A stretch of 64,000 bases of DNA from Actinomycetota bacterium (GTDB lineage Bacteria > Actinomycetota > Acidimicrobiia > Acidimicrobiales > Ilumatobacteraceae). How positions within the stretch are numbered: position 1 is the stretch's first letter; each line of letters begins with the position of its first letter. Below the pieces are notes generated by a model. The model did not search any database and had not been told where the DNA came from. It saw only the letters and a list, made by a program, of their open reading frames with translations. The DNA lies in contig VFZC01000003.1 in assembly GCA_016871355.1 (NCBI GenBank), positions 1-64,000 on the forward strand, read 5' to 3'. Below are positions 1 through 64,000 of the stretch, one piece after another. The position numbers and the translations under genes were made by a program.

Positions 1-2
1 GC

Positions 3-878
3 CTCGGTTTGCGTCAACTCGATCTGTCCGACTGGATTCAGATCGGCGACGACTACGACCACGAGATGAATCGCAAGGCCGATGTGTTGCGCGACAACTA
101 CCACACCGCTGTTCGTGTGGTCCCGGAAATCGAGTCCGAGTCGACGGAGGTTCTCGACACTCTGGTCGATCATCTCTGCGCTCAGTGGCCTCAGTGGTTC
201 GTTCGTTCAGGTGACGACGTAGTGAATCTTCATCGCGACGAGCGGTTCCGCGTGGTGCCCGACGCGAATGGTCAGTGGACCGAACATCCGATGTCGATCG
301 CTGGTCGTCTCGTACAAGAAGACCTGGCTCTTCTCGTCGAGCGCGAGGGGCGTCTGGTGTTCGGGGGTGGAACCGTGTGCTTCCCCAACCGCTGGGACCT
401 CGCGTCGAAGTTGGGTCAGTCGATGGCCCAAGTTCACGCTCCGGTCTCGCGTCTCAACGATCAGCTCGAGTCGACCATCGACGACTTCTTCTTTCGGCTC
501 ATTCCCGACCGTCCGTTCTGGCGTCTGGGGTGGGGAGTTCTCGACACCGACGAGTTGTACCAACCGCTCGACGGTACCGCACCGGCCGCTCCGCCGATTC
601 CTGATGTGGGCGACCCCACCACTCCCGACCGATTGTTCTTGCGCGTCGAACGCGAAACGTTGCGTCGATTCGCTCGCACCAACTGCATCTTGTTCACGAT
701 TCGCACCTACATCCGACCGCTGCGGCACCTGGCGCAGCGCCCCGACGATGCGGCCCGTCTGGCCGATGCACTCGTGAATCTCCCCAACGACGTCGCCGAT
801 TACAAGAAGATCACCGAATTGTCCGAGTCCGCTCGTCATTGGCTGTCGTCAGTCGCGACCGATCGATCGACCATTTGA
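3..878 (+). CDS. DUF3445 haem-dependent oxidative N-demethylase-like protein (5' partial)
   Basis: The reading frame is open to the left edge. The residues before the first possible start (TTG at 9), Leu-Gly-Leu-Arg-Gln-Leu-Asp, look like part of the family's N-terminal region, so the true start is probably outside the window. The C-terminal third has an Arg/Glu-rich stretch ([11 protein letters not shown]) followed by [14 protein letters not shown] associate this pattern with the DUF3445 family, whose characterised members are haem-dependent oxidative N-demethylases. The substrate cannot be told from sequence. No signal peptide or membrane segment is visible, so it is probably cytosolic. It ends 13 bases before clpB, whose ribosome-binding site (GAGGAGG) overlaps the gap, so the two may be co-transcribed, though a functional link is not obvious. 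Confidence 0.75.
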
Positions 879-891
879 GGAGGTAGCGATC

Positions 892-3375
892 ATGGCAATC
901 AATCCGAAGCAATGGACCCACAAGACGCAAGAAGCGGTGGCGGCCGCTCTCGATCAGGCCAAGGCCCTCTCCAATCCTGAGATCACACCCGATCACGTGA
1001 TGGCGGCCATCGCCCGCCAGGACGACACGATCGTTCCGGCCGTTCTGTCGAAGCTCGGCTTGGCGCCGTTGATGGTTCGCAATCAGGCCGACGAAGCCGT
1101 GGCCAAATTGCCCAAGGCGTACGGCGGTGAAGAGCCGCGCATGAACCGCGAACTCAACAACGTGTTCGACAATGCTGAGCGTTACCGCAAGGACTTCAAG
1201 GACGACTTCTTGTCGGTCGAGCACTTGTTGTTGGCCATGAACCAACGTCTCGGTGTCGGCAGCGAAGAACTTCTGCAGGCGTTGCGCGACGTTCGCGGTA
1301 GCCACCGAGTCACGAGTCAGAACCCCGAAGATCAGTTCCAGGCTCTCGAGAAGTACGGACAAGATCTCACCAAGCGCGCGCGTGACGGCAAGATCGATCC
1401 GGTCATCGGTCGTGACGAAGAGATTCGTCGCGTGATCCAGGTGTTGAGCCGTCGCACCAAGAACAATCCGGTTCTCATCGGCGAACCCGGGGTGGGCAAG
1501 ACCGCGATCGTGGAAGGTCTGGCTCGTCGAATCGCTGACGGCGACGTCCCCGAAGGTCTCAAGAACAAGCGACTCATCTCGCTCGACATCGCTGCTCTGC
1601 TGGCGGGAGCGAAGTACCGCGGCGAATTCGAAGAGCGACTCAAGGCCGTGCTCAAGGAGATCACCGACTCGGCCGGCGAAGTGATCACGTTCGTCGACGA
1701 GCTGCACACCATCGTGGGTGCGGGCGGAGCCGAAGGTGCGATGGATGCCGGCAACATGATCAAGCCGATGCTCGCGCGAGGCGAGTTGCGCATGATCGGC
1801 GCCACCACTCTCGACGAGTACCGCAAGTACGTCGAGAAGGATCCCGCTCTCGAGCGCCGTTTCCAGCAGGTGTACGTGGGTGAGCCCACCGTCGAGGACA
1901 CCATCGCAATTCTTCGTGGCTTGAAGGAGCGTTACGAAGTTCACCACGGTGTTCGAATCCAGGACTCGGCGCTCGTGAGCGCCGCGGTCCTCTCCAACCG
2001 GTATCTCACCAATCGATTCCTGCCCGACAAGGCAATCGACCTGGTGGACGAATCGGCCAGCAAGTTGCGCATCGAGATCGACTCGCTACCGACCGAGATC
2101 GACATCGTCGAGCGGCGCATCCTCCAGTTGGAGATCGAGAAGGTGGCGCTCGAGAAAGAGACCGACTCGGCCTCCAAGGAGCGGCTCGGTGCACTCACCG
2201 ACGAACTCGTTCTCCTGCAGCGTCAATCGGCCGAGATGCGCGAGCACTGGCAGCAGGAGAAGGATGCCATCGCCGCCATCCGGAACCTGAAAGAAGAGCT
2301 CGAACAGGTTCGCGGCGCGATCGAACGTGAGACCGACCTCAACAAGGTGGCCGAAATGCAGTACGGGCGTATGCCCGAGATCGAGCGCCGCATCGCCGAA
2401 GCGACCACGCATCTCGATTCGCTGCAGACCGGCAACAAGATGCTGAAGGAAGAAGTCGACGCCGAAGACATCGCCGAAGTGGTGAGCAAGTGGACCGGTG
2501 TTCCGGTCACGCGTCTCATGGAAGGTGAGATGTCGAAGCTCGTTCACCTCGAGGATCTTCTGCATCAGCGCGTGGTGGGTCAGCACGAAGCCGTCGTCGC
2601 GGTCTCCAACGCCATCCGTCGCAGTCGCGCCGGACTCTCCGACCCGAATCGCCCCATCGGATCGTTCCTGTTCCTCGGCCCCACGGGAGTCGGCAAGACC
2701 GAGTTGGCGCGAGCCGTGGCCGAGTTCTTGTTCGACGACGAGCGAGCGATGGTGCGCATCGACATGGGTGAGTACATGGAGAAGCACTCGGTGTCGCGCT
2801 TGGTGGGTGCGCCCCCGGGATACGTGGGATACGACGAAGGTGGTCAACTCACCGAAGCGGTCCGCCGTCGTCCGTACAGCGTGGTTCTGCTCGACGAGAT
2901 CGAGAAGGCCCACCCCGACGTGTTCAACATCTTGTTGCAGGTGCTCGACGATGGCCGCCTCACGGATGGTCAGGGTCGCACGGTCGATTTCACCAACGTC
3001 GTCGTCGTCATGACGTCCAACCTCCCGGGCGAGCCGATCGAATACTTCAAGCCCGAGTTCGTGAATCGCATCGACGAGATCATTCGCTTCCGTCCGCTGG
3101 ACGAGAGCGATCTGTCGAAGATCGTGGAGATCCAGGTGGAACGGCTCCGCAAGCGTCTGGCCGATCGTCGCATCACGCTCAACGTGAGTCCGGAGGCCAT
3201 GGCCAGATTGGCCCGCGAGGGTTACGACCCGTCGTTCGGCGCTCGACCGCTCAAGCGTGTGATCCAGAAGGTCATCGGCGACAACGCGTCGATCCTCATC
3301 CTCGAGGGCAAGGTGGCCGAGGACGGAATGATCAACGTCGAAGTGCAGGACGACCGCATCGTCCTGCATTCGTGA
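892..3375 (+). CDS. clpB: ATP-dependent disaggregase ClpB
   Basis: Hexameric AAA+ chaperone that works with DnaK/GrpE to pull polypeptides out of cytosolic aggregates. The 827 residues show an N-terminal Clp repeat domain (about 1-145), a first AAA+ module with Walker A GEPGVGKT and Walker [11 protein letters not shown], a coiled-coil middle domain (about 400-520, rich in Glu/Arg/Leu), and a second AAA+ module with Walker A GPTGVGKT and Walker [14 protein letters not shown]. The pore motif KYRGEFEER is present. An AGGAGG-type ribosome-binding site precedes the ATG. One oddity is that [12 protein letters not shown] runs almost directly into [10 protein letters not shown]. Most ClpB proteins have a longer segment there, so this copy is shortened by roughly 20-30 residues while keeping the arginine-finger region. 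Confidence 0.97.
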
Positions 3376-3456
3376 CGTCGGTTGTCTCCGCACCGAGGTT
3401 CGAGTGGCGCAAGGGAGTACAGTCACATCACGTTCCAGTCGTGAAGGAGCGTGAAC

Positions 3457-4740
3457 ATGCCGGTCACCGTGGTCGTGGGTGCCCAATGGGGTGACGAGGG
3501 CAAAGCGAAGGTCATCGACCTGCTCGCGCGTGATCATTCGGTGGTCGCTCGATATCAGGGCGGACACAACGCCGGCCACACCGTGGTGGTGGGCTCCGAG
3601 AAGTACGCGCTCCAGTTGATTCCCTCCGGAGTTCTGTACGACCACGTCACTCCGGTCATCGGTAACGGAGTGGTGGTCGATCTCCCCACGTTGTTCAGTG
3701 AGATCGATCGCCTCGAAGCGCGTGGTGTGCCGTGTTCGCGTCTGCGTGTGTCGAGTCAGGCTCACCTGATCTTCCCGTGGCACCAGTCGTTCGACGCACT
3801 CCTCGAGTCACAGCGGGGCGGCAGCAAGATCGGTACGACCCTGAAGGGCATCGGACCGGCCTACGCCGACAAGGCGCTGCGTGTGGGCATTCGCGCCGGT
3901 GACGTGCTCGACGCGGCCGCGTTCGCATCGGTGGTTCGTGCCCGCGCCGTCGATGCCAACGCCGATCTGCTCGCAGCTGGTGGCGAACCCGTCGATGTCG
4001 ACGCCGTGGTCGATCAGTTCACCGTTCTGGGTCGCCGGTTGGCCCCCTACGTGGCCGACACCGTCGACCTGCTGCATGCCGCTGTCGAGGCCGGTGAGAC
4101 CGTGTTGTTGGAAGGTGCGCAGGCCACGTTCCTCGACCTCGATCACGGCACCTACCCGTACGTGACGTCGTCGAACCCCACCGCCGGCGGAGCGTCGGCC
4201 GGTTCGGGTCTCGGTCCGCGCCTGCTCGACCGCATCGTCGGAATCATCAAGGCGTACACGACCCGCGTGGGTTCGGGTCCGTTCCCCACCGAGTTGCTCG
4301 ACGCCAAGGGAGAGGCGCTGGTCGACATCGGGCGCGAGTTCGGCACGGTGACCGGCCGTCGTCGTCGCACCGGCTGGATCGACTGCGTGATGTTGCGTCA
4401 CGCCGTACGGGTGAACAGCCTCACCGAGATCGCGCTCACCAAGCTCGACGTGCTCGACACCTTCGACGACGTGAAGGTGTGCGTCGGCTATCGGCTCGAT
4501 GGTCGGGAATGCACCGCCTATCCCGATCGAAGTGATCTACTGGCGCGAGTGGAACCGGTGTACGAAACGCTGCCGGGTTGGCAGACCACCATCAGCGGCT
4601 GTCGTTCGGCGGCCGACCTTCCGGTGGCGGCTCGCCAATTCGTCGCGCTCGTCGAAAAGCAGGTCGGCGTTCCGATTCGCATCGTGGGCGTGGGCCCCGA
4701 GCGCGATGCGGTGCTGGAGTGGGACGGGGCCCCGGCATGA
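3457..4740 (+). CDS. purA: Adenylosuccinate synthetase
   Basis: Catalyses GTP-dependent joining of IMP and aspartate to adenylosuccinate, the first committed step from IMP to AMP. The N-terminus VVVGAQWGDEGKAK and the following GGHNAGHT are the family signature. The usual GDEGKGK reads GDEGKAK here. The ATG at 3457 is preferred because AAGGAG lies 7 bases upstream; a GTG at 3451 is also in frame but too close to that site. The TGA stop overlaps the ATG of purB (ATGA), so purA, purB and pyrE form a translationally coupled nucleotide-biosynthesis operon. Confidence 0.96.
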   Translation: MPVTVVVGAQWGDEGKAKVIDLLARDHSVVARYQGGHNAGHTVVVGSEKYALQLIPSGVLYDHVTPVIGNGVVVDLPTLFSEIDRLEARGVPCSRLRVSSQAHLIFPWHQSFDALLESQRGGSKIGTTLKGIGPAYADKALRVGIRAGDVLDAAAFASVVRARAVDANADLLAAGGEPVDVDAVVDQFTVLGRRLAPYVADTVDLLHAAVEAGETVLLEGAQATFLDLDHGTYPYVTSSNPTAGGASAGSGLGPRLLDRIVGIIKAYTTRVGSGPFPTELLDAKGEALVDIGREFGTVTGRRRRTGWIDCVMLRHAVRVNSLTEIALTKLDVLDTFDDVKVCVGYRLDGRECTAYPDRSDLLARVEPVYETLPGWQTTISGCRSAADLPVAARQFVALVEKQVGVPIRIVGVGPERDAVLEWDGAPA

Positions 4741-6041
4741 TCTCGCGTTATTCGCTGCCCGAGATGGAGCAGGTGTTCTCCGACGAATCGCGCTTCGGTC
4801 GTTGGCTCGAAATCGAACTGCTCGCCACCGAGGCGCATGCTTCGCTCGGAATCGTCCCGGCCGCCGACGCATCGGCCTGTCGTGCGCGAGTACCCCAAGT
4901 CGACTCGGCGTTCATCGAGGCCGTGCTCGAACGCGAGCGAGTCACCGACCACGACGTCGCGGCGTTCGTCGATGTGGTGCAGTCGCGGATCGGTGGTTCG
5001 GAGAGTTCGTGGATCCACTACGGCCTCACCTCGAGCGACATCGTCGATACCGCTTGGTGCTGGATGCTCCGTGACGCTTCCGACCTTCTCATCGAGGCGT
5101 CGACTCAGTTGGTTCGCACCCTCGTCTCCATCGCGCAACGTCATCGTGGCACGGTCATGATCGGCCGAACCCATGGTGTCCACGCCGAACCCACCACGTT
5201 CGGGATGAAGGTTGCGTTGTGGGCACTGCAGGTCGATCGCGATCGTGAACGTCTGCGTCGGGCGCGTGAGGCCGTCGCCGTGTGCAAGTTGTCGGGTGCG
5301 GTTGGCACCTACTCGAACATCGACCCGCGAGTGGAAGCAGCCGTCGCCGAGAAGCTCGGCCTCGTTGCCGTTCCGGCCACGCAGGTGATCGCGCGTGATC
5401 GACACGCCGAGTATCTGTGGGCCTGTGCGTCATTGGCCGCGACGTGCGAGATGATCGCGGTCGAGTTGCGACACCTGCAGCGCACCGAAGTTCGTGAAGT
5501 CGAAGAGGGATTCAAGGCGGGCCAGAAGGGTTCGTCGGCCATGCCGCACAAGCGCAATCCCATCTCGGCCGAGACCATCAGTGGGCTCGCGCGCGTGTTG
5601 CGCGGAAATCTCCAGGCCGCTCTTCAAGACGTCGCGTTGTGGCACGAGCGCGACATCTCGCACAGTTCGGTCGAGCGAATCGTTCTTCCCGACTCGTCGC
5701 TTCTCACTCACTACATGGTTCACCGACTCCGCCGTCTTCTCGAAGGTCTGCAGGTTCATGCCGAACGCATGCGCGAAAACCTCAACGCCACCCGCGGTCT
5801 GGTGTTCAGTCAGCCGGTGCTGTTGGCTCTCGTGAAGAGTGGCATGTCGCGTGACGATGCATACCGCGTGGTTCAAGAAGCGTCATCGGTGTCGTGGTCG
5901 CGGGGTGAGCAGTTCCGCTCGGTGCTCGACGCCGACCCGCGTCTTCAGAAGGTTCCAGCCACCGTGCTCGACGAAGCGTTCGATCTGCGACGTTCGCTCG
6001 TCCACGTCGACCGCGTGTTCGATCAGCTGCCCGACGCATGA
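4737..6041 (+). CDS. purB: Adenylosuccinate lyase
   Basis: Fumarase/aspartase-superfamily lyase that releases fumarate from adenylosuccinate and from SAICAR in purine synthesis. The signature loop GSSAMPHKRNPISAE is intact, as are IGRTHGVHAEPTTFG and the N-terminal YSLPEM. The start ATG overlaps the purA stop in ATGA, and the stop likewise overlaps the ATG of pyrE, so all three genes read as one unit. The 434-residue length is normal. In-frame sequence upstream of 4737 lies inside purA and is not part of the protein. Confidence 0.96.
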   Translation: MISRYSLPEMEQVFSDESRFGRWLEIELLATEAHASLGIVPAADASACRARVPQVDSAFIEAVLERERVTDHDVAAFVDVVQSRIGGSESSWIHYGLTSSDIVDTAWCWMLRDASDLLIEASTQLVRTLVSIAQRHRGTVMIGRTHGVHAEPTTFGMKVALWALQVDRDRERLRRAREAVAVCKLSGAVGTYSNIDPRVEAAVAEKLGLVAVPATQVIARDRHAEYLWACASLAATCEMIAVELRHLQRTEVREVEEGFKAGQKGSSAMPHKRNPISAETISGLARVLRGNLQAALQDVALWHERDISHSSVERIVLPDSSLLTHYMVHRLRRLLEGLQVHAERMRENLNATRGLVFSQPVLLALVKSGMSRDDAYRVVQEASSVSWSRGEQFRSVLDADPRLQKVPATVLDEAFDLRRSLVHVDRVFDQLPDA

Positions 6042-6610
6042 GCACGAACCTGCCGCCTCTCGACCCGGCGCGTGGTGCACTGCGCCAGCACGTTCTCGCG
6101 CACTCGTTGAAAACGGGCGACTTCACCTTGAAGTCGGGGGCGAAGAGCACGTGGTTCCTCGACACGAAGCAGACCGCGTGTCGTCCTGACGGCATCGTGT
6201 TGGTGGCCGACGTCGCTTTGTCGTTGTTGCCTGGTGACGCCACCGCCATCGGCGGACTCACGATGGGAGCCGATCCGGTGGCGTTCGGTATTGCGGCCGT
6301 GGCGGCCACTCGTGGTCGCCAACTGCGCAGTTTCAGCGTGCGCAAGGAATCGAAGGATCACGGCGTGACCGGACGGGTGGCCGGTGCACTTCAACCGGGT
6401 GATCGCGTGGTGATCACGGAAGACACCGTCACACGCGGCACGAGCATCATGGAAGCCGTCGACGTGGTTGAAGGCTTCGGCGCGATTGCGGTTCTGATCA
6501 CGGTGATCGTCGATCGTGGCGGCACGTGTGGTGCGATGGCGGCCGAGCGGGGCATCCCGTTCGTTCCGATGCTCACCGCACCCGACCTCGGTTTCGGCTT
6601 CGGGACCTGA
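6038..6610 (+). CDS. pyrE: Orotate phosphoribosyltransferase
   Basis: Type I phosphoribosyltransferase making OMP from orotate and PRPP, the fifth step of UMP synthesis. The PRPP loop is visible as VVITEDTVTRGTSIMEAV, a T-for-D variation of the common EDV(V/I)TTGxS pattern. The N-terminus has the expected LKSGAKSTWFLD substrate-binding segment and a basic SVRKESKDHG loop. The start overlaps the purB stop. A small hairpin just beyond the stop could end the purA-purB-pyrE transcript. Confidence 0.93.
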   Translation: MSTNLPPLDPARGALRQHVLAHSLKTGDFTLKSGAKSTWFLDTKQTACRPDGIVLVADVALSLLPGDATAIGGLTMGADPVAFGIAAVAATRGRQLRSFSVRKESKDHGVTGRVAGALQPGDRVVITEDTVTRGTSIMEAVDVVEGFGAIAVLITVIVDRGGTCGAMAAERGIPFVPMLTAPDLGFGFGT

Positions 6611-6619
6611 TCGCTCGCC

Positions 6620-6635
6620 GGCTCGGTGCCGAGCC
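6620..6635 (+). terminator. Possible hairpin terminator after pyrE
   Basis: GGCTCG/CGAGCC form a 6-bp stem around a GTGC loop 10 bases after the pyrE stop. There is no T-run, so this is a weak call. Factor-dependent or I-shaped termination is possible in high-GC bacteria. Confidence 0.3.
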
Positions 6636-6723
6636 GCGACATTCGTACCTGGGTCGTTAGTCCTTCGTACCGAATGACCTTGTTCGCTGTTCGTGGTGTG
6701 CTCGATCGTTCGACAATGACCAC

Positions 6724-7668
6724 ATGAGCAACGCTTGGTCCTCTCACATCGACGCCTCGACAGACGATTCGTTCCCCGTTCTCGTGGGGTACGACGGATC
6801 GACCAATTCGGAGATGGCGGTGCGGTGGGCCGCCGATGTGGCTCGTGCGTCGAACCGCACACTGCGCATCTTGACGAGTTACGCACTACCCACGATGGTG
6901 GCCCTCGGCGTGAGCGCGGGCTACGTGGTTCCGGCCTTGTCGTCGGAGGAAGTGCACGAGATCGACCTTCGTCATCGCACGATGCTCGACGAACTGGCCG
7001 ATCGCGTTCGCAAGCAGTTGCCCGACCTGCCTGTCGACACGTTTCTCGAACAAGGAGCACCCGCGACGGCGATCCTGAAGTCGAGTGACGATGTGGCGAT
7101 GATCGTGCTCGGAACACGTGGTGTCGGATCGGCCCAGGGTCTACTCATGGGCTCGGTCAGTTACGCCGTGGTCCACCGGGCCAAGTGTCCGGTGATGCTG
7201 GTCCCGGAGTCGAGCAACCGATCCGTTCCGGGCAAGGTGGTGGTGGGAGTCGACGGCTCGAGTCGCTCGACCCAGGCAGCGCAGTGGGCGCTGTCGTTGG
7301 CCACGTGCATGCATCGTCCGCTCGAAGTGGTGACCGCATGGCACTACCCGTACCAGGCGATGGTGCCGGAGGCCGGGATGATGATGGGCCCGAACATCGA
7401 AGAACTACGCCTCGCGTTGTTGCGCGACGCGAAGCAACTCGTCGAGCGCGAGAAGCATCGTCTCGAAGGTCCGCACGGAACATCGATCGACGCCAATGCC
7501 GTGGAAGGTTCGGCCGCCGATGTTCTGTCGGAGGAAGCCGGCCCGCAGGACGTGATCGTCGTGTTGTCGAAGAGCCACAGCCTTCTCGCGTCGGTTCTGT
7601 TGGGAAGCACCGCGGTGTCACTCGCTCATCGCAGTCGTGGGCCGGTGGTGATCGGTCATCCGGTGTGA
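6724..7668 (+). CDS. Tandem universal stress protein (UspA family)
   Basis: Two USP domains in one 314-residue cytosolic protein, the usual arrangement in actinobacteria. Domain 1 starts VLVGYDGSTNSEMAVRWA and ends with the nucleotide-loop motif VLGTRGVGSAQGLLMGSVS. Domain 2 starts VVVGVDGSSRSTQAAQWAL and ends LSKSHSLLASVLLGSTAVS, which retains the G-S/T phosphate-binding residues. Members bind ATP and are often induced in starvation or hypoxia. Nothing in the short upstream region identifies a specific regulator. It appears to be a single-gene transcript. Confidence 0.93.
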   Translation: MSNAWSSHIDASTDDSFPVLVGYDGSTNSEMAVRWAADVARASNRTLRILTSYALPTMVALGVSAGYVVPALSSEEVHEIDLRHRTMLDELADRVRKQLPDLPVDTFLEQGAPATAILKSSDDVAMIVLGTRGVGSAQGLLMGSVSYAVVHRAKCPVMLVPESSNRSVPGKVVVGVDGSSRSTQAAQWALSLATCMHRPLEVVTAWHYPYQAMVPEAGMMMGPNIEELRLALLRDAKQLVEREKHRLEGPHGTSIDANAVEGSAADVLSEEAGPQDVIVVLSKSHSLLASVLLGSTAVSLAHRSRGPVVIGHPV

Positions 7669-7724
7669 TGTGGGTCAGGAAGCGACCTGATGCGAAGTGA
7701 GATTCACTGCGTAGCCTGACGCCC

Positions 7725-8573
7725 GTGTCGATCGCCCGCCTGTTCTCACTCGAGCACCACGGCCCCGACACGTTCGTCGGATCGGGCTACGAGTACCCGT
7801 GGGGCGGCTTGTTTGGCGGCCACATCGTCGCCCAGGCGTTGGTTGCCGCGGCCAACACGGTCGATGCCTCGAATCTCGAGCATGTGATGGAGGCGCACTC
7901 GCTGCGCGCCTACTTCATCCGCCGTGGCGACACATCCGAGCCCGTGCGTTACGAAGTCGATCGCATTCGCAACGGCACGAGTTTCTGCACTCGACGCGTG
8001 GTCGCTCGCCAGTCGTCCGGCGCGATCCTCAACATGGAGGCCAGTTTCCAGATCCGCGAAGATCAACGCGACGTTCAGCCGATCGAGTTCCCGGTGGGTC
8101 TCCCGACTCCCGAGTCGATCGAGAACTCGTCGTGGTCCGAAGGTTTCGACCGTCGCTGGATCGAACCCGGCTCCACACCGCGATCGGGTCGTGAAGGTGC
8201 TGGTCGAGCCATGTCGTGGTTCCGCGCCACCGAAGATCTCGGCGATGCCCAGACGGTCGAGTCACGACTGCTGCATCTGTGCGCGCTGTCGTATCTCAGC
8301 GACGATCTCCCCACCGATGCCGTGGTGCGCGCGCATCCCGACATCTCGCGTCGTCCCGACGGTCAGCGCAACTTCCAGGGCGCGAGCCTCGATCACTCGA
8401 TCTGGTTCCATCGGCCCGTGCGCAGCGATGAGTGGCATCTGCACGACTTCACGTGTCACTCCATCGGCAACAGCCGCGGGTTGTCGCTCGGTCACATCTT
8501 CAGTCAGGACGGTGTGCTGGTTGCCACCATCGCTCAAGAAGTGCTGATCCGCGACCTCACACCGTTCACGTAA
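7725..8573 (+). CDS. Acyl-CoA thioesterase II (TesB-like double hotdog)
   Basis: At 282 residues it has the length of TesB-type enzymes, which hydrolyse medium- to long-chain acyl-CoAs. The N-terminal part YPWGGLFGGHIVAQALVAA and HSLRAYFIRRGD match the first hotdog. The C-terminal DHSIWFHRP and SRGLSLGHIFSQDGVLVATIAQEVLIR match the second, including the catalytic Asp-x-x-x-Trp and Gln positions. The GTG start at 7725 is the first in-frame start. The 3' end overlaps the end of the convergent acyltransferase by 40 bases. Confidence 0.93.
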   Translation: MSIARLFSLEHHGPDTFVGSGYEYPWGGLFGGHIVAQALVAAANTVDASNLEHVMEAHSLRAYFIRRGDTSEPVRYEVDRIRNGTSFCTRRVVARQSSGAILNMEASFQIREDQRDVQPIEFPVGLPTPESIENSSWSEGFDRRWIEPGSTPRSGREGAGRAMSWFRATEDLGDAQTVESRLLHLCALSYLSDDLPTDAVVRAHPDISRRPDGQRNFQGASLDHSIWFHRPVRSDEWHLHDFTCHSIGNSRGLSLGHIFSQDGVLVATIAQEVLIRDLTPFT

Positions 8574-10675
8574 GGCTCGATCGCCGCCGCGAACACCGGC
8601 TTCAGCCACTGCGCGTATGCGGTGGTCACATGATTCGAGTCGCGGTACACCAGCAGATTGCCCACGATCACCGGGCAGGCCTTGTCGGTGCACAGCCAAT
8701 TGATCACGTCGAGATACTGCACTCCGTTGCGCAGGGCCGAATCGATCACCGTCTGCTGACGCGATGCACGCACAGCCTTCTCGCGCGATGCGACGCATGA
8801 CGACACGTCGCGTACCGCTTTCGACAAGCACACCGGAACGTCCTGGCCGGGGTACGGCGTATCGGTGACGAGCACGGGAATCACACCGATCGACGCGAGT
8901 CGAGCGATGAGCACGTCGTACCCCTTCGACCACACCGAGTCGGCGAACGGTTGCTTGGTGTCGGGATCGAGCAGTCGGTTCGAGGCGGCCACGAACACGA
9001 CATCCACGTCTTGTTCGGCCAGGAGAGCGAACACGTTGTCGCGCCAGGGCTGACAGGCCGGATACGTGGGCCCCACCAGACTGTTGTACGTGATCTCGTC
9101 GATGGGCGGGCAACCCGACTTGCTCAGTGGAAGCAGACGCCAGCCGTTGTCGACGGCGATCGATTCGAGAATCGGGAACCACTGGGCTGCGTGACTGTCA
9201 CCGAACAAGCCGACCGTGAACTCGGATGCCGGATCGCCGTACTCGCACACCTTCGGCTGAGTGGCTCCGAAGTCGACGTGGCAGTCGTTGTCGTAGATGA
9301 TCGGCTTGTCACCGGCTGCGCCACCGATCGACGGTTCGAGATTGGCCGGCACTTCATCGGTGTCGACGGCGGCGTAGAGAGCATCGAGTGGTGCCGTCGC
9401 GTTGGCGATGGGAGGGGGTGGTCCATCCGGCACCGGAGCGACCGTGGTCCCGACGGTCGTTGCCGTCGACTCGGACGCACCCATCACCACCGTCGTCGAC
9501 GTGGTGGTGACGAGCGTCGGTGTTTCGGCCACCACATCGGTGGACAGTTCGACATCAGCCGAACGCACGACGAGTCCGGTGCCCACACCGGATGCGATCA
9601 GCACGGCACCGAGCGACAGTGCGAGTGCGGGTCGCGCTTGCAGTCGTTCGGAGTGACGAATCGGATTCTCTACGTAGCGATACGACAGCGACGCGCCCAC
9701 CAACGACACGGCGATGAGGCCGACGCGCTCGAGAACGTTGAGTGATCGGCCGGCCCACGCTTCGCCGATGATGAGCGCGGGCCAGTGCCACAAGTAAATG
9801 GAGTACGAGCGCGCACCGATCCACTGCAAGGCCGGATGACGCAAGACGATCGACGGACCCCAGCGCGAGTCGTCACCACCAGTGAGGGCCGCCACGGTAC
9901 CGAGAACGGGAATGGCCGCCAGCCAGCCCGGAAAGGCCATCGTCTCGTCGAGCCAGAACGCGGCGAACACGACGGCCGCGGTACCGAGCCAAGCCACTGC
10001 GTTGCGAACGTCGCCGGCGATCACACGAACCCATGGCCAGGCAATGGCGAGGAGCGCGCCGATACCGAGTTCCCACGCACGGGTGTGCAGGCCGAAGAAG
10101 GCCCATGGTTGCGACGCCTCGGTCTGCCAGATGCACAACGCGAACGACGCGATGCTGATTGCCGAGATGGCGAGGGTGGCCCGCGTTCGTGAGCGACCGG
10201 CGCGCCACAACAGAACGAGCAGAAGAGTGGGCCAGATTACGTAGAACTGCTCTTCGACCGAGAGCGACCAGAAGTGCTGCAGCGGTGACGGAGGAATGCC
10301 GGCCTGCAAGTAGTCGGTGTTGCGTCCGGCGAACACCATGTTCGACACGAATCCGGCCGCTGCGATCGAGTCGGAACCGAGATTCTTCAGACGAAGTGGT
10401 TCGAGCCACACCCACGATGCGAGGGCGGTGAGCACGATCACGAGTGCCGAGGCCGGTAGCAGGCGTCGTGCGCGACGCGCGTAGAAGTTGCCGATGGAGA
10501 TCGCGCCGGAGTTGTCGTGCTCGCGCAACAACAAACTGGTGATCAGGAATCCGGAGATGACGAAGAAGACGTCGACGCCGATGAATCCACCGTCGAGACC
10601 GAGGAAATGGGCGTGGTAGAGAACCACGAGCCCGACGGCAAGCGCACGCAACCCCTCGATGTCGCGTCTCAACAT
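8534..10675 (-). CDS. OafA-type membrane O-acyltransferase with C-terminal SGNH domain
   Basis: The N-terminal half (about 1-350) is an acyltransferase-3 membrane domain: RRDIEGLRALAVGLVVLYHA start, a VDVFFVISGFLI segment, and about ten hydrophobic helices. After a Thr/Val-rich linker, an extracytoplasmic SGNH domain carries the GDS motif in LFGDSHAAQW. Such two-domain proteins move acetyl or other acyl groups across the membrane onto surface polysaccharide or peptidoglycan. The start is unusual: its ATG lies only 5 bases after the 3' end of tRNA-Phe, so no separate ribosome-binding site can exist outside the tRNA. The N-terminus matches the family start well, so the ATG itself is probably right. 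Confidence 0.92.
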   Translation of the reverse strand: MLRRDIEGLRALAVGLVVLYHAHFLGLDGGFIGVDVFFVISGFLITSLLLREHDNSGAISIGNFYARRARRLLPASALVIVLTALASWVWLEPLRLKNLGSDSIAAAGFVSNMVFAGRNTDYLQAGIPPSPLQHFWSLSVEEQFYVIWPTLLLVLLWRAGRSRTRATLAISAISIASFALCIWQTEASQPWAFFGLHTRAWELGIGALLAIAWPWVRVIAGDVRNAVAWLGTAAVVFAAFWLDETMAFPGWLAAIPVLGTVAALTGGDDSRWGPSIVLRHPALQWIGARSYSIYLWHWPALIIGEAWAGRSLNVLERVGLIAVSLVGASLSYRYVENPIRHSERLQARPALALSLGAVLIASGVGTGLVVRSADVELSTDVVAETPTLVTTTSTTVVMGASESTATTVGTTVAPVPDGPPPPIANATAPLDALYAAVDTDEVPANLEPSIGGAAGDKPIIYDNDCHVDFGATQPKVCEYGDPASEFTVGLFGDSHAAQWFPILESIAVDNGWRLLPLSKSGCPPIDEITYNSLVGPTYPACQPWRDNVFALLAEQDVDVVFVAASNRLLDPDTKQPFADSVWSKGYDVLIARLASIGVIPVLVTDTPYPGQDVPVCLSKAVRDVSSCVASREKAVRASRQQTVIDSALRNGVQYLDVINWLCTDKACPVIVGNLLVYRDSNHVTTAYAQWLKPVFAAAIEPYVNGVRSRISTS

Positions 10676-10679
10676 GCGG

Positions 10680-10752
10680 TGGTCGAGACCGGCGTCGATC
10701 CGGTGACCCCACGCTTTTCAGGCGTGTGCTCTGCCAACTGAGCTACTCGACC
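10680..10752 (-). tRNA. tRNA-Phe (GAA)
   Basis: Acceptor arms GGTCGAG/CTCGACC pair fully. The anticodon stem CACGC/GCGTG encloses loop CTGAAAA, giving anticodon GAA. CCA is not encoded. It is the last tRNA of a Glu-Asp-Phe array, an order common in actinobacteria. Confidence 0.96.
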
Positions 10753-10778
10753 GTGTGCGTTCGGCGAACCGAATGCAC

Positions 10779-10855
10779 TGGCGGTCCCGACGGGACTCGA
10801 ACCCGCGACCTCCGGCTTGACAGGCCGGCGTGAACTCCAACTTCACCACGAGACC
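10779..10855 (-). tRNA. tRNA-Asp (GTC)
   Basis: Anticodon stem CCGGC/GCCGG encloses CTGTCAA, giving anticodon GTC. The T-arm GGGTTCGAGTCCC is present. The 3' CCA is encoded (10779-10781). Second gene of the array. Confidence 0.96.
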
Positions 10856-10868
10856 AGAACGAACTGGG

Positions 10869-10941
10869 CACCCCCAACGGGATTCGAACCCGTGCCGCCA
10901 CCTTGAAAGGGTGGTGTCCTAGGCCACTAGACGATGGGGGC
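10869..10941 (-). tRNA. tRNA-Glu (TTC)
   Basis: Begins GCCCCCATCGTCTAGTGG. The anticodon stem CCACC/GGTGG encloses CTTTCAA, giving anticodon TTC. No exact CCA follows the discriminator. It is first in the array, so the array promoter must lie in the 45-100 bases to its right, next to and possibly across the left copy of the 20-bp island repeat. Confidence 0.96.
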
Positions 10942-10985
10942 TAGGTACTTGTCCTGCTGAGAGCCTGACCAGCCTAGCGGAGGGT

Positions 10986-11005
10986 CACCGATGCCACACC
11001 GGGGC
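10986..11005. repeat. Left 20-bp direct repeat of the low-GC island
   Basis: CACCGATGCCACACCGGGGC occurs here and again, in the same orientation and without mismatch, at 19107-19126. The sequence between the copies is clearly AT-richer than the flanks and has different codon use, so the repeat marks the island boundary. Confidence 0.85.
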
Positions 11006-11086
11006 TCCCGATACCAACCCTGCCGCTTGCATGCTCCCGTGTCTTGAACCTGGCTCCCTGGGGAATACGGTGTCGGCTCAGGGCAG

Positions 11087-12484
11087 ATGGATGGTGCTAG
11101 CTGGAACTATTCTAAGGATGTGGTCCCTGAAGTTTTGGTCTGTCATTGCGTTGATACTGAAGGCCCTCTTAACGAGACTCTGCAGGGGACTATCGAATGC
11201 CTGCGGAAGACATTTGGGCTGCAAATTAGCGAGTCCCCCGAAGCTCTTCATGATTTGCAGACTGGGGGGAACCTGCAAGAACCTCTCAGGTCTGAGGTGA
11301 TTGCGTTTCTCTCTCGACGGTCGTTCAAGCGGGACTGGGCTGAGTTGGATGAAATGCTTGACGTCCTGATGTCTGCCGAATGGAGGGCGTCATTCAGAGA
11401 TGACTTTGGAATGGATTATGTGTTCAGCTGGTTCGTTGTTGATCTAGTCGGCAACTTCCTGAACCCGCGCTCCCGAAGTCTGGGATTCCATGAAATCTAC
11501 GAAAGATATCGAAGTCGGTTGGCCGATTCGGTCTGCCGACGAGATCGTCTTTACTGGCACCATCACCCGCCGTCGTTCACGCGGGAAGCTCACAAGACCT
11601 CAAACAACTTTTCGATGTCGAATGAACATTTACAAATTCTCGCTAGGAGGATTATCGATTACCTTGATTTTCCAGTTGCGTTCCGACCAGGTAGTCACTG
11701 CGAGAGGCCGGACATCAACCTTTTTCTTGAGCAATGGATCCCGTTTGACTTTGGAAACCAGGGCCGCGAAGAATCCTTGGGGGAATCTACTCAGCGGGAC
11801 ATTTCCTCAGGGCGATTCGGCGATTGGCGGAGAGCTCAAAGACAATGGGGGTTCTACCACCCCGACTTCCATGACTATCAGGTGCCGGGTTACATGAATC
11901 GTTTCATCGTGAGATGTCTCAACATTGACAGTCGCCTTCGTGTGCTTGACGAGGAAGAAATAGGGAAGGCTTTCACCCAGGCCCGCGAGCGCGGAGTCAG
12001 TCTTTTGTGCTTCACGAGTCATGACGAACGTGAAATGCGCCCTGCGATTCAGACAGTCGTGAATCAGATTCGTAACTGTCGGGACTCCGAATTTCCTGAG
12101 GTGAAGATCCGGTTTGTCAACGCTGTTGAGGGAATCAGAAAAGTTGCAGGGCTTACTCGACAGGATCCCATGAACCTCGAAGTTGCACTCGTGGGCAACC
12201 AGCTCAAGGTTTGTGCTTCAAAGCAGACTTGGGGTCCACAACCCTTCTTTTGTTTTAAGTTGAGAAACGGTCAGTATTTTTTCGAAAACTTAGACTTTGG
12301 ACTTCAGCCTCAAACTTGGAGTTTTACATTTGACGAGGATTCTGTCGAGCCGCATGACGTGATAGCAGTTGGTTTGGCTAGTCACGACAAGGTCGGAAAC
12401 ACCGTCGTCGTTCGGGGCAAGCCGTTTGAAGACGCTGCTTCGTGGGAGTTCAAACAATTGAATTCCGTTGATTGGCTTGGGTGA
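11087..12484 (+). CDS. Polysaccharide-deacetylase-like protein
   Basis: 465-residue protein with features of the NodB/polysaccharide-deacetylase fold, although divergent. These are an early CHCVDTEGP segment (the Asp-containing metal motif), HHHPPSF in the middle, FRPGSHCERPD, and LLCFTSHDEREM near residue 310, in the order expected for that fold. It could deacetylate a sugar or a lipid-linked intermediate, but no substrate can be assigned. The last 110 residues look like a separate beta-rich tail. There is no signal peptide, so it is probably cytosolic. A GTG at about 11120 is an alternative start. First gene of the island and 24 bases ahead of the methyltransferase; codon use is unlike the chromosome. 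Confidence 0.6.
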   Translation: MDGASWNYSKDVVPEVLVCHCVDTEGPLNETLQGTIECLRKTFGLQISESPEALHDLQTGGNLQEPLRSEVIAFLSRRSFKRDWAELDEMLDVLMSAEWRASFRDDFGMDYVFSWFVVDLVGNFLNPRSRSLGFHEIYERYRSRLADSVCRRDRLYWHHHPPSFTREAHKTSNNFSMSNEHLQILARRIIDYLDFPVAFRPGSHCERPDINLFLEQWIPFDFGNQGREESLGESTQRDISSGRFGDWRRAQRQWGFYHPDFHDYQVPGYMNRFIVRCLNIDSRLRVLDEEEIGKAFTQARERGVSLLCFTSHDEREMRPAIQTVVNQIRNCRDSEFPEVKIRFVNAVEGIRKVAGLTRQDPMNLEVALVGNQLKVCASKQTWGPQPFFCFKLRNGQYFFENLDFGLQPQTWSFTFDEDSVEPHDVIAVGLASHDKVGNTVVVRGKPFEDAASWEFKQLNSVDWLG

Positions 12485-12508
12485 CTAGGCGAGTGGGGGG
12501 GAGATGCG

Positions 12509-13180
12509 ATGGCCTGGGACGAGGCTTGGGAGGAGATTCACAACACCGAAGATCTCGGGCGCTATCCAAGTGAGCACTTGATCAGGTTTGTCAGGAGGAC
12601 ATTTGGCCCCCTGGAGTTGACGCGTCCGTTGAATGCACTCGAGGTTGGATGTGGACAGGGCGCCCAAGTTGCATTCTTGGCCCGCGAGGGTTTCTCGGTG
12701 GTTGGGGTTGACGGAAGTCGGGCAGCGATCGCAAAGGCGAACCGGTTTATGCGCTCTAGTGCACTTCACGCTGACCTGAGAGTGGGAGACGCGAATCAAC
12801 TGGACATAGCAGATGAAACGATGGATCTGGTTGTTGACGTGGAGTGCACGATGGGCTGCACGTTCTCAGCGGCGTCTCAGTTGATTGCAAACTGCTACCG
12901 GATTCTGAAGCCAGGAGGATGGCTCTTTTCGCAGACGTTTTCTGACGAAACCACCGTTGGCTCAAGTTTCGAAACTATTGATCGTTTGACGTACAGGAAC
13001 ATCGTTGGCGGGCATCTTGCTCGGAAGCGGTTGCTAAGACTTACTTCCAGATCCGATATCGACCTGTTGTACGCATGTTTCCCGTCGCGAGAGGTGAATA
13101 CGAGTTCGTACACAAGTGACTACGAAACAGCGCAGTCTGTTGAGTGGTTGATTGCAGCGAGGAAAGAACTTGTCAATTGA
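12509..13180 (+). CDS. Class I SAM-dependent methyltransferase
   Basis: 223 residues with motif I LEVGCGQGAQVAFLA, followed by VVGVDGSRAAIAKA (acidic loop binding the SAM ribose) and DLVVDVECTMGC (motif II/IV region), then LKPGGWLFSQTFS. This is the core of a Rossmann methyltransferase acting on a small molecule, sugar or carrier-bound intermediate. The start ATG has a GGGGGGAGATGCG leader with a reasonable ribosome-binding site. The stop overlaps the start of the next gene by 11 bases. Target unknown; the neighbours suggest a surface or secondary-metabolite pathway. Confidence 0.85.
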   Translation: MAWDEAWEEIHNTEDLGRYPSEHLIRFVRRTFGPLELTRPLNALEVGCGQGAQVAFLAREGFSVVGVDGSRAAIAKANRFMRSSALHADLRVGDANQLDIADETMDLVVDVECTMGCTFSAASQLIANCYRILKPGGWLFSQTFSDETTVGSSFETIDRLTYRNIVGGHLARKRLLRLTSRSDIDLLYACFPSREVNTSSYTSDYETAQSVEWLIAARKELVN

Positions 13181-14294
13181 TTTCAGAAATGTGCGCATCG
13201 CCGAGATACCTCTGGTTCGTGATCTCTTCGAAGGTTTTTATGGGTCTAATTATTGCGAAGTAGAGGACACCTACTTTCGGTGGCTTCACCGCGAAAATCC
13301 TGACCTGGGTCCGACGGTTGGAGATGATGAAGTCACAGCCTTTGGTTGTTTCGATGGCAAAGACCTTGTTGCGTGCATCAACTACGTTCCCTTCAAGCTC
13401 TTCGTCGGCGGAGAGTCCGTGAGTGCTTGTTGGTCAGTTGGCTGGCGATCGAAACCTGGACACGGCTCTTTGACAGGGTTACAACTGAGAAAACACCTTA
13501 GGAAATTCGACGTTTACATGAGTATGGGTGCAACCGATTGGGTGAGATCGATATATCAGTCAAGGTTCGGATTTGAGTACTGCAACAATATTGAACGGTT
13601 CTTGGCCGTGATCGATCCTCAAGCCTGTTTCGAATTGCTCGGCCGGAACAGGTGTCTTGCGGAAGCCGATAGAAGTTCGTTGGCGGAACTAGGTGCCAAA
13701 TCAGACCAGGCGCAAAGCACGAGTTTTTTTGAGTCTCAATGGGATAGTCTTGCCAACGAGTGTTACTGGTCAGATCATCTTTCTCGAACATCAGCCACTT
13801 GCTCCCGTAGATTCGAATGGCTCAAGTGGCGTTACAAAGACCATCCCCATTTGAAGTACGTCCCGATTTCTGCGGATCAAGATTCTGCAACTGGCGTTGC
13901 ATTTGTCCGTGTTGAGCAGATCCGAGACTTGGATTTTCGAGTTCTTAGGGTTTTAGACTTCCTTCCCACGTCAGGATCCGAAGCGGAACTTGCCTCCGCG
14001 ATTGTTGCTTACGGTTTCCAAGTGGGAGCCTCGTTTGTTGACTTCTTCTGCTCGTCGACGTCAGTTGCTGATGGTTTAGGTGAGGCCTTCTTTCGTGGTT
14101 CCGTGCGCCGAGATCTCGATTTCCCGAGGCTCTTCTTCCCTCTGGAGTGGCGGGAGCGTTGGAGCATCAACGCGTCTCTGAGGGATAACAGGAATAGTCC
14201 TGAATCCCTCAAACTTTCGGACGTGTACTTTACTAAGGCAGACCCCAGTCAGGATATTTTGCTCAATCGTGAGTACGTGACGAAGGGTTTGTGA
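13170..14294 (+). CDS. GNAT-like acyltransferase
   Basis: About 374 residues. The N-terminal half has a GNAT-like arrangement: EIPLVRDLFEGFYG, FGCFDGKDLVACINYVPFKL (strand pairs that normally hold the substrate), and MGATDWVRSIYQSRFGFEY, which resembles the end of a GNAT domain. The second half (KWRYKDHPHLKY, then two more strand-rich blocks) resembles the doubled GNAT fold of FemAB-like enzymes. The TTG at 13170 is chosen because GAGGAAAG sits just upstream; a TTG at 13152 is also in frame. It probably transfers an acyl or aminoacyl group, perhaps from the carrier protein encoded next. This is inference from context. Confidence 0.65.
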   Translation: MSIDFRNVRIAEIPLVRDLFEGFYGSNYCEVEDTYFRWLHRENPDLGPTVGDDEVTAFGCFDGKDLVACINYVPFKLFVGGESVSACWSVGWRSKPGHGSLTGLQLRKHLRKFDVYMSMGATDWVRSIYQSRFGFEYCNNIERFLAVIDPQACFELLGRNRCLAEADRSSLAELGAKSDQAQSTSFFESQWDSLANECYWSDHLSRTSATCSRRFEWLKWRYKDHPHLKYVPISADQDSATGVAFVRVEQIRDLDFRVLRVLDFLPTSGSEAELASAIVAYGFQVGASFVDFFCSSTSVADGLGEAFFRGSVRRDLDFPRLFFPLEWRERWSINASLRDNRNSPESLKLSDVYFTKADPSQDILLNREYVTKGL

Positions 14295-14545
14295 TGAAAG
14301 AAGGTCCCGCTTTCGATTTGGTCGACACGATCATGTCGACTTTGGCAGAGATGGCGCCCCTCGATGATGAGTTTTCCTCGCGCACTCACTTGTTATCAAG
14401 TGGGGTCATGGATTCAATGTCGGTTTTGGAGTTCGTTGAACGTCTTGAAAACCTACTTGGCGTTCACATTCCGGATGAACTTTTGGTTGAAGACTCTTTT
14501 GCTAGTGCAGAGAGGTTGGCGGAAGTGTTGAGAGCCCTTTTGTGA
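14294..14545 (+). CDS. Acyl carrier protein
   Basis: 83-residue acidic helical protein with SSGVMDSMSVLEFVERLE, the classic Asp-Ser phosphopantetheine attachment motif, followed by FVERLENLLGVHIPDELL. It is a stand-alone carrier that would hold an acyl or aminoacyl group as a thioester. The ATG overlaps the GNAT-like gene stop (TGATG) and has AAGGG 6 bases upstream. Its stop overlaps the GTG of the adenylate-forming ligase, which is the natural loading enzyme. No phosphopantetheinyl transferase lies in the island. Confidence 0.93.
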   Translation: MKEGPAFDLVDTIMSTLAEMAPLDDEFSSRTHLLSSGVMDSMSVLEFVERLENLLGVHIPDELLVEDSFASAERLAEVLRALL

Positions 14546-16086
14546 GTTTTGACCTGACCATCTCGGGTGTCTTGGAAACCTTCGCGGAACCCTCGCGAGC
14601 CGAATCAGCTGCCGTGCGTACGCGAGATTTCTGCTACAGCCGCAGCGACCTTCTTTCGAATGTGGCTCTATGGCAGGCCGACCTTGTCAATGTGAACCTC
14701 AAGAAGGGTGCCCGAGTGGCGGTCTACCTTCCGCGAGGTTTCGAAGAGATCTGTGTGATGATGGCTGCCTGGTCCCTTGGGATGATCGTGGTTCCTGTGA
14801 GCTCACGTCTCAGAGGGCCACAGGTTCGACATGTTCTTGCGGACAGCCGCGCCTCGGTCCTGGTGACATCAACTGAGTACCGGAGACGGATGGGGTTTGA
14901 GACTGACGACTTCGGCGGTTTGTTCTGCTTGATTGACGAGGTGATCGCTACGAGAAATGTTAGTCGGCCTTCGGTAAATCTGATTTCTGGTCCGAGTTAT
15001 CCAACGAATGCAGATGATGTCTCGACACTTCTCTATACCTCAGGGTCGACTGGCCTACCCAAAGGGGTGGTGCTGTCACATAGAAATCTGGTTGAAGGAG
15101 CTGCAGTTGTTTCCGGGTATCTGGGCCTAAAGCCTTCCGATTGCATTGCGGGTGTCTTGCCTCTGTCTTTTGATTACGGATTGAATCAACTGATTTCCTC
15201 GATACTTGTTGGGTGTGGATACGCGGCAATCGACTATTTCTTGCCACGCGACTTGGTCAATGCTGTAACGTCTCTTGGGGTGAGTGTTCTTGGTTTGGTC
15301 CCTCATCTCTGGAGTCAGATGATTGAGGCTTCGCTGAATGCTGGAATTTCGTACCCTGAAGTCAGAGTCGTAACTTCAAGTGGGGGTCACGTTCATGAGA
15401 AGGTGTCGGCTCAGATGGCTGACCTCTTTCCGAACGCTGAAATTTTCTTGATGTATGGATTGACCGAAGCCTTTAGGTCGACGTTTTTGGATCCCCGCAA
15501 GGTCACACTGAAGCCACGTTCAGTTGGTCGTGCAGTCCCTGGTGTTGAGATATCTGTGATGGACCAGAACGGGGGTGAGTGTCCCCCGGGAGAGGTAGGG
15601 GAAATAGTTCATCGCGGAGCGCTGATCTCACTTGGTTATTGGAACTCGCCAAAGGAGACTGACGACCGTTTTCGACGCCGGCCAGATGTGCCACCAGAGG
15701 TTTCTCGTTGCCCGCTCGAAGTGTGGTCGGGAGATCTTGGTTACAAGGATAAAGAGGGCGATCTCTTTGTGTTGGGCAGGAAGGACGGCTTGGTCAAGCA
15801 TAAGGGATTCCGGTTGAATGTGGGAGAAGTTGAGGAACTAGTTGCTTCTTGTCCGTCAGTGTTGGAATGTGTAGTGGTTCCTCGGGAGTCTCAGGATCTC
15901 CAAACGGAGTTGGTTTGTTTTTTGAGGGTTTCTGATGGATTTGGTAGAGACGAACTAGTGAAGCTGTTGCGTGGTAGTGCGCCCGATTACATGATCCCAG
16001 ACCATTTTGTGGTTCGAGAGTTCTTCCCCGAGACATCGTCCGGAAAGGTAGATCGCGTCGCCCTAGGTACGTCAAGCTTTGGTTGA
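14542..16086 (+). CDS. Adenylate-forming acyl/aminoacyl ligase (ANL superfamily)
   Basis: 514 residues with the full set of ANL motifs: P-loop LLYTSGSTGLPKGV, LMYGLTEA, the WSGDLGYKD aspartate loop and the C-terminal SGKVDR with the catalytic Lys. Such enzymes activate a carboxylate as its AMP ester and load it on CoA or on a carrier protein. The GTGA overlap with the carrier-protein gene points to the latter. Substrate specificity cannot be read by eye. It resembles ligases in exopolysaccharide and lipid-tail pathways as much as NRPS-type loading enzymes. The stop overlaps the start of the next gene (TTG at 16079). Confidence 0.92.
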   Translation: MSFDLTISGVLETFAEPSRAESAAVRTRDFCYSRSDLLSNVALWQADLVNVNLKKGARVAVYLPRGFEEICVMMAAWSLGMIVVPVSSRLRGPQVRHVLADSRASVLVTSTEYRRRMGFETDDFGGLFCLIDEVIATRNVSRPSVNLISGPSYPTNADDVSTLLYTSGSTGLPKGVVLSHRNLVEGAAVVSGYLGLKPSDCIAGVLPLSFDYGLNQLISSILVGCGYAAIDYFLPRDLVNAVTSLGVSVLGLVPHLWSQMIEASLNAGISYPEVRVVTSSGGHVHEKVSAQMADLFPNAEIFLMYGLTEAFRSTFLDPRKVTLKPRSVGRAVPGVEISVMDQNGGECPPGEVGEIVHRGALISLGYWNSPKETDDRFRRRPDVPPEVSRCPLEVWSGDLGYKDKEGDLFVLGRKDGLVKHKGFRLNVGEVEELVASCPSVLECVVVPRESQDLQTELVCFLRVSDGFGRDELVKLLRGSAPDYMIPDHFVVREFFPETSSGKVDRVALGTSSFG

Positions 16087-17245
16087 CTCTGACGCCCCGA
16101 GCATGTGGACACCGACGGTCATCTCTCCAGAGTTCAGTCGGTTTCTAGGCGTGACGGCCTTTGTAAAGACGGAAGAGGATGGCGAGGTTCCGTATCAGTC
16201 CACAAAGTCGCGTCGTCTGATTCCCTACCTCGAAGCTGTCCAACGAAACGGACTTCCTCACATCGTTACCTACGGACCCGTGTGGTCCAACCAGATCTTC
16301 CTCATTGCAGAGTTTTGTCGGATGGCAGGCATGGGGTGTTCGGTTCTCCTCCTGGATCCGGCGCCCCCTCATCTCTCAGATGCAGTCAATTTGTCGCCGT
16401 TGGTAGAACCAATAGAAGCGGGACTTGTCTCCTTAGGTGCCAAGGTTGAGATCGTTCCTCTTCCCAGGATGAAGTTGCTGCAGGTATTTGTCAAACGACA
16501 CCTAAGGAGGATTGAACGAGATTCTGGGAGTTGCCACATCGTTGAGTACGGATTCGTGCCACCGGAGACAGCGCAGAGTGCATCACTCGTCAAAGAGGTC
16601 CTCAGACAATATCGAGTCAATGGAGTCAACGGGCCGGTTGTCGTTCCTCGCGGTACGGGAAGTACAACTGAATTTCTCAGGTCGGGATTGGCAAGCTCAG
16701 GAATCCCAGTCGTAGGACTACCTCTGGTCGGAGAAGGAAACTCGCAATCGCTGGTGTCACTTGGGCCGAAGCGTCTCATTGCTGAACCTTCGGTTTACGT
16801 TGGCAGGGGTGACTTGGAGTTGTGTGCGTCAGGGACGCTCACCAACATTGATTTGTTCTACCACCTTGGTGCTCTGAAGTCTTTGAGGGTGCTGTCCAGT
16901 GGGAAGGACTTCTCTTCTGTTCTCTTTTTGAAAACTGGAAAGCAATCATTTGCATCGACGCTGCTGTTGAGGCAATTCGAAGAAGGACACGTGCGTTTGG
17001 ACCCGGATGAAATGCAACCCAGTCCAGATAACACTTACACCGCTTGGAAGGAGCGCCCAAAGCCTTCGCACCTGTATAGGCAGCTTCGATTTTTGAAGAT
17101 CAGTAATCAATGGACAAAAGAAAGATTGGAAGAGTGGCAGCTCCAGAGCCTCAACCGACTTCTTGTGCATTGTGTTAATAGTGTGCCGCACTACTCGCGG
17201 CACAAAGTTTTCAGGGACGCTGCTCATTCCGGGCTCAGCTGTTGA
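16079..17245 (+). CDS. PLP fold-type II-like domain, N-terminal part of a UGA-interrupted fusion
   Basis: Residues 30-320 resemble the tryptophan-synthase-beta/ACC-deaminase/D-cysteine-desulfhydrase fold. TKSRRLIPYLEAV is in the place of the PLP-lysine segment. HIVTYGPVWSNQ is a variant of the substrate-binding GGxQSN loop, and VVVPRGTGSTTEF is a Gly/Thr phosphate loop. The last 55 residues (from RLEEWQLQSLNRLLVHC to VPHYSRHK) are not part of that fold. They are the typical N-terminal helix of CapK/phenylacetate-CoA-ligase-like proteins. The frame then meets a single TGA (17243-17245) and continues open to 18391, so this is most likely the front part of one 770-codon gene. The start is a TTG overlapping the preceding stop; an ATG at 16103 is an alternative. 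Confidence 0.7.
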   Translation: MVDSDAPSMWTPTVISPEFSRFLGVTAFVKTEEDGEVPYQSTKSRRLIPYLEAVQRNGLPHIVTYGPVWSNQIFLIAEFCRMAGMGCSVLLLDPAPPHLSDAVNLSPLVEPIEAGLVSLGAKVEIVPLPRMKLLQVFVKRHLRRIERDSGSCHIVEYGFVPPETAQSASLVKEVLRQYRVNGVNGPVVVPRGTGSTTEFLRSGLASSGIPVVGLPLVGEGNSQSLVSLGPKRLIAEPSVYVGRGDLELCASGTLTNIDLFYHLGALKSLRVLSSGKDFSSVLFLKTGKQSFASTLLLRQFEEGHVRLDPDEMQPSPDNTYTAWKERPKPSHLYRQLRFLKISNQWTKERLEEWQLQSLNRLLVHCVNSVPHYSRHKVFRDAAHSGLSC

Positions 17246-17281
17246 GCTGAAATCTCAGACCTACCCACCATTGATAAGTCG

Positions 17282-18391
17282 ATGATTCGGGCCGATCCGG
17301 AATCGTTCGTTGACCAAAGCTACGAAGGAATTGTTCGAACACTGACAAGTGGAGGAAGTACGGGAGATCCTCTAGTGGTCACGTTTGATCATGGAGCTTT
17401 GGCCCGTGACAGAGCCAACACCTACTTTTACCTTTGGCTTCGCGGTCATAGTCCTAATCGAAGCAGATCCATCAGGCTGCATGGCGACGTGTTACCACGA
17501 GAAATTATTCGTTCAGGGAACTATTGGTTTGCTGCAACAAGGCGCAAACTCGTCATGTCGAATCAGCACATCGATTCTTCAACTATCGCCTCGTATCTGA
17601 GCGCAATCGACAGTTGGAGGGCTGACTACATCCATGCTTTTCCATCGACGGCCTTCCTACTAGCCAAGACCGCTCTGGACTGCGGTGTACGTTTGAAAAC
17701 GCGAGTGCCCTTCGTCTATGTCGATTCAGAAAATTTATACCCGGGTCAGCGTCGTCTGATCGAGGATTTCTTCGGTGGCGAGTTATGCCATGTGTACGGG
17801 CACACTGAAGGAGCAACGGTTGGTGTGCCCTTCCCTGGGAGTTCTGATTTTCATTTCTTGTCGCAGGTTGGTTTGGTGGAGATTGTCAAAGGTGACTTGA
17901 GTCAGCATTGGGAGCCAGGTGTCAATGGTGAATTGGTAGTCACCGGGCTAAACAACAAGATCTTCCCCTTGATTAGGTACCGAACCAACGATTTCGGGAC
18001 GGTTTCAAATGCGCTAGACCCGTTTTCTAGGTATCCGAGACTGTCCTCAATTGAGGGCAGAGAGCAAGATTTTGCTGAGGATCGGCATGGCAGAAGAGTC
18101 CCGGTGGCTCCCCTTCTCTTTGACTACAACATTGACTGGTCGGGGGTGAGCAGGTTCCAGGTTTGCCAAAAGTCGGTTGGGACCTTGGAAGTCAAGATTG
18201 TGGCTGAACAGAGCCACTCAGACTCGATCGGTCTGGTTAAGAGAGTTACAGAACAACTTGACACCGCATTCGGAAACAACTTCTCAATTAGCGTCCAGCC
18301 CGTTAAAACTCTAAGTGCGACAGCAAGGGGAAAGTTTCGTTACTTCGTCAACGAAGTTCCGCTACAAAAAACGAGCCGTAACTCGGGTTGA
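17282..18391 (+). CDS. CapK/phenylacetate-CoA-ligase-like adenylating domain, C-terminal part of a UGA-interrupted fusion
   Basis: Same reading frame as the preceding segment. The P-loop TLTSGGSTGDPLVV, VYVDSENLYPGQRR, HVYGHTEGATVG, and VVTGLNN...FPLIRYRTNDFG are the adenylate-forming motifs of the CapK/PaaK group. The family-typical DLPTIDKSMIR segment begins before the first in-frame ATG (17282), in the 12 codons after the TGA, so the annotated start is not the domain start. If translation really restarts at 17282, no good ribosome-binding site is visible. The 3' end overlaps the convergent methyltransferase by 44 bases. Possible states are nonsense mutation, read-through, recoding or a sequence error. 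Confidence 0.7.
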   Translation: MIRADPESFVDQSYEGIVRTLTSGGSTGDPLVVTFDHGALARDRANTYFYLWLRGHSPNRSRSIRLHGDVLPREIIRSGNYWFAATRRKLVMSNQHIDSSTIASYLSAIDSWRADYIHAFPSTAFLLAKTALDCGVRLKTRVPFVYVDSENLYPGQRRLIEDFFGGELCHVYGHTEGATVGVPFPGSSDFHFLSQVGLVEIVKGDLSQHWEPGVNGELVVTGLNNKIFPLIRYRTNDFGTVSNALDPFSRYPRLSSIEGREQDFAEDRHGRRVPVAPLLFDYNIDWSGVSRFQVCQKSVGTLEVKIVAEQSHSDSIGLVKRVTEQLDTAFGNNFSISVQPVKTLSATARGKFRYFVNEVPLQKTSRNSG

Positions 18392-19049
18392 CCGTTGGGC
18401 TGTTGGATGGTCGAAAGAAAGATGCTGCTTCCAGGTACTTAAGTTGAAAGTATTCGAGAATCTCGTCGTGAGTGGTGAAGAACTCGGTCCCGTACCCCTG
18501 CTCTCCCGGGCTATAGGTCGCCAGCATATGAATCAGATAGAGAGGTTGGTCTCTTGATTGAGCTTCCTTTTGGAGATTCCTCAGTACTGCCGCCAACTCT
18601 GGCAGGATGTACCACGTTATTTCGGCCATCACAATTACGTCTGGCTTCAACCGGTGAAGCAATTGTTCGTCACAAATGTTTCCGATGATGAAGCGGTTAG
18701 AACGGTGTGTTCTTCGAGCCTTACTGATCGCGGTCTTTGAAATGTCAACGCCCCAGGCATTGAAACCTAGATCACGGAGTCGAGCCGTCATGAAGCCGAA
18801 ACCGCACCCAAACTCAACAACGCGTAACCGCTGGCCACCGACTTTTTTGGCGGCCAATTTGCGGCACCACTCGACGGTCAGAAGCCGTCTTGACTCGTTA
18901 ACGATCACATCCTCTGACTGATTCCAAGGATCTCCAACGTTGTTGTAGAGGTCTTCGAACCGTCCTACAAACCGGCCTGCTGAGATCACGTAGAGGTGGT
19001 TCTCGCTGGGTTGATCTAAGGAATTATCTCGAGAGTTTGGATCGTTCAT
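18348..19049 (-). CDS. SAM-dependent methyltransferase (NodS-like)
   Basis: 233 residues with motif I VVEFGCGFGFMTARL, acidic loop AWGVDISKTAISKA, and DVIVMAEITWYILPEL in the position of the catalytic pocket strand. The order and the Trp-Tyr pair resemble the nodulation NodS/small-molecule N-methyltransferase group. That is similarity only. It is the only island gene on the - strand, overlaps the end of the CapK-like gene tail to tail, and shares the island's AT-rich codon use. Confidence 0.85.
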   Translation of the reverse strand: MNDPNSRDNSLDQPSENHLYVISAGRFVGRFEDLYNNVGDPWNQSEDVIVNESRRLLTVEWCRKLAAKKVGGQRLRVVEFGCGFGFMTARLRDLGFNAWGVDISKTAISKARRTHRSNRFIIGNICDEQLLHRLKPDVIVMAEITWYILPELAAVLRNLQKEAQSRDQPLYLIHMLATYSPGEQGYGTEFFTTHDEILEYFQLKYLEAASFFRPSNSPTVNPSYGSFFVAELR

Positions 19050-19106
19050 GATTAGTTGGACCTAGCCAGTTTGGAATGTAGTCGTCGTCAATCCGTGATT
19101 TGAGGT

Positions 19107-19126
19107 ATCCACCGATGCCACACCGG
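19107..19126. repeat. Right 20-bp direct repeat of the low-GC island
   Basis: Perfect copy of 10986-11005 in the same orientation. Codon use returns to the high-GC chromosomal type immediately to its right, 17 bases before the end of the DUF2017-like gene. Confidence 0.85.
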
Positions 19127-19143
19127 GGCGATTGTTCCGCTGG

Positions 19144-19617
19144 TCAGCGGGTCATGAGTGCGTTCACGGCACTGTCGACCAGCCACGAGAGGTATTGATA
19201 GAGCGCGAAGTCGGGACTCGTTGGGTCGTTGGGCTCGTCGTCATCGGCCACGCCAAGGAGAGTGCCGAGGATCAACCGCACCGCGTTGAGGCAGGACGCG
19301 AAGGCCTCCACCTCGGCCGTCGACATGGCGCGCCCGTCGGTGGCACCGAGGAATTCGTCGACCATCGAGATGGAACTCAAACGGCTGGCCACGAGTTCTT
19401 CGCGCATCAATCGCTGGTACTCCGAGTCGAGTGCTTCGTCGTCGGTGTAGGCGGGTGGAAAGAGCCGACGCGTCTTAGCGTCGTCGTTCGATCCGGTGGT
19501 GATCAACTCGCGCACTTCACCGATGAGGCGGCGCAACAAGTGACGCTGATCGTCGTCGAGGTTGAGCACGAAGCCCGACGACGTTCGGTACACGGGCTCG
19601 CGTCGGCGGCGAATCAT
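19144..19617 (-). CDS. DUF2017-like protein
   Basis: 157-residue acidic protein with [24 protein letters not shown] near the N-terminus. I recognise this layout from the DUF2017 family found next to clpS in actinobacteria. No catalytic motif is visible and the function is unknown. The ATG at 19617 overlaps the clpS stop (ATGA), so the pair is co-translated. A longer reading frame extends upstream inside clpS but is not needed. The gene ends 18 bases from the right island repeat, so the island inserted just downstream of it. Confidence 0.82.
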
Positions 19618-19958
19618 TCTGACGAACCCTTTCCGTTCGCTCCGTCCTTTTGCATGGTGGCCCACAGACCGTGTTCGTGCAGGCGGAACACGTCCATTTC
19701 GGCTTTCTCACGCGATCCGCTGCTCACGACGGCTTTGCCTTTGTGGTGCACGTCGAGCATGAGTTCGGTGGCCTTCTGCAGGCTGTAGCCGAATAACTTC
19801 TGGAGCACGTACGTGACGTAGCTCATGAGGTTGATCGGGTCGTTCCAGACCAGGACCACCCACGGATTGTCGGGCGCAACGGTTTCGTCGTCACGCTGAT
19901 CGGGTTTCTCGATCGTGGAGGGTGCCGCGGCGACCAGAGTCACGAACTCGATGCCCAC
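19614..19958 (-). CDS. clpS: ClpS, N-end-rule adaptor for ClpAP/ClpCP
   Basis: Small adaptor that hands proteins with destabilising N-terminal residues to the Clp protease. [20 protein letters not shown] is the family core; the NDP/hydrophobic pocket and the later [12 protein letters not shown] are intact. It has a 35-residue N-terminal extension, flexible and acidic, as is normal for ClpS. The GTG at 19958 is the first good start. It is divergent from ctaB with only 53 bases between, so their promoters must lie close together. Confidence 0.95.
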
Positions 19959-20011
19959 AGTTCCATTGTCGCGGTTGGCCAGGGGTTTCGCACCCCCGTA
20001 CCATCACGGTG

Positions 20012-20956
20012 ATGGCAACGCGCCCCCTCGTCCCGTCCCGGTTGGCTCCGGGTGGCGTGGCAGCCCATGGTCCTCGTCGCGCGCCGCGCTCGGTTCTGGG
20101 CGGCTATCTCGCTCTCACCAAGCCCCGGATCATCGAACTGCTCCTTATCACCACCGTTCCCACCATGGTGCTGGCCGAGCAGGGTTGGCCGAGTTGGGGT
20201 CTGCTTCTCATCACCTTGTTGGGCGGGAGCCTGGCCGCCGGTGGCGCCAACGCCATCAACATGGTCGTCGACCGCGACATCGACCAGTTGATGGAACGAA
20301 CCCGCAACCGGCCCCTCGTCACGGGCCTCATCGCCCCGCGCTCGGCCCTGGTTTTCGCCCTGGCCCTCGAGGCCCTGGCCTTCGCCGTGTTGTGGGCCGG
20401 AGCCAATCTGCTCTCGGCCGTGCTGGCCCTGTCGGCCACCCTCTTCTACGTCTTCGTCTACACCTTGTGGCTGAAGCGAACCAGCCGTCAGAACATCGTG
20501 ATCGGCGGGGCGGCCGGGGCCGTCCCGGTGCTGGTGGGCTGGGCGGCGGTCCGAAATTCGCTCGATTGGGAGCCATGTGTCCTGTTCACAGCTATTTTCC
20601 TGTGGACCCCGCCGCACTTCTGGGCCCTGGCCATCCGCCACGCCGACGACTACCGGGCGGCCAAGGTGCCGATGCTCCCGACCGTCTCCACCATGGCCAC
20701 CACGGTGCGTCACATGTTCACATACACCGTCGTTCTGACCGCCAGCACCCTCGTTCTGGCCCCGGTGGCCGACCTCGGACCCGTGTATTGGGTCTCGGCC
20801 CTGGTGCTGGGTCTCGGGTTCATGCTCGGCACCATCGACCTCGGTCGGAACCCGACTCCGGCCCGATCGATGCGCCTGTTCGCCTTTTCGATCTCGTACG
20901 TGACGGTTCTCTTCGTCGCGATGGCGGCCGACGTTCTCATCCGTCACGGGGTGTGA
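20012..20956 (+). CDS. ctaB: Protohaem IX farnesyltransferase (haem O synthase)
   Basis: UbiA-family membrane prenyltransferase making haem O, the precursor of the haem A used by the oxidase encoded downstream. NMVVDRDIDQLMERT supplies the Asp-rich prenyl-diphosphate motif. TPPHFWALAI with the following DDYRAAKVPMLP is the second conserved loop. About nine hydrophobic helices are visible. The ATG at 20012 (GTG at 20009 also possible) precedes a 30-residue basic leader. It heads the cytochrome oxidase region and is separated by 149 bases from the next gene. Confidence 0.95.
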   Translation: MATRPLVPSRLAPGGVAAHGPRRAPRSVLGGYLALTKPRIIELLLITTVPTMVLAEQGWPSWGLLLITLLGGSLAAGGANAINMVVDRDIDQLMERTRNRPLVTGLIAPRSALVFALALEALAFAVLWAGANLLSAVLALSATLFYVFVYTLWLKRTSRQNIVIGGAAGAVPVLVGWAAVRNSLDWEPCVLFTAIFLWTPPHFWALAIRHADDYRAAKVPMLPTVSTMATTVRHMFTYTVVLTASTLVLAPVADLGPVYWVSALVLGLGFMLGTIDLGRNPTPARSMRLFAFSISYVTVLFVAMAADVLIRHGV

Positions 20957-21105
20957 CTCTCGCTTCTTTGCCCTGGCAGATGGGGTCGTGATTTCGGTCT
21001 GACCTGGGGTGGGTGGGTAATCTTGGGGTTCGGATTTCTTTGTCCACCCCTGTCACCCCGGGAAGCCTCGGCATCCCTCCGTGCGCGAGAAGCGAGCCAT
21101 CTCGA

Positions 21106-22722
21106 ATGACATCCACCGAGACCCACCATGCGGCTGGAGCAGCGTCGTCGTCCGACGCGCCTGCCATCGCTGCGTGGCTCACCACCGCCGATCACAAGCA
21201 GGTCGGTCGCCTCTTCATCGGCACCGGTCTTTTCGGCCTGCTCGGCGGACTCGTTCTCGCCGTGCTCGTCGCGTCCGAACGCATCGATGCCGAGGGCTTC
21301 CAACTCCTCGACTCCGGTTCGGCCACACAGGTGTTGTCAGCGGCCCGACTCCTTCTCACGTTCGGTGCGGTTGCGCCTCTCGTGATGGGTCTGGCCGTGG
21401 CCATCGTTCCGTTGCAGTTGGGTTCGCGTTCCATCGCGTTCCCGCGGGTCGCGGCCAGCGGTTTCTGGATGTGGCTCACCGGTCTCACGCTGTCGGTGGT
21501 CGCCATCATCGGTAACGGTGGCCCGTCGGGTGGCGAATCCGAAATGGTCGATCTGTATCTGGCCGCGTCGGTAGTGATGGTTCTCGGTCTGGCTATGGCT
21601 GCGCTGTCCATCGCCGTCACCGGGCTCACATCGCGCACTCCCGGCATGGGATTGCTGCGCGCACCGTTCTTCTCGTGGTCGTCGTTCGTCGGATCGATCG
21701 CCCTGCTCATGAGCTTGCCGGTGTTCATCGGAACATCGGTGTACCTCTACGTCGATCATCGGTACGCACGAGCCGCGTTCGGTGGCAACTTCGGTGTGAA
21801 CAACTGGGTCGGTTGGGCCATCTCGCAGCCGTTCACCTATGTGCTCGCCATTCCGATCCTGGGCTTCGTACTCGACGCGGTGCCGGTGCTCGGTCGCACA
21901 CGTTTGGCTCAGCGTCCGGCCGCCAACGTTGCCGTCGGCCTGGTGTCGGTCGCGATCTTCGCGTCGCTCACGCATCGCGCGGTCACGTTGCCGTGGGACG
22001 GTGACGGATTCTTCTCGGGCCTCGGCACCAAGATCGCCGACCTTCTGCCGTTCGGACTCGTCAACGTGATTCCGCTGTTGGGTCTGCTCGGTGTGCTCGG
22101 TCTCACCCTGCTCACGCTCAAGAGCGCCAAGCCCATGCTGGCCGCGCCGCTTCCGTTCGCCGTGCTCGGCTTGCTCATGATTCTTCTCGGCGCCACATCG
22201 CACCTTCTGTACACCGTCGAAGACGCCGCACTCGGCGGCACCATCTTCGAAGCCGGCTCGTACGTGGCCGTCACGTTCGGCACCGTGCTCCTGGCGTTCG
22301 GTGGCCTCACTTACTGGGGTCCGAAGTTGTGGGGTCGTCGCATCCCCGACAAGGCGGCGCTTCCGCTCGCTCTGCTCGGTTTCGTGGCCACCGCCCTCGG
22401 CTCGTTGTCGTACATGATCGCGGGCTTCGCCGATCAGCCGGCGGGTGTGGTCGACGGCTTCGCGTACAGCGGTCCGCAAGAACTCTGGAACGTCATCACC
22501 ACCGGCGCGTTCGCACTCATGTTGCTCGTGAGTCTCGCGTTCGTCGGCCTGGCCGTGCGAAGTTTCACTGCGGGTGAAGCCGCGGGTGACGACCCGTGGG
22601 ATGGCACCACTCTCGAGTGGGCGACGTCGTCGCCGCCGCCCGCCGACAACTTCTCCGATCTGATCGTGGTCGGTTCGGAGTATCCGCTCGCAGACATCAA
22701 GAACTCAGGGAAGGTTGGCTGA
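21106..22722 (+). CDS. Degenerate cytochrome c oxidase subunit I paralogue
   Basis: 538 residues, about 12-14 membrane helices. It is clearly homologous to subunit I (PLQLGSRSIAFPR, ASGFWMWL, and a C-terminal LEWATSSPPPADNF matching LEWMTSSPPAEHNF of the true CtaD in this window). By eye alignment, five of six metal-ligand histidines are replaced: helix II by Ala80, the HPEVY His by Gln241 (Tyr245 kept), the second His of HH by Arg291, and the two of HFH by Ser385 and Val387. Only His290 remains. It therefore cannot bind haem a, haem a3 or CuB in the normal way. The ATG at 21106 is preferred over an upstream in-frame start. It overlaps the subunit III-like gene (TGATG). Confidence 0.85.
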   Translation: MTSTETHHAAGAASSSDAPAIAAWLTTADHKQVGRLFIGTGLFGLLGGLVLAVLVASERIDAEGFQLLDSGSATQVLSAARLLLTFGAVAPLVMGLAVAIVPLQLGSRSIAFPRVAASGFWMWLTGLTLSVVAIIGNGGPSGGESEMVDLYLAASVVMVLGLAMAALSIAVTGLTSRTPGMGLLRAPFFSWSSFVGSIALLMSLPVFIGTSVYLYVDHRYARAAFGGNFGVNNWVGWAISQPFTYVLAIPILGFVLDAVPVLGRTRLAQRPAANVAVGLVSVAIFASLTHRAVTLPWDGDGFFSGLGTKIADLLPFGLVNVIPLLGLLGVLGLTLLTLKSAKPMLAAPLPFAVLGLLMILLGATSHLLYTVEDAALGGTIFEAGSYVAVTFGTVLLAFGGLTYWGPKLWGRRIPDKAALPLALLGFVATALGSLSYMIAGFADQPAGVVDGFAYSGPQELWNVITTGAFALMLLVSLAFVGLAVRSFTAGEAAGDDPWDGTTLEWATSSPPPADNFSDLIVVGSEYPLADIKNSGKVG

Positions 22723-23321
22723 TGCTCACGCTGCCCCCCTCACCTCAGCCGGCTCCGAAGCGTCAAGTCTTCGTGGGCACGGCGTTGGTCTCGGCCGCCG
22801 CAACGATGCTCGTCGGTGGAATGCTCGCCATCTGGTCGCAGTTCCGCGCCGATGCGCCGTTCCGCGAGTCGCCGCGTCGTGGTCCCATCAAGGACTGGAT
22901 GCCCAAGGACATCGTGGTTCCCGAAGTGGCCGCCAACATGATGCTCATCGCGTTCTTCGTGGTGTGCGTCATGGCTCAGTGGGCCGTGTGGTCGGCCAAG
23001 CGCAACGATCGTCAGCACGCGGGTATGGCGCTCGGCATGACGTTGCTCATGGGCCTGGCCACACTCAACGCTCAGCTCTTCATCTGGTCGCAGATGGGTG
23101 TCGACGTTCGCGGTGGCGCTTTCAATTCGATGTTCTACGCGATCACCGGCGTGATGACCTTCTTGGTGATCGCCGGACTCGTGTACACGGCGGTTGCCAC
23201 GTTCCGTTACCTCGGTCGCGGCAACTCCGATGTGCCGACTCTGTCGGCACATGCCCTCTATTGGTACTTCCTCACGGTGGCCTTCACCGCCGTGTGGTTC
23301 GTGGTGTACGTGCAGAAGTGA
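22722..23321 (+). CDS. Cytochrome c oxidase subunit III-like membrane protein (divergent)
   Basis: 199 residues with five hydrophobic helices. The C-terminus AHALYWYFLTVAFTAVWFVVY parallels the LYWHFVDIIWIVIFTLVY end of the true CtaE in this window. The family's conserved G-x-H-G-x-H loop is replaced by FNSMFYAITGVMTF, so it is a divergent paralogue like its neighbour. The ATG at 22722 has AGGGAAGG upstream and overlaps the stop of the subunit I-like gene by one base. The two probably assemble together. Confidence 0.78.
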   Translation: MLTLPPSPQPAPKRQVFVGTALVSAAATMLVGGMLAIWSQFRADAPFRESPRRGPIKDWMPKDIVVPEVAANMMLIAFFVVCVMAQWAVWSAKRNDRQHAGMALGMTLLMGLATLNAQLFIWSQMGVDVRGGAFNSMFYAITGVMTFLVIAGLVYTAVATFRYLGRGNSDVPTLSAHALYWYFLTVAFTAVWFVVYVQK

Positions 23322-23330
23322 CGAGGCGAC

Positions 23331-24479
23331 ATGATGATCACCACTAGTTCCAAGCTTCTCTACGGGCTCGGAGCGGGTTCGCTCGCGGCCGGCTTCGTCT
23401 GGTTCATCACCAACGAGGGTCAGCAACTCGGCTCGGTGATGTTCGCGTTCCTCGCCGTTGCGTTCATCTTCATGGGTGCCATCGCGTCGTACACGCGCGA
23501 CGGTCATATTCTGTCCACCGACACCTCTGCACATGGTTCGTCCGCGGCCGCCCAGAAGTCGGTTGGCCGCAGCCTGTGGCCCTTCGGCACCGCGGTGTCG
23601 GCTGGCGTCACGGTGGTGGGCCTCATCAGTTCACCCGGCATCTTCAAGGTCGGTGTGGCTCTGCTCATCGCGATGTTGGCCGAGTGGATGGTCAGCAACT
23701 GGGCCGAGCGCGCCTCGGCGAGCAACGAGTACAACATCAAGGTTCGCGACTACATCGTGCACCCGCTCGAGCTGCCGATTGCCGGTGCGTTGTTGCTGTC
23801 GGTGATCGTGTTGTCGATGTCGCGGGTGTTCCTTGCGCTCGATAAGTCGGCTGGGGCGATCGTGTTCGCGGTTGCCGGCGCCGTCATCTTGTTCTTCGGC
23901 ACTCTCATCGCTCTTCGTCGTGACGTGAACCGTCGCGTGGTCGGCGGGATTCTTGGCGTGGTTCTCCTCGCCTTGGCCGGAACCGGTGTGGCTACCGCTC
24001 TCGATGGTGAGCGCGAGCAACTCGTCGAGGCTGCCGAAGAAGATCACTTCGCCCATCGCGGTTGCACGGAGGAAAAGGAGTACTCCGACAAGAAGGCATC
24101 GCGCGCGGTTGCCATGAAGAGCAGTGTTCAGGCCGCGGTGATTCTTTCCGATGAAGGTGTGCTCTACGCCGAAGTCGATGGATACGAAACCGCTCAGACG
24201 GCCATCACCCTTCAGCGGTCCAACCCGTCCACCATCTTGTTCATCAACGAAACCGACGATGCCCGACGCATGGTGTTGAGCTACGGCAAGGTCGTCGAAG
24301 ATCTCGGTGGAGGCGTCGAGAAGGAAACCGCGCTCGAAGCCTGCACCTCCAAAGTCGAAAAGGGTGGCCAGCAGGCTGTCACCGTCGTGATTCCCAAGCC
24401 GTCGTCGGCCAGCGACGAACCTTTCACCATCACCGTGCCCGGAGTCGACGGCGCCAAGATCGACGTCTTCGTCCCGTGA
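23331..24479 (+). CDS. Polytopic membrane protein with cupredoxin-like extracytoplasmic tail
   Basis: 382 residues. The first 230 hold about seven hydrophobic helices. The first two resemble the small subunit IV of caa3 oxidases. The last 140 residues are soluble and strand-rich: ITLQRSNPSTILFINETDD looks like the entry of a cupredoxin fold, but the copper-binding His is not where expected and only scattered Cys residues occur (GCTEEK, EACTSK). I cannot assign a function. Position between the degenerate subunits and ctaC (GTGA overlap with an in-frame upstream start of ctaC) argues that it belongs to the same complex. The start ATG has GAGG just upstream. Confidence 0.6.
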   Translation: MMITTSSKLLYGLGAGSLAAGFVWFITNEGQQLGSVMFAFLAVAFIFMGAIASYTRDGHILSTDTSAHGSSAAAQKSVGRSLWPFGTAVSAGVTVVGLISSPGIFKVGVALLIAMLAEWMVSNWAERASASNEYNIKVRDYIVHPLELPIAGALLLSVIVLSMSRVFLALDKSAGAIVFAVAGAVILFFGTLIALRRDVNRRVVGGILGVVLLALAGTGVATALDGEREQLVEAAEEDHFAHRGCTEEKEYSDKKASRAVAMKSSVQAAVILSDEGVLYAEVDGYETAQTAITLQRSNPSTILFINETDDARRMVLSYGKVVEDLGGGVEKETALEACTSKVEKGGQQAVTVVIPKPSSASDEPFTITVPGVDGAKIDVFVP

Positions 24480-24526
24480 GTGAGAACACCATGTCAACCT
24501 CGTCGCAACCATCTTCCGGAGATCCG

Positions 24527-25741
24527 ATGAACAACCCCCGTCGTCGTCGTGTTCTGACTCTTGCTGGCATCGCCGCTGGCCTGCTCACCCTGGCGGGCTG
24601 CGCCAAGGACGCTCCGCAGGACACCTGGCAGCCCGCTGGCCCCAACGCCGAGATGATCGACAACCTCCAGCAACCGGTGTTCCTGGTGGCAGGCATCGTC
24701 GGAGTGATCGTCATGGCCGCCGTCGCGTGGGCAGTGTTCCGTTATCGCGATCGTGGTCAGGCGATCCCTGAGCAGACGCACGGTAAGCCCGCCATCGAAA
24801 TCACGCTCACGATCATTCCGGTCCTCATCCTGATTGGTGTGGCCATCCCGACTACCAGCACGATCTTCGATCTGGCCAAGACCGACGACACCGAGATGGT
24901 CATCAACGTGACCGGTCAGCAGTGGTGGTGGGAGTACGACTATCCGGCCATCGGTGACAACGCCGACAAGTACGGGCTCAGCCAGCCGATCGTCACCTCG
25001 GGCCAGTTGGTCATACCGGAGAACACCAAGGTGCTTCTCCGCGTCACCAGTCGCGACGTGATCCACTCGTACTGGATCCCCAAGTTGAACGGCAAGAAGG
25101 ACGGTGTACCCGGTCGCGTGCACCTGCTCCGCCTCGAAGGGTCGAAGCCCGGTATTTACGCCGGCCAATGCACCGAGTTCTGCGGTCTGTCTCATTCGTA
25201 CATGCGCATGGAGACGATCGTGTTGAAGCGCGCCGACTTCGATGTGTGGGTCGCCAACCAGTTGGCCCCGTACGAGTCGCCGGCCGAGGGCACCTTGGCC
25301 AAGGAAGGCGAATCGCTCTACATCCAGCAGTGCAGTCGTTGCCATCAGGTGAACGGACTCGCCGATGCCGAGGGCAACCTCATCGTGTCGGCCCCCGAGC
25401 AGTACGTGGTGTCGGGAGCCGCGCCCAACCTCACCAATCTCATGACTCGAATCACGTTCGCCGGTGCGTCATGGGATCTTCTCACTCAGCAGTGTCGTGA
25501 CGACGTCTGGAAAGCGTCGGCTAATGAGTTCGGCGCGAAGTACCTCAGCGGTGTGAGCGCCGATTGTCTCAACCAAAAGGACCTCCGCGAGTGGCTACGC
25601 AACTCACCGGAGAAGAAGCCCATGTATGTCGACCCCACCAAGTTGCAGGAGACCAACGGTAAGTACCGCGGTATGCCCGCACTCGGCTTGACCGAAGATC
25701 AGATCGACGCCCTCGTGGCCTATCTGCTCGAGCGGAAGTAA
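24527..25741 (+). CDS. ctaC: caa3 cytochrome c oxidase subunit II with fused cytochrome c
   Basis: A lipoprotein signal (RRRRVLTLAGIAAGLLTLAGC) is followed by two membrane helices, a cupredoxin domain and a C-terminal cytochrome c. CuA ligands are present in VIHSYWIP and QCTEFCGLSHSYMRM. The haem site is CSRCH and the likely distal Met is in RGMPALG. Between them is an insert of about 25 residues with two extra Cys. ATG 24527 is chosen because GGAG lies 6 bases upstream and it gives a clean signal peptide; an in-frame GTG at 24476 overlaps the previous stop. It receives electrons from soluble or membrane cytochrome c and passes them to CtaD. Confidence 0.95.
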   Translation: MNNPRRRRVLTLAGIAAGLLTLAGCAKDAPQDTWQPAGPNAEMIDNLQQPVFLVAGIVGVIVMAAVAWAVFRYRDRGQAIPEQTHGKPAIEITLTIIPVLILIGVAIPTTSTIFDLAKTDDTEMVINVTGQQWWWEYDYPAIGDNADKYGLSQPIVTSGQLVIPENTKVLLRVTSRDVIHSYWIPKLNGKKDGVPGRVHLLRLEGSKPGIYAGQCTEFCGLSHSYMRMETIVLKRADFDVWVANQLAPYESPAEGTLAKEGESLYIQQCSRCHQVNGLADAEGNLIVSAPEQYVVSGAAPNLTNLMTRITFAGASWDLLTQQCRDDVWKASANEFGAKYLSGVSADCLNQKDLREWLRNSPEKKPMYVDPTKLQETNGKYRGMPALGLTEDQIDALVAYLLERK

Positions 25742-25754
25742 GGAGAACAACGAG

Positions 25755-27770
25755 ATGGCCATCATCGAACGTCCCTCCACCGAGATCGCCGTTGCCGGCG
25801 GTGCCACAGTGGGTGTGAAGCCAAGTGAGGCACTGGGTGTTTTCAAGCGCCCGGCGGCCAGCAACTCGTGGCGCGACTGGATCGTCACGGTCGACCACAA
25901 GAAGCTCGGCATCATGTACGGCGTTGCCGCCTTTGCGTTCTTCATCATCGGCGGTGTCGAGGCCCTGCTGATTCGTCTGCAGCTCATGGGCCCGGACGGC
26001 AAGGTGCTCAGCGCCGACCAGTACAACCAGATGTTCACGATGCACGCCACCACGATGGTGTTCCTCTTCGTGATGCCGATGGTGTCGGCCTTCGCCAACT
26101 ACTTCATTCCCTTGCAGATCGGTGCCCGCGACGTGGCGTTCCCACGCATCAACGCCTTCGGCTTCTGGTGCTGGCTCTTCGGTGGCATCTTCCTCAACAC
26201 GTCATGGTTCTTGGGTGGTGCAGCCGATGGTGGCTGGTTCATGTACGCTCCCAACTCGAGCACACTGTTCTCGCCCAGTCACGGAGTCGACTTCTGGGTG
26301 CTCGGTCTGCAGATCACGGGTATCGCGTCCCTCACCGGTGCCATCAACTTGATCGTGACCGTGCTCAACATGCGAGCCCCCGGCATGAAGCTCATGCGCA
26401 TGCCGATCTTCACCTGGATGGCTCTGGTGGTTCAGTTCCTGCTGCTGTTCGCCATGCCCGTCATCACGGTCGCCTTGTTCTTGCTCTCGTTCCAGCGAAC
26501 GTTCGATGCGACGTTCTTCGACGTGGCGGCTGGTGCCGACCCGCTCTTGTGGCAGCACTTGTTCTGGATCTTCGGTCACCCCGAGGTGTACATCTTGATC
26601 TTGCCGTCCTTCGGCATCGTGTCCGAAGTGATCCCGGTGTTCTCGAAGAAGCCTCTGTTCGGTTATCCGATCGTGGCCATGTCGGGTGCGGCCATCGGTT
26701 TCGTCGGATGGGGTGTGTGGGCTCACCACATGTTCGCCTCGGGCCTCGGACCGGTTTCGGTCGCCGTGTTCTCGATGGCCACCATGGCCATCGCGGTTCC
26801 CACCGGCGTCAAGATCGTCAACTGGGTCATGACCATGTGGGGCGGCAAGTTGAAGTTCTCGGTCGCCATGCTCTTCGCCATCGGTTTGGTGGTTCAGTTC
26901 ACCATCGGTGGTCTGTCGGGCGTGACCCACTCGGTGGCTCCGAGCGACACGCAGCAGACCGACACGTACTACATCGTCGCCCACTTCCATTACGTGTTGT
27001 TCGGTGGCGCGATCTTCGGTCTGTTCGCCGGCTTCTACTACTGGTGGCCGAAGATGTTCCGCAAGCAGCTCAACGAGGGACTGGGCCAGTGGAACTTCTG
27101 GCTCATGGTCATCGGTATGAACATGACCTTCGGACCCATGCACATCCTTGGATTGCAAGGTCAGCCGCGTCGTATGGGGGTCTGGACCGAAGCCCGCGCC
27201 GGAGAGGGTTTCTTCAACATCGGCTTCTGGAACATGATCGCCTCGATCGGCTCGCTGATCCTCGCCGTGGGTGTTTTGTTGTTCATCATCAACATCGTGT
27301 ACACCCACAAGTCGAAGCGCGTTCCGATCGCGCCGCTCGACCCGTGGGACGCCCGTTCACTCGAGTGGATGACCTCGAGCCCGCCGGCCGAGCACAACTT
27401 CGACGCGATCCCCGCGATCAACCACCTCGACGAGTTCTTCCACCGCAAGTACGCGGAAGATCCCACGACTCACGAGATCAAGCAGGTCGCCACGGCCGAA
27501 GAAGTCCTCGCCGACATGAATGCACATCCCGATGAGCACATCCACATGCCGTCGCGTTCGTATTGGCCGATCCTCGTCGCCTTGGCGCTTCCGATCATCT
27601 GCTACGGCCTCATCTACAACCGTCTCCTGATGGCTGTGGGTGCGGCGTTCTTGTTGCTCACCATGTTCGGTTGGGCCATGGAACCGTCGACGGCACCCGA
27701 TGACGATTTCGATCCCCCGGCACCTAGTGAAGGTGGCGGTCACACGAAGGAGTTGGCACCCCTTGGCTGA
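25755..27770 (+). CDS. ctaD: Cytochrome c oxidase subunit I
   Basis: Catalytic subunit of the aa3 oxidase. All ligands are intact: His97 (MFTMHATT, haem a), His275 and the cross-linked Tyr279 (GHPEVY), His324/His325 (AHH, CuB), His410 (haem a3) and His412 (haem a) in AHFHY. With 671 residues it is longer than the classic subunit because of extra C-terminal helices (SYWPILVALALPIICY), as in other caa3 enzymes. AAGGAG precedes the ATG. The 3' end overlaps ctaE. Confidence 0.97.
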   Translation: MAIIERPSTEIAVAGGATVGVKPSEALGVFKRPAASNSWRDWIVTVDHKKLGIMYGVAAFAFFIIGGVEALLIRLQLMGPDGKVLSADQYNQMFTMHATTMVFLFVMPMVSAFANYFIPLQIGARDVAFPRINAFGFWCWLFGGIFLNTSWFLGGAADGGWFMYAPNSSTLFSPSHGVDFWVLGLQITGIASLTGAINLIVTVLNMRAPGMKLMRMPIFTWMALVVQFLLLFAMPVITVALFLLSFQRTFDATFFDVAAGADPLLWQHLFWIFGHPEVYILILPSFGIVSEVIPVFSKKPLFGYPIVAMSGAAIGFVGWGVWAHHMFASGLGPVSVAVFSMATMAIAVPTGVKIVNWVMTMWGGKLKFSVAMLFAIGLVVQFTIGGLSGVTHSVAPSDTQQTDTYYIVAHFHYVLFGGAIFGLFAGFYYWWPKMFRKQLNEGLGQWNFWLMVIGMNMTFGPMHILGLQGQPRRMGVWTEARAGEGFFNIGFWNMIASIGSLILAVGVLLFIINIVYTHKSKRVPIAPLDPWDARSLEWMTSSPPAEHNFDAIPAINHLDEFFHRKYAEDPTTHEIKQVATAEEVLADMNAHPDEHIHMPSRSYWPILVALALPIICYGLIYNRLLMAVGAAFLLLTMFGWAMEPSTAPDDDFDPPAPSEGGGHTKELAPLG

Positions 27771-28371
27771 CACCGTAGTTGCCCACGGCGCCGATCACGG
27801 CGCGCATCACACCACGACGGGCTTGTCGAACAACAAGCTCGGCATGTGGGTGTTCCTCGGTTCCGAGTGCTTGCTCTTCGGCGGACTCATCTCCACCTAC
27901 ATGCTGTACCGCGGTCGTGCCAACGCAGGCCCGCAGCCTGATCAGATCTACGACATCCCATTCACCTCGGTGAGCTCGTTCGTTCTTCTGATGAGCTCGC
28001 TCACCATGGTGTTGGCGGTGTCGGCGGCCAACCGCAAGGACGATCGCAACACCAACTTGTGGCTCACCGTCACGGCCGTCCTGGGCGCAACGTTCGTGGG
28101 CGGTCAGGTATACGAGTTCACCGCGTTCTACCGCGAGGGTCTGGGCTTCACCACCAGCCTCTTCGGCTCGAGCTTCTACACACTCACCGGTTTCCACGGT
28201 GTGCACGTGACCGTGGGCATCATCATGCTCATGGCGTTGGTCGGCATGGTGCGTCGTAATCGCATCCCGGGCAGTAAAGCCGAGACGGTCGAATTGGTCG
28301 GCCTGTACTGGCACTTCGTCGACATCATCTGGATCGTGATCTTCACGCTCGTCTACCTGATTCCGTCCTGA
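27763..28371 (+). CDS. ctaE: Cytochrome c oxidase subunit III
   Basis: Membrane subunit with five or six helices that stabilises subunit I. GSECLLFGGLISTYMLYR, SFYTLTGFHGVHVTVGI and LYWHFVDIIWIVIFTL are the family motifs. The TTG at 27763 is chosen because GAAGGAG lies about 9 bases upstream. It overlaps the ctaD stop by 8 bases. Longer in-frame starts lie inside ctaD. Confidence 0.93.
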   Translation: MADTVVAHGADHGAHHTTTGLSNNKLGMWVFLGSECLLFGGLISTYMLYRGRANAGPQPDQIYDIPFTSVSSFVLLMSSLTMVLAVSAANRKDDRNTNLWLTVTAVLGATFVGGQVYEFTAFYREGLGFTTSLFGSSFYTLTGFHGVHVTVGIIMLMALVGMVRRNRIPGSKAETVELVGLYWHFVDIIWIVIFTLVYLIPS

Positions 28372-28387
28372 CCTCCGAGGAACCCTC

Positions 28388-28723
28388 ATGAGCACCGCAA
28401 CCGAACAGCACACTGGTCACGACGATCACGCACACGAAGAGAGCCACGGCGCCTCCGACAAGCAGTACGTGATCATCGCGCTCATCCTGGCTGCGCTCAC
28501 GGCCATCGAAGTGTCGACCTATTACATTGACTTCGGCCCGTTGTTCATGCCCACGCTCTTCGTTCTGATGATCGTGAAGTTCGTGATCGTGGTGTCGTAC
28601 TTCATGCACCTGAAGTTCGACAACAAGCTGTTCAGCTACCTCTTCTATTCGGGTCTGATCCTGGCCGTTGCCGTTTACTGCGGTGCGTTGGCCACCTTCA
28701 AGTTCTTCCTCCAGAAGGGCTGA
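28388..28723 (+). CDS. ctaF: Cytochrome c oxidase subunit IV (COX4_pro type)
   Basis: 111 residues: a His-rich N-terminus, then three membrane helices (YVIIALILAALTAIEV, PTLFVLMIVKFVIVVSYFMH, and a C-terminal helix). This is the layout of the small subunit of prokaryotic caa3 and quinol oxidases. GAGGAACCCTC precedes the ATG. It sits between ctaE and ctaG in the expected operon order. Confidence 0.88.
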   Translation: MSTATEQHTGHDDHAHEESHGASDKQYVIIALILAALTAIEVSTYYIDFGPLFMPTLFVLMIVKFVIVVSYFMHLKFDNKLFSYLFYSGLILAVAVYCGALATFKFFLQKG

Positions 28724-28725
28724 TC

Positions 28726-29619
28726 ATGCTCGCAGCCGTGGCGGTCGATCCGTGGCGCTTCCAGTCGCACATCGAGGTGTGGCTTCTGGTGGCGTTCCTC
28801 ATCGGTTCGTACGTGTATGCCGTACGAGTTCTCGGGCCCCGCGCCGTCGGTCCGGGTGAGGTGGTGGTGACGGCCGAGCAGAAGGCCGCGTTCGTCGGCG
28901 GAATCTTCGTTCTGTGGTTGGGCTCCGATTGGCCGATGCACGACATCGCCGAGGAGTATCTCTATTCGGTGCACATGTTCCAGCACATGGCGCTCACGTA
29001 CTTCATGCCGCCGTTGGTGGTGCTGGCCACGCCCGAGTGGTTCGTTCGCACGCTCATCGGTGATGGTCGTGTGTACAAATTCGTGCGGTTCATGGCGCAT
29101 CCGGTGCGCGCCGCCTTCTTCTTCAACGTGGCCGTGATGGTGAGCCACGTTCCGGGTGTGGTGAACGCATCGGTGTCCAACGGCGCCCTGCACTACAGCG
29201 TGCATGTCTTCTTGGTTCTGTCGTCCATCCTCATGTGGCTGCCGGTGGTCGGGCCGTTCCCCGAGTTCCAGATCTCACCCATGGGCAAGATGATCTATCT
29301 CTTCATGAACAGCGTAGTGGCCACGGTCCCGGCCGGTTGGCTCACCTTCGCCGAAGGCGTCGTCTACAAGCACTACAACATCCCGTGGCGCGTGTGGGGT
29401 TTGTCGGTTACCGACGATCAGCAGATCGCCGGTGCGATCATGAAGATCGGTGGTGCCGCGTTCTTGTGGTCGATTATCATCGCGATGTTCATTCGACGGT
29501 TCGTGCGTACCTTCCGGACCGAGAACGATTCGTCGTACGTGCGTCAGCCACTCACCATGGCCGATGTGGAGAAGGCGTTCGCCGAGAATCCACCGGCCCG
29601 CGAACCCGAGCCGCGCTGA
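28726..29619 (+). CDS. ctaG: caa3 oxidase assembly factor CtaG (DUF1404-type)
   Basis: 297 residues with seven or so membrane helices. MFQHMALTYFMPPLVVLATP and FMNSVVATVPAGWLTFAE are typical of the Bacillus CtaG family, needed for copper insertion or assembly of caa3 oxidase. This is a different family from mitochondrial Cox11. Two bases after ctaF, with the ATG following GGGCTGATC. It ends back to back with the convergent ABC permease gene. Confidence 0.88.
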   Translation: MLAAVAVDPWRFQSHIEVWLLVAFLIGSYVYAVRVLGPRAVGPGEVVVTAEQKAAFVGGIFVLWLGSDWPMHDIAEEYLYSVHMFQHMALTYFMPPLVVLATPEWFVRTLIGDGRVYKFVRFMAHPVRAAFFFNVAVMVSHVPGVVNASVSNGALHYSVHVFLVLSSILMWLPVVGPFPEFQISPMGKMIYLFMNSVVATVPAGWLTFAEGVVYKHYNIPWRVWGLSVTDDQQIAGAIMKIGGAAFLWSIIIAMFIRRFVRTFRTENDSSYVRQPLTMADVEKAFAENPPAREPEPR

Positions 29620-30348
29620 CTATTCCCAGCGGAACGTGAGGGCGGCCGCGACTGGCGCGGCTAGGGCCCACGCACCCAGAACGATCCACGACGTATCGGG
29701 CTGTGATCCGGCGCCTACCAGTGCATCGCGCAGGACGTCGGCCAGTGCTCCCGAGGGCAGGTACTGGGCCACCGCTTCGAGGCCACGGGGCAGTTCGTCG
29801 AATGGAACCACCATTCCTCCGAGAAGCAACAACACGATGTATAAACCGTTCTGAGCGGCCAGGTTCACTTCGGCTCGCAGGCGCCCGGCGATGAACAACC
29901 CGAGTCCGGCGAAGGCGATGGTTCCGGTGCCGACAGCTCCGAGTGCGAGTAGCCAGCGCGCATCGTCGGCGTTCCAGTCGAGGGAGAGTGCGATCGGTAC
30001 GAGAAGCGCCAGTTGAACGACCTCGACCACCATCACCGTGAGCGTCTTGGCAGCCAACCATCGTGGGCGACCGAGTGGAGTCACCCCGAGCCGCTTCAGC
30101 ACCTTGTAGTTGCGCTCGAATCCAGTGGCGATGCCGAGGCTCACCATCGAGGTGCTCATGATGGCGAGAGCCACCACACCGGGGGTGAGGAAGTCCATGT
30201 GATCGTCGAGGTCGGACGGCAGAACATCGGTGAGCCCGAAGAACACGAGTACCAGCACCGGGATGATGATCGTGAGCAGAAGTTGTTCGCCGTTGCGCAT
30301 CAGGATGCGTAGTTCGGCTCCGAGTTGGGCGCGCAACGGGCCGCTCAC
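29620..30348 (-). CDS. ABC-2 type transporter permease
   Basis: About 242 residues with six hydrophobic segments: LLLTIIIPVLVLVFFGLTDV, then GVVALAIMSTSMVSLGIA, which resembles ABC-2 permeases of the DrrB/YadH type. GFERNYKVLKRLGVTP is the coupling-helix region common to this group. The GTG at 30348 overlaps the ATPase gene stop in GTGA. Together they would form a two-gene exporter; substrate unknown (drug, lipid or haem-related). Confidence 0.88.
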   Translation of the reverse strand: MSGPLRAQLGAELRILMRNGEQLLLTIIIPVLVLVFFGLTDVLPSDLDDHMDFLTPGVVALAIMSTSMVSLGIATGFERNYKVLKRLGVTPLGRPRWLAAKTLTVMVVEVVQLALLVPIALSLDWNADDARWLLALGAVGTGTIAFAGLGLFIAGRLRAEVNLAAQNGLYIVLLLLGGMVVPFDELPRGLEAVAQYLPSGALADVLRDALVGAGSQPDTSWIVLGAWALAAPVAAALTFRWE

Positions 30349-31325
30349 GACTCGCCTCCGGTGAGTTTCTTGAACACGTCTTCGAGACTGGCCACACCGG
30401 CGCGTAGTTCGATCACCTCGATACCGTGCTCGCTCAACCACACGGCCAGCGCAGCCACCAGGCCCTGCGGGGCGTCGTCGATGGTGTAGTGGCCCGGTTC
30501 GACTTCGTGCAGCCAGTCGGAGATGGACGCCGGCATGTCGGCCTGCGGAAGCGGGCGAATGGTGCGGAGACGAACCGCCTGTCGCGCTTTGCGTACGTTG
30601 TCGAGAGTCCCCTCCACGAGAACCTTGCCGCGATCGAAGATCACCACACGATCGGCGATGCGTTCGGCCTCGTCGAGTTCGTGCGTGGCGAGGATGACAC
30701 CGCAGCCACGGTCGATGAGCGAGCGGATGATCGAGCGAATGGTGTCGCGGCCGTTCACGTCGACACCGCTGGTGGGCTCGTCGAGAAACACGACGTCGGG
30801 TCGTGAGGTGAGAGCGAGGGCGAGTGAGAGGCGTTGCTTCTCACCACCGCTCAACCGCCGCCACGGTGTGCGCCGGTGTTCGGTGAGGCCCACCAACTCG
30901 AGGAGTTCGTCGGGTGACGACGTGGCCGAGTCCGAGTGGATACCGCAGTACTGGCGCACCGTGTCGATGGGTCGGGCCGAGGGGTAGATGCCACCCTCTT
31001 GCAACATCACACCGACGCGACGGTGCAGTGCGGCGCGGTCGGAACGTGAGCCAGCCGGGTCGAGACCGAGGACGCGTACGTTGCCGGTGGTACGGCGACG
31101 CAGCCCTTCGCAGACTTCGATGGTGCTCGTCTTGCCGGCTCCGTTGGGGCCGAGAACCGCGGTGACCTGTCCGGCCCGCGCCGTGAACGACACACCGTCC
31201 ACAGCGGTGACGGCTCGATCGCCGCGGCCGTAGCGCACGACGAGCCCGTCGACTTCGACCACGTTCTCGATGTCTTTCGACACGAGCCGCGTTCCGCGGA
31301 AACTCGGGGTGTCGTCGGTGGTCAT
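30345..31325 (-). CDS. ABC transporter ATP-binding protein
   Basis: 326 residues with Walker A GPNGAGKTS, Q-loop VGVMLQEGG, signature RLSGGEKQRLSLALAL, Walker B DVVFLDEPTSG and switch His ATHELDEAE. The C-terminal 70 residues form the extra domain typical of DrrA-like exporter ATPases. It is first in its operon, in front of the permease, and divergent from serS with about 68 bases between. Confidence 0.94.
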   Translation of the reverse strand: MTTDDTPSFRGTRLVSKDIENVVEVDGLVVRYGRGDRAVTAVDGVSFTARAGQVTAVLGPNGAGKTSTIEVCEGLRRRTTGNVRVLGLDPAGSRSDRAALHRRVGVMLQEGGIYPSARPIDTVRQYCGIHSDSATSSPDELLELVGLTEHRRTPWRRLSGGEKQRLSLALALTSRPDVVFLDEPTSGVDVNGRDTIRSIIRSLIDRGCGVILATHELDEAERIADRVVIFDRGKVLVEGTLDNVRKARQAVRLRTIRPLPQADMPASISDWLHEVEPGHYTIDDAPQGLVAALAVWLSEHGIEVIELRAGVASLEDVFKKLTGGES

Positions 31326-31393
31326 CGCTTCGACATTAGTGGCGGCGTATTGACGAAGGGTCGGCTGAGGGGGTCGGGTAGCCTCATGTCTCT

Positions 31394-32683
31394 GTGATCG
31401 ACGTCCGACTGTTCCGCAACGACGCCGACCGAGTTCGTACGGCGCTGGCCCGTCGTGGCAAGCCCGACATCATCGAACAACTCGATCGTGCGATTGCTCT
31501 CGATGTGCAGGCGCGCGAGATCTCGACCGAACGCGACAACATCCGCGCCAAGGTCAATGAACTGTCGAAGAAGGTGGGCCAAGCGCGTCGCGATGGTGAT
31601 GCTGCAGCGGCCGACGATGCTCAGGCAACCAGCCGCGCACTCGGTGACGACGAACAGCGTTTGGCGGCGCAGGCCGACGAGGTGCAAGAGCAGCTCCGCG
31701 AGGTGCTTTTGCGCATTCCGAACCTGCCGCACCCCGACGCCCCCGATGGTGCGGGCGATCACCACAATCCGCTCGTGAAGGGCCCCCTGCAGATGCCGGC
31801 CGAGTTCGCAGCCCATCAGCGGGTTCCGCACTGGGAGGCCGCGGTCGAACTCGGAATTCTCGACAACGATCGCGCCACCAAGATCGCGGCCTCGATGTTC
31901 ACGATGCAGCGCGGAGCCGGTGCGGCCCTGGCTCGTGCGTTGTGCCAGTTGGCGCTCGACCGCAACGCCGACGCGTTCGAAGAAGTTCGACCGCCCACCA
32001 TGGTGAGCACGGCCACGCTCACGGCTACTGGACACCTGCCCAAGTTCGCCGACGACGCCTACGCGATCGAGCGCGATGGGTTGTGGATGATCCCCACCGC
32101 GGAGGTTCCGCTCACGTCGATGTACGCCGGCGAGATTCTCGATGAAGCCCAGATGCCGCTCCGCCTCATGGCCTACACGCCGTGTTACCGGCGCGAAGCC
32201 GGTTCGGCCGGTCGTGACACTCGCGGCATGCTGCGTTCACACGAGTTCGACAAGGTCGAAATCTTGGCCCTGGCCACGCCCGAACAGGCGCCGGCGTTGT
32301 TGCACGAGTTGGTCGAGCGCGCCGAGAAGACGATTGCGTCGCTCGAACTGCCGTACCGCATCATCGAGATCTGCACGGGCGACATGGGCCAGAGTCATCA
32401 CCGCAGTTTCGACATTGAGGTCTATGCGCCCGGTTGCGACAGTTGGCTCGAAGTGTCGTCGGTGAGTTGGTTCAGCGACTACCAGGCGCGCCGCGCCGAC
32501 ATTCGCTTCCGTCGTACCGGTCAGAAGGGCACCGAGTTCGCCAACACCCTCAATGGTTCGGCTCTGGCCGTGCCGCGCGTTTGGGCGGCCATCGTCGAGA
32601 ACCATCGTCAGGCCGATGGCAGCGTGGTCATTCCGCCCGCGTTGCGTCCGTACATGCGCGGCCTCGAGCGCATCGTCCCCTGA
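31394..32683 (+). CDS. serS: Seryl-tRNA synthetase
   Basis: Class II synthetase charging tRNA-Ser (two tRNA-Ser genes lie at 48.9-49.1 kb). The N-terminal arm (about 1-110) is the antiparallel coiled coil that grips the long variable arm. The catalytic core shows motif 2 in YTPCYRREAGSAGRDTRGMLR and motif 3 in NGSALAVPRVWAAIVEN. The 429-residue length is normal. The GTG at 31394 gives the standard MIDVRLFRND start. It is followed after one base by pdxH. Confidence 0.97.
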   Translation: MIDVRLFRNDADRVRTALARRGKPDIIEQLDRAIALDVQAREISTERDNIRAKVNELSKKVGQARRDGDAAAADDAQATSRALGDDEQRLAAQADEVQEQLREVLLRIPNLPHPDAPDGAGDHHNPLVKGPLQMPAEFAAHQRVPHWEAAVELGILDNDRATKIAASMFTMQRGAGAALARALCQLALDRNADAFEEVRPPTMVSTATLTATGHLPKFADDAYAIERDGLWMIPTAEVPLTSMYAGEILDEAQMPLRLMAYTPCYRREAGSAGRDTRGMLRSHEFDKVEILALATPEQAPALLHELVERAEKTIASLELPYRIIEICTGDMGQSHHRSFDIEVYAPGCDSWLEVSSVSWFSDYQARRADIRFRRTGQKGTEFANTLNGSALAVPRVWAAIVENHRQADGSVVIPPALRPYMRGLERIVP

Positions 32684-32684
32684 C

Positions 32685-33326
32685 ATGAACGCACGCCGCG
32701 ACGACCATGTGCGCGAGCGACGAGTGCAGTACGAGACGGCCGGACTCGAACGGTCCGATCTCGACGCATCGCCGGTGCAGCAATGGCACCGATGGTACGA
32801 CGCGGCCGTCGAGGCCGATCTGCCCGAACCGAATGCGATGGTGCTGAGCACGATCGGAACCGATGGAGTTCCCGATTCGCGTGTGGTACTGGCTCGTGGG
32901 GTGGACGAGCGGGGCATCACGTTCTTCGGCAATTACACGAGTGCCAAGGGTCGCGAACTCGATGGCGTGAGCGCGGCGAGTGTGGTGTTTCCGTGGTTGG
33001 CCTTGCACCGTCAGGTGCGCGTGCGTGGGCGAGTGGAGCGGCTGTTGAATGTAGAGAGCGACGAGTACTTCGCGTCGCGACCGCGTGAGAGCCAGATCGG
33101 TGCGTGGGCGTCGCCGCAGAGTGAGCCGATCGGCGATCGAGCCGAGTTGGAGCGACGCGTGAGTGAGATCGCGGCGCGCTTTGCGGGTGTTGTGCCGCGG
33201 CCCGAGTTCTGGGGCGGCTGGCGTTTGGTGCCCGAGGTGTGGGAGTTCTGGCAGGGACGGCCGAGTCGGTTGCACGACCGCTTCGTGTATTCACGCGACG
33301 GCTCCATCACCCGCCTCGCACCGTGA
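32685..33326 (+). CDS. pdxH: Pyridoxamine/pyridoxine 5'-phosphate oxidase
   Basis: FMN-dependent flavoprotein converting PNP/PMP to pyridoxal phosphate. The 213 residues carry PNAMVLSTIGTDGVPDSRVV (FMN site), FFGNYTSAKGREL, and the C-terminal PEVWEFWQGRPSRLHDRF signature with the active-site Arg/His. The ATG at 32685 matches the family start; in-frame sequence upstream lies within serS. It is one base after serS, probably co-transcribed. Confidence 0.95.
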   Translation: MNARRDDHVRERRVQYETAGLERSDLDASPVQQWHRWYDAAVEADLPEPNAMVLSTIGTDGVPDSRVVLARGVDERGITFFGNYTSAKGRELDGVSAASVVFPWLALHRQVRVRGRVERLLNVESDEYFASRPRESQIGAWASPQSEPIGDRAELERRVSEIAARFAGVVPRPEFWGGWRLVPEVWEFWQGRPSRLHDRFVYSRDGSITRLAP

Positions 33327-33329
33327 CGG

Positions 33330-33947
33330 TCACGGGCTCCAGGTGGAGGCGGCCAGCGCCAGGGCCGACACCAACGATTCGGTGTGAGGAGTGAGGCCGG
33401 GGCCTTCCCAGTCCCACCACAGCGGACTCGAACCGCGCACACGTGGTGGCAATTCGATCTGCACACCGGCGTGAGGTGGCAAGTTGACCGGGTTACGCGG
33501 ATGCATGCCGCGGAGATCTTTCGGGATGCGATCGATGTCGGTGACGATGTCGTACGCCGGCAAATGATCGCGAAGATGTTGACCAACGTGTTCGGCCAAG
33601 TCGCGATGGCGACCACCCACCAACAGTGACGAGAAGAAACCCCAACGGCCGAAGCCGTGAATGGTGATCACACAGTGCACGTGATCGACGAACGAACGCA
33701 GTTGATCGGAATGCTCGGGCGAGACCTCGATCGACGGAATGTGTCGCTCCATGCCGGTGGGTTGATGCACGCCGTAATAGCTCACCCCGGCTCGCTCGGC
33801 GGCCGCCTGAGCGATCACCTCGGTCATTTCTTCCAATCCACCACCGTGGTACGCCATGAAGCCCAAGCGATGATCGCGTTCGTGTCCGCGCAGAACACAC
33901 ACCTCTTCCACCTCGGGATGATCGAGAAGTTCGCGAAAGGCCGACAT
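33330..33947 (-). CDS. Poly-gamma-glutamate hydrolase-like protein
   Basis: 205 residues with the zinc-peptidase layout of the phage/Bacillus poly-gamma-glutamate hydrolase family: LGFMAYHGGGLEEMTEVIA (His and Glu ligands), HIPSIEVSPEHS, and CVITIHGFGRWGFFSSLLVGG with the second His. It would cleave gamma-glutamyl polymers or related bonds. No signal peptide is apparent, so its site of action is unclear. Its start follows the ccdA-like stop by one base, making it the last gene of a thioredoxin-CcdA operon. Confidence 0.75.
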   Translation of the reverse strand: MSAFRELLDHPEVEEVCVLRGHERDHRLGFMAYHGGGLEEMTEVIAQAAAERAGVSYYGVHQPTGMERHIPSIEVSPEHSDQLRSFVDHVHCVITIHGFGRWGFFSSLLVGGRHRDLAEHVGQHLRDHLPAYDIVTDIDRIPKDLRGMHPRNPVNLPPHAGVQIELPPRVRGSSPLWWDWEGPGLTPHTESLVSALALAASTWSP

Positions 33948-33948
33948 G

Positions 33949-34824
33949 TCAGGCTTCGACGCTCTGACGTCGCCGCTGTTGCACTGCCACCACTGCGGCC
34001 GCCAGCACCACCGTACCGAACACCACCGCGAGGAGAGCCCGGTTGTCGTCGATCCACTGCTGGATGCGTTCTTGCCAATCGAGGACGTTGCCGGTGAGTT
34101 GGTCGTCGTAACGCTCGCGAATGTCGTTGTACCAGTACCACGCGAGGTACAGGCCCGACACGATCATCACCACGGCCGAGGCCAACTCGACGTACTTCAT
34201 GCCGGTGCGCAGGAACTTGAGCAGCCCGCCTTGGGCGACCGCGAGTGAGACGGTGAGCGCGGTGACGAGCAACGACATGGCCGATCCGTACAACGCGATG
34301 GCAACCAGCCCGGTGGCGAATCCTTCGGTATCGATGGTTCCGAGCACGGTGGCCGAGAACGGCCCGATGGTGCAGCCGATCGACGCCACGGCATAGGCGA
34401 TGCCGAACAGGAACATCGAGAACACCGTGCGGTCCTTGGCCCGACCGCCCACGTCGAGTTTGGGTGTGGTGAGCGGGAGTCGATAGCCGAACAACATGGC
34501 GATACCGAGTCCCACCATCGCCAAGCCGATCACGAGAGACACATACTTCGCGTTCTGGTTGATCCAGTCGGTGAACAGACGACTGATGGAACCCACCACC
34601 AGGAACACGCTCATGAACCCGGCCGACAACGACAGACTCACCACGAGTGCGCGACCCACCGCACCATCACGTTGCTCGGCCGATCGACCGTTGATGCCGA
34701 GGTAGTACGTGAGATACGTGGGGAGCAGAACGAACCCGCACGGGTTGACCGCAGCGAGCAGCCCGCTGCCGAAGCTCAGCCAGAGCCGATCGGCAGACGA
34801 TGCGAGCAGGCTCATGGCCACCAT
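33949..34824 (-). CDS. CcdA/DsbD-type thiol-disulfide transmembrane protein
   Basis: Six or more membrane helices with the two redox Cys in AAVNPCGFVLLPTYLTYYLG and VASIGCTIGPFSATV. CcdA carries electrons from cytosolic thioredoxin to extracytoplasmic thioredoxin-like proteins, here presumably the partner encoded just upstream. The C-terminus has an extra helix and a Gln/Arg-rich tail (about 60 residues) not found in the shortest CcdA proteins. It is 12 bases downstream of the thioredoxin-like gene. Confidence 0.9.
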   Translation of the reverse strand: MVAMSLLASSADRLWLSFGSGLLAAVNPCGFVLLPTYLTYYLGINGRSAEQRDGAVGRALVVSLSLSAGFMSVFLVVGSISRLFTDWINQNAKYVSLVIGLAMVGLGIAMLFGYRLPLTTPKLDVGGRAKDRTVFSMFLFGIAYAVASIGCTIGPFSATVLGTIDTEGFATGLVAIALYGSAMSLLVTALTVSLAVAQGGLLKFLRTGMKYVELASAVVMIVSGLYLAWYWYNDIRERYDDQLTGNVLDWQERIQQWIDDNRALLAVVFGTVVLAAAVVAVQQRRRQSVEA

Positions 34825-34836
34825 CTTGTCAGCCCG

Positions 34837-35436
34837 TCAGCCGAGAAGGATCGAGACGGCGTCGCGAATCTCGTCGTCGGACAGCTCGCCGGCGATCTGA
34901 TCGATCACGAGGCCGTCGCGCGAGACCAGAAGTGTGGTGGGGTAGGTGGCGATCCCGTTGGCCACCGTGAACGAGCCGTTCGGATCGCGGAACAACTCGT
35001 ACTCGACACCGACCTCGTCGGCGAACGACGTCATGGTGGACGCGGAATCCTGCGGGTTGATGCCAATGAAGTCGATGCGATCGCCGAATTCGGCGAAGGT
35101 CGCCTGCAGTGCTGGCATCTCGCGCTTGCACGGCTGACACGTGGAGTACCAGAGGTTGATGAGCACCGGTCGGCCGCGCGACAACAGATCGTCGACCGTG
35201 ACTGCGGTGCCGTCGGCCATTTCGAGAACGGCTTGGCTCAACCGACTGCCGGCCAGATCTTCGTTCACCGCGATACCGGGCTCTTGGTAGACCCCCGGCT
35301 GGTCGAGCACCACCGAGTCGACGTCGTCGTCATTGCCGCGTGCGATGAGAGTGACCGCGACGAAGAGAACCACCGCACCAGCGGCAACGATCGTGAGGAC
35401 GCGGCGCAGATTCGTTCGCGAGGACGGCGAAGTCAC
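34837..35436 (-). CDS. Membrane-anchored thioredoxin-like protein (TlpA/ResA type)
   Basis: 199 residues. One N-terminal membrane anchor (VLTIVAAGAVVLFVAVTLIA) is followed by a thioredoxin domain with active site CQPC in LWYSTCQPCKREMPAL and cis-Pro in ATYPTTLLV. It reduces apocytochrome c or other exported proteins. The caa3 oxidase here contains a covalent haem c. The GTG at 35436 has no clear ribosome-binding site, and TAACCT six bases upstream could be a -10 element, so the mRNA may be leaderless. Confidence 0.9.
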   Translation of the reverse strand: MTSPSSRTNLRRVLTIVAAGAVVLFVAVTLIARGNDDDVDSVVLDQPGVYQEPGIAVNEDLAGSRLSQAVLEMADGTAVTVDDLLSRGRPVLINLWYSTCQPCKREMPALQATFAEFGDRIDFIGINPQDSASTMTSFADEVGVEYELFRDPNGSFTVANGIATYPTTLLVSRDGLVIDQIAGELSDDEIRDAVSILLG

Positions 35437-35486
35437 ACGATCAGGTTAGGGAGAGATGTCTCGCGGCGGAGTTTCGATGGAGGAGG

Positions 35487-35540
35487 TCCGGTCGTGACCC
35501 GCGTCTCCTGGGGGGAGGAGAGACACGGGCCCCGACCGGA
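35487..35540. other. Long imperfect inverted repeat between whiB and the thioredoxin-like gene
   Basis: Three nested arms pair: TCCGGTCG/CGACCGGA, CCCG/CGGG and GTCTC/GAGAC, about 17 bp with small internal loops and a G-rich apical loop. It lies 77 bases after the whiB stop and 51 bases before the next start, both on the - strand. It could terminate whiB or be a leader structure. There is no T-run on either side. Confidence 0.55.
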
Positions 35541-35616
35541 TGCTCCCGGCAATCACGGGCTCGTCTGAGCGTCACCCGCGATCGAGAACTATGTGAACCT
35601 GAATGGGCGAACTGGA

Positions 35617-36000
35617 TCAGGCGACCCTGATGACGACCTCGTACTCGGTCTTGTCGTCGAGGTTGGCGATGGAACGAATGGTGCGGTCTTCGTCGATCAC
35701 GAGCGTGGGCCGCGGCAACACGGCGGGTCGTCCGCGTGGCCGCTTGTTCACGACGATCACGCCGTTCTCGAGAAGCTCACCGCCCCACACGCCCCACGGC
35801 TCGGCACGATCGAGTGCACCTTGCAGACACGAGGCGCTCAGCGCACATCGTGAACAGATGGCCTTGGCGCGTGCGATGTCCACCAGGTCGTCGGAGAAGA
35901 ACAGCGGCGTGAGGGTGCCGTGTCCGTCGCCGCAACGCGCGACCGGAGCCGCTGCGCTGGCGGTGATCTCGTCGATGTCGTTGATCTCGATGGTTGTCAT
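35617..36000 (-). CDS. WhiB-family iron-sulfur regulator, WhiB7-like
   Basis: 127 residues. Four Cys (C in VARCGDG, then CSRCALSASC) bind a 4Fe-4S cluster. PWGVWGGELLE is the sigma-factor-binding turn. A C-terminal KRPRGRPAV is an AT-hook, which is the hallmark of WhiB7/WblC, the antibiotic-stress activator. The ATG at 36000 has CAGGAGATCACC upstream; a longer in-frame start would run back into the terminator hairpin. The leader contains an apparent uORF and attenuator (separate entries), also as in whiB7. Confidence 0.88.
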   Translation of the reverse strand: MTTIEINDIDEITASAAAPVARCGDGHGTLTPLFFSDDLVDIARAKAICSRCALSASCLQGALDRAEPWGVWGGELLENGVIVVNKRPRGRPAVLPRPTLVIDEDRTIRSIANLDDKTEYEVVIRVA

Positions 36001-36033
36001 GGTGATCTCCTGGTTGGTGTGCGTTCGTGGCCG

Positions 36034-36074
36034 GAAAAACAAAAGGGCCGCTGGGATTCGGATCCCAGCGGCCT
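36034..36074 (-). terminator. Intrinsic terminator/attenuator in the whiB leader
   Basis: GGCCGCTGGGAT and ATCCCAGCGGCC (36046-36073) form a perfect 12-bp stem with a 4-base loop. On the - strand this is followed by TTTTGTTTTTCC. It sits about 34 bases ahead of the whiB start and after the uORF stop, so it would end transcription before whiB unless disrupted. Confidence 0.88.
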
Positions 36075-36102
36075 CGGTGCCTTCTCAGTGTGATCTTTCG
36101 AT

Positions 36103-36291
36103 CTACGTGAGTGACTCCCCGAGCCGCTGGGGCGGACGCTTCGTGGTGAAGTACTTGGGTGCACATCCCACGGCGGCCGTGACGGCGTTATTCGCGAACA
36201 TGGCCGACATGAAGTTCGACTGCCACGAGGACGACGACGAATGACCGGCTGAGCCGGCATGCATCGAAGCGGAGTGGGTCAACGTCGTCAT
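36103..36291 (-). CDS. Candidate regulatory uORF upstream of whiB
   Basis: 62 codons starting with ATG after CTAGGAACCGCTT (a usable ribosome-binding site) and ending with TAG 29 bases before the attenuator stem. The C-terminal part YFTTKRPPQRLGESLT contains a Pro-Pro pair and basic residues. An internal ATG at 36210 would give a shorter peptide. The spacing is what is needed for ribosome position to control the downstream hairpin. I see no domain, so the call rests on position and the ribosome-binding site. Confidence 0.55.
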   Translation of the reverse strand: MTTLTHSASMHAGSAGHSSSSSWQSNFMSAMFANNAVTAAVGCAPKYFTTKRPPQRLGESLT

Positions 36292-36354
36292 AAGCGGTTC
36301 CTAGGAAACCAGGTCGGGCCCGACTCCGCAAACGAATTAACGCAAATGACCCTC

Positions 36355-37059
36355 TCAACTGGGGGTTCGTGGTGGACGCGGGGGTCGGGGGCGAGCCAGT
36401 TGGCGCCGGCCCTGGGCCCATTCGTAGCGCTCGGAACCCCCGGTGACGGTGTAGCCACGGTTCTCGAGCATGACCCGGGTGAGCGATTCGGCCTGCAAGG
36501 CGGCCTCTTCCGAAAAGAAGGGGCCCTTGGGTCCGATGTCGGGTCGCCAGGCCCGGAAGTAGCGGTGGGCCTCACGGGAATACAAGATGCCCGAACCGCG
36601 GCGTACACCGTGGCGGTGCTGTTCGATCCGCTCGACGACCGGCTTGGTGGTCTGGCCCACGTAGAAGTAACCGGGGCAGCCGGGTCGATGGCTGTTGTCG
36701 AGTTCGATCACGTAGATACGCCAGGTGGTCGTGTCGCCGTTGACCGTGAAACCACGAGCCATGAGCCGCTTCACCGTCTCGCGATAGCGGCGATCGGCCT
36801 TGGCTTTGTCGATGGTCGACGCGGTGCTCATCAAGTCGTAGCGAATCTCGCCGTACTGTCCCGGATTCTTCGCGCGTCGGTGATTCCAGCGGCGCTCGAG
36901 AGCGGGCCCGGGTTCGACGATGGTGACTCCGACGAAGAGTCGAGGGATGGTGTGGTGTCGACGCCGAATGTTCGAACGTTCGGTGTCGAGCATCTCGACC
37001 ACCTCGATCCAGTGACGATTCGGAGCCTTCTTCTCGTGTGCATGTGTATGTGTACGCAT
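36355..37059 (-). CDS. GIY-YIG nuclease-domain protein
   Basis: 234 residues. The middle contains WRIYVIELDNSH, then GYFYVGQTTKPVVERIEQH, which match the GIY and YIG strands with the catalytic Arg helix. A downstream FFSEEAALQAES carries the expected Glu. The N-terminal 100 residues are basic and unassigned, and the C-terminus is a Pro/Arg tail. It could be a stand-alone endonuclease or a DNA-repair factor. It lies just upstream of the whiB leader on the same strand, and 45 bases after the spermidine-synthase-like gene. Confidence 0.72.
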   Translation of the reverse strand: MRTHTHAHEKKAPNRHWIEVVEMLDTERSNIRRRHHTIPRLFVGVTIVEPGPALERRWNHRRAKNPGQYGEIRYDLMSTASTIDKAKADRRYRETVKRLMARGFTVNGDTTTWRIYVIELDNSHRPGCPGYFYVGQTTKPVVERIEQHRHGVRRGSGILYSREAHRYFRAWRPDIGPKGPFFSEEAALQAESLTRVMLENRGYTVTGGSERYEWAQGRRQLARPRPPRPPRTPS

Positions 37060-37103
37060 GCGTTAATTCTCCCGGCCGTCGCAAATGCAACGTTGGGAAG
37101 ACG

Positions 37104-39089
37104 TCAGGCGGCGGCGCGAAGGAAGCGGCGACCCGACAGCAAAGCCGCTGTGTAGAGCAACAATGCGACGAGCAGAAGATTGCGGTAACCGAGCACGAGT
37201 GCGGTGTACTCGAGAACACCACCGACCATGGCACCGATGAGGTTGGTCGCGAACGCGGTGGTGGAACTGCTCGTCGCTCGGAAGCGCTGCGCGAAGATCA
37301 CGTTGGCGATGAAGATGGGCGCGAAGGCGATGGCGCACGCAGCGATCAGACGCGGCACCATCGGGAGGCCGAGCAGGCTCGATTGCGGAATGAGCCAGCC
37401 GACCACGATGGCCAGACCGAGTAGTGCGTAGGGAATGATCAGGTTCTTGACCGTGAACTTCTGCGAGGCGATCACGGCCAGGATCACGGACACGAGAACA
37501 CCGGCGAAGACGAGTGCGTTGACGAACCAGGTGGTGCCGAAGAGCAGCGCGAACTGCACGACGTTCTTGGTTTCCAGCAGCAGGAACGCCACACCCATAA
37601 AGAAGAGGTCGAGGTAGTTGCGCATGCCGCGCAGCGGACCACCAACTGCTCGCACCAACAGCAGCGACACCAACAAGATGAGCCCGAGGGCCACGAGATA
37701 GAAGGTCGGGATCGACGGGTTCTTCAAGTAGGGAAAGGGACGGTCGTCGCTGACCGGATCGGGCGTGGTCGATGTGCGGGCCCATTCGTCGTTGGGGGGA
37801 CAGTCGACGTTGGTCGGAACTTTGCCGACCGTGAGGACCGCCAGCGATGTGCCATCGAGTCTCGTGACGCACGGTGCATGTCCGAAGGCGTCGGCCAGCG
37901 TGGCGGCGTAGCGGTCGACGAGCCAACCTTCGCGATAGAGGTTGTACATCGCGAAGACGCCGTCGTCGGCGAGGTGATCGCGATAGGCCTCGGCCGCTTC
38001 CTTCGTGAAGAGGTAACTCTCCAAGCGGATCGACGAGGCGCCTTGCACGAGGGTGAGCGAATCGGGCAGGGCGAGAAGGATCAGATTCCAGTTCTTGTCG
38101 GCTCGCTCGAGGTAGGCCCGGCCGTCGTCGACGTGGGTGTCGACGCGCGGATCGTCGTACGGACGATTGGGGTGGTTCTTCTTGGCCAAATCGAGCAGGC
38201 GGTGATCGATCTCGACCGCGTCGACGTGTTGCGCACCGTTCTCCAACGCAACGGCGATGTCGTTACCGCTGCCGGCGCCGATCACGAGGAGGTCTTCCAC
38301 CGGAGCGTCGGAAGCCAAGTGGTCGTACACGGTCTCGTACACCGGCCAATCGGTGGATCGCGTCTGGAACCAGTGCGGCACACCGTTGACGAGAACCTGT
38401 GCGCCGTCGTCGTTCACGCCGTAGTTGGCCTTGTAATAGGGAGTCCAGAGCACGTTGTCTTCCCGCGACTCGATGCCGAGCGTGCCGAGAAGAACCAAGA
38501 GTGGGATACCGACGAGGGCGATGTTGCGGATACCCCGTGGCCAGATGGTCCACACCAGGATCGCCGCCGCGATGAGCGACCACACGATGGGCGGCGTGCC
38601 GATGAACGACAACGCCGTGAAGCCGATGATGCCGAGCAGTGAACCGATGAGGTCGAACTTGTAGGCGTCGAGGTTCTGCAGTTGACGGAACGTGACGGCG
38701 ATGCCGTTGCCGATGCAGGCCAACACCAACGCCACGGCGAGGAACACGGCCGGCAGCGCGAGTTCGCGCGGTGGCCCCGACGGCTTGAGTTCGGCCCCGA
38801 AGAAGATGAGGTCGCCACCAGCCGACTTCACCGTGACCGGGACGTTGTGGACGAACACGATGAGCGCGCCCAGCGCGAGCGGCGTGAACTTCAGCAGTTC
38901 GATCTTGCTGCGGTCGGCCCACAGGAAGCCGAGGCCGATGCCGAGGAAGCTGCCCAACAAGACGATGTTGGAGAAGTAGGCGAGGTAGAGAACGTTGCCC
39001 CCGAGCCAGCGAATGAGTGCCAACTCGACGAACAGCATCAGGAAGCAGAGCGCAACCAGTCGGATGCGCAACTGACGGGGCGAAGTCAC
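37104..39089 (-). CDS. Membrane protein with spermidine-synthase-like domain
   Basis: 661 residues: about six N-terminal helices, a soluble Rossmann domain in the middle, and about seven more helices at the C-terminus. The middle domain has LLVIGAGSGNDIAVAL, VDAVEIDHRLLDLA and DDGRAYLERADKNWNLIL, the fold of spermidine synthases and related methyltransferases. Membrane-fused members are widespread but mostly uncharacterised, so polyamine synthesis should not be assumed. GTG start; 43 bases after the SbtA-like gene and probably in its operon. Confidence 0.8.
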   Translation of the reverse strand: MTSPRQLRIRLVALCFLMLFVELALIRWLGGNVLYLAYFSNIVLLGSFLGIGLGFLWADRSKIELLKFTPLALGALIVFVHNVPVTVKSAGGDLIFFGAELKPSGPPRELALPAVFLAVALVLACIGNGIAVTFRQLQNLDAYKFDLIGSLLGIIGFTALSFIGTPPIVWSLIAAAILVWTIWPRGIRNIALVGIPLLVLLGTLGIESREDNVLWTPYYKANYGVNDDGAQVLVNGVPHWFQTRSTDWPVYETVYDHLASDAPVEDLLVIGAGSGNDIAVALENGAQHVDAVEIDHRLLDLAKKNHPNRPYDDPRVDTHVDDGRAYLERADKNWNLILLALPDSLTLVQGASSIRLESYLFTKEAAEAYRDHLADDGVFAMYNLYREGWLVDRYAATLADAFGHAPCVTRLDGTSLAVLTVGKVPTNVDCPPNDEWARTSTTPDPVSDDRPFPYLKNPSIPTFYLVALGLILLVSLLLVRAVGGPLRGMRNYLDLFFMGVAFLLLETKNVVQFALLFGTTWFVNALVFAGVLVSVILAVIASQKFTVKNLIIPYALLGLAIVVGWLIPQSSLLGLPMVPRLIAACAIAFAPIFIANVIFAQRFRATSSSTTAFATNLIGAMVGGVLEYTALVLGYRNLLLVALLLYTAALLSGRRFLRAAA

Positions 39090-39132
39090 GGGGACGAAGG
39101 TACCCGATTTAGGGTCGCGCGCATGATTTGCA

Positions 39133-40092
39133 TCAACTCAACAAAGCGGCGATCTCCGAGTACAACGGTATGCCCACCACGAGGTTGAACGGGAAGGTCA
39201 CGCCGATGGCGGCACCCAAGCTCACACCGAGATCGGCTTCGGGAAGCGCGACGCGAACAGCAGCCGGTGCCGCGATGTACGACGCGCTGGCCGCCATGGC
39301 ACCGAGAACCATGGCCCCACCTTCGGAGAGACCAGCGGCGGTGCCGGCCGCGACGCCGAATGTTCCGAACACCATTGGCAGCACGACGGTCAGAACGATG
39401 AAGCGAATTCCCGCTCGTCGTACGAACTCGAACCGCTCGGCCGCCAACGACCCGAGGTCGAGAAGGAAGAGACACAACACTCCGGGAAACAGAGTGATGA
39501 AGAACGGTTCAACGGCGGCTTGACCGGAGTCGGAGGCGATGGCTCCGATGATCAAGCCACCGATGAGGAGCAAGATGCTCTTGCCGGTGAGGACTTCGTG
39601 GATCGCCGACTTGATGTCGGAACCGCCGAGTTTGCGGTTGGCGATCACGAGAGCGATCACGATGCCAGGCACTTCGAGAATGGCCACGAGCGCGGGAAGG
39701 AAGCCTTCGTTCAAGGTTCCGGCCGATCGCGCGAAACCTTCCGCCGCCGTGAAGGTCACGGCCGACACCGAACCGAAGTGAGCCGCCAACGATGCCGAGT
39801 CGACCACCGACAATCTGACCACTCGGCGAGCCGCCGCGAACGTGACGATGGGAGTGACGCAGCCGATCGCGACCGTGGCGATGATGGGCCCCCACATGTC
39901 GCCGAAGTCGGCTTCCTGGAGTCGCAGGCCTCCCTTCACGCCGATTGCCAACAACAGATAGGTGGACAGCAGCCCGGTGACCTGCTCGGGGAGGCGCAGA
40001 CTGCCCCGAAAAGCAACGGCCACGGCACCGAGGGCGAAGGCGAGGACGGCCGGCGAGGTGAGGTTGTTGGTGACGAGTTCGCCGACGGACAT
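39133..40092 (-). CDS. Sodium-dependent bicarbonate transporter (SbtA family)
   Basis: 319 residues with about ten helices. FPFNLVVGIPLYSEI at the C-terminus and LLLAIGVKGGLRL near the N-terminus are SbtA-type motifs. AAHFGSVSAVTFTAA is the conserved substrate-site helix. SbtA imports bicarbonate with Na+ in cyanobacteria; in heterotrophs it likely feeds carboxylases. No SbtB-type PII protein follows. A small winged-helix gene just upstream on the same strand may regulate it. Confidence 0.85.
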   Translation of the reverse strand: MSVGELVTNNLTSPAVLAFALGAVAVAFRGSLRLPEQVTGLLSTYLLLAIGVKGGLRLQEADFGDMWGPIIATVAIGCVTPIVTFAAARRVVRLSVVDSASLAAHFGSVSAVTFTAAEGFARSAGTLNEGFLPALVAILEVPGIVIALVIANRKLGGSDIKSAIHEVLTGKSILLLIGGLIIGAIASDSGQAAVEPFFITLFPGVLCLFLLDLGSLAAERFEFVRRAGIRFIVLTVVLPMVFGTFGVAAGTAAGLSEGGAMVLGAMAASASYIAAPAAVRVALPEADLGVSLGAAIGVTFPFNLVVGIPLYSEIAALLS

Positions 40093-40102
40093 TTGGGCGA
40101 GG

Positions 40103-40134
40103 TTACCTGCAACCCATTACAGGAAACAAATTAC
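40103..40134. promoter_or_regulatory. Possible operator ahead of the SbtA-like gene
   Basis: TTAC occurs three times at exactly 14-base spacing (40103, 40117, 40131). Overlapping this, CCTGCAA/TTACAGG forms a near-perfect inverted repeat (40106-40123). It lies between the winged-helix gene and the transporter start. Confidence 0.3.
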
Positions 40135-40144
40135 ATATGAATTC

Positions 40145-40423
40145 TCAGGTGGTGCCTTCGAGCAGGTCGCCCACCGTTTTGTGCGACTCGAGCGGATGCC
40201 GCAATTGAGCCGATCGATCGATGGTGTACGAGTTTCGACGGCCCACCTTGGTGACGGTGATGATGCCAGCCTTTTCGAGGTCGGCGAGGATTCCGTTCAC
40301 CCGTCGCTCGGTGATGCCGACCCGGTCAGCGACGTCACGCAAACGAGCATCCGGATCGAGCGCCAGACACACGAGAACGTGGGCGTAATTGCTGAGAAAC
40401 GTCCACGGTCCTTTGTCTGGCAT
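40145..40423 (-). CDS. Winged-helix transcriptional regulator
   Basis: About 92 residues. LRDVADRVGITERRVNGILADLEKAGII is a clear helix-turn-helix plus wing entry, and VTKVGRRNSYTID is the wing, as in small MarR/ArsR-like regulators. ATG 40423 is the best start; a longer frame begins at 40465. No metal-binding Cys cluster is seen. It lies 52 bases upstream of the SbtA-like gene on the same strand and may control it. Confidence 0.72.
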   Translation of the reverse strand: MPDKGPWTFLSNYAHVLVCLALDPDARLRDVADRVGITERRVNGILADLEKAGIITVTKVGRRNSYTIDRSAQLRHPLESHKTVGDLLEGTT

Positions 40424-40513
40424 GTGGGTGAGAGTAACAGTCTGAGCGATATGGCGAAGTGGCAATCTTGTCGTGGGCTCAATTGGTGCATCCGTTGCGC
40501 CCGAGGAGGATTG

Positions 40514-41554
40514 ATGAAGATTCGTGGTCTGCTCCTCGTCGTCGCATTCACGTCGATGGCCTGTGGTTCGAATTCTGATTCCCAGTCCGTTGATCCATCG
40601 GTGGTCGAGCCTGTCTCTTCGTCATCGGTTGAATCGACAACGACGACGATTGTCGAGGTGACAGAAGATCAGCCGCGTGAGATTCCCTCCTCACCAGTCT
40701 CGACGGTCGCCGAGTTGCTCGCCCTCGGCCGGCCCATCGTCCTTGCCCACGCCAGCGGTGAAGAGTCTCACCCGCATAGTTCGATGTATGGCTACGTGTC
40801 ATCGGCCCGGCTCGGCGTGGATGTTCTCGACTTCGACCTTTGGTTGACCACCGATGGAGTTCTCGTCGTTCATCACGACTCGGACACTGGTCGGACGGCG
40901 AACGAGAACCTGGTGGTAGCCGAGTCGACTTTCGATGAGTTGCACGCTCTCGACAACGCCTATTGGTTCACTGAAACGTGTACCTGTACCGATCAGGAAT
41001 CGAGTGCCTATCTCTGGCGGGGCGTTCGCTCCGGCGAAAAGGCACCGCCGGAAGGTTTCACGCCGGAGGACTTTGCGATTGCGTCGTTCGAAACAGTGTT
41101 GCAGACGTTTCCGGGCTGGATTCTGAACATCGAGATCAAGGGCAAGGCTCCCGATGCATTCGCCGCCGCCGATGAACTCGCCCGGATCTTGACCGAGTAC
41201 GAAGCTCTCGATCGTGCAGTTGTCACGTCATTCGACGACGACGTTGTCGCTTACTTTCACGAAATCGCTCCGACCGTCGCCATGACACCTGGCCTCGACA
41301 TGTCCACTCAGTTCGTTCTCGGCGGAGTGACTCCTCCGGATTGGGCTCGCATCATGCAAGTGCCTCCGGTCTACGAAGGACTGGAAGTGTTCACCCCGGC
41401 CTACGTTGAGGCGGCTCGCAAAGCCGGACTGGTCACGTGGGTCTGGCCCAATGGTGGCGAGAGCTTTGAGCTGTACCGGAACTTGCTCGACATCGGAGCC
41501 GATGGGATCAACGCGGCCCGGCCGGCTGAAGCTCTCCGCGCATTGAACGGTTGA
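40514..41554 (+). CDS. Exported glycerophosphodiester phosphodiesterase-like lipoprotein
   Basis: 346 residues beginning with a lipoprotein signal (LLLVVAFTSMAC). The GDPD barrel follows: LGVDVLDFDLWLTTDGVLVVHHD holds the Asp, Asp and His of the metal site, and ILNIEIKGK the next Glu. The usual HRG at the start of the fold reads HAS, a deviation. C-terminal VWPNGGESFELYRNLLDIGADGINAARP is typical. It would release glycerol-3-phosphate from deacylated lipids at the cell surface. GAGGAGG is a strong ribosome-binding site; in-frame sequence upstream is spurious. Confidence 0.85.
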   Translation: MKIRGLLLVVAFTSMACGSNSDSQSVDPSVVEPVSSSSVESTTTTIVEVTEDQPREIPSSPVSTVAELLALGRPIVLAHASGEESHPHSSMYGYVSSARLGVDVLDFDLWLTTDGVLVVHHDSDTGRTANENLVVAESTFDELHALDNAYWFTETCTCTDQESSAYLWRGVRSGEKAPPEGFTPEDFAIASFETVLQTFPGWILNIEIKGKAPDAFAAADELARILTEYEALDRAVVTSFDDDVVAYFHEIAPTVAMTPGLDMSTQFVLGGVTPPDWARIMQVPPVYEGLEVFTPAYVEAARKAGLVTWVWPNGGESFELYRNLLDIGADGINAARPAEALRALNG

Positions 41555-41630
41555 TGGGACAGTCATCCCGTCGATTCGGAGTGACGAACGGTCGTGACTT
41601 GGGGATCGGCTGTCGCCCTGTCTTTTCGGT

Positions 41631-41894
41631 GTGAGCCGACAGCGTCAGAGTTGCGGAATGCCCTTGATCACCAAGAAGGCCGGTGACTGTCGCGGAACCG
41701 AACGCGATGGCGGAAAGAGCAACACGTGGTGCTCACTGTGTTACTGGGACGGGGCCTTTGGCGACCCTGATTGCTCTCTCGAGAAGATGATCGAGATCGT
41801 CGACGATGCGCTCGCTGAGAACGGGAGCGCACGGCTCATACGTTGGATGGCCCGTCGACAGGTCCCGCAGCTGGCCCGCTGGCGCCATTCCTGA
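41631..41894 (+). CDS. Small zinc-ribbon protein
   Basis: 87 residues with SCGMPL, GTERDGGKSNTWCSLCYWDGAF and DPDCSLEKMIEIV. This is the putative zinc-ribbon domain family, with Cys pairs expected to bind one zinc. GTG start. It ends one base before the convergent lipase stop. The biological role is not known. Confidence 0.8.
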   Translation: MSRQRQSCGMPLITKKAGDCRGTERDGGKSNTWCSLCYWDGAFGDPDCSLEKMIEIVDDALAENGSARLIRWMARRQVPQLARWRHS

Positions 41895-43694
41895 TCAGGG
41901 GCACGGCCAGAGGCGTTGCCAGGGGATCTCCTGCATCGGTTGTTGAGTAGTTCTGTTCTGATGGGTGACGAAGACGAACATCGTCGATGAAGTATCACCC
42001 GGCATGATCGTCGAGAAGCCCCATGCGTTGTAACGGAGGAATTGGAAATAGAAGCCGCACGGCCAACCGGGTCGGGGTTCCTTCTCGTACAACCTGAGTT
42101 GCCAGGTGGGCTCCACGTGGTCCCAGTAGTTCCCGTCGAGCCAGCTCTCGATTTCGGGTCCGCTTACCGGGATCTCTGACTTCCAGATCTGGGAGACGTG
42201 CCCTTCGATGCGGTTTTGGCGGCACGGAATGGAGATGTCAGGACAGATGTAGGCGTGGTTCCACTCTCCTAGGAGTTCCCAGTTCAACCCCGGGATTCGA
42301 GCGAACGGGTTCTCGACAGCACCCTCGAGGTTTTCCGCAGTTTGGATCTGAAAGCAGGTTTCGGAATCCTTGCAGAGCGGAGGTCGCAGGGCTCCGGTCT
42401 CGCACGAGTTCGGTCGGGGCGAACCGTCGAGCACATCGCTCAACCACTCGAGGAAGAGTGGTTCATCTGCCTGTGTGGACAGCCCGTGTTCCAGGTTGAA
42501 CCAGCGCAACTCGATCGATTGGCCGTTCGCACAAGCTTCTTGGAAGTACGAATCGATGACTGCGGGCGCGGCTATCGTGTCGAGTCTCCCGCCACTGATG
42601 AGAAGCGGCAGATCGGTGATCTGCTCCGCGGGGCCGACAACACCCTTGGGTAGAGGATCGTCGAGGCCGATCTTGAACACTTCGTCGCCCGACAGGCTCT
42701 GGAATGCATCGAGGACAGAGCCGAGGCATGTGCTCTCGAGAATTGGTAAGCGGCTAATCGCCTCGGGAGTCAAGATGTCGCTCAATTCGTAGTACTTGTC
42801 GCCCCATGCGAGTGAGACTCCATAAAAAGCCATGACGACCAATCCCTTGAAGGGAGAATCGCGGAGTGTCTTCCACAGTGTTCCTCCCTCAGCGATTCCA
42901 TCAACTCCGGGTCGGAATGCCGCGGAGCCGCGAACGTCGAGTTCCGGCGCGTAGGTCTGGGAGATCTTCTGCGCAAAGATGGCACCTCGACCCCCAATCG
43001 AGAAGCCGGCGTAGATCACCGGTCCGTTCGACCCTGTGAACTGTTGAGCAGCCACAGCGGCGTCGATCATGGAGTACGCCATCGTCGCCGCGTCGTAGTA
43101 GGGATGGTGTCCTGGTGTACCGAGGTAGGCGTAGTCGCTCGCCACCACGATGTAACCAGCATCCAATAAAGCCTGGAAGAAGGGTTCGCTCGCTGGTGAC
43201 TCTGCGCGTGTCGGTGCACAATCGTCGGCCATGCCGGTGGTTCCATGGCCCCAGCTGACGATCGGTGTGTTCTCATCGAATTCCTCGGGAGTACCGAGCC
43301 AGGCAGTAACCCCAACTGGATTTCCGAATGTGTCGCTCGAGTGGTACATCACGCGTCGAGCGTCTCCACCGAACACGAGGCGGGATGAGGACGACCAGAT
43401 CACGTTCCCGGGAGTACCTGGAAGCGGGTCAGGAGGAGTCCAGAAGTCGTCCGCCAGTTCTGGTGCAGTGAGGATTGACTTCCCAACTCCAACGTCGTCG
43501 ATTCGAGACGGCGCCCAGTCGTCACCTGGTTCGGATGGTCGAGACTGCGATATTGAAGTAGTGGTCGTGACCGCGGCGTCGCTATCGGGAGCCTCTTTGG
43601 AATCAGCGACGCCAGTACAACCCACAAGGGTGAGCACACCGATGACCACCGCGATGCGCATGAGCCACGATACGACAGAGCGAAGGTTGACCAT
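41895..43694 (-). CDS. Secretory lipase-like lipoprotein
   Basis: 599 residues with a lipoprotein signal (IAVVIGVLTLVGC) and a Ser/Thr-rich linker. The alpha/beta-hydrolase domain has IVSWGHGTTGMADDC near the oxyanion hole and the nucleophile elbow YAGFSIGGRG. ISGGRLDTIAAPAVI supplies the likely acid Asp, and FNLEHGLSTQ the His. The arrangement resembles secretory (LIP-type) lipases of fungi and actinobacteria. A C-terminal region of about 150 residues is unassigned. The ATG lies only 22 bases from a tRNA-Arg fragment. Confidence 0.82.
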   Translation of the reverse strand: MVNLRSVVSWLMRIAVVIGVLTLVGCTGVADSKEAPDSDAAVTTTTSISQSRPSEPGDDWAPSRIDDVGVGKSILTAPELADDFWTPPDPLPGTPGNVIWSSSSRLVFGGDARRVMYHSSDTFGNPVGVTAWLGTPEEFDENTPIVSWGHGTTGMADDCAPTRAESPASEPFFQALLDAGYIVVASDYAYLGTPGHHPYYDAATMAYSMIDAAVAAQQFTGSNGPVIYAGFSIGGRGAIFAQKISQTYAPELDVRGSAAFRPGVDGIAEGGTLWKTLRDSPFKGLVVMAFYGVSLAWGDKYYELSDILTPEAISRLPILESTCLGSVLDAFQSLSGDEVFKIGLDDPLPKGVVGPAEQITDLPLLISGGRLDTIAAPAVIDSYFQEACANGQSIELRWFNLEHGLSTQADEPLFLEWLSDVLDGSPRPNSCETGALRPPLCKDSETCFQIQTAENLEGAVENPFARIPGLNWELLGEWNHAYICPDISIPCRQNRIEGHVSQIWKSEIPVSGPEIESWLDGNYWDHVEPTWQLRLYEKEPRPGWPCGFYFQFLRYNAWGFSTIMPGDTSSTMFVFVTHQNRTTQQPMQEIPWQRLWPCP

Positions 43695-43716
43695 GGCGAT
43701 TCGGTCAGACTGTTTG

Positions 43717-43759
43717 GCGCGCTCGAAGGGACTCGAACCCCTAACCTTTTGATCCGTAG
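43717..43759 (-). pseudogene. 3' fragment of tRNA-Arg (43-bp direct-repeat copy)
   Basis: A 43-base perfect copy of 47445-47487, from the anticodon region through the 3' acceptor arm of tRNA-Arg. The rest of the tRNA is absent here. The sequence diverges at both ends. A displaced tRNA 3' end like this is what integration at a tRNA leaves behind. Confidence 0.9.
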
Positions 43760-44082
43760 GTTCCGCACCAGACGTTCCCCACCTACGTGGGAATGCGTCA
43801 TACCAGAAACCTACCGTCTTGGGACGACCTCCAATTCCACTCTTGTGTCAGGTTGTTCCATGGACATGGCGCCTGAAGGACACCTAGGGACAAGACATGC
43901 CAGGAGAAAGTCAAACCCTGTTAGCACCCTCGTATTGCATATTGATGTTGTGTACCCAGTTGGCGAAGGCTGGAGCAGAAACTGAGTCTTCCCCGGCGAG
44001 GCCTGACTGCACGATCGTGCCACCTCATATCCACGATTGCTGGCGTGAATTCAAGGTCTGAAATGGACGCAAGAATGACCTA
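43760..44082. other. Intergenic, no convincing gene
   Basis: 323 bases between the tRNA-Arg fragment and the next gene. It holds a TTCCC-C-AC/GTGGGAA hairpin at 43775-43793. A 78-codon open frame (43749-43985) overlaps the tRNA fragment and has no ribosome-binding site, so I do not call it. The promoter of the esterase gene at 44083 is probably within the last 100 bases. Confidence 0.5.
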
Positions 44083-45984
44083 ATGGAACTCACCTATGCT
44101 CGCCCACTCGGTCTGTGTCTGCTCCTGTCACTCTCGACGATCACCGCCTGTTCAGAGGGCGAGACGTCGGAGCCATCGAGTCCGCCCGTCGAGAACGTTG
44201 TGCCGTCGGGGCCGTCGACAACCGAGATCGCCGGCATCAACTTTCCTCCTTCGTGTAGCGACGGCGACGGTGTTCGAGCGTGCTTGCTTCCGTTCCCGTC
44301 TAATCGTCTCACGGTGGTCGATGACTCCACTCCGACCGGACTTCGTGTGTCGATTCCGGCCGATGCGGTTCCGGTGAACGTCGACGGAGTGGCGATGGAT
44401 GTGAGCGATCAGAATCGGGCCGATGGATTTTCGCCGTCTTCCGTGATCGTCTTCGCGGCCGATGGGGTCGACCTGGTTTCGTCAGGCGTTCCGAACGTCG
44501 ATGACATCGGAGCGTCGATGTCGCCCGATGCGAAAGTTCGGCTCTTTGAAATCGAGTCGGGGGAGCGGTGGCCTTTCTGGGGAGAACTCGACGCGCAAGC
44601 AGGTCTCGTCACGATTCGACCCGCGCGTCTGCTCGCCGAGGGCCGTACCTACCGTGTCGAGGTCGACGGTCTCGTCGACACGCAGGGACAACCCCTGACT
44701 ACCGCTGTCGACGAATGGGAGTTCACCGTTGCGAGTTCCGAGTCGACCGCCGGACGACTGCTCGACATGCTCGACTCGGCGTACGAGAGAATAGGTGAGG
44801 GTGCTCCGGACTTTTCGGTCGATTCAGTCGTGACCGATGGCGGTGTTCGGGTCATCGATGGGACGTTCGAGATACCGAACTTTCTCGACAATGACGGGAG
44901 TCCCGGAGGTCGACTTCTTCTCGATGGTGATCGACCAGTGGTCAACTCCGACCACTCGTCGTGGCCGGCCAGGTTCCATTGTGTGGTGCCGAACGCCGTC
45001 GACGAGCCGGCCCCAACAGTCGTGTTCGGGCACGGACTTCTGGGCGATCGTACAGAAGTGGATTTCTTCGGCGGGTTCGCTTCGTCGGGCTCGGTCGCGG
45101 CCTGCGCAACCGATTGGCTCGGGATGTCAGCGGAGGACGTGCCGAATCTGGCGGGAATCCTCGGCGAGATGGGTCGTTTCGGAGAACAGGCCGATCGGAT
45201 GCTGGCGGGACAAGTCGCCTTCCAGTTGCTCGGCCGGTTGGTGAACCACCCGCTCGGGTTCGCTGCTGACGAGGCCTTTCAGAACGCTGATGGAAGTCCG
45301 TTGTTGCAAGTCGACGGGGCGGTATTCGTCGGCAACAGCCAAGGCGGCATTCTCGGGGGAGCAGCTTCGGCGGTGTCAACCGAATGGTCTCGTGCGGTTC
45401 TCGGTGTTCCCGGGGTGAATTATTCGTTGCTACTTCCACGATCGTCCGACTGGCCACAATTCCAGACGGTGTTCGAGGCGGCCTACACCGACGTGGACGA
45501 TCGTCTCATGGCAATCGTCTTGGCGCAGATGCTGTGGGATCGTGGTGAGAACGCCGGATACGTGCAACACCTGACGTCGGATCCTTATCCCGGGCGACAA
45601 CCGAAAACGGTCTTGCTCGTCGGAGCGTTCGGAGACCATCAGGTCACCAATGTTGCAACTGACGTTCTCGCTCGAACGATCGGAGCCCGAGTGCACACTC
45701 CCGCCCTGGAGGATGGACGTGCGACGGCGGTCGAACCGTTCTGGGGAATCGATCCCATCGAGAGTTACCCCTTCGATGGCTCGGCGTACGTCATGTGGGA
45801 CTACGGAACTCCAGCTCCTCCTTCCGGTCCGACTCCGCCATTTGCCCCGGATTACGGCAGGGACCCCCATGGTGCCGGGAGCAGCGAGCCGCTCGTTCTG
45901 GCTCAGGCATTCGGGTTTCTTCTCGACCGGACGCTGATCGATGTGTGCTCAGGGCCGTGTCGCGGCACCCGGATTGACGGTTAG
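44083..45984 (+). CDS. Exported esterase/lipase lipoprotein with Ig-like domain
   Basis: 633 residues: lipoprotein signal (LLLSLSTITAC), then a domain of about 200 residues with GRTYRVEVDGLVDTQGQPL that resembles bacterial Ig-like (Big_5) repeats, then an alpha/beta hydrolase. TVVFGHGLLGDRTEVD lies near the oxyanion hole, and the nucleophile is in VFVGNSQGGILGG. The acid and His are likely in LLVGAFGDHQVTN. Such proteins are surface esterases of unknown substrate. It is the first gene of the tRNA-Arg-bounded segment. Its codon use is like the chromosome, so transfer, if real, was from a similar genome. Confidence 0.8.
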   Translation: MELTYARPLGLCLLLSLSTITACSEGETSEPSSPPVENVVPSGPSTTEIAGINFPPSCSDGDGVRACLLPFPSNRLTVVDDSTPTGLRVSIPADAVPVNVDGVAMDVSDQNRADGFSPSSVIVFAADGVDLVSSGVPNVDDIGASMSPDAKVRLFEIESGERWPFWGELDAQAGLVTIRPARLLAEGRTYRVEVDGLVDTQGQPLTTAVDEWEFTVASSESTAGRLLDMLDSAYERIGEGAPDFSVDSVVTDGGVRVIDGTFEIPNFLDNDGSPGGRLLLDGDRPVVNSDHSSWPARFHCVVPNAVDEPAPTVVFGHGLLGDRTEVDFFGGFASSGSVAACATDWLGMSAEDVPNLAGILGEMGRFGEQADRMLAGQVAFQLLGRLVNHPLGFAADEAFQNADGSPLLQVDGAVFVGNSQGGILGGAASAVSTEWSRAVLGVPGVNYSLLLPRSSDWPQFQTVFEAAYTDVDDRLMAIVLAQMLWDRGENAGYVQHLTSDPYPGRQPKTVLLVGAFGDHQVTNVATDVLARTIGARVHTPALEDGRATAVEPFWGIDPIESYPFDGSAYVMWDYGTPAPPSGPTPPFAPDYGRDPHGAGSSEPLVLAQAFGFLLDRTLIDVCSGPCRGTRIDG

Positions 45985-46109
45985 CCGGCTCGGTGGGCTA
46001 GTGGTGGCCAGGAGGTAGTAATCACCCCTGGTCAGGGGCAATTTCAGAAAATCTTCAAGATGTCTTGAGAAAAGTGTGAGACGAGGCGTGATCCGGGCTC
46101 TTGTCCGGC

Positions 46110-47123
46110 ATGAACGCCACGAAAATCGCCCGCCACTTACTCTCACTCGCTGGCCTGACCGTCCTCGGTCTGTCCTCGGTCGCCTGCCAGGTCCTCGACA
46201 CCGGGTCGAGCGAGCGCCTGATCGGCGAAACCGTCGTGGCAGGTGCCAATGTCGCTGCTGGCGAGGACGTCACGGTGGTCAGTGGCCGCAAGGTGTTCGA
46301 CCCGCAGGCCGGTGACCGCCGCATCGTCGAGACCTACACCGCCCCGGCCGCCACCTTCGCTGGCTCGTACGGTCCCGACGCCCACCAGCTCTACAAAGTC
46401 TTCACCCCCGCCGGCTGGAGCAGCTCGGACCGTCGTGACCTCGTCGTCTTCTCGCACGGTGGTGCATGGAGCTTCGGAACCGCCGACGAAGTCGAGTCGG
46501 TGTCCATGGACCTGCTGGCGCAGGGAGCGGTCGTCGTGTCGATCGAATACGAACTGAGCGTGCCGGCCTTCGAGCAGACCGCCGACATCGTCGCCGCCGT
46601 TCGCTGGGCCCAGGCCAACGCCGACCAGCTCGGTGTCGACCCGAACCGCACGTTCCTCTCGGGCCACTCGGCTGGTGCTCACCTCAGCCTGCTCACCGCC
46701 GTTGCCCCGGCCGATCTGCGTGGAGGCGAGTTCATCCGCCCGGTGGTCGGCGTGATCGCCATCGCCGGCCCCTACGCCGTGAACGAGCCGACGTACGATC
46801 CCGCGATCATCGGCATTCGCGTGCATGAGATCCTGGCCACCGTGAACGGTTGCGGAACCACCGACTGCTCGGCCGATGTTCTCGATGCCATCTCACCCGC
46901 CACTTACGTGGATGCCAACGATCCGGCCGTGTACATGGTCGTCGGAGAGATCGACGACTTGGCTCCAGTGTCACACGCTCTGCTCGTCGAAGACTCGTAC
47001 GTCGCCGCTGGCGCGGGCGATCGAGTGTGGGTCGACGTGGTCGAGGGGGCCGGACACCAGCCCGGTTTCGGAGCCAACGCCACATCGATCGAGATGTTCA
47101 TGAACAGCGTGGAGATGATCTGA
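46110..47123 (+). CDS. Exported alpha/beta-hydrolase (hormone-sensitive-lipase-like carboxylesterase)
   Basis: 337 residues with a lipoprotein signal (GLTVLGLSSVAC). The oxyanion motif HGGAW, the nucleophile elbow FLSGHSAGAHLSLL, the acid in VVGEIDDLAP and the His in GAGHQPGF make a complete HSL/BD-FAE-like set. It would hydrolyse small esters at the cell surface. ATG 46110 is preferred over an in-frame TTG nine bases earlier. No strong ribosome-binding site. Its end overlaps a small gene on the other strand by 26 bases. Confidence 0.85.
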   Translation: MNATKIARHLLSLAGLTVLGLSSVACQVLDTGSSERLIGETVVAGANVAAGEDVTVVSGRKVFDPQAGDRRIVETYTAPAATFAGSYGPDAHQLYKVFTPAGWSSSDRRDLVVFSHGGAWSFGTADEVESVSMDLLAQGAVVVSIEYELSVPAFEQTADIVAAVRWAQANADQLGVDPNRTFLSGHSAGAHLSLLTAVAPADLRGGEFIRPVVGVIAIAGPYAVNEPTYDPAIIGIRVHEILATVNGCGTTDCSADVLDAISPATYVDANDPAVYMVVGEIDDLAPVSHALLVEDSYVAAGAGDRVWVDVVEGAGHQPGFGANATSIEMFMNSVEMI

Positions 47124-47367
47124 GTTGACCACCTAACGCTCCGCCTCGCTCGATGGAATTCGCGGTATCGCCCTCGCTTGTCCGATCGTCTTCCACTTCG
47201 GCCTCGTCGTATCCGGCTTTGACAATTTTCTTCCTGGTCCTCTCGTCAGGGTCTTGGGAGATTTGATTCCAGAGGCTCGGACGTGGATCATGTCCTCCGG
47301 TGTGTCCTTGTTTCTTGGGGCACATCCGCGTCCCGGGGGATGGGTTACACAGTCGCAAAGGACTCAT
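47098..47367 (-). CDS. Small Cys/His protein of unknown function
   Basis: 89 residues. The case for a gene is the strong GAAGGAGGGG ribosome-binding site just ahead of the ATG. The N-terminus LCNPSPGTRMCPKKQGHTGGHD has a C-x8-C-x5-H-x3-H spacing that could bind zinc and is reminiscent of small actinobacterial and actinophage proteins. The rest is charged and low in hydrophobics. It lies at the right end of the tRNA-Arg-bounded segment. No family recognised. Confidence 0.45.
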   Translation of the reverse strand: MSPLRLCNPSPGTRMCPKKQGHTGGHDPRPSLWNQISQDPDERTRKKIVKAGYDEAEVEDDRTSEGDTANSIERGGALGGQLRSSPRCS

Positions 47368-47397
47368 ATGCCCCTCCTTCCGACCAAACCACTGACC

Positions 47398-47440
47398 GAA
47401 AAGCAAACGACCAGCGTCTCCGTCAGGAAAACGCTGGTCA
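47398..47440 (-). terminator. Intrinsic terminator after tRNA-Arg
   Basis: GACCAGCG/CGCTGGTC (47409-47416 with 47432-47439) pair perfectly, and on the - strand GTTTGCTTTT follows. It lies a few bases past the tRNA-Arg 3' end. Confidence 0.8.
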
Positions 47441-47444
47441 TCTA

Positions 47445-47487
47445 GCGCGCTCGAAGGGACTCGAACCCCTAACCTTTTGATCCGTAG
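47445..47487. repeat. 43-bp direct repeat within tRNA-Arg (attachment-site-like)
   Basis: Perfect match to 43717-43759 in the same orientation. It covers the 3' part of the intact tRNA-Arg gene and one base beyond it. The two copies delimit about 3.7 kb. Confidence 0.85.
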
Positions 47488-47518
47488 TCAAATGCTCTAT
47501 CCATTGAGCTACGAGCGC
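47446..47518 (-). tRNA. tRNA-Arg (ACG)
   Basis: Acceptor GCGCTCG/CGAGCGC pairs. The anticodon stem TTTGA/TCAAA encloses CTACGGA, giving ACG (read as ICG after deamination) for CGU/CGC/CGA codons. CCA not encoded. It is the intact parent of the fragment at 43.7 kb. Confidence 0.95.
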
Positions 47519-47594
47519 TTGCGCCCTCGAGTGTACGGGGCCGTGGGCGGGGCCGAAACCTGGCCCTGACCAGGATCTCGAGTCAGATCGGCCG

Positions 47595-48773
47595 TCAACT
47601 GGTGGGGCACCACGAACGGGTGCACCACGGCTTCCACGATCCGGACCGCTCCCAGGTGATGAGAGCCATGCGGGCGTTGGTGACGGGGTCGAACAACTGG
47701 GCCGGATCGGTGATGCCCTGATTGGCGAGCCATCTCTTGTGGGCCGACCAATTGATCTGGAACACGCCGATGCAACACGCGCTGCGCGAACCGGGATTGA
47801 ACTTGCTCTCGCGCTGCGCCACGAACATCGCATCGTTCTCGAGATGGTCGGGCCACACGTCGCGAATGATCTGCGCTACTTCATCGCGTGAATACAACTG
47901 GGTCGGGTTGTACGGCACGTTGCGCATGTCGTTGGAAGATGTCGCACCCGTTGAGGCACCGTTCGACGAACTGTTCGTTGACGGTGCCGTCGTCGGCGCA
48001 GTAGTGGTTGCCGGACGCTTCGCACCGTCGGGCAGACAGATCGTCTGGCCGACTTTCAACGGCGACTGAATCGTCTTGCCGTTCACCGATGCCAGCGGCC
48101 CGGCCTTCACGCCGGCGCGCTTGGCGATCCCGAACCACGAATCACCGCGCTGCACCACGTACGAAAAACCACACGATGGTGCGGTGCGCGTGGAAACTTC
48201 AGCGGGCTCGCGTGTCGGTTCGGTGGGCGGCGGAACGCTCGCACCCGGTGGCAAACAGATTTCCTGACCAGGAGTGAGTCGCGACTTCAACGTCGCGCCG
48301 TTCGATCCGGCAATGAGTCCGGGCGACACACCGGCACGCTCGGCGATCCCGAACCACGAGTCACCCGGTTGCACCGTGTACTTCTGCGGACACAGGCGGC
48401 TCGCGGCGACCGATGTGCTCGGAGCCAGCGTGGTGGACGGGGCGATGGTGACCACGGGGGCCGAGGCCACGCCTTGAGCCGCCGCGTCCGAGCCGGGCGA
48501 AGACGCCGCCGGGTCGACCGTGTCGTCGGTGGTGTCCATCTGCACGATGGCGGCCGCTCCGCCGGTCTCTTCCACCGACACCGCATCGCCGTCGCCGCGC
48601 AACGCCCAGGCCACCGGCGCCACCAGTGCGCCCACCATCACGATGAATCCGAGTCGGCGCCAGAACGGGTCGCGGGGCGAGGGAGGGATGCCGTCGCCAC
48701 CTTGCGGTCGACGTCGGCCCAGCGCTGGTGCCCGCTCGGGGCCCGGCAACGAGGACTGGTGGTAGGTGCTCAT
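47595..48773 (-). CDS. LysM-repeat protein with transglycosylase-like C-terminus
   Basis: About 392 residues. A basic Pro-rich cytosolic segment and a single membrane helix (GFIVMVGALVAPVAWALRG) precede two LysM domains (YTVQPGDSWFGIAERAGV and YVVQRGDSWFGIAKRAGV, each closed by GQ.ICLP). A Thr/Ser-rich linker leads to a lysozyme-like domain: FVAQRESKFNPGS contains the catalytic Glu, and IGVFQINWSAHKRWL is typical of soluble lytic transglycosylases. It should bind and cleave peptidoglycan outside the membrane. Start ATG 48773 is preferred to 48788. Confidence 0.87.
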   Translation of the reverse strand: MSTYHQSSLPGPERAPALGRRRPQGGDGIPPSPRDPFWRRLGFIVMVGALVAPVAWALRGDGDAVSVEETGGAAAIVQMDTTDDTVDPAASSPGSDAAAQGVASAPVVTIAPSTTLAPSTSVAASRLCPQKYTVQPGDSWFGIAERAGVSPGLIAGSNGATLKSRLTPGQEICLPPGASVPPPTEPTREPAEVSTRTAPSCGFSYVVQRGDSWFGIAKRAGVKAGPLASVNGKTIQSPLKVGQTICLPDGAKRPATTTAPTTAPSTNSSSNGASTGATSSNDMRNVPYNPTQLYSRDEVAQIIRDVWPDHLENDAMFVAQRESKFNPGSRSACCIGVFQINWSAHKRWLANQGITDPAQLFDPVTNARMALITWERSGSWKPWCTRSWCPTS

Positions 48774-48886
48774 GGCGCTCACCGGCACGAATGCCGTACG
48801 TCAGTGTGGTCGGGCCGTCATCCGATCGCAACAAAGTTCCGGGCCAATGGCCACCGGGAACGTGAGTATCCACAGACTGTGGATAC

Positions 48887-48980
48887 TGGCGGAGAGGGTG
48901 GGATTTGAACCCACGGACCCCTTTTGGGAGGTCAACGTCTTAGCAGGACGTCCCGTTCAACCTGGCTCCGGCACCTCTCC
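48887..48980 (-). tRNA. tRNA-Ser (GCT)
   Basis: Long variable arm. The anticodon stem ACGTC/GACGT encloses CTGCTAA, giving GCT for AGU/AGC. Acceptor GGAGAGG pairs with CCTCTCC. CCA encoded. Confidence 0.95.
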
Positions 48981-49024
48981 CAGGCAGGAGAGCGAGTGTA
49001 CAGGTGAGATGTTGGTCCGATGAC

Positions 49025-49112
49025 TGGCGGAACGGGAGGGATTTGAACCCCCGGGCCCTTGCGAGCCGGCCGCTTTCAAGGCGGCTGCATTTGTCCGCTC
49101 TGCCACCGTTCC
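49025..49112 (-). tRNA. tRNA-Ser (TGA)
   Basis: Long variable arm. The anticodon stem GCCGC/GCGGC encloses CTTGAAA, giving TGA for UCN codons. Acceptor GGAACGG pairs with CCGTTCC. CCA encoded. This is a normal serine tRNA, not tRNA-Sec. Confidence 0.95.
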
Positions 49113-49202
49113 GGAGTCGAGGCTAGCGACCGCCCGGCTGAACATCGGGGGCTGAACGTCGGGGGCTGAACGTCGGGGGCGAACACTCAGGGTGCGCCGA
49201 GA

Positions 49203-50075
49203 TTACGGGGCGATCCGCACCCCGAACATGCGCTCGAACTCGGCGTAGTAGGCGTCGTCGCTCTCCAGTGCGCCGAGTGCGATCCATTCGGCATCGCTCA
49301 TCGTTTCGCGGCGTCCGAGAATCTCGGGTCCACCCCACGACACCGGATACCGCAAACGCGGTGTGTCGGTTTCGATGGCGTGCTGAACGATCGCACCCAC
49401 CTCGAACGGGTTGGTCGCATTGGCCATGCCCGCGGCGTAGAACTGGAACAGCCGTCGGTAGTGCATGTCGTACGCCCCCGATGAGTTGGGCGCGTCCACG
49501 TTCTTGGCGAAGATGGCTGACTTGGTGATGCCGGGCTCGACGATCGCCACGCGAATGTTCCACGGAGCGAGTTCTTGCGCCAGACCTTCCGACATCGCCT
49601 CGAGCGCCCACTTCGACGCCACGTACGGCGCCTGCGCGAGTGCCGCGAAGCGACCCACCACCGACGACACGTTCACGATGGTGCCGGCTCGCCGGGCTCG
49701 CATCGACGGCAGCACCGCTTGCGCGCAGCGCACCGGACCGCACAGGTTGATGTTCATCACTTCCTGATACAGCGAGGGCGGACACTCTTCGATCACCGCG
49801 TTACCACCCACACCCGCGTTGTTGACGAGAGCATCGACATGGTCGACCACCGAGTGGATGCGGTCGAATCCGACTCGCACGCTCTCGTCGTCGGCCACAT
49901 CGAGCTCCACCCACTCGAGTGACACGCCGGCATCGCTTGCCATCGAATCGGCCTTGGTGGTCTTGCTCATGCTCCGCACCGTGCCGATGACTCGGTAGCC
50001 GTGCGAGGCGAGATGAATGGCGGTGGCGCGTCCGATTCCGGAGTTGGCACCCGTGACGACGACGGTCTGTGACAT
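49203..50075 (-). CDS. Short-chain dehydrogenase/reductase
   Basis: About 290 residues. N-terminal VVVTGANSGIGRATAI (TGxxxGIG, NAD(P) site), NNAGVGG, and Ser/Tyr/Lys catalytic residues in VNVSSVVGRF and YVASKWALEAM. Classical SDR of unknown substrate. ATG at 50075 matches the family start; upstream in-frame sequence lies in the pheA region. It is 27 bases downstream of pheA on the same strand. Confidence 0.92.
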   Translation of the reverse strand: MSQTVVVTGANSGIGRATAIHLASHGYRVIGTVRSMSKTTKADSMASDAGVSLEWVELDVADDESVRVGFDRIHSVVDHVDALVNNAGVGGNAVIEECPPSLYQEVMNINLCGPVRCAQAVLPSMRARRAGTIVNVSSVVGRFAALAQAPYVASKWALEAMSEGLAQELAPWNIRVAIVEPGITKSAIFAKNVDAPNSSGAYDMHYRRLFQFYAAGMANATNPFEVGAIVQHAIETDTPRLRYPVSWGGPEILGRRETMSDAEWIALGALESDDAYYAEFERMFGVRIAP

Positions 50076-50101
50076 GTCGTCACAGTAGTGCTGGGGGAGA
50101 G

Positions 50102-51052
50102 TCAGCGAATCTGCGAACGAAGCCGCTCGATCCAGCCGTCGGCTTCCTGCCAACGTGAGTCGGCCGACTGGCGAAACGAGTGCGCCTGCTCACCAGCGGC
50201 GGGATACGAGCCGAGGAACTTCACACCGGCATGTTTGGAGTGCAGCGAACGCAACGCGTCGGCAACCAGCTCGTCGGCGATGTGGCCGTCGAGGTACATC
50301 ACGAAGCAGTAATCGCCCAGGCCGCCGTCCTTGGTGGGACGCGACAGCAAGTTGGTGATGTTGATGCGGCGTGCGGCGAACTCCTGCAGGATCGAGATCA
50401 GACTTCCCGGTTCGTCGGCCCGCTGATACACGACGATGCCGGTGCGATCGTTGCCGGTCGGGGCGGGCACGTGGTCGCGGCCCACCATCACGAAGCGAGT
50501 CTGGTTGCCCCTGTGGTCTTCGATGTTGGTGGCCAACACGTCGAGCCCGTAGAGCGCGGCGGCGTTGAAGGGGGCGATGGCGGCACACGAACGATCGCCG
50601 TTGGCGGCCACGGTTTTGGCCGCATCAGCGGTGCTGTTGGCGGCCCGCACCTCGGCCTGGGGCAGGTTCTCGCGTAGATAACGGTGACACTGCGCCGTCG
50701 CCACCGGGATGGATAGAACCGACGTGATGTCGGCCGTCTTTGTGCCGGGCAGGCCGAGCAAGCAGTGCTCGATGCTCATGACGATCTCGCGCTGGATGAG
50801 CAACGAGTAGTCGAACGACAACGCGTCCTGTGTGAAATTGACGGTTCCTTCGATGGAGTTCTCGATGGGGACGACACCCACGTCGACGGTTCCGTCGGCC
50901 ACGGCGTCGAGCACGTCGGGCACCGTGCGGAAGGCCTCGAGTTCGCCCGCGCCCAGGTCGGCCTGCGATCGCACGGCCTGTTCGGTGAACGTGCCGAACG
51001 GGCCGAAGAAGCCCACCCGCGGGGGCTGGCCGTTGGAGGTCACCGGACTCAT
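50102..51052 (-). CDS. pheA: Prephenate dehydratase
   Basis: 316 residues: a periplasmic-binding-fold catalytic domain starting VGFFGPFGTFTEQAV, with VVPIENSIEGTVNFT and SNTTRF-like GNQTRFVMVGR, then an ACT domain (GSLISILQEFAARRINITNLLSRP) that binds phenylalanine for feedback control. It converts prephenate to phenylpyruvate. A mono-functional enzyme without chorismate mutase, as in other actinobacteria. Divergent from larB with 55 bases between. Confidence 0.95.
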   Translation of the reverse strand: MSPVTSNGQPPRVGFFGPFGTFTEQAVRSQADLGAGELEAFRTVPDVLDAVADGTVDVGVVPIENSIEGTVNFTQDALSFDYSLLIQREIVMSIEHCLLGLPGTKTADITSVLSIPVATAQCHRYLRENLPQAEVRAANSTADAAKTVAANGDRSCAAIAPFNAAALYGLDVLATNIEDHRGNQTRFVMVGRDHVPAPTGNDRTGIVVYQRADEPGSLISILQEFAARRINITNLLSRPTKDGGLGDYCFVMYLDGHIADELVADALRSLHSKHAGVKFLGSYPAAGEQAHSFRQSADSRWQEADGWIERLRSQIR

Positions 51053-51107
51053 GGCTCCAGGCTACGGATTGGGCCTCGCCGTGCGAGCAGGGATATCCCA
51101 TGCGAGC

Positions 51108-51872
51108 ATGGTCGTCGTGGATGCCGACTCGCTGCGCGAACTGATGCTGGCCGTGGCGGAGGGTCGCGTGTCGCCCGATGATGCGATGTCGCGCTTGGCT
51201 CGGCTGCCCTTCGGCGATGTAGGTGATGCGCTCGTTGATCATCATCGTCATTTGCGCCAGGGTGCGCCCGAGGCGGTGTACGGGCCGGGCAAGTCTCCCG
51301 AGCAGTGCGTGCAGATCGTGACCGAGTTGCTGATGCACGGCACCGGGCCCGTCCTCGTGACGCGAACCACCGACGATCAACGCAAGGCGCTCGAGGCCGC
51401 GCACGGTGCTGCGCTCATGGCTCACACATCGATGCTCTGGCGTGCTCCGTCGCCGTGGTACACCGGTCGCATGTTGGTGGTGTCGGCCGGCACCGCTGAT
51501 GTTCCGGTGGTCGACGAATGTCTGCTCGCGCTGCGCGCGCACGGGATCGAGGCCCAACGCGTCACCGATGTGGGTGTGGCCGGGCTTCATCGATTGCTCT
51601 CGCGGGTAGACGACGTGATGGCAGCCGACTTAGTGATCGTGATCGCCGGGATGGAAGGTGCGTTGGCCAGTGTGATCGGCGGCTTGTCGGGCAAGCCGGT
51701 GATCGCGGTGCCCACGAGCGTCGGATACGGATCGGGTCTCGATGGTGTGACGGCGTTGTTGGCCATGCACGCCACCTGTGCCAACGGCGTGACCGTGGTG
51801 GGTATCGACAATGGTTACGGTGCGGCGTGTGCGGCGGCGCGCATCGTGCGGGCCGCACGAGGTTCGTCGTGA
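51108..51872 (+). CDS. larB: LarB, nickel-pincer cofactor biosynthesis carboxylase
   Basis: 254 residues. The C-terminal two thirds have the PurE-like fold: VVSAGTADVPVVDECLLAL and VIAGMEGALASVIGGL and PVIAVPTSVGYGSGLDGVTA. LarB carboxylates nicotinate adenine dinucleotide in nickel-pincer (lactate racemase) cofactor synthesis. The ATG at 51108 fits the family N-terminus; in-frame sequence before it overlaps pheA. Its stop overlaps the GTG of larC (GTGA). Confidence 0.93.
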   Translation: MVVVDADSLRELMLAVAEGRVSPDDAMSRLARLPFGDVGDALVDHHRHLRQGAPEAVYGPGKSPEQCVQIVTELLMHGTGPVLVTRTTDDQRKALEAAHGAALMAHTSMLWRAPSPWYTGRMLVVSAGTADVPVVDECLLALRAHGIEAQRVTDVGVAGLHRLLSRVDDVMAADLVIVIAGMEGALASVIGGLSGKPVIAVPTSVGYGSGLDGVTALLAMHATCANGVTVVGIDNGYGAACAAARIVRAARGSS

Positions 51873-53044
51873 CGCGTCACGCCTGGTTCAACTGTTCGGC
51901 TGGTGTGGCCGGCGACATGCTGCTCGCCTCGCTCGTGGATGCCGGTGCCGATGCGGTGGCGGTTGGTTCGATACTGGCCGGGCTTGGTCTCGACGATTAC
52001 GCGCTCACGTTCGAGCTCACACAGCGCGCCGGTGTGAAGTCCACCCGTGCGGTCGTCGCGTTGCACGAGCACGACGACCATCACCACCACCGGGCCTGGA
52101 GCGACATTCGAGCAATGCTCGAGTCGGCCGATCTGCCCGAACGCGTTCGCGCGCGGTCGCTGGCGGTGTTCGCGGTGTTGGCCGAGGTGGAGGCGAAGAT
52201 CCACGGGGTCGACGTGGACGACGTGGAGTTCCACGAGGTCGGTGCGGTCGACTCGATCGTCGACATCGTGGGGGTGTGCGCCGCTCTCGAAGTGCTCGGT
52301 ATCGACTCGATCTCGTGCGGACCGATCGGCACCGGCCACGGAACCGTGCGCACGCAACACGGCGAGTTGCCCAACCCGGCGCCGGCCACGGTGTCGTTGG
52401 CGGCCTTGCGCCAGATTCCGTTCGTCGGTCTCGACGATCGTCGTGAGTTGGCCACACCCACGGGAGTGGCGGTGATGGCGGCGTTGGCCGATTCGTTCGG
52501 TGAGATGCCCCGGATGAGTGTGACAGCTCGTGGTGATGGCGCCGGTGCACTCGACGTGAACGGCCGGGCCAATGTGGTGCAAGTGGTGGTGGGGGACGTC
52601 GTGGTGAACGCAGTTGGTGATGGTCAGGCGGTGCGCCTGCTCGAAGTGAACGTGGACGACGTGACCGGTGAAGTGATCGCTCACACCATCGGTGCATTGT
52701 TGGATGCCGGCGCACACGACGCGTGGGCCACGCCGATCGTCATGAAGAAGGGCCGACCGGCGCACACGGTGCACGCGTTGTGCGATCCGGCCCTCACCGA
52801 CGTGATCAGCCGCGTGATGCTGAACGAGACCGGATCGTTGGGTGTGCGTGGATCGATCATCGAACGTTGGCCACGGGCTCGACGTGAATCAGTGGTGCGC
52901 GTGGAAGGTCATGAGATTCGGGTGAAGATCGCGGGCGATCGCGTGAAAGTGGAGCACGACGACGCGGCCGGTGCCGCTGCTGCTCTCGGACTTCCTTTGC
53001 GCGAGGTTCTCATCCGCGCTGAAGCCGCCGCGTTGCTGAAGTAG
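51869..53044 (+). CDS. larC: LarC, nickel insertion enzyme for the pincer cofactor
   Basis: 391 residues in a single frame. WFNCSAGVAGDMLLASLVDAG is the characteristic start, followed by a His-rich stretch (HEHDDHHHHRAW) likely to bind nickel, FHEVGAVDSIVDIVG, and C-terminal LLEVNVDDVTGEVIAH. In Lactobacillus larC is split by a programmed frameshift; here it is continuous. larA (racemase) and larE (sulfur transferase) are not in the window. Confidence 0.94.
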   Translation: MTRHAWFNCSAGVAGDMLLASLVDAGADAVAVGSILAGLGLDDYALTFELTQRAGVKSTRAVVALHEHDDHHHHRAWSDIRAMLESADLPERVRARSLAVFAVLAEVEAKIHGVDVDDVEFHEVGAVDSIVDIVGVCAALEVLGIDSISCGPIGTGHGTVRTQHGELPNPAPATVSLAALRQIPFVGLDDRRELATPTGVAVMAALADSFGEMPRMSVTARGDGAGALDVNGRANVVQVVVGDVVVNAVGDGQAVRLLEVNVDDVTGEVIAHTIGALLDAGAHDAWATPIVMKKGRPAHTVHALCDPALTDVISRVMLNETGSLGVRGSIIERWPRARRESVVRVEGHEIRVKIAGDRVKVEHDDAAGAAAALGLPLREVLIRAEAAALLK

Positions 53045-53281
53045 CCGGCGCGCTGGTCAAACGTAGCAAGTCCCCCAAGCGGGTTGACCACGACTCCACG
53101 TGGTTGCGCTGGCTCGGAAATCCGTCGGCTCAGCATGAATGAGTGAGACGCACCAGTCAGTGAGGTTCTGGTTGAACGCTGCGGCGTTGGCGAAAGTTGC
53201 TTCCCTGTCGGTGACGTTGCTGGACTTCCAGCTCCAACAAATGAGAGCGCAGTGTTTGGTGCGCGAATGTTCACCGTAAGG
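53045..53281. other. Intergenic, nothing recognised
   Basis: About 240 bases between larC and the tRNA-Pro terminator. No open frame with a ribosome-binding site, no repeat and no tRNA. Confidence 0.5.
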
Positions 53282-53308
53282 GAAAAGCCCCCCGCGAGAG
53301 CAGGGGGT
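53282..53308 (-). terminator. Intrinsic terminator after tRNA-Pro
   Basis: On the - strand CCCCCTGCTCTCGCGGGGG is followed by GCTTTTCC. It lies 3 bases past the tRNA-Pro 3' CCA. Confidence 0.7.
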
Positions 53309-53311
53309 TCG

Positions 53312-53389
53312 TGGTCGGGGTGAGAGGATTTGAACCTCCGGCCTCCACGTCCCGAACGTGGCGCGCTAGCCAAACTGCGCTACACCCCG
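53312..53389 (-). tRNA. tRNA-Pro (CGG)
   Basis: Acceptor CGGGGTG/CACCCCG pairs. The anticodon stem CCACG/CGTGG encloses TTCGGGA, giving CGG. CCA encoded. Confidence 0.95.
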
Positions 53390-53407
53390 ATGGTGCGAAG
53401 CGAAATG

Positions 53408-53848
53408 CTATCCGGCGTTGGCGGGTTCCCCGTCGGGCGATTCAGCCGTCTCGGCCGGGGTGGGAATCCCTTCGGCGTAACACCCGCCGCCAGCAACGGC
53501 GCGGGCGGCACGACGCAGACGCAGTGAATCGAGGGGCTTGATCAGCCAGCCATCGGAGCCACTACGACGGGCCAGATGAATGTCGACATCACGGTCGAGG
53601 AGCATCAGGATCGGAACGTGGGGCAACGTGCCACCACTCTCGTCGAGACGCAAGTCCATGGTGACGGCCACACCGCCCATGGTTCCGATCTGCATGTCGA
53701 GGATCACGAGATCGGGTGTGCGGGCCTTGACGGTGGGGGCCACCGCTCGTCCGTCGCGACACACGGTGAACGACGTATCGGGTCCACCGAGCGCAGCAGT
53801 CACTTCATCGATGAGCCAGTCGGCGTCGGTCGCGAGAATCACGTGCAC
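53408..53848 (-). CDS. Orphan response-regulator receiver protein
   Basis: 146 residues: one receiver domain with the phospho-acceptor Asp in DLVILDMQIGTMGG and the conserved Lys in GWLIKPLDSLRL, then a short Pro/Glu tail instead of a DNA-binding domain. The first acidic pair is only partly conserved (LATDADW). No histidine kinase is nearby. It probably works through protein contact. Located between tRNA-Pro and the ArsA-like pair, 44 bases from the latter. Confidence 0.82.
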   Translation of the reverse strand: MHVILATDADWLIDEVTAALGGPDTSFTVCRDGRAVAPTVKARTPDLVILDMQIGTMGGVAVTMDLRLDESGGTLPHVPILMLLDRDVDIHLARRSGSDGWLIKPLDSLRLRRAARAVAGGGCYAEGIPTPAETAESPDGEPANAG

Positions 53849-53892
53849 GGCTTCGACGCTATCCCCGCCAGCCGGGGCAGGACGAACCTCGC

Positions 53893-55005
53893 TCAGTGAT
53901 CACCGAAGATCTCGCGGCCGATCGACCCGATGCTGGTCAGGTCGTGCACGTCGTCGGCCCGCAGGGCCACCCGGGCCACGATCGCCGAGTCGGCGAACGT
54001 GAGCAACGGTTCGATGCTCTTGTCTTCGGCATCGGCCACGGCCACCAGATCGGCCATGTTGCGATGCAGCACCAACTCGTCCGAATCGGGTGACTCGGCC
54101 TCGAGCCGCTTGATCTCGCCGCGCAACTTGGTGGCCGAGTGTTTGCCGAAACGCGGTTGCAGACGGTTGACGATCACCGCGCTGGTGTCCACGCCGGTCC
54201 GACCCAACTGCGACACGAAGTACATCGCCTCGTTCACGGTGTCGTGACGCGGCGACGCGACCACCACGTAGCGAGTTTCGGATGACCGCAGCAACGTCTG
54301 GACCTCTTCGGCTCGCGCACGGAAACCTTCTTCGATGCCCTCGAACGCCTGGAAGAAGTCGATCGCATCGGCCAACACATCGGCCCCGATCACCCGCCCG
54401 ATGGTACGCAGGATCGGTTGGGCTGCGATGTTCAGAACTTTCAACCCTCCACGCGCCGGTGCGATCAGCCATCGATACACGCGATGGTCGAGGAAGTTCA
54501 TGAGCTTCTGCGGCGCATCGAGGAAGTCGAGGGCCTCACGACTCGGGGGAGTGTCCACCACGATGAGATCGAAGCGATCGTCGTTATGCAGTTCGAAGAG
54601 GCGTTCGGCCGCCATGTATTCCTGGCTGCCCGACAACCGACTGGCGACGTTCACGTAGAACTGATTGCCCAGAATCCGATCCACCTGCTTCTCATCGCGC
54701 GCATGGCGGCGGATCACTCCGTCGAAAGTTGCCCGCGCGTCGAGCATCGTCGCCCACATTTCACCCTCGGGCAGAACCACACGAGTCGTGTCGTTACCGA
54801 GTTCGCCGGCGATGCCGAGGGCATCGGCCAGTCGACGAGCCGGATCGATCGTGATCACACACACCCGTCCACCGCGACGCGCGGCTTCGATCGCCACCGC
54901 GGCGGCCGTGGTGGTCTTGCCCACACCACCCGAACCGCAGCACACCACCACCTTGGCCGAATCGACCAGAGCGGCGAACGAACCGGACGAGCGTCGCTTG
55001 GTCAT
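53893..55005 (-). CDS. ArsA/Get3-like ATPase (second of a pair)
   Basis: 370 residues with the deviant Walker A CGSGGVGKTTTAAAVA, switch I DPARRLADALG, switch II FDLIVVDTPPSREALDF, and the later ASPRHDTVNEAM. The set is that of ArsA/Get3/MinD-type ATPases. Mycobacterial genomes carry a similar adjacent pair (Rv3679-Rv3680). They form a complex and have been linked to stress survival, not arsenite. No transmembrane domain and no ArsB nearby. Its start overlaps the stop of the first ATPase gene by 4 bases. Confidence 0.9.
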   Translation of the reverse strand: MTKRRSSGSFAALVDSAKVVVCCGSGGVGKTTTAAAVAIEAARRGGRVCVITIDPARRLADALGIAGELGNDTTRVVLPEGEMWATMLDARATFDGVIRRHARDEKQVDRILGNQFYVNVASRLSGSQEYMAAERLFELHNDDRFDLIVVDTPPSREALDFLDAPQKLMNFLDHRVYRWLIAPARGGLKVLNIAAQPILRTIGRVIGADVLADAIDFFQAFEGIEEGFRARAEEVQTLLRSSETRYVVVASPRHDTVNEAMYFVSQLGRTGVDTSAVIVNRLQPRFGKHSATKLRGEIKRLEAESPDSDELVLHRNMADLVAVADAEDKSIEPLLTFADSAIVARVALRADDVHDLTSIGSIGREIFGDH

Positions 55006-55961
55006 GACGCGACCTGCTCGACGAGAACGCGCGCCAACCGTTCGACGTCGCGCGCGGTCAACCCGGCGGTCGCGACGTGCGGCAACTCGATCGGTGCATC
55101 ACCCAACAGCGCCGTCAATCGGTCGACTTCACGCGCGTGCACCGCGCACCGAGTGGCGCGAAAGCGAGCGGCCGCTCCGAAGTCGTCGTCACCAACACGA
55201 CCGGCGGCCACCAGTGCCTCCACCTCACCCGCGCGGTCGACACCGTTCACCACCACTGGTGCCAATGCCACTCCCACCTCCGACGTCATCGTCGTGGCGG
55301 TCTCGGTGAGTTCGTTCACTGGAGTGGTCTCGGGCAGCGTCACCAACACCACACGACTGCGTGATGGATCACGCAACATTCCGTCGATCTCGATCGCCTG
55401 TGAGCGCAACGGACCACCGCGAATCGTTGTGGCCATCGCCGATGGCGAACGAAGGAAACTGACCGCGTGTCCGGCCGCCGGTCCGTCGGCGATCACGAGA
55501 TCGTGTGGTCCGTCGGGCCCGGCCAAGCCGACGAGATGCTTGATCTTGCCGAGCACGAGCAGATCGTCGATACCCGGTGCCGCACTCGCCACCACGTCCA
55601 CCACCCCGGTGTTCACCAAGCGCTTGGCCACACGAGCCAAACCTTGGGTGGCGAGATAGTCCTGCAGCGCTTCGCCGGCCGAGAGAGCGCGCAGATGAAT
55701 GGAGCCGCGTCGGCCCGGTCCGCGGCCGCTGGCCACGACATCGCCGTCGTACGTGCTGCCGGCCGATGCGTTGGCGCCGAACAGCGCAGCCAGACCCGGT
55801 CGACCGTCAAGTGTCACAACCAACACGCGAAGTCCGGCATCGGCTGCGGCGGTGGCCAGAACAGCCGTTACCGTTGTCTTGCCGACACCCCCCTTGCCGG
55901 CCACCACGAGCAATCGCGAACTGGTGAACAGTCGGCTCGGATCAGGATTTTTCGGAGGCAC
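55002..55961 (-). CDS. ArsA/Get3-like ATPase (first of a pair)
   Basis: 319 residues with Walker A GKGGVGKTTVTAVLA, DGRPGLAALFG in the switch I position (DP replaced by DG), and DLVIADGPAAGHAVSFL in switch II. Partner of the next gene. The overlap (ATGA) fixes a 1:1 operon. Divergent from the NfeD-like gene with only 2 bases between starts, so the two promoters must overlap each other's coding regions or the genes share control. Confidence 0.9.
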   Translation of the reverse strand: MPPKNPDPSRLFTSSRLLVVAGKGGVGKTTVTAVLATAAADAGLRVLVVTLDGRPGLAALFGANASAGSTYDGDVVASGRGPGRRGSIHLRALSAGEALQDYLATQGLARVAKRLVNTGVVDVVASAAPGIDDLLVLGKIKHLVGLAGPDGPHDLVIADGPAAGHAVSFLRSPSAMATTIRGGPLRSQAIEIDGMLRDPSRSRVVLVTLPETTPVNELTETATTMTSEVGVALAPVVVNGVDRAGEVEALVAAGRVGDDDFGAAARFRATRCAVHAREVDRLTALLGDAPIELPHVATAGLTARDVERLARVLVEQVAS

Positions 55962-55963
55962 TC

Positions 55964-57349
55964 GTGCGCAGACTAGCGATCCTCTTCATCGCGATCGGAT
56001 CGGTGCTCGGATTCGCCGACGTGTCGTCGGTCAACGCCACCGTCGCCCCGTCCGATCAGTCGAGCGACACCGCGACGTCGTCCGAAGAAGGCGCCAATGG
56101 CATCGGTCTGGTCCCGGTCGACGTGCTGCAGGTGTCGGGTCTCGTCGACCGCATCGTCGTCGACGAAATCACCAACGCGATCGACCGCGCCGAATCCGAC
56201 GGCTCGCAAGCCCTCATCCTGCAGCTCAACTCGAAAGCGTCCGTCGTCGGTCGCGACGACATGAAAGATCTGTACCGGCAGATCCGCGACGCATCCGTAC
56301 CGATCGCCATCTGGGTCGGCCGTCGGGTGCAACGGGCCACCGGACTGGTGGCGCAGTTGCTCTCGGCCGCCGACGCGACCGGTATGGCACCGGGTGCTCG
56401 CATCGGCAAGATCGGAACCCCGTTGTTCGACGACGTGTCGTTCGGCGACGCCACCGAACAACTCCGCACCGAAACCCTCGGCTTCCAAGAGGCGCGCCGT
56501 GCCGGTGCACTGAAGTTGGAGATCACCGACGAAGGTGCTCCCACCATTCGCAACATGGTGTTCGCCCTCGACGGACTCGAAATCGACGGCGTGGTGCTCG
56601 ACACCGCGATCGAATCGGTGGCCGATGATGGCACCGCCTCGAGCGACATCACCACGGTTCGCTTCCAGAGGCTTGGACTCATCTCGCAGATGTTCCACAC
56701 CGCGGCCAGCCCGGCCGTGGCGTACCTCTTCCTCATCATCGGACTCGCGTTGCTCGTGTTCGAGTTCTTCACCGCGGGCATCGGCGTGGCCGGTGTGGTG
56801 GGTGCGGTGTGTCTGCTGCTCGGATTCTTCGGCTTGGGCGAACTGCCCGATCGCACCTGGGCCCTCGCCCTGGTGGTGTTGTCGATGGTGGTGTTCTCGG
56901 TCGACGTACAAGTGGGCATTCCACGTTTCTGGACCGCGGTCGGCATGGTCTCGTTCGTCCTCGGTTCGTGGTTCATGTTCCCCACGGTCGATCAACACAC
57001 GCTGCGTCCGTCGTGGCTCACGCTGCTCGTGGGCATCGGCGGGATCGCGTTCACCTTCTATTCCGGAATGCCGAGCATGACGCGCACGCGATTCGCGACG
57101 CCGACGGTTGGTCGTGAGCGAATGATCGGAGCCACGGGGCGCGCCGTGACCGACATCGCCCCCGACGGCAGTGTGCAAATCGGTGAAGCGCGTTGGAAGG
57201 CGCGCACCAATCGAGCCACGCCGGTGAAGGCGGGCGAAACGGCCCGAGTCGTGGCCATCGACGGCATCATCCTCGAAGTCGAACCCGAAGCCGGTGGTGC
57301 GCGCGACTATCGCGAACGCAAGCCGAAGACCGCCGACGCCACCGAGTGA
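55964..57349 (+). CDS. NfeD-like membrane protein with degenerate ClpP-type domain
   Basis: 461 residues: signal peptide, an N-terminal ClpP/crotonase-like domain (about 50-220), four to five membrane helices, and a C-terminal OB-fold NfeD domain (GATGRAVTDIAPDGSVQIGEARWKA). In active stomatin-operon proteases the serine lies in a Gly-x-x-Ala-x-Ser-Ala-Gly turn; here the same place reads GRRVQRATGLVAQ, without the Ser, while GMAPGARIGKIGTP is kept. It is therefore probably non-proteolytic. No stomatin gene follows. The GTGA overlap couples it to the AlkB-like gene. Confidence 0.8.
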   Translation: MRRLAILFIAIGSVLGFADVSSVNATVAPSDQSSDTATSSEEGANGIGLVPVDVLQVSGLVDRIVVDEITNAIDRAESDGSQALILQLNSKASVVGRDDMKDLYRQIRDASVPIAIWVGRRVQRATGLVAQLLSAADATGMAPGARIGKIGTPLFDDVSFGDATEQLRTETLGFQEARRAGALKLEITDEGAPTIRNMVFALDGLEIDGVVLDTAIESVADDGTASSDITTVRFQRLGLISQMFHTAASPAVAYLFLIIGLALLVFEFFTAGIGVAGVVGAVCLLLGFFGLGELPDRTWALALVVLSMVVFSVDVQVGIPRFWTAVGMVSFVLGSWFMFPTVDQHTLRPSWLTLLVGIGGIAFTFYSGMPSMTRTRFATPTVGRERMIGATGRAVTDIAPDGSVQIGEARWKARTNRATPVKAGETARVVAIDGIILEVEPEAGGARDYRERKPKTADATE

Positions 57350-57996
57350 GGCTGTTCGACGATCCGGTCGAACTGCTGCCGTACGACGGCAGCGCAAGAT
57401 ATTGGGAATGGGCGCTGGGTGAGCGCAGCGCCGCGGCAACGCTCGCGCAATTGATCGACGACGTCGACTGGGAACAGCGCAGCATCGTGTTGTTCGGCAA
57501 GGAAGTGGACCAGCCCCGGCTCAACTCGTGGTACGGCGACGTCGCCTACACCTACTCGGGCATCACCATGACGCCACGCGCGTGGCTGCCGATCCTCGAC
57601 GAACTTCGGGCGGTGTGCGAGACGTTGAGCGGCGCGCGTTTCAACTCGGTGCTCCTTAATCTGTATCGCGACGGCCGCGACAGCATGGGCTGGCACGCCG
57701 ACGACGAAGTCGAACTCGGTCGCGAGCCGGTGATCGCTTCGCTGAGCCTGGGTGCGGTGCGCCGATTCCGGTTGCGCCACAACGAATCACGCGCCGTCGT
57801 CGATCGCGACCTAGCCAGTGGATCGCTCGTGGTGATGAGTGGTCTGTGCCAGCACGCGTGGAAGCACGAAGTTCCCAAGCAGAAGTCCATCACCGAACCG
57901 CGGGTGAACCTCACCTTCCGGTGGATTCACCCCGAACTGCTCACTCGCGGTCGAGACGCGGCCCGGCGATCCGCACGTCGCCACGACGGCGGGTGA
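57346..57996 (+). CDS. AlkB-like Fe(II)/2-oxoglutarate dioxygenase
   Basis: 216 residues. The double-stranded beta-helix motifs are all present: iron ligands H and D in MGWHADDE, the distal His in HAWKHEV, and the 2-oxoglutarate-binding Arg pair in RVNLTFRWI. FNSVLLNLYRDGRDSMGW is the family lead-in. It resembles the AlkB/ALKBH2-type DNA repair demethylases. GTG start overlaps the NfeD stop. The 3' end overlaps selB by 56 bases, tail to tail. Confidence 0.93.
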   Translation: MRLFDDPVELLPYDGSARYWEWALGERSAAATLAQLIDDVDWEQRSIVLFGKEVDQPRLNSWYGDVAYTYSGITMTPRAWLPILDELRAVCETLSGARFNSVLLNLYRDGRDSMGWHADDEVELGREPVIASLSLGAVRRFRLRHNESRAVVDRDLASGSLVVMSGLCQHAWKHEVPKQKSITEPRVNLTFRWIHPELLTRGRDAARRSARRHDGG

Positions 57997-59671
57997 TGCC
58001 ACGCGCGTCGAGTTCGGTGGCGATCGGAACCGCGTGCTTGCGGGTCACGCCCAGTGCTTCGCGGAACTGCGACATCGTGAAACCATCGGGGTGAGAAGCG
58101 AGCAAGGAAACGGCGGCCAGCCGTGCGGTCTTGAGTGCATCGACGTGGAACCACTCGCCGTCACGCTCGAAGAGAACGCCGGCCTTCTGCAAACGCCGTA
58201 GTTCGGCGTTGGTGAGCGCGATGGTTGCCGACGGTGCGCAACCGCCCGCGCGGATCACATCGATGTCGGAGTGCGACAGCAACGGATCATCAGCCCCTTG
58301 TGTTCGCGCGAATCCGCCCGAGACGGTGATGTCGGTGAACGTGGCGAGCAACGCACGTTCGCGGTCGTCGAGCGCGCTGATCTCGAGGCCCTCGGCGCCG
58401 GCCTCGGTCACGCGACGGCGCAGCGATGTTTCGGCTGCCGTCACGACCGCTGGGTCGACCACCCACTGAGCGACACTCGGCGATCGTGACACACCGGTGA
58501 AGCGGCGAAGTTCGACCGCGTCGATCCAACCGCGTTCGGCCACGATGCGATCGACGTTGGCGTGATCGTCGTCGAGGGGCTGCGCTCGTGAGGCCGTGAG
58601 CAGCGGTGCCACGTCACGAACCACGCCACCACCCACCGTTTCGTCACGGCCGCTCTCGCGAATCACGAAGCGGTCACCCATCACCAACGGTCGGGGTTCG
58701 GCCAGGTGCAATCGAACGAACCCGTGGGCGCCGGGTCGAATCGACTCGTCACCGAGCACGCGCAAACGAACCGGCAACTCATCGGAACCCACGTGCATGG
58801 TGTAGGCGCCGCGCCGCGTCACGTCGTGATCGAGAGAAGCCAGTGCCGTGAACGACGCGTCGAGCACCGTGGCCAGGTGCCAATCATCGGCTCGAACCAC
58901 CGCATGACCGCGTCGAACGTCACCGTGTTCGATGCCGCTGAGGTTGAGCGCCACCCGATGGCCGGGCTCGATCGATTCGACCGAGTGTCCATGAGTTTGA
59001 ATACCGCGAATGCGCACTTCGCGTCGAAGTGGCTGGACAACCACGCTGTCACCCACGGCGAGTGAGCCATCAGTGAGAGTTCCGGTCACCACGGTTCCGC
59101 TTCCTTTCGGCGCGAACACGCGATCGACGAACAAGCGCGGTCGGCCCCGATCGGGTGACCCGGTTGACGAATTCATCAGGTGGTCGAGTTCCTGTCGAAG
59201 ATCGTCGAGACCATCTCCGCGAAGGGTCGACGCCTTGACGATCGGTGCATCGGCCAGGAACGTGCCCACCACACGATCACGAATGTCGATGGCGGTGAGT
59301 TCGGCCTCGTCGTCGTCCACCAGATCGACGCGCGACACGACCACCACACCGTGTCGGGTGCCGGCCAGTTCGAGGATGCGCAGGTGCTCCTCGGTCTGGG
59401 GCATCCAACCTTCGTGCGCGTCAACCACCAGGATCGCGCCGTGAATACCGCCGACGCCCGCCAACATGTTGTTGATGAAACGGATGTGACCCGGAACGTC
59501 GATGAGCGACACCTCACGCCTGGACGGCAGTGTGAAGTGGGCGAAACCCAAGTCGATAGTCATGCCGCGTTCGCGTTCTTCGCGCCAGCGATCGGGGTTG
59601 GTGCCGGTGAGTGCGGTGACGAGCGACGACTTGCCGTGGTCGACGTGACCCGCGGTGGCGAAGATCCTCAT
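57941..59671 (-). CDS. selB: Selenocysteine-specific elongation factor
   Basis: 576 residues. The N-terminal GTPase starts [19 protein letters not shown], with [23 protein letters not shown] and a [11 protein letters not shown] in the place of NKxD. Domains 2-3 are like EF-Tu. The C-terminal half holds winged-helix repeats, which recognise the SECIS hairpin in selenoprotein mRNAs. The start overlaps the selA stop. selC and selD are not in the window. Confidence 0.95.
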
Positions 59672-60960
59672 CGTGAGGCGAGGGTCTGCCGCAGAGCATC
59701 GACCACGACGTGATCGTCGGATGGGTCGACGGTACGAAGATCGAGGATCGTCACGTCGTCACGTACGCGAGCGATCACCGGTGGCCGGGACGATCGCAGG
59801 GCTGCCGTGTGATCGCCGTCGATGGCCACACCCACCGACGGAATCGACGCGCCCGGTGTGCTGCCGGCGCCGGGTAGCGATTCGCACCGAACCACGCGCG
59901 CTCCGGCCACGTGGGTCGCGATCGATTCGGCTCGGCGCTGCAATTGATCGGTGCTCACCGAGGCTATGCGCCAGAACGGCACCTCGGCGGTCACGGTGCG
60001 CGCGAGGTAGGCGAGCATCACCTTGTGCAATGCGGCCAACACCAAGCCACCCGGACGAAGTGCCCGCGCCAGCGGATGCTGAGCGCACGAGGCCACCAAG
60101 TCGGCCCGGCCGGCGATGATTCCGGTCTGTGGTCCGCCCATGAGTTTGTCGCCGCTGAACGTGATGAGTGACGCGCCGGCTTGTAGCGATTGACGCGCGG
60201 CTGGTTCACCGTTGAGCCACGTCGGCGGACCCGAGTCGAGCCACGGGCACGCGGCATCGAGAAGACCCGATCCGATGTCGGCCACCACCGGAACGCCGAG
60301 CGTCGCCAACTCGCTGACCGGTGTGTCTTCCACGAAACCATCGATGCGGTAGTTGGACGGATGGACCTTCAACACCAGCGCCACGTCGTTACCTTTGCGA
60401 CCGATGGCCTTGCGGTAGTCGGCCACGCGCGTGCGATTGGTGGTACCCACGTCGACGAGCCGCGCACCGGACTGCTCCATCACGTCGGGAACTCGAAAGC
60501 CGCCACCGATCTCCACACTTTCGCCGCGACTCACCGCCACGTCGCGACCGGATGCCAGCGCGGCCAGCACGAGCAGAACGGCGGCCGCATTGTTGTTGAC
60601 GACCATCGCATCGTCGGCGCCGACCGCACGAGCGATGAGACGACCGATACCGCGCTGACGACTTCCACGACCACCGGTGGCGAGATCGAATTCGAGATTC
60701 TGCGCGCGCGGTGCCAGGTTGAGTGCGACAGGAGAGCGACCCAGGTTGGTGTGGGCGATCACACCCGTGGCGTTGATGACGGGAACCAGAAGCGAAGCGG
60801 CGATTCCCTCGGCGATGGAGGCTGCACGACTCGGGTCGCCGAGTGCGATCGCTTCGCGGGCCGCGTCCACGAGTAGTGGATGCGGAAGACCGGTGGATGC
60901 CAACGAACGAGCCAAGGTGTCGACCGACGGCGGTCGCTGCGCTGCGTCGTTCAAGGCCAT
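59668..60960 (-). CDS. selA: L-seryl-tRNA(Sec) selenium transferase
   Basis: 430 residues. PLP-dependent enzyme converting Ser-tRNA(Sec) to Sec-tRNA(Sec) with selenophosphate. VINATGVIAHTNLGRSP, NNNAAAVLLVLAALA and the PLP lysine in LITFSGDKLMGGPQ are diagnostic. The N-terminal domain (RPPSVDTLARSL) that binds tRNA(Sec) is present. The first gene of a selA-selB unit. Confidence 0.96.
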   Translation of the reverse strand: MALNDAAQRPPSVDTLARSLASTGLPHPLLVDAAREAIALGDPSRAASIAEGIAASLLVPVINATGVIAHTNLGRSPVALNLAPRAQNLEFDLATGGRGSRQRGIGRLIARAVGADDAMVVNNNAAAVLLVLAALASGRDVAVSRGESVEIGGGFRVPDVMEQSGARLVDVGTTNRTRVADYRKAIGRKGNDVALVLKVHPSNYRIDGFVEDTPVSELATLGVPVVADIGSGLLDAACPWLDSGPPTWLNGEPAARQSLQAGASLITFSGDKLMGGPQTGIIAGRADLVASCAQHPLARALRPGGLVLAALHKVMLAYLARTVTAEVPFWRIASVSTDQLQRRAESIATHVAGARVVRCESLPGAGSTPGASIPSVGVAIDGDHTAALRSSRPPVIARVRDDVTILDLRTVDPSDDHVVVDALRQTLASR

Positions 60961-61018
60961 GAATCCGACGCTAGTGGCCGACGGGAGATGCGAGAACAGG
61001 CGTGGCTAGGGTGACCTC

Positions 61019-61474
61019 GTGATCCTCCTGCTGCTCTTCGTGATCGTCCCGATCGCCGAGCTCTACACGATCATCAAAGTGGGTGGAGCCATCGGCTTCT
61101 TCAACACCCTCGGGATCATCATTGCGGTGGCCTTCATCGGCAGTTGGTTGGTGAAGCGCGAAGGTCTTCGCGTCTGGACGAAGTTCAACGAGGCCATCGC
61201 CCAGGGTCGCGTGCCCACCCGCGAGATCATCGACGGCGTGTTGATTCTCGGCGCCGGGGCTCTGTTGCTCACGCCCGGTTTCCTCACCGATGTGTTCGGT
61301 GTCCTCATGCTGTTTCCGCCCACGCGCATGATCTTCCGTTCGTACCTCATGCGGCGGGCCAAGCGCGGTACCGCGTTCGTGGTGCGCGGCTTCGGTGGTG
61401 GAACCACGACCACCCACTTCGGAGGTCGCGACGTGGTCGACACCGACGCCACCGAACCCAAGGGCGAGCTGTGA
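61019..61474 (+). CDS. fxsA: FxsA-family membrane protein
   Basis: 151 residues with three or four hydrophobic stretches. VPIAELYTIIKVGGAIGFFNTL, GSWLVKREG and LLLTPGFLTDVFGVLMLFPP match FxsA, named for suppression of F-exclusion of phage T7 in E. coli. Molecular function unknown. GTG start. Its stop overlaps the GTG of the Nudix gene. Confidence 0.9.
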   Translation: MILLLLFVIVPIAELYTIIKVGGAIGFFNTLGIIIAVAFIGSWLVKREGLRVWTKFNEAIAQGRVPTREIIDGVLILGAGALLLTPGFLTDVFGVLMLFPPTRMIFRSYLMRRAKRGTAFVVRGFGGGTTTTHFGGRDVVDTDATEPKGEL

Positions 61475-62223
61475 GCAGGCGACAAGATTTCGATCCGATC
61501 CAGGTGGCCATTCGTCCGGCCGCCACGGTGATGTTGGTGCGCGATCACCTCGGACCACTCGAGGTCTTCATGATGAAGCGCACCACCAAGGCGGCCTTCG
61601 CCAGCGGGATGTACGTGTTCCCCGGTGGAGCGGTCGACGAAGGTGACGATTCGTACGAGATGACCGCGATTCGCGAATGCTTCGAAGAAGCCGGAGTGTT
61701 GTTGGCTCGTGACGGTGACGGGCGCACGGTCCGATTCGACTCCGATCCGATGAAGGAGCGTTTCGAGATCCATCGTCGAGCCGTTCATTCGGGTGAACGC
61801 AGTATGACGAGTGTTCTCGCCGACGAAGGTCTCTCGGCACAACTCGACGAGTTGGCCTGGGTGGGCCACTGGGTCACTCCGTTCGGAGAGAACCGCCGCT
61901 TCGACACGCGATTCTTCGTCGTGGGCATGCCCGACGAACAGGACCCGTTGCACGACGACATCGAAACCGTCGACAGCACCTGGGTCGAACCGGTCGATGC
62001 GCTCGAGCGCGCCAAGTCGGGCGAGTTGATGATGATGCCGCCCACCGTGGCGATGCTCACCTTCTTGATCCAGCACAGCAACGCCGACTCGGCCTTGGCG
62101 GCCGCCCGCGCGGTGGGTACTCCGCCCAAGGTTCTGCCCAAGGTGGTGTGGTCGGACGACGGCCAGTTGCGTGCGCTGTTGATGCCCGGCGACGTGGGTT
62201 ACGACGACATTCCGACGCGCTGA
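61471..62223 (+). CDS. Nudix hydrolase
   Basis: 250 residues. The Nudix box is VFPGGAVDEG...TAIRECFEEAGV, with one extra residue relative to the short consensus, as in the NUDT7/NUDT19 CoA-diphosphatase-like group. Substrate not certain. WVGHWVTPFGENRRFDTRFF is typical of this subgroup. GTGA overlap with fxsA; 25-base tail-to-tail overlap with cstB. Confidence 0.9.
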   Translation: MSRRQDFDPIQVAIRPAATVMLVRDHLGPLEVFMMKRTTKAAFASGMYVFPGGAVDEGDDSYEMTAIRECFEEAGVLLARDGDGRTVRFDSDPMKERFEIHRRAVHSGERSMTSVLADEGLSAQLDELAWVGHWVTPFGENRRFDTRFFVVGMPDEQDPLHDDIETVDSTWVEPVDALERAKSGELMMMPPTVAMLTFLIQHSNADSALAAARAVGTPPKVLPKVVWSDDGQLRALLMPGDVGYDDIPTR

Positions 62224-63608
62224 CCCGAATTCCAGGCGTTGTAACCGCCGAGGATGTCGCTCACGTCGGTGAAGCCGAGTGATCGCAACGTGCTGGCCGC
62301 GATCGACGAGCGGTAACCGCCGGCACAGAACACCACGGTGGGCTTGGTGCGATCGAGTTCGCCCACGCGACGAGTGAGAGACGGTAGATCGATGTGCCGG
62401 GCACCGGTGATCGTGCCGGCCTCCACCTCACCCTTGTTGCGCACGTCGACGAGTTGCAGATCGGTGAGTTCGGTACGTCGGTGATCGAACTCGTGCGCGG
62501 TGAGACGTGATGCCGATGTGACCAGTGCGGGATTTTCGAGGAACTGTTTCACAGGATCATCGAGGTAACCGAGCACGGCATCGAAGCCGATACGCGCCAG
62601 TCGTGTGAAGGCTTCCCGTTCGCGTCCGGCCTCGGCCACGATCACGATGGGTGTTCCGGCCACCACGACTTCGCCGGTGTACTCGGCGAAGCGGCCACCC
62701 AAGCCCACGTTGATGGAACCACGCAGATGACCAATGGCGAAGTCGGCGTCGTCACGGCAGTCGACCACCGCCGCACCGTTCTTCATCGCCGACAGAACAT
62801 CGCCGATCGGCATCGCGGTGAGCGGTGCATCTTCGTGGAAGACCTCGCGGATCTGTCGGTTGGTGGTGGCGGCATGGAGGAAGTAGAGCGGGGCAGTCGA
62901 TTGACCCTCGGTCACGACGGCCACGAAGTCGTCGACCGACATGGGGGCCAACGCGTAGTTGAAACGGCGCTGCTCGCCGATCGTGCTCACGGTGTTGGTG
63001 GAGAGGTTCTTTCCGCAGGCGCTGCCCGCACCGTGAGCCGGGTACACGAGGGTCGAGTCGGGGAGCGCGAGCAGTTTGTCGCGCAGCGACGAGTAGAGCA
63101 TGCGGCCCAGATCGTCGGCTTGGTGGCCCACCGACGCGAGCAGATCGGGTCGGCCCACATCGCCGATGAACAACGTGTCGCCGGTGAACACGGCGTGCGG
63201 CGTCGACGACTTGGTTTCGCGGACCACGATCGAGATCGACTCGGGCGTGTGTCCGGGTGTCTCGAGGATCTCGAGATGAACGTTGTCGTCGGTGTCACCC
63301 AATCGAATGATCGAACCAGTGGAGAGGGCAGCGATCGGAAAGTCGGTGCGACCGGCTGCGGCGGCACCGAACACGATGCGAGCTCCACAGGCTTCGGCCA
63401 GTTCGAGATGGCCCGAGAGGAAGTCGGCGTGGAAGTGCGTCTCGATCACATGAGTGATGGTGAGGCCGTGTTCGCGCGCATCGTCGAGATAGAGCGAGAT
63501 GTCGCGCTGCGGATCGATCACCACCGCCTGTCCGCTGGTGGTGTCACCCACCACGTACGACGCATGCGACAGACAGGCGAGATAGTGCTGATTGACGTAG
63601 AGGCTCAT
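62199..63608 (-). CDS. cstB: CstB-like persulfide dioxygenase-sulfurtransferase
   Basis: 469 residues in three domains. The metallo-beta-lactamase part (1-240) has THFHADFLSGH, TPGHTPES and GDTLFIGDVGRPDL, like ETHE1 persulfide dioxygenases. A first rhodanese domain (about 260-350) has no catalytic Cys (VAEAGRERE). The second (about 370-465) has an active-site loop FCAGGYRSS. MBL-pseudorhodanese-rhodanese is the order of Staphylococcus CstB, which oxidises low-molecular-weight persulfides to thiosulfate. It lies 10 bases after the cstR-like gene and shares its operator. Confidence 0.9.
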   Translation of the reverse strand: MSLYVNQHYLACLSHASYVVGDTTSGQAVVIDPQRDISLYLDDAREHGLTITHVIETHFHADFLSGHLELAEACGARIVFGAAAAGRTDFPIAALSTGSIIRLGDTDDNVHLEILETPGHTPESISIVVRETKSSTPHAVFTGDTLFIGDVGRPDLLASVGHQADDLGRMLYSSLRDKLLALPDSTLVYPAHGAGSACGKNLSTNTVSTIGEQRRFNYALAPMSVDDFVAVVTEGQSTAPLYFLHAATTNRQIREVFHEDAPLTAMPIGDVLSAMKNGAAVVDCRDDADFAIGHLRGSINVGLGGRFAEYTGEVVVAGTPIVIVAEAGREREAFTRLARIGFDAVLGYLDDPVKQFLENPALVTSASRLTAHEFDHRRTELTDLQLVDVRNKGEVEAGTITGARHIDLPSLTRRVGELDRTKPTVVFCAGGYRSSIAASTLRSLGFTDVSDILGGYNAWNSGQRVGMSS

Positions 63609-63618
63609 GGCGAAGTGC

Positions 63619-63888
63619 TCAGGCCAACTTCAAGAACAACTTCTCCACCTCGGACAAGTCGAAGCCGTTCTTGGCGGCCTCTTTCGGGTCGGAGATGCAG
63701 TGCGTGAGGCCGGCGGCGAGGAGTTTGAACCCCACTTGATCGAGGGCGGTGCTGGCCGCGGACACCTGGGCGACCACGTCGCGGCACTCGCGACCCTCGG
63801 TGAGCATCTGCTGGATGCCGCGAACCTGACCTTCGACGCGTCGCAGTCGCTTCACCAGGTCGTCGATCGTCTCGTCGGGAAGTTTCAT
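63619..63888 (-). CDS. cstR: CsoR/CstR-family persulfide-sensing repressor
   Basis: 89 residues, all-helical, with RLRRVEGQVRGIQQM at the N-terminus as in the CsoR family. Cys35 (RECRDVV) and Cys64 (LTHCISD) are both present, but the copper-ligand His four residues before the second Cys is Gly60. Loss of that His with both Cys retained is the persulfide-sensing CstR pattern. Genomic pairing with cstB supports this. GAGAGGAGC is a good ribosome-binding site for the ATG at 63888. Confidence 0.9.
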   Translation of the reverse strand: MKLPDETIDDLVKRLRRVEGQVRGIQQMLTEGRECRDVVAQVSAASTALDQVGFKLLAAGLTHCISDPKEAAKNGFDLSEVEKLFLKLA

Positions 63889-63907
63889 GGTGCTCCTCTC
63901 GATGTCG

Positions 63908-63935
63908 ATAGTACCCCCAGGGGTATCGAAATCAA
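63908..63935 (-). promoter_or_regulatory. cstR-cstB promoter with operator in the spacer
   Basis: On the - strand TTGATT (-35, 63930-63935) and TACTAT (-10, 63908-63913) are 16 bases apart. The spacer contains the inverted repeat TACCCC-x2-GGGGTA (63912-63925), a CsoR/CstR-type site. Repressor binding there would block RNA polymerase directly. The start codon is 20 bases past the -10. Confidence 0.82.
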
Positions 63936-63945
63936 GTCAGGAAGT

Positions 63946-64000
63946 TCAGCCGCGCGGGCTGATCGTCACCGGGGTCTCGCCGACCTCCTGGCGGGCCGAA
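63946..64000 (-). CDS. Possible C-terminal end of another - strand gene (partial)
   Basis: One frame is open from the right edge to a TGA at 63946-63948, ending ETPVTISPRG. Eighteen codons are too few for an identity. If real, the gene ends about 10 bases before the cstR -35. Confidence 0.3.
   Translation of the reverse strand, partial: SARQEVGETPVTISPRG

Follow-up and report, generated by a model that had tools for sequence, protein, structure and literature searches.

The window, meaning the whole 64,000-nucleotide stretch of DNA that was analyzed, contains a low-G+C island that lies beside a tRNA-Glu gene and carries a gene interrupted by a single in-frame TGA. The features of the island and its borders are as follows:

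10867..10941, - strand: tRNA-Glu beside the island
10986..11005, + strand: left copy of a perfect 20-bp direct repeat (2 copies in the genome)
11006..19109, no strand: low-G+C island, 8,104 bp, 51.3% G+C, between the repeats, absent from congeners
11087..12484, + strand: 465-amino-acid ORF, no Pfam or NCBIfam match
12509..13180, + strand: methyltransferase (PF13649, 3.6e-19)
13152..14294, + strand: GNAT-like protein, weak (PF13527, E 2.9e-4, below cut-off)
14291..14545, + strand: acyl carrier protein (PF00550, 28.8 bits, above cut-off)
14542..16086, + strand: acyl-CoA/ACP ligase, exosortase A-associated-like (PF00501, 2.2e-64; TIGR03098, 448 bits, cut-off 592)
16079..18391, + strand: PALP-CapK fusion gene, interrupted, 770 codons, TGA at codon 389
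18348..19049, - strand: methyltransferase (PF08242, 1.9e-8)
19110..19129, + strand: right copy of the perfect 20-bp direct repeat (2 copies in the genome)

The sequence style of the 465-amino-acid ORF is, we assume, that of a WalW/polysaccharide deacetylase. The island has a G+C fraction of 0.513 and a tetranucleotide distance of 0.579, compared with at most 0.281 for 8-kb pieces of the host, and its site is empty in all 11 congeners examined. Two of these (G010 and G019) were aligned across the empty site, and in the other nine the flank gene and tRNA-Glu lie within about 0.7 kb. The deviant composition together with the empty site in relatives indicates that the segment is foreign, and with direct repeats at both ends it is an inserted island, a location of the interrupted gene that the preliminary description had missed. 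No recombinase family was recognized in the six island ORFs scanned or in the two halves of the interrupted gene, and a search for a defence role retrieved nothing beyond weak MADS2 methyltransferase matches. In genome G014, the island-flanking gene has a TGA near its N terminus, probably upstream of the true start.

The 20-bp repeat is intergenic and lies 5' of tRNA-Glu, at a distance of approximately 45 nt. Additive flexible genomic islands that adjoin tRNA genes and bear 20-nt repeats are described for Methylophilaceae (PMC10872708). They share with this island a cargo of variable presence, 20-nt direct repeats and a tRNA neighbour, whereas the repeat here does not form the tRNA end and occurs in two copies only.

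Domain architecture of the interrupted gene

The frame at 16079-18391 starts at a TTG, and re-reading it confirmed the earlier account of one internal stop, TGA 17243-17245, directly preceded by TGT (Cys), with the rest of the frame unbroken. Within it, the following parts can be distinguished:

16103..17038 (ends approximate), + strand: PALP-like part, PLP-dependent fold, D-cysteine desulfhydrase-like (PF00291, PRK03910, 4d8t)
17102..17242, + strand: first CapK/PaaK part, before the stop, with VPHYSRH (NF045666 read-through residues 342-661; alignment A1)
17235..17250, + strand: perfect 6-bp hairpin TCAGCT-GTTG-AGCTGA over the stop, chance-level
17243..17245, + strand: in-frame TGA, homologue column mostly Leu, Cys 0
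17246..18388, + strand: remaining CapK/PaaK adenylate-forming domain (NF045666, E 3.5e-20; model pLDDT 88.6; PDB 4r1m/4r1l, PaaK1 2y27)
17282..17284, + strand: next in-frame ATG beyond the stop, potential re-initiation codon, without Shine-Dalgarno

Similarity to the PALP fold is seen in the upstream part, where the family matches lie below curated cut-offs: PF00291 gives E 1.6e-4 and 21.6 bits against a Pfam gathering threshold of 35, and NCBIfam PRK03910 gives E 0.009. A phmmer comparison with the D-cysteine desulfhydrase 4d8t gives E 0.026. In this last match, of only E 0.026, the lysine of QSTKSRR aligns with that of GGNKLRK, and the lysine of such GGNK-type motifs is presumably the PLP-binding one. 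The single-sequence model of this part, with a pLDDT of 37.7, is too poor to bear on the fold.

The downstream part is related to the CapK/PaaK ligases. When the frame is read through, NF045666 matches residues 342-661 with 94.9 bits, below its curated equivalog cut-off of 300 bits, and the match covers model positions 15-330 of 331; the half downstream of the stop scores 72.3 bits alone. This rise from 72 to 95 bits points to a gene that was formerly continuous, and chance is no explanation for 770 codons with family homology on either side of the stop. The match spans the TGA, in agreement with the CapK-type sequence previously noticed on both sides. Similarity in sequence to a CapK/PaaK adenylate-forming ligase extends over the whole domain, with scores below every curated cut-off. 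The motifs TSGGSTGDP, YGHTEG, RYRTNDFG and the final GK, which we take to be those of adenylate-forming enzymes, look intact after the stop. The A4 model, built on 24 sequences with the read-through sequence, reached a pLDDT of 88.6 and retrieved PaaK-type ligases (4r1m/4r1l, PaaK1 2y27) as best PDB matches, with Foldseek giving E 1.6e-22 and TM 0.71 for 4r1m. The model therefore predicts a PaaK-like fold for the part that follows the PALP domain, if read through. In it, the TGA is residue 60 of the CapK stretch and stands at the start of a helix within the fold, and the ligase is not encoded as a single polypeptide. G+C by codon position is similar in the PALP part (0.59/0.44/0.55) and after the stop (0.54/0.44/0.53), so that decay is not visible.

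A small PALP profile gave no hit at the best 80 of 460 CapK loci, and no intact PALP-CapK fusion was found there; the window's own sequence is part of this profile, so that its match to the window is no independent control. No such fusion occurred among the class and phylum matches listed or in the plasmids and viral contigs searched, and the literature searched gave no description of one.

Homologues at the position of the stop codon

All 36 rows of alignment A1 and all 80 genome-contig loci (the best 80 of 460) align across the TGA site without a stop. These make 116 homologous rows, with at least two common to both sets. Leucine is the commonest residue in the column (19 of 36 and 51 of 80, respectively), and cysteine occurs in none of either set. 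The homologues are thus open at the site, as for a nonsense pseudogene. In-frame stops do occur elsewhere in the family, since the CapK domain of genome G699 contains a TAG, though at a different position. Among the CapK matches listed with a stop, the TGA of G680 precedes the domain, G732 aligns without a stop, and G529 has two TAG codons.

Origin of the stop codon

The interrupted gene is best read as a horizontally acquired gene of the surface-polysaccharide type, and its TGA is probably a recent nonsense mutation that acts as an ordinary stop, which of the options listed in the preliminary description is the best supported. The segment 16079-18391 would once have been one gene, in which a PALP-fold, presumably PLP-dependent, domain was joined to a CapK/PaaK-type ligase. 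It would have arrived as cargo of the 8.1-kb island, together with the acyl carrier protein, the acyl ligase, the GNAT-like protein and the methyltransferases, and a nonsense mutation would then have struck at residue 60 of the stretch modelled as ligase. With the UGA as an ordinary stop, translation would yield a product no longer than 388 residues, in which the PALP part is whole and the ligase is lost, making the locus a young pseudogene or leaving it at most a PALP activity. We infer that the mutation is real and recent and followed the transfer, and that ribosomes terminate efficiently at the stop; the role of the enzyme is likewise an inference. No close relative carrying the gene, intact or interrupted, was found (0 of 23 congeners, and an empty first scan of genome contigs), so that the recent date is judged from how intact the remainder looks. 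The integrity of the motifs after the stop would also fit suppression or read-through.

A base-calling or assembly error, with the real gene intact, is less likely and merits some weight: the interruption is a single-base event with all else intact, and the genome is a draft of 59 contigs with 86% completeness. Against this, there is no direct evidence of an error, and no other broken genes were recognized among the island ORFs.

It is unlikely that the stop is real but tolerated, with function retained by read-through or by the PALP part together with a ligase piece re-initiated at 17282, as had been suggested. The PALP and ligase parts both look intact, and an in-frame ATG lies 36 nt downstream of the stop. 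However, its Shine-Dalgarno pairing is -1.9 kcal/mol, equalled or bettered by 74% of 409 internal start-like codons, a comparison tempered by the starts of other genes, which are not all strong either (TTG 16079, -3.8). The re-initiated piece would lack residues 342-401 and thereby the start of the CapK fold, with the Pro and Tyr of VPHY, both near-invariant, and the Pro that is invariant in A1, A2 and A4, and no PALP/ligase split of this kind was seen at any other locus.

Very improbable is a functional, partly read-through stop, with which one message would give the PALP protein plus a minor amount of the two-domain enzyme, in a ratio set by the stop-spanning hairpin. This hairpin exists as previously reported, but the window contains 183 perfect hairpins with stems of at least 6 bp and loops of 3 to 8 nt, covering 4.1% of its bases (5 in the gene, 3.2%), so that meeting one across any particular codon is no surprise. 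The weak downstream hairpin, reported as 5 bp at 17270-17283, is present but measures 6 bp (17269-17284) and folds no better than shuffled sequences (z -0.6 and -0.1). An Rfam search around the stop gave nothing credible.

Selenocysteine, a rejected reading of the UGA codon

The genome encodes the selenocysteine machinery, as the preliminary description had stated, with two of the genes in the window:

57941..59671, - strand: selB (TIGR00475, 310 bits, above cut-off)
59668..60960, - strand: selA (TIGR00474, 403 bits, above cut-off)

selC (contig C9, 70000-70091, 65.4 bits) and selD (324 bits) were also found. Even with this machinery and a Cys codon directly before the UGA, it is extremely improbable that 17243-17245 encodes selenocysteine. 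One selenoprotein criterion is that most homologues have Cys where the UGA stands (PMC1088965), and here Cys is absent from the column in the 36 and 80 rows. Bacterial SECIS elements have a small apical loop with a G in its first two positions, 16 to 37 nt after the UGA, and a minimum free energy of at most -7.5 (PMC13188914). The correctly placed loop after this UGA is UAAG, without G in the first two positions, and the rule fails at 45, 50 and 55 nt, whereas Escherichia coli fdhF and the genome's AhpD-like CxxU frame pass all three. The rule was judged on the minimum-energy structure and adjusted on fdhF, leaving the AhpD-like frame as independent control, and 13 to 29% of TGAs taken arbitrarily from the island or the window pass it. 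If the inner pairs after the stop stay open, 4 bp can close an 8-nt loop that begins with G. Fold energies separate the controls poorly (z against shuffles of -1.6 for the AhpD-like frame, -0.7 for fdhF and -0.4 for the candidate), so that the case against selenocysteine is made by the loop and the homologues, not by energy. Both checks that had been proposed, homologue alignment and a bacterial SECIS test, went against selenocysteine and bore out the doubt originally expressed; selenocysteine at codon 389 is rejected on these two grounds.

The AhpD-like CxxU frame, recovered on contig C4 in a PF02627 search, is a candidate selenoprotein predicted from its sequence. The TIGR01591 (formate dehydrogenase) matches listed contain no internal TGA, and SelW (PF10262) was found in 0 of 24 genomes.

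A donor in which TGA was read as sense, suggested by the foreign composition of the island, is the least credible reading, as a reassigned code should leave several internal TGAs and the six other named island ORFs, open under table 11, have none.

Discussion

Overall, the finding is an ordinary one. Like other nonsense pseudogenes in acquired islands, the gene combines a single premature stop, an intact remainder and an island absent from congeners, and nothing distinguishes it from these. It shares with CapK/PaaK ligases (NF045666, TIGR02155; PDB 4r1l, 2y27) the fold and motif order when read through, but it follows a PALP-like domain within one fusion, is broken by a TGA and stays below every curated cut-off. 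The pairing of PALP and CapK domains, not seen in the sets searched, is an addition; like the candidate selenoprotein, it is of modest side interest, as is the island, whose 20-bp ends are exact and in which no recombinase was recognized.

With the bacterial selenoproteins that carry a bSECIS (such as E. coli FdhF and AhpD-like CxxU proteins), the locus has in common an in-frame UGA and a complete selenocysteine machinery, but it differs from them in having no Cys homologues, redox motif or fitting SECIS. A tempting false selenoprotein is thereby removed: selA-selB and an in-frame UGA beside a Cys codon are insufficient for such an assignment, and the contrast is provided within the same genome by the AhpD-like CxxU frame, whose SECIS passes the same test.

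The interrupted frame

The frame at 16079-18391 (+) of the window contains one internal stop, the TGA at 17243-17245 (codon 389 of 770), as the preliminary description had claimed. Judging by sequence, the part before the stop is weakly similar to PALP-fold, PLP-dependent enzymes: it matches PF00291 with an E value of 1.6e-4 (21.6 bits, cut-off 35) and the D-cysteine desulfhydrase 4d8t with an E value of 0.026, and one of its lysines aligns with the PLP lysine motif. A CapK/PaaK-type adenylate-forming domain begins at about residue 342. The CapK-family profile NF045666 scores 72.3 bits for the second half alone and 94.9 bits when the frame is read through, from residue 342 to 661. The predicted structure of the read-through domain (pLDDT 88.6, 24 sequences) matches acyl-CoA ligase BT_0428 (E value of 1.6e-22) and PaaK1 (E value of 2.5e-21) in the PDB. 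Profile and model thus uphold the earlier observation of CapK features on both sides of the stop. The TGA codon corresponds to residue 60 of the modelled stretch, where a short helix begins. The model therefore places the stop within a single folded domain and not at a boundary between genes.

Alternative readings of the stop

The main rival to a nonsense mutation is an assembly error at the TGA; the window comes from a draft assembly whose 59 contigs total 2.20 Mb. Programmed read-through is a less likely alternative, and no positive evidence for it was found at this TGA. The hairpin noted earlier around the stop is present, but such hairpins occupy about 4% of the window, and there is nothing special about either the hairpin or the stop. 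Re-initiation at ATG 17282, the nearest in-frame start downstream of the TGA, is weakly supported: its anti-Shine-Dalgarno pairing is -1.9 kcal/mol, a value equalled or bettered by 74% of 409 internal start-like codons, and the resulting piece would lack residues 342-401.

Selenocysteine had been listed as a possibility, with its machinery seen in the genome, and indeed selA, selB, selC (C9:70000-70091, 65.4 bits) and selD (324 bits) indicate that this organism can make it. In the window's genus, selC is above cut-off in 21 of 24 genomes, and none of the formate dehydrogenase-type matches listed for these 24 has an internal TGA. The bacterial SECIS rule, in the form printed in PMC13188914, fails after the window's TGA, where the minimum-energy structure presents the loops AATC, 5 nt downstream, and TAAG, 29 nt downstream. 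Escherichia coli fdhF, the positive control, passes (GGTC at 18 nt), as does another frame of the window's genome (C4:2240-2242, minus strand; GGC at 20 nt, 8-bp stem). The product of this second frame, AhpD-like and carrying CVVU, scores 70.2 bits (cut-off 310) with NF053654, "YciW-related (seleno)protein," and is a candidate selenoprotein. The rule alone is weak, 13-29% of arbitrary TGAs passing it.

Among 36 aligned CapK homologues, the TGA column holds L (19), A (5), M (4), F (2), I, V, G and E (1 each) and gaps (2). This alignment excludes L024 (genome G699; TAG elsewhere) and loci whose match does not span the site. The best 80 of 460 confirmed stretches, found with patterns from the N-terminal part of the CapK domain and sharing at least two records with the first set (L020/L122 and L021/L128), hold L (51), I (6), V (5), F, K, A and R (4 each), P (1) and T (1). 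Leucine is thus commonest, and the Cys that the preliminary description had considered, beside Trp and Arg, occurs in neither set. Selenocysteine was rejected because the failed rule and the missing Cys homologues together leave little room for it. In G699, a CapK homologue (L217, contig C41) carries an in-frame TAG inside the domain, about 70 residues beyond the position of the window's stop.

The surrounding island

G+C is 0.49-0.53 from 11 to 19 kb and about 0.58-0.67 elsewhere in the window. The 8.1-kb island comprises the following:

10986-11005 and 19110-19129, perfect 20-bp repeats flanking the island
11087-12484, 465-amino-acid ORF (no match in Pfam, NCBIfam or PADLOC)
two methyltransferases
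GNAT-like protein
acyl carrier protein
acyl ligase near the exosortase-associated type
16079-18391 (+), PALP-CapK gene

This cargo looks like one for surface-polysaccharide or acyl modification. The repeat has only two copies in the genome, counting up to 2 mismatches, a tRNA-Glu lies about 45 nt from the island, and no recombinase was recognised among the island ORFs scanned. Contiguous DNA matches 7001-11003 (90.1%) and 19117-21377 (91.7%) in congener G010, and 7001-11005 (87.1%) and 19110-20184 (86.1%) in G019; both congeners carry a single copy of the repeat region there. The flanking gene at 19147-19665, presumably DUF2017-like, has homologues in 16 congeners; in nine more of the 11 examined for occupancy, no more than about 0.7 kb separates it from tRNA-Glu. 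By these arrangements the site is empty in all 11.

None of 23 congeners has a match to the PALP-CapK gene. In the class, its first half is matched in 10 of 395 genomes, this one included; one (G270) matches only via the start of CapK, and two loci opened among the others (L011 and L012) are stand-alone PALP-type enzymes. In the phylum, 150 of 396 genomes match, again including this one, and nearly all of the matches listed lie in CapK. The pairing here is PALP-like with CapK; in other loci CapK follows other partners, glycosyltransferase-like in L053 and methyltransferase-like in L002, as read by eye from the ORFs. Of the readings of the stop, the best supported is that a horizontally acquired fusion gene recently underwent a nonsense mutation.

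Follow-up and report, generated by a model that had tools for sequence, protein, structure and literature searches.

Three intact genes at positions 21106 to 24479 of the window, the whole stretch of 64,000 nucleotides analysed from an Ilumatobacteraceae contig, encode a degenerate terminal-oxidase core that has lost its cofactor ligands. They lie between ctaB and the caa3 cytochrome oxidase operon ctaC-D-E-IV-G and are here termed shI, shIII and P3. On its sequences, we give about an even chance to reading this trio as a pseudo-oxidase that began as a redox relay and now serves the caa3 respirasome as a structural module free of cofactors, where it may dock complex III. In the initial annotation the three genes were described as intact, overlapping and placed between ctaB and ctaC. 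Their placement is confirmed by coordinates and profile matches (Table 1), and ctaB is the constant upstream neighbor of the trio. All three are intact, but only two of the three junctions overlap, by one base between shI and shIII (TGATG) and by four bases between the P3 stop and the GTG of ctaC, while shIII and P3 are separated by a gap of 9 bases. A canonical CuA subunit II is missing from the trio.

Table 1 Features of the shadow trio and the adjacent caa3 operon in the window
Feature	Coordinates	Strand	Start; stop	Evidence
ctaB, heme o synthase	19922..20956	+		NCBIfam PRK04375, 384 bits, above cut-off; conserved gene order
shI, ligand-less subunit I (pseudo-CtaD), 538 aa	21106..22722	+	ATG 21106; 22720-22722	Pfam COX1 2e-30; His loss; AF2/Foldseek
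shIII, degenerate subunit III (pseudo-CtaE), 199 aa	22722..23321	+	ATG 22722; 23319-23321	Pfam COX3 above cut-off; alignment
P3, CtaF-like N-terminus, three more helices and degenerate cupredoxin domain, ~381 aa	23334..24479	+	ATG 23331/23334; 24477-24479	Profile match to CtaF; cupredoxin fold
P3 CtaF-like region, residues ~1-122	23334..23700	+		Homology to CtaF
P3 cupredoxin-like beta domain without copper ligands, residues ~266-382	24126..24476	+		AF2 strands; Foldseek
ctaC, caa3 subunit II, CuA domain and C-terminal cytochrome c	24476..25741	+	GTG 24476	Family profiles
ctaD, true caa3 subunit I, all six His	25755..27770	+		TIGR02891, 681 bits, above cut-off
ctaE, true subunit III, ORF as listed (real start probably downstream of the ctaD stop)	27640..28371	+		Profile match
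caa3 subunit IV (COX4_pro)	28388..28723	+		Profile match
ctaG, caa3 assembly factor	28726..29619	+		Profile match

Relatives of the trio, referred to as shadows, were divided into grade A, comprising 15 loci of deep-branching families, and grade B, comprising 40 loci including the window. The shI protein scores above the cut-off of the Pfam COX1 profile (106 bits, cut-off 34.8) and far below that of the NCBIfam CtaD equivalog (172.7 bits, cut-off 670.75). Its best match among PDB sequences is an actinobacterial aa3 CtaD, and its identity to CtaD is 24-26% (26% for the CtaD of the same operon). At the positions of H97, H275, H324, H325, H410 and H412 of the window CtaD, which keeps all six histidines as do the true oxidases aligned with it, shI contains A, Q, H, R, S and V, respectively, in agreement with the five lost metal-ligand histidines counted initially. 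The sole histidine left at a ligand site is Q in 30 of 39 relatives, so in effect all six ligands have been lost. Ligands hidden by misalignment were ruled out in an alignment of 39 shadow and 54 CtaD sequences, where none appeared elsewhere and the grade B shadows had no conserved transmembrane histidine; the only conserved histidine in grade B shI is the N-terminal one of the DHK motif. The K-channel lysine (K353) and the D-channel residues D126 and N133 are absent from shI and from every shadow sequence, the glutamate of the HPEVY motif is retained in no shadow, and all 39 aligned grade B shadows lack the polar residues that are conserved along the D and K paths.

Shadows and true CtaD have in common the motifs DHK, PLQ.G....FPR, RxPGM, P.F.W and a C-terminal LEW..SPP, which are located in loops, at helix ends and in the tail, and which have been retained while the core has changed. 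The AF2 model of shI (pLDDT 75.5, pTM 0.83) has the twelve-helix oxidase fold and matches subunit I of bo3 and aa3 oxidases with a Foldseek TM of 0.83-0.84, although true CtaD rows were part of the alignment behind the model, which makes this match a sign of consistency and no independent proof. Along with the COX1 match and the shared motifs, it bears out the earlier suggestion that the fold and the C-terminal motif of subunit I are preserved. The subunit III-like partner, shIII, is above the cut-off of Pfam COX3 (29.3 bits, cut-off 23.8), and its best NCBIfam match is the actinobacterial CtaE, far below cut-off (47.8 bits, cut-off 190). In alignment with CtaE, both the histidine loop, already recorded as missing, and the conserved acidic residues (Glu) are gone.

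The third protein, P3, has no family match of its own in Pfam or NCBIfam and does not reach the CtaF family PF12270. A profile built on P3 does, however, match the CtaF genes found just after ctaD in actinobacterial-type aa3 operons of relatives that lack the trio (best iE 2.8e-9), with the match spanning positions ~1-122 of P3 and the whole length of CtaF. The N-terminal ~120 residues are thus homologous to CtaF, and the trio corresponds to a degenerate CtaD, CtaE and CtaF. In Mycobacterium smegmatis, CtaE and CtaF together take the place of subunit III and form the contact to complex III (PMC8361435), which suggests that shIII plus the P3 N-terminus amount to a whole subunit III in degenerate form. 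In its C-terminal domain P3 has a cupredoxin fold, with Foldseek matches to the Cupredoxin_1 protein 4hcf (6e-5) and also to auracyanin and amicyanin; the AF2 model of P3 is weak overall (pLDDT 54) and locally confident in this domain only. The type-1 copper motif (H...CxxHxxM) is missing from the window P3 and from its relatives in the same family (f1), consistent with the cupredoxin-like domain without an obvious copper site that was first noted here, and in the examined grade B P3 proteins outside this family the domain has been dropped. Among 296 searched genomes from the phylum, full-length P3 was confined to the order of the window, Acidimicrobiales. Outside this order its halves occur separately, as CtaF and as a 220-250 residue protein with three helices and a cupredoxin domain, which indicates that P3 is a fusion. 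In those caa3 clusters that were inspected, the stand-alone cupredoxin protein adjoins ctaG.

The order ctaB-shI-shIII-P3-ctaC-ctaD-ctaE recurs in dozens of loci from many families of Acidimicrobiales, which excludes chance. Within the family of the window, P3 was present in 21 of 22 sampled genomes, and the only genome without it (G161) had no COX1 match at all. Across 198 genomes of the order, with caa3 presence defined as a CtaD at ≥58% identity, P3 and caa3 were both found in 122, P3 only in 11, caa3 only in 2 and neither was detected in 63 (raw counts, ignoring kinship). Many of the P3-only genomes are fragmented assemblies. The trio-less genomes that were opened contained an ordinary aa3 with CtaF and no caa3. 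At the level of gene content, this distribution shows the trio to be obligately linked to the caa3 locus.

P3 was intact in about 131 of 133 genomes, and scattered frameshifts in relatives, which the initial annotation named as evidence that would refute its reading, were absent. Pairwise dN/dS (NG86) in close pairs was 0.05-0.21 for shI, 0.03-0.19 for shIII and 0.13-0.24 for P3, compared to 0.06-0.22 for ctaB, 0.06-0.13 for ctaC and 0.04-0.09 for ctaD, where dS approaches saturation in the wider pairs. These codon-level ratios show that the trio is kept under purifying selection, and together with the intactness of P3 they speak strongly against decay. The trio was described as selected for and not decaying, and the ratios, the intact genes and the gene order kept across families all uphold this.

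The trio was also described as a copy of the real oxidase beside it, which was not supported. With the less diverged grade A sequences, grouping with caa3 was rejected by the AU test (p 0.0026), while grouping with actinobacterial-type aa3 was not (p 0.238), and the tree and this test together reject a recent duplicate of the adjacent ctaD. Given the CtaF portion of P3 as well, the sequences point to an aa3-type ancestor and not to a copy of the adjacent caa3. The tree allows, but does not prove, that the shadow clade belongs with or near actinobacterial-type aa3, and its long branches call for caution.

Comparison of the two grades allows the order of cofactor loss to be read. Grade A has already lost all three CuB histidines and the K-path lysine, and an arginine replaces the D-path aspartate in all of its sequences. 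The histidine pair of the low-spin heme (TM2/TM10) and the type-1 copper motif of P3 are both present in 12 of the 15 grade A loci, one further locus having the pair only and two the copper motif only, so that the motif occurs in 14 of 15 grade A P3 proteins; some grade A sequences also retain the high-spin heme histidine. Cupredoxin_1 was above cut-off in all three grade A P3 proteins scanned (L079, L080 and L083). In grade B, neither the low-spin pair nor the copper motif is found in any of the 40 loci. In the rooted tree, the shadows form one clade (100/100), within which grade B with the window is a single clade (100/100) inside a paraphyletic grade A, whose internal branching order is weakly supported. 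Ligand residues mapped on this tree show that CuB and the proton paths were lost first, in the common ancestor, and that the ancestor of grade B then lost low-spin heme and type-1 copper jointly. The simplest history has one loss of CuB and proton paths, a single later step at the base of grade B that removed heme and copper together, and a few separate losses in grade A.

The trio would form one membrane complex, with an aa3-type cytochrome oxidase as the source of its CtaD/CtaE/CtaF core and with CtaF fused to a membrane-anchored cupredoxin, probably acquired from a caa3 locus. In grade A, this complex may act as an electron relay, with electrons passing through the cupredoxin copper and one low-spin heme into or beside caa3 and no reduction of O2. 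The window form would carry no cofactor and have a structural role in the caa3 respirasome, where it would most likely dock complex III or stabilize contacts between complex III and caa3. This role is suggested because CtaE and CtaF hold complex III to aa3 in the mycobacterial supercomplex (PMC8361435). The bc complex of the host genome consists of a cytochrome b6-like protein, a subunit IV-like protein, a Rieske protein and a diheme cytochrome c; it is of the split b6 type and not the actinobacterial QcrB type that docks to aa3, which makes the analogy loose and led to a QcrB-type bcc complex being rejected as the partner. An alternative complex III was also rejected as the partner, as no NrfD family match was found in the host genome, which is 86% complete.

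Intact, ligand-less, conserved, under purifying selection and linked to caa3, the trio is probably a structural or accessory complex of that enzyme. Of the functions offered in the initial annotation, this one is retained, whereas a proton channel is not, as the D- and K-path residues are gone. The retained twelve-helix fold speaks for a proton or ion channel or an uncoupling valve made from an oxidase, but with the D-path Asp and Asn, the K-path Lys and the HPEVY Glu in no shadow, and an arginine at the mouth of the D path in all of grade A, such a function is very improbable, and conduction through the canonical paths is not supported. Ranked second, though unlikely, is a biogenesis factor, in which the trio would be a mock oxidase acting as template or chaperone for heme and copper insertion or subunit assembly in caa3. 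The trio is always flanked by ctaB, which encodes heme o synthase, on one side and ctaC on the other, its operon ends in ctaG, a cofactor would be unnecessary for such a role, and gene duplication has been discussed as a source of biogenesis factors (PMC9145763). However, there is no obvious need for a chaperone to combine homologues of subunits I, III and IV, or to have passed through an early stage with heme and type-1 copper.

Window-type trios could still be redox devices, binding another cofactor (heme through other residues, or quinone) or passing electrons, as the low-spin histidine pair and copper motif of their deep relatives and the H97 retained in 8 of 39 grade B sequences might indicate. 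We think this improbable given that the DHK histidine is the only one conserved in grade B, and that f1 has lost the cupredoxin ligands and other grade B families the entire domain. A regulatory, sensory or immunity-like role, for example as competitor subunits that tune caa3 assembly, has a similarly low probability; paralogous subunits could swap with CtaD and CtaE, but an identity of just 24-26% to CtaD is low for this, and with subunits III and IV of its own the trio looks like a separate complex. That the trio is a decaying relic without function is scarcely credible. All catalytic ligands are gone and shI evolves faster than CtaD, yet P3 is nearly always intact, dN/dS is 0.05-0.21, and gene order has been kept across many families even though the cofactors were lost in a common ancestor.

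The structural reading places the trio between several known systems. It shares the subunit set I, III and CtaF with the actinobacterial aa3 core, which is partnered with bcc in the III2IV2 supercomplex of M. smegmatis (6hwh/6adq), but it lacks the heme and CuB ligands, the proton paths and a CuA subunit II, its CtaF is fused to a cupredoxin anchor, and it is linked to caa3 where aa3 is linked to bcc genes. The caa3 of the same operon (CtaC with cytochrome c, CtaD, CtaE, IV and CtaG) is adjacent, co-occurring and similar in fold, but is fully equipped, and the shadow is not its descendant (AU p 0.003). Other Actinomycetota have, beside ctaG in their caa3 loci (L084-L088, L177 and L178), a membrane-anchored cupredoxin that is homologous to the C-terminal half of P3 but is a separate protein with an intact type-1 copper motif, unlike the copper-less fusion in the window. 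Ligand-less CcoN-like proteins in other orders of the class are likewise heme-copper subunit I homologues without any of the six histidines, and one (in L089) is fused to a cupredoxin and placed before a caa3 ctaC; these are cbb3/CcoN-like and not A-type, are mostly fused to or located beside FixO or cytochrome c, and have an independent origin. Somewhat short of an even chance, in our estimate, is the broader proposal that the trio is a pseudo-complex, produced by a ratchet that removed first the oxygen site with the proton paths and then heme and copper together, which became an obligate architectural part of the respirasome of another oxidase, and that oxidase cores devoid of ligands may have evolved on two or more occasions in the class, as A-type and CcoN-type.

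The trio works unlike an oxidase; it has neither the six histidines nor the D and K channels and scores far below the CtaD equivalog cut-off. Annotation pipelines will probably take its genes for a second terminal oxidase on account of their COX1 and COX3 profile matches. Searches of the open-licence PMC literature yielded no account of such a ligand-less subunit I from these bacteria. Pseudoenzymes are a familiar kind, among which an entire oxidase core conserved without cofactors next to a second oxidase is, to our knowledge, a new form. Metal centres are the defining feature of heme-copper oxidases; in a clade that has kept subunits I, III and IV over long evolutionary spans with no metal site, architecture is naturally set apart from catalysis, and surviving intermediates make the order of loss readable. 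The trio offers a testable case for the non-chemical part that subunits I and III and CtaF may play in building supercomplexes.

A second family of subunit I proteins that have lost their metal ligands was found among relatives. These are CcoN-like proteins unrelated to shI, the ligand-less subunit I of the trio lying between ctaB and ctaC, and at every locus inspected they retained none of the six heme and CuB ligand histidines at the aligned positions (0/6). Genes for FixO and cytochrome c were fused to them or adjoined them, and at locus L089 the CcoN-like protein and an intact cupredoxin form a single fusion directly upstream of the caa3 ctaC. The family was matched in 106 of the 395 genomes of the class (E ≤ 1e-20), including G225, whose match covers the cupredoxin part only, and the matches fall in orders differing from that of the window.

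The trio itself was also present in a MAG titled Bifidobacterium breve (L038), which is probably a mislabelled bin. The COX1 family had zero matches in G161, although this genome, from the same family as the window (f1), is 96% complete.

In the window, the true CtaD of the caa3 oxidase carries a C-terminal extension that matches half of Pfam Cyt_c_ox_IV (CtaF). The bc complex of the same genome differs from the QcrB type in that its cytochrome b is a split b6-type protein, encoded with a subunit IV-like protein, a Rieske protein, and a diheme c protein. The top NCBIfam match of this cytochrome b was ExtP of selenite/tellurite operons.

Coordinates of oxidase and bc complex features
Feature	Location	Strand	Remark
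CcoN-like ligand-less subunit I	L089:3693-5819	-	also at L127-L150
CtaD C-terminal extension, Cyt_c_ox_IV-like	window:27534-27690		half-length Pfam match
bc complex genes	G000:C3 about 91550-95030		= L164:5550-9030

Within the shI-type proteins, glutamine occupies two former CuB histidine sites, near shI residues 242 and 291, in 26/39 and 30/39 sequences of the clade containing the window (grade B). Judged from sequence, glutamine at both sites is a conserved replacement rather than random drift. At the D-path aspartate position, most grade B sequences have Ser, Thr, or Ala, and all deep-branching, grade A proteins (L079, L080, L083, L165-L176) have arginine, which looks as if proton entry had been plugged upon loss of the oxygen site.
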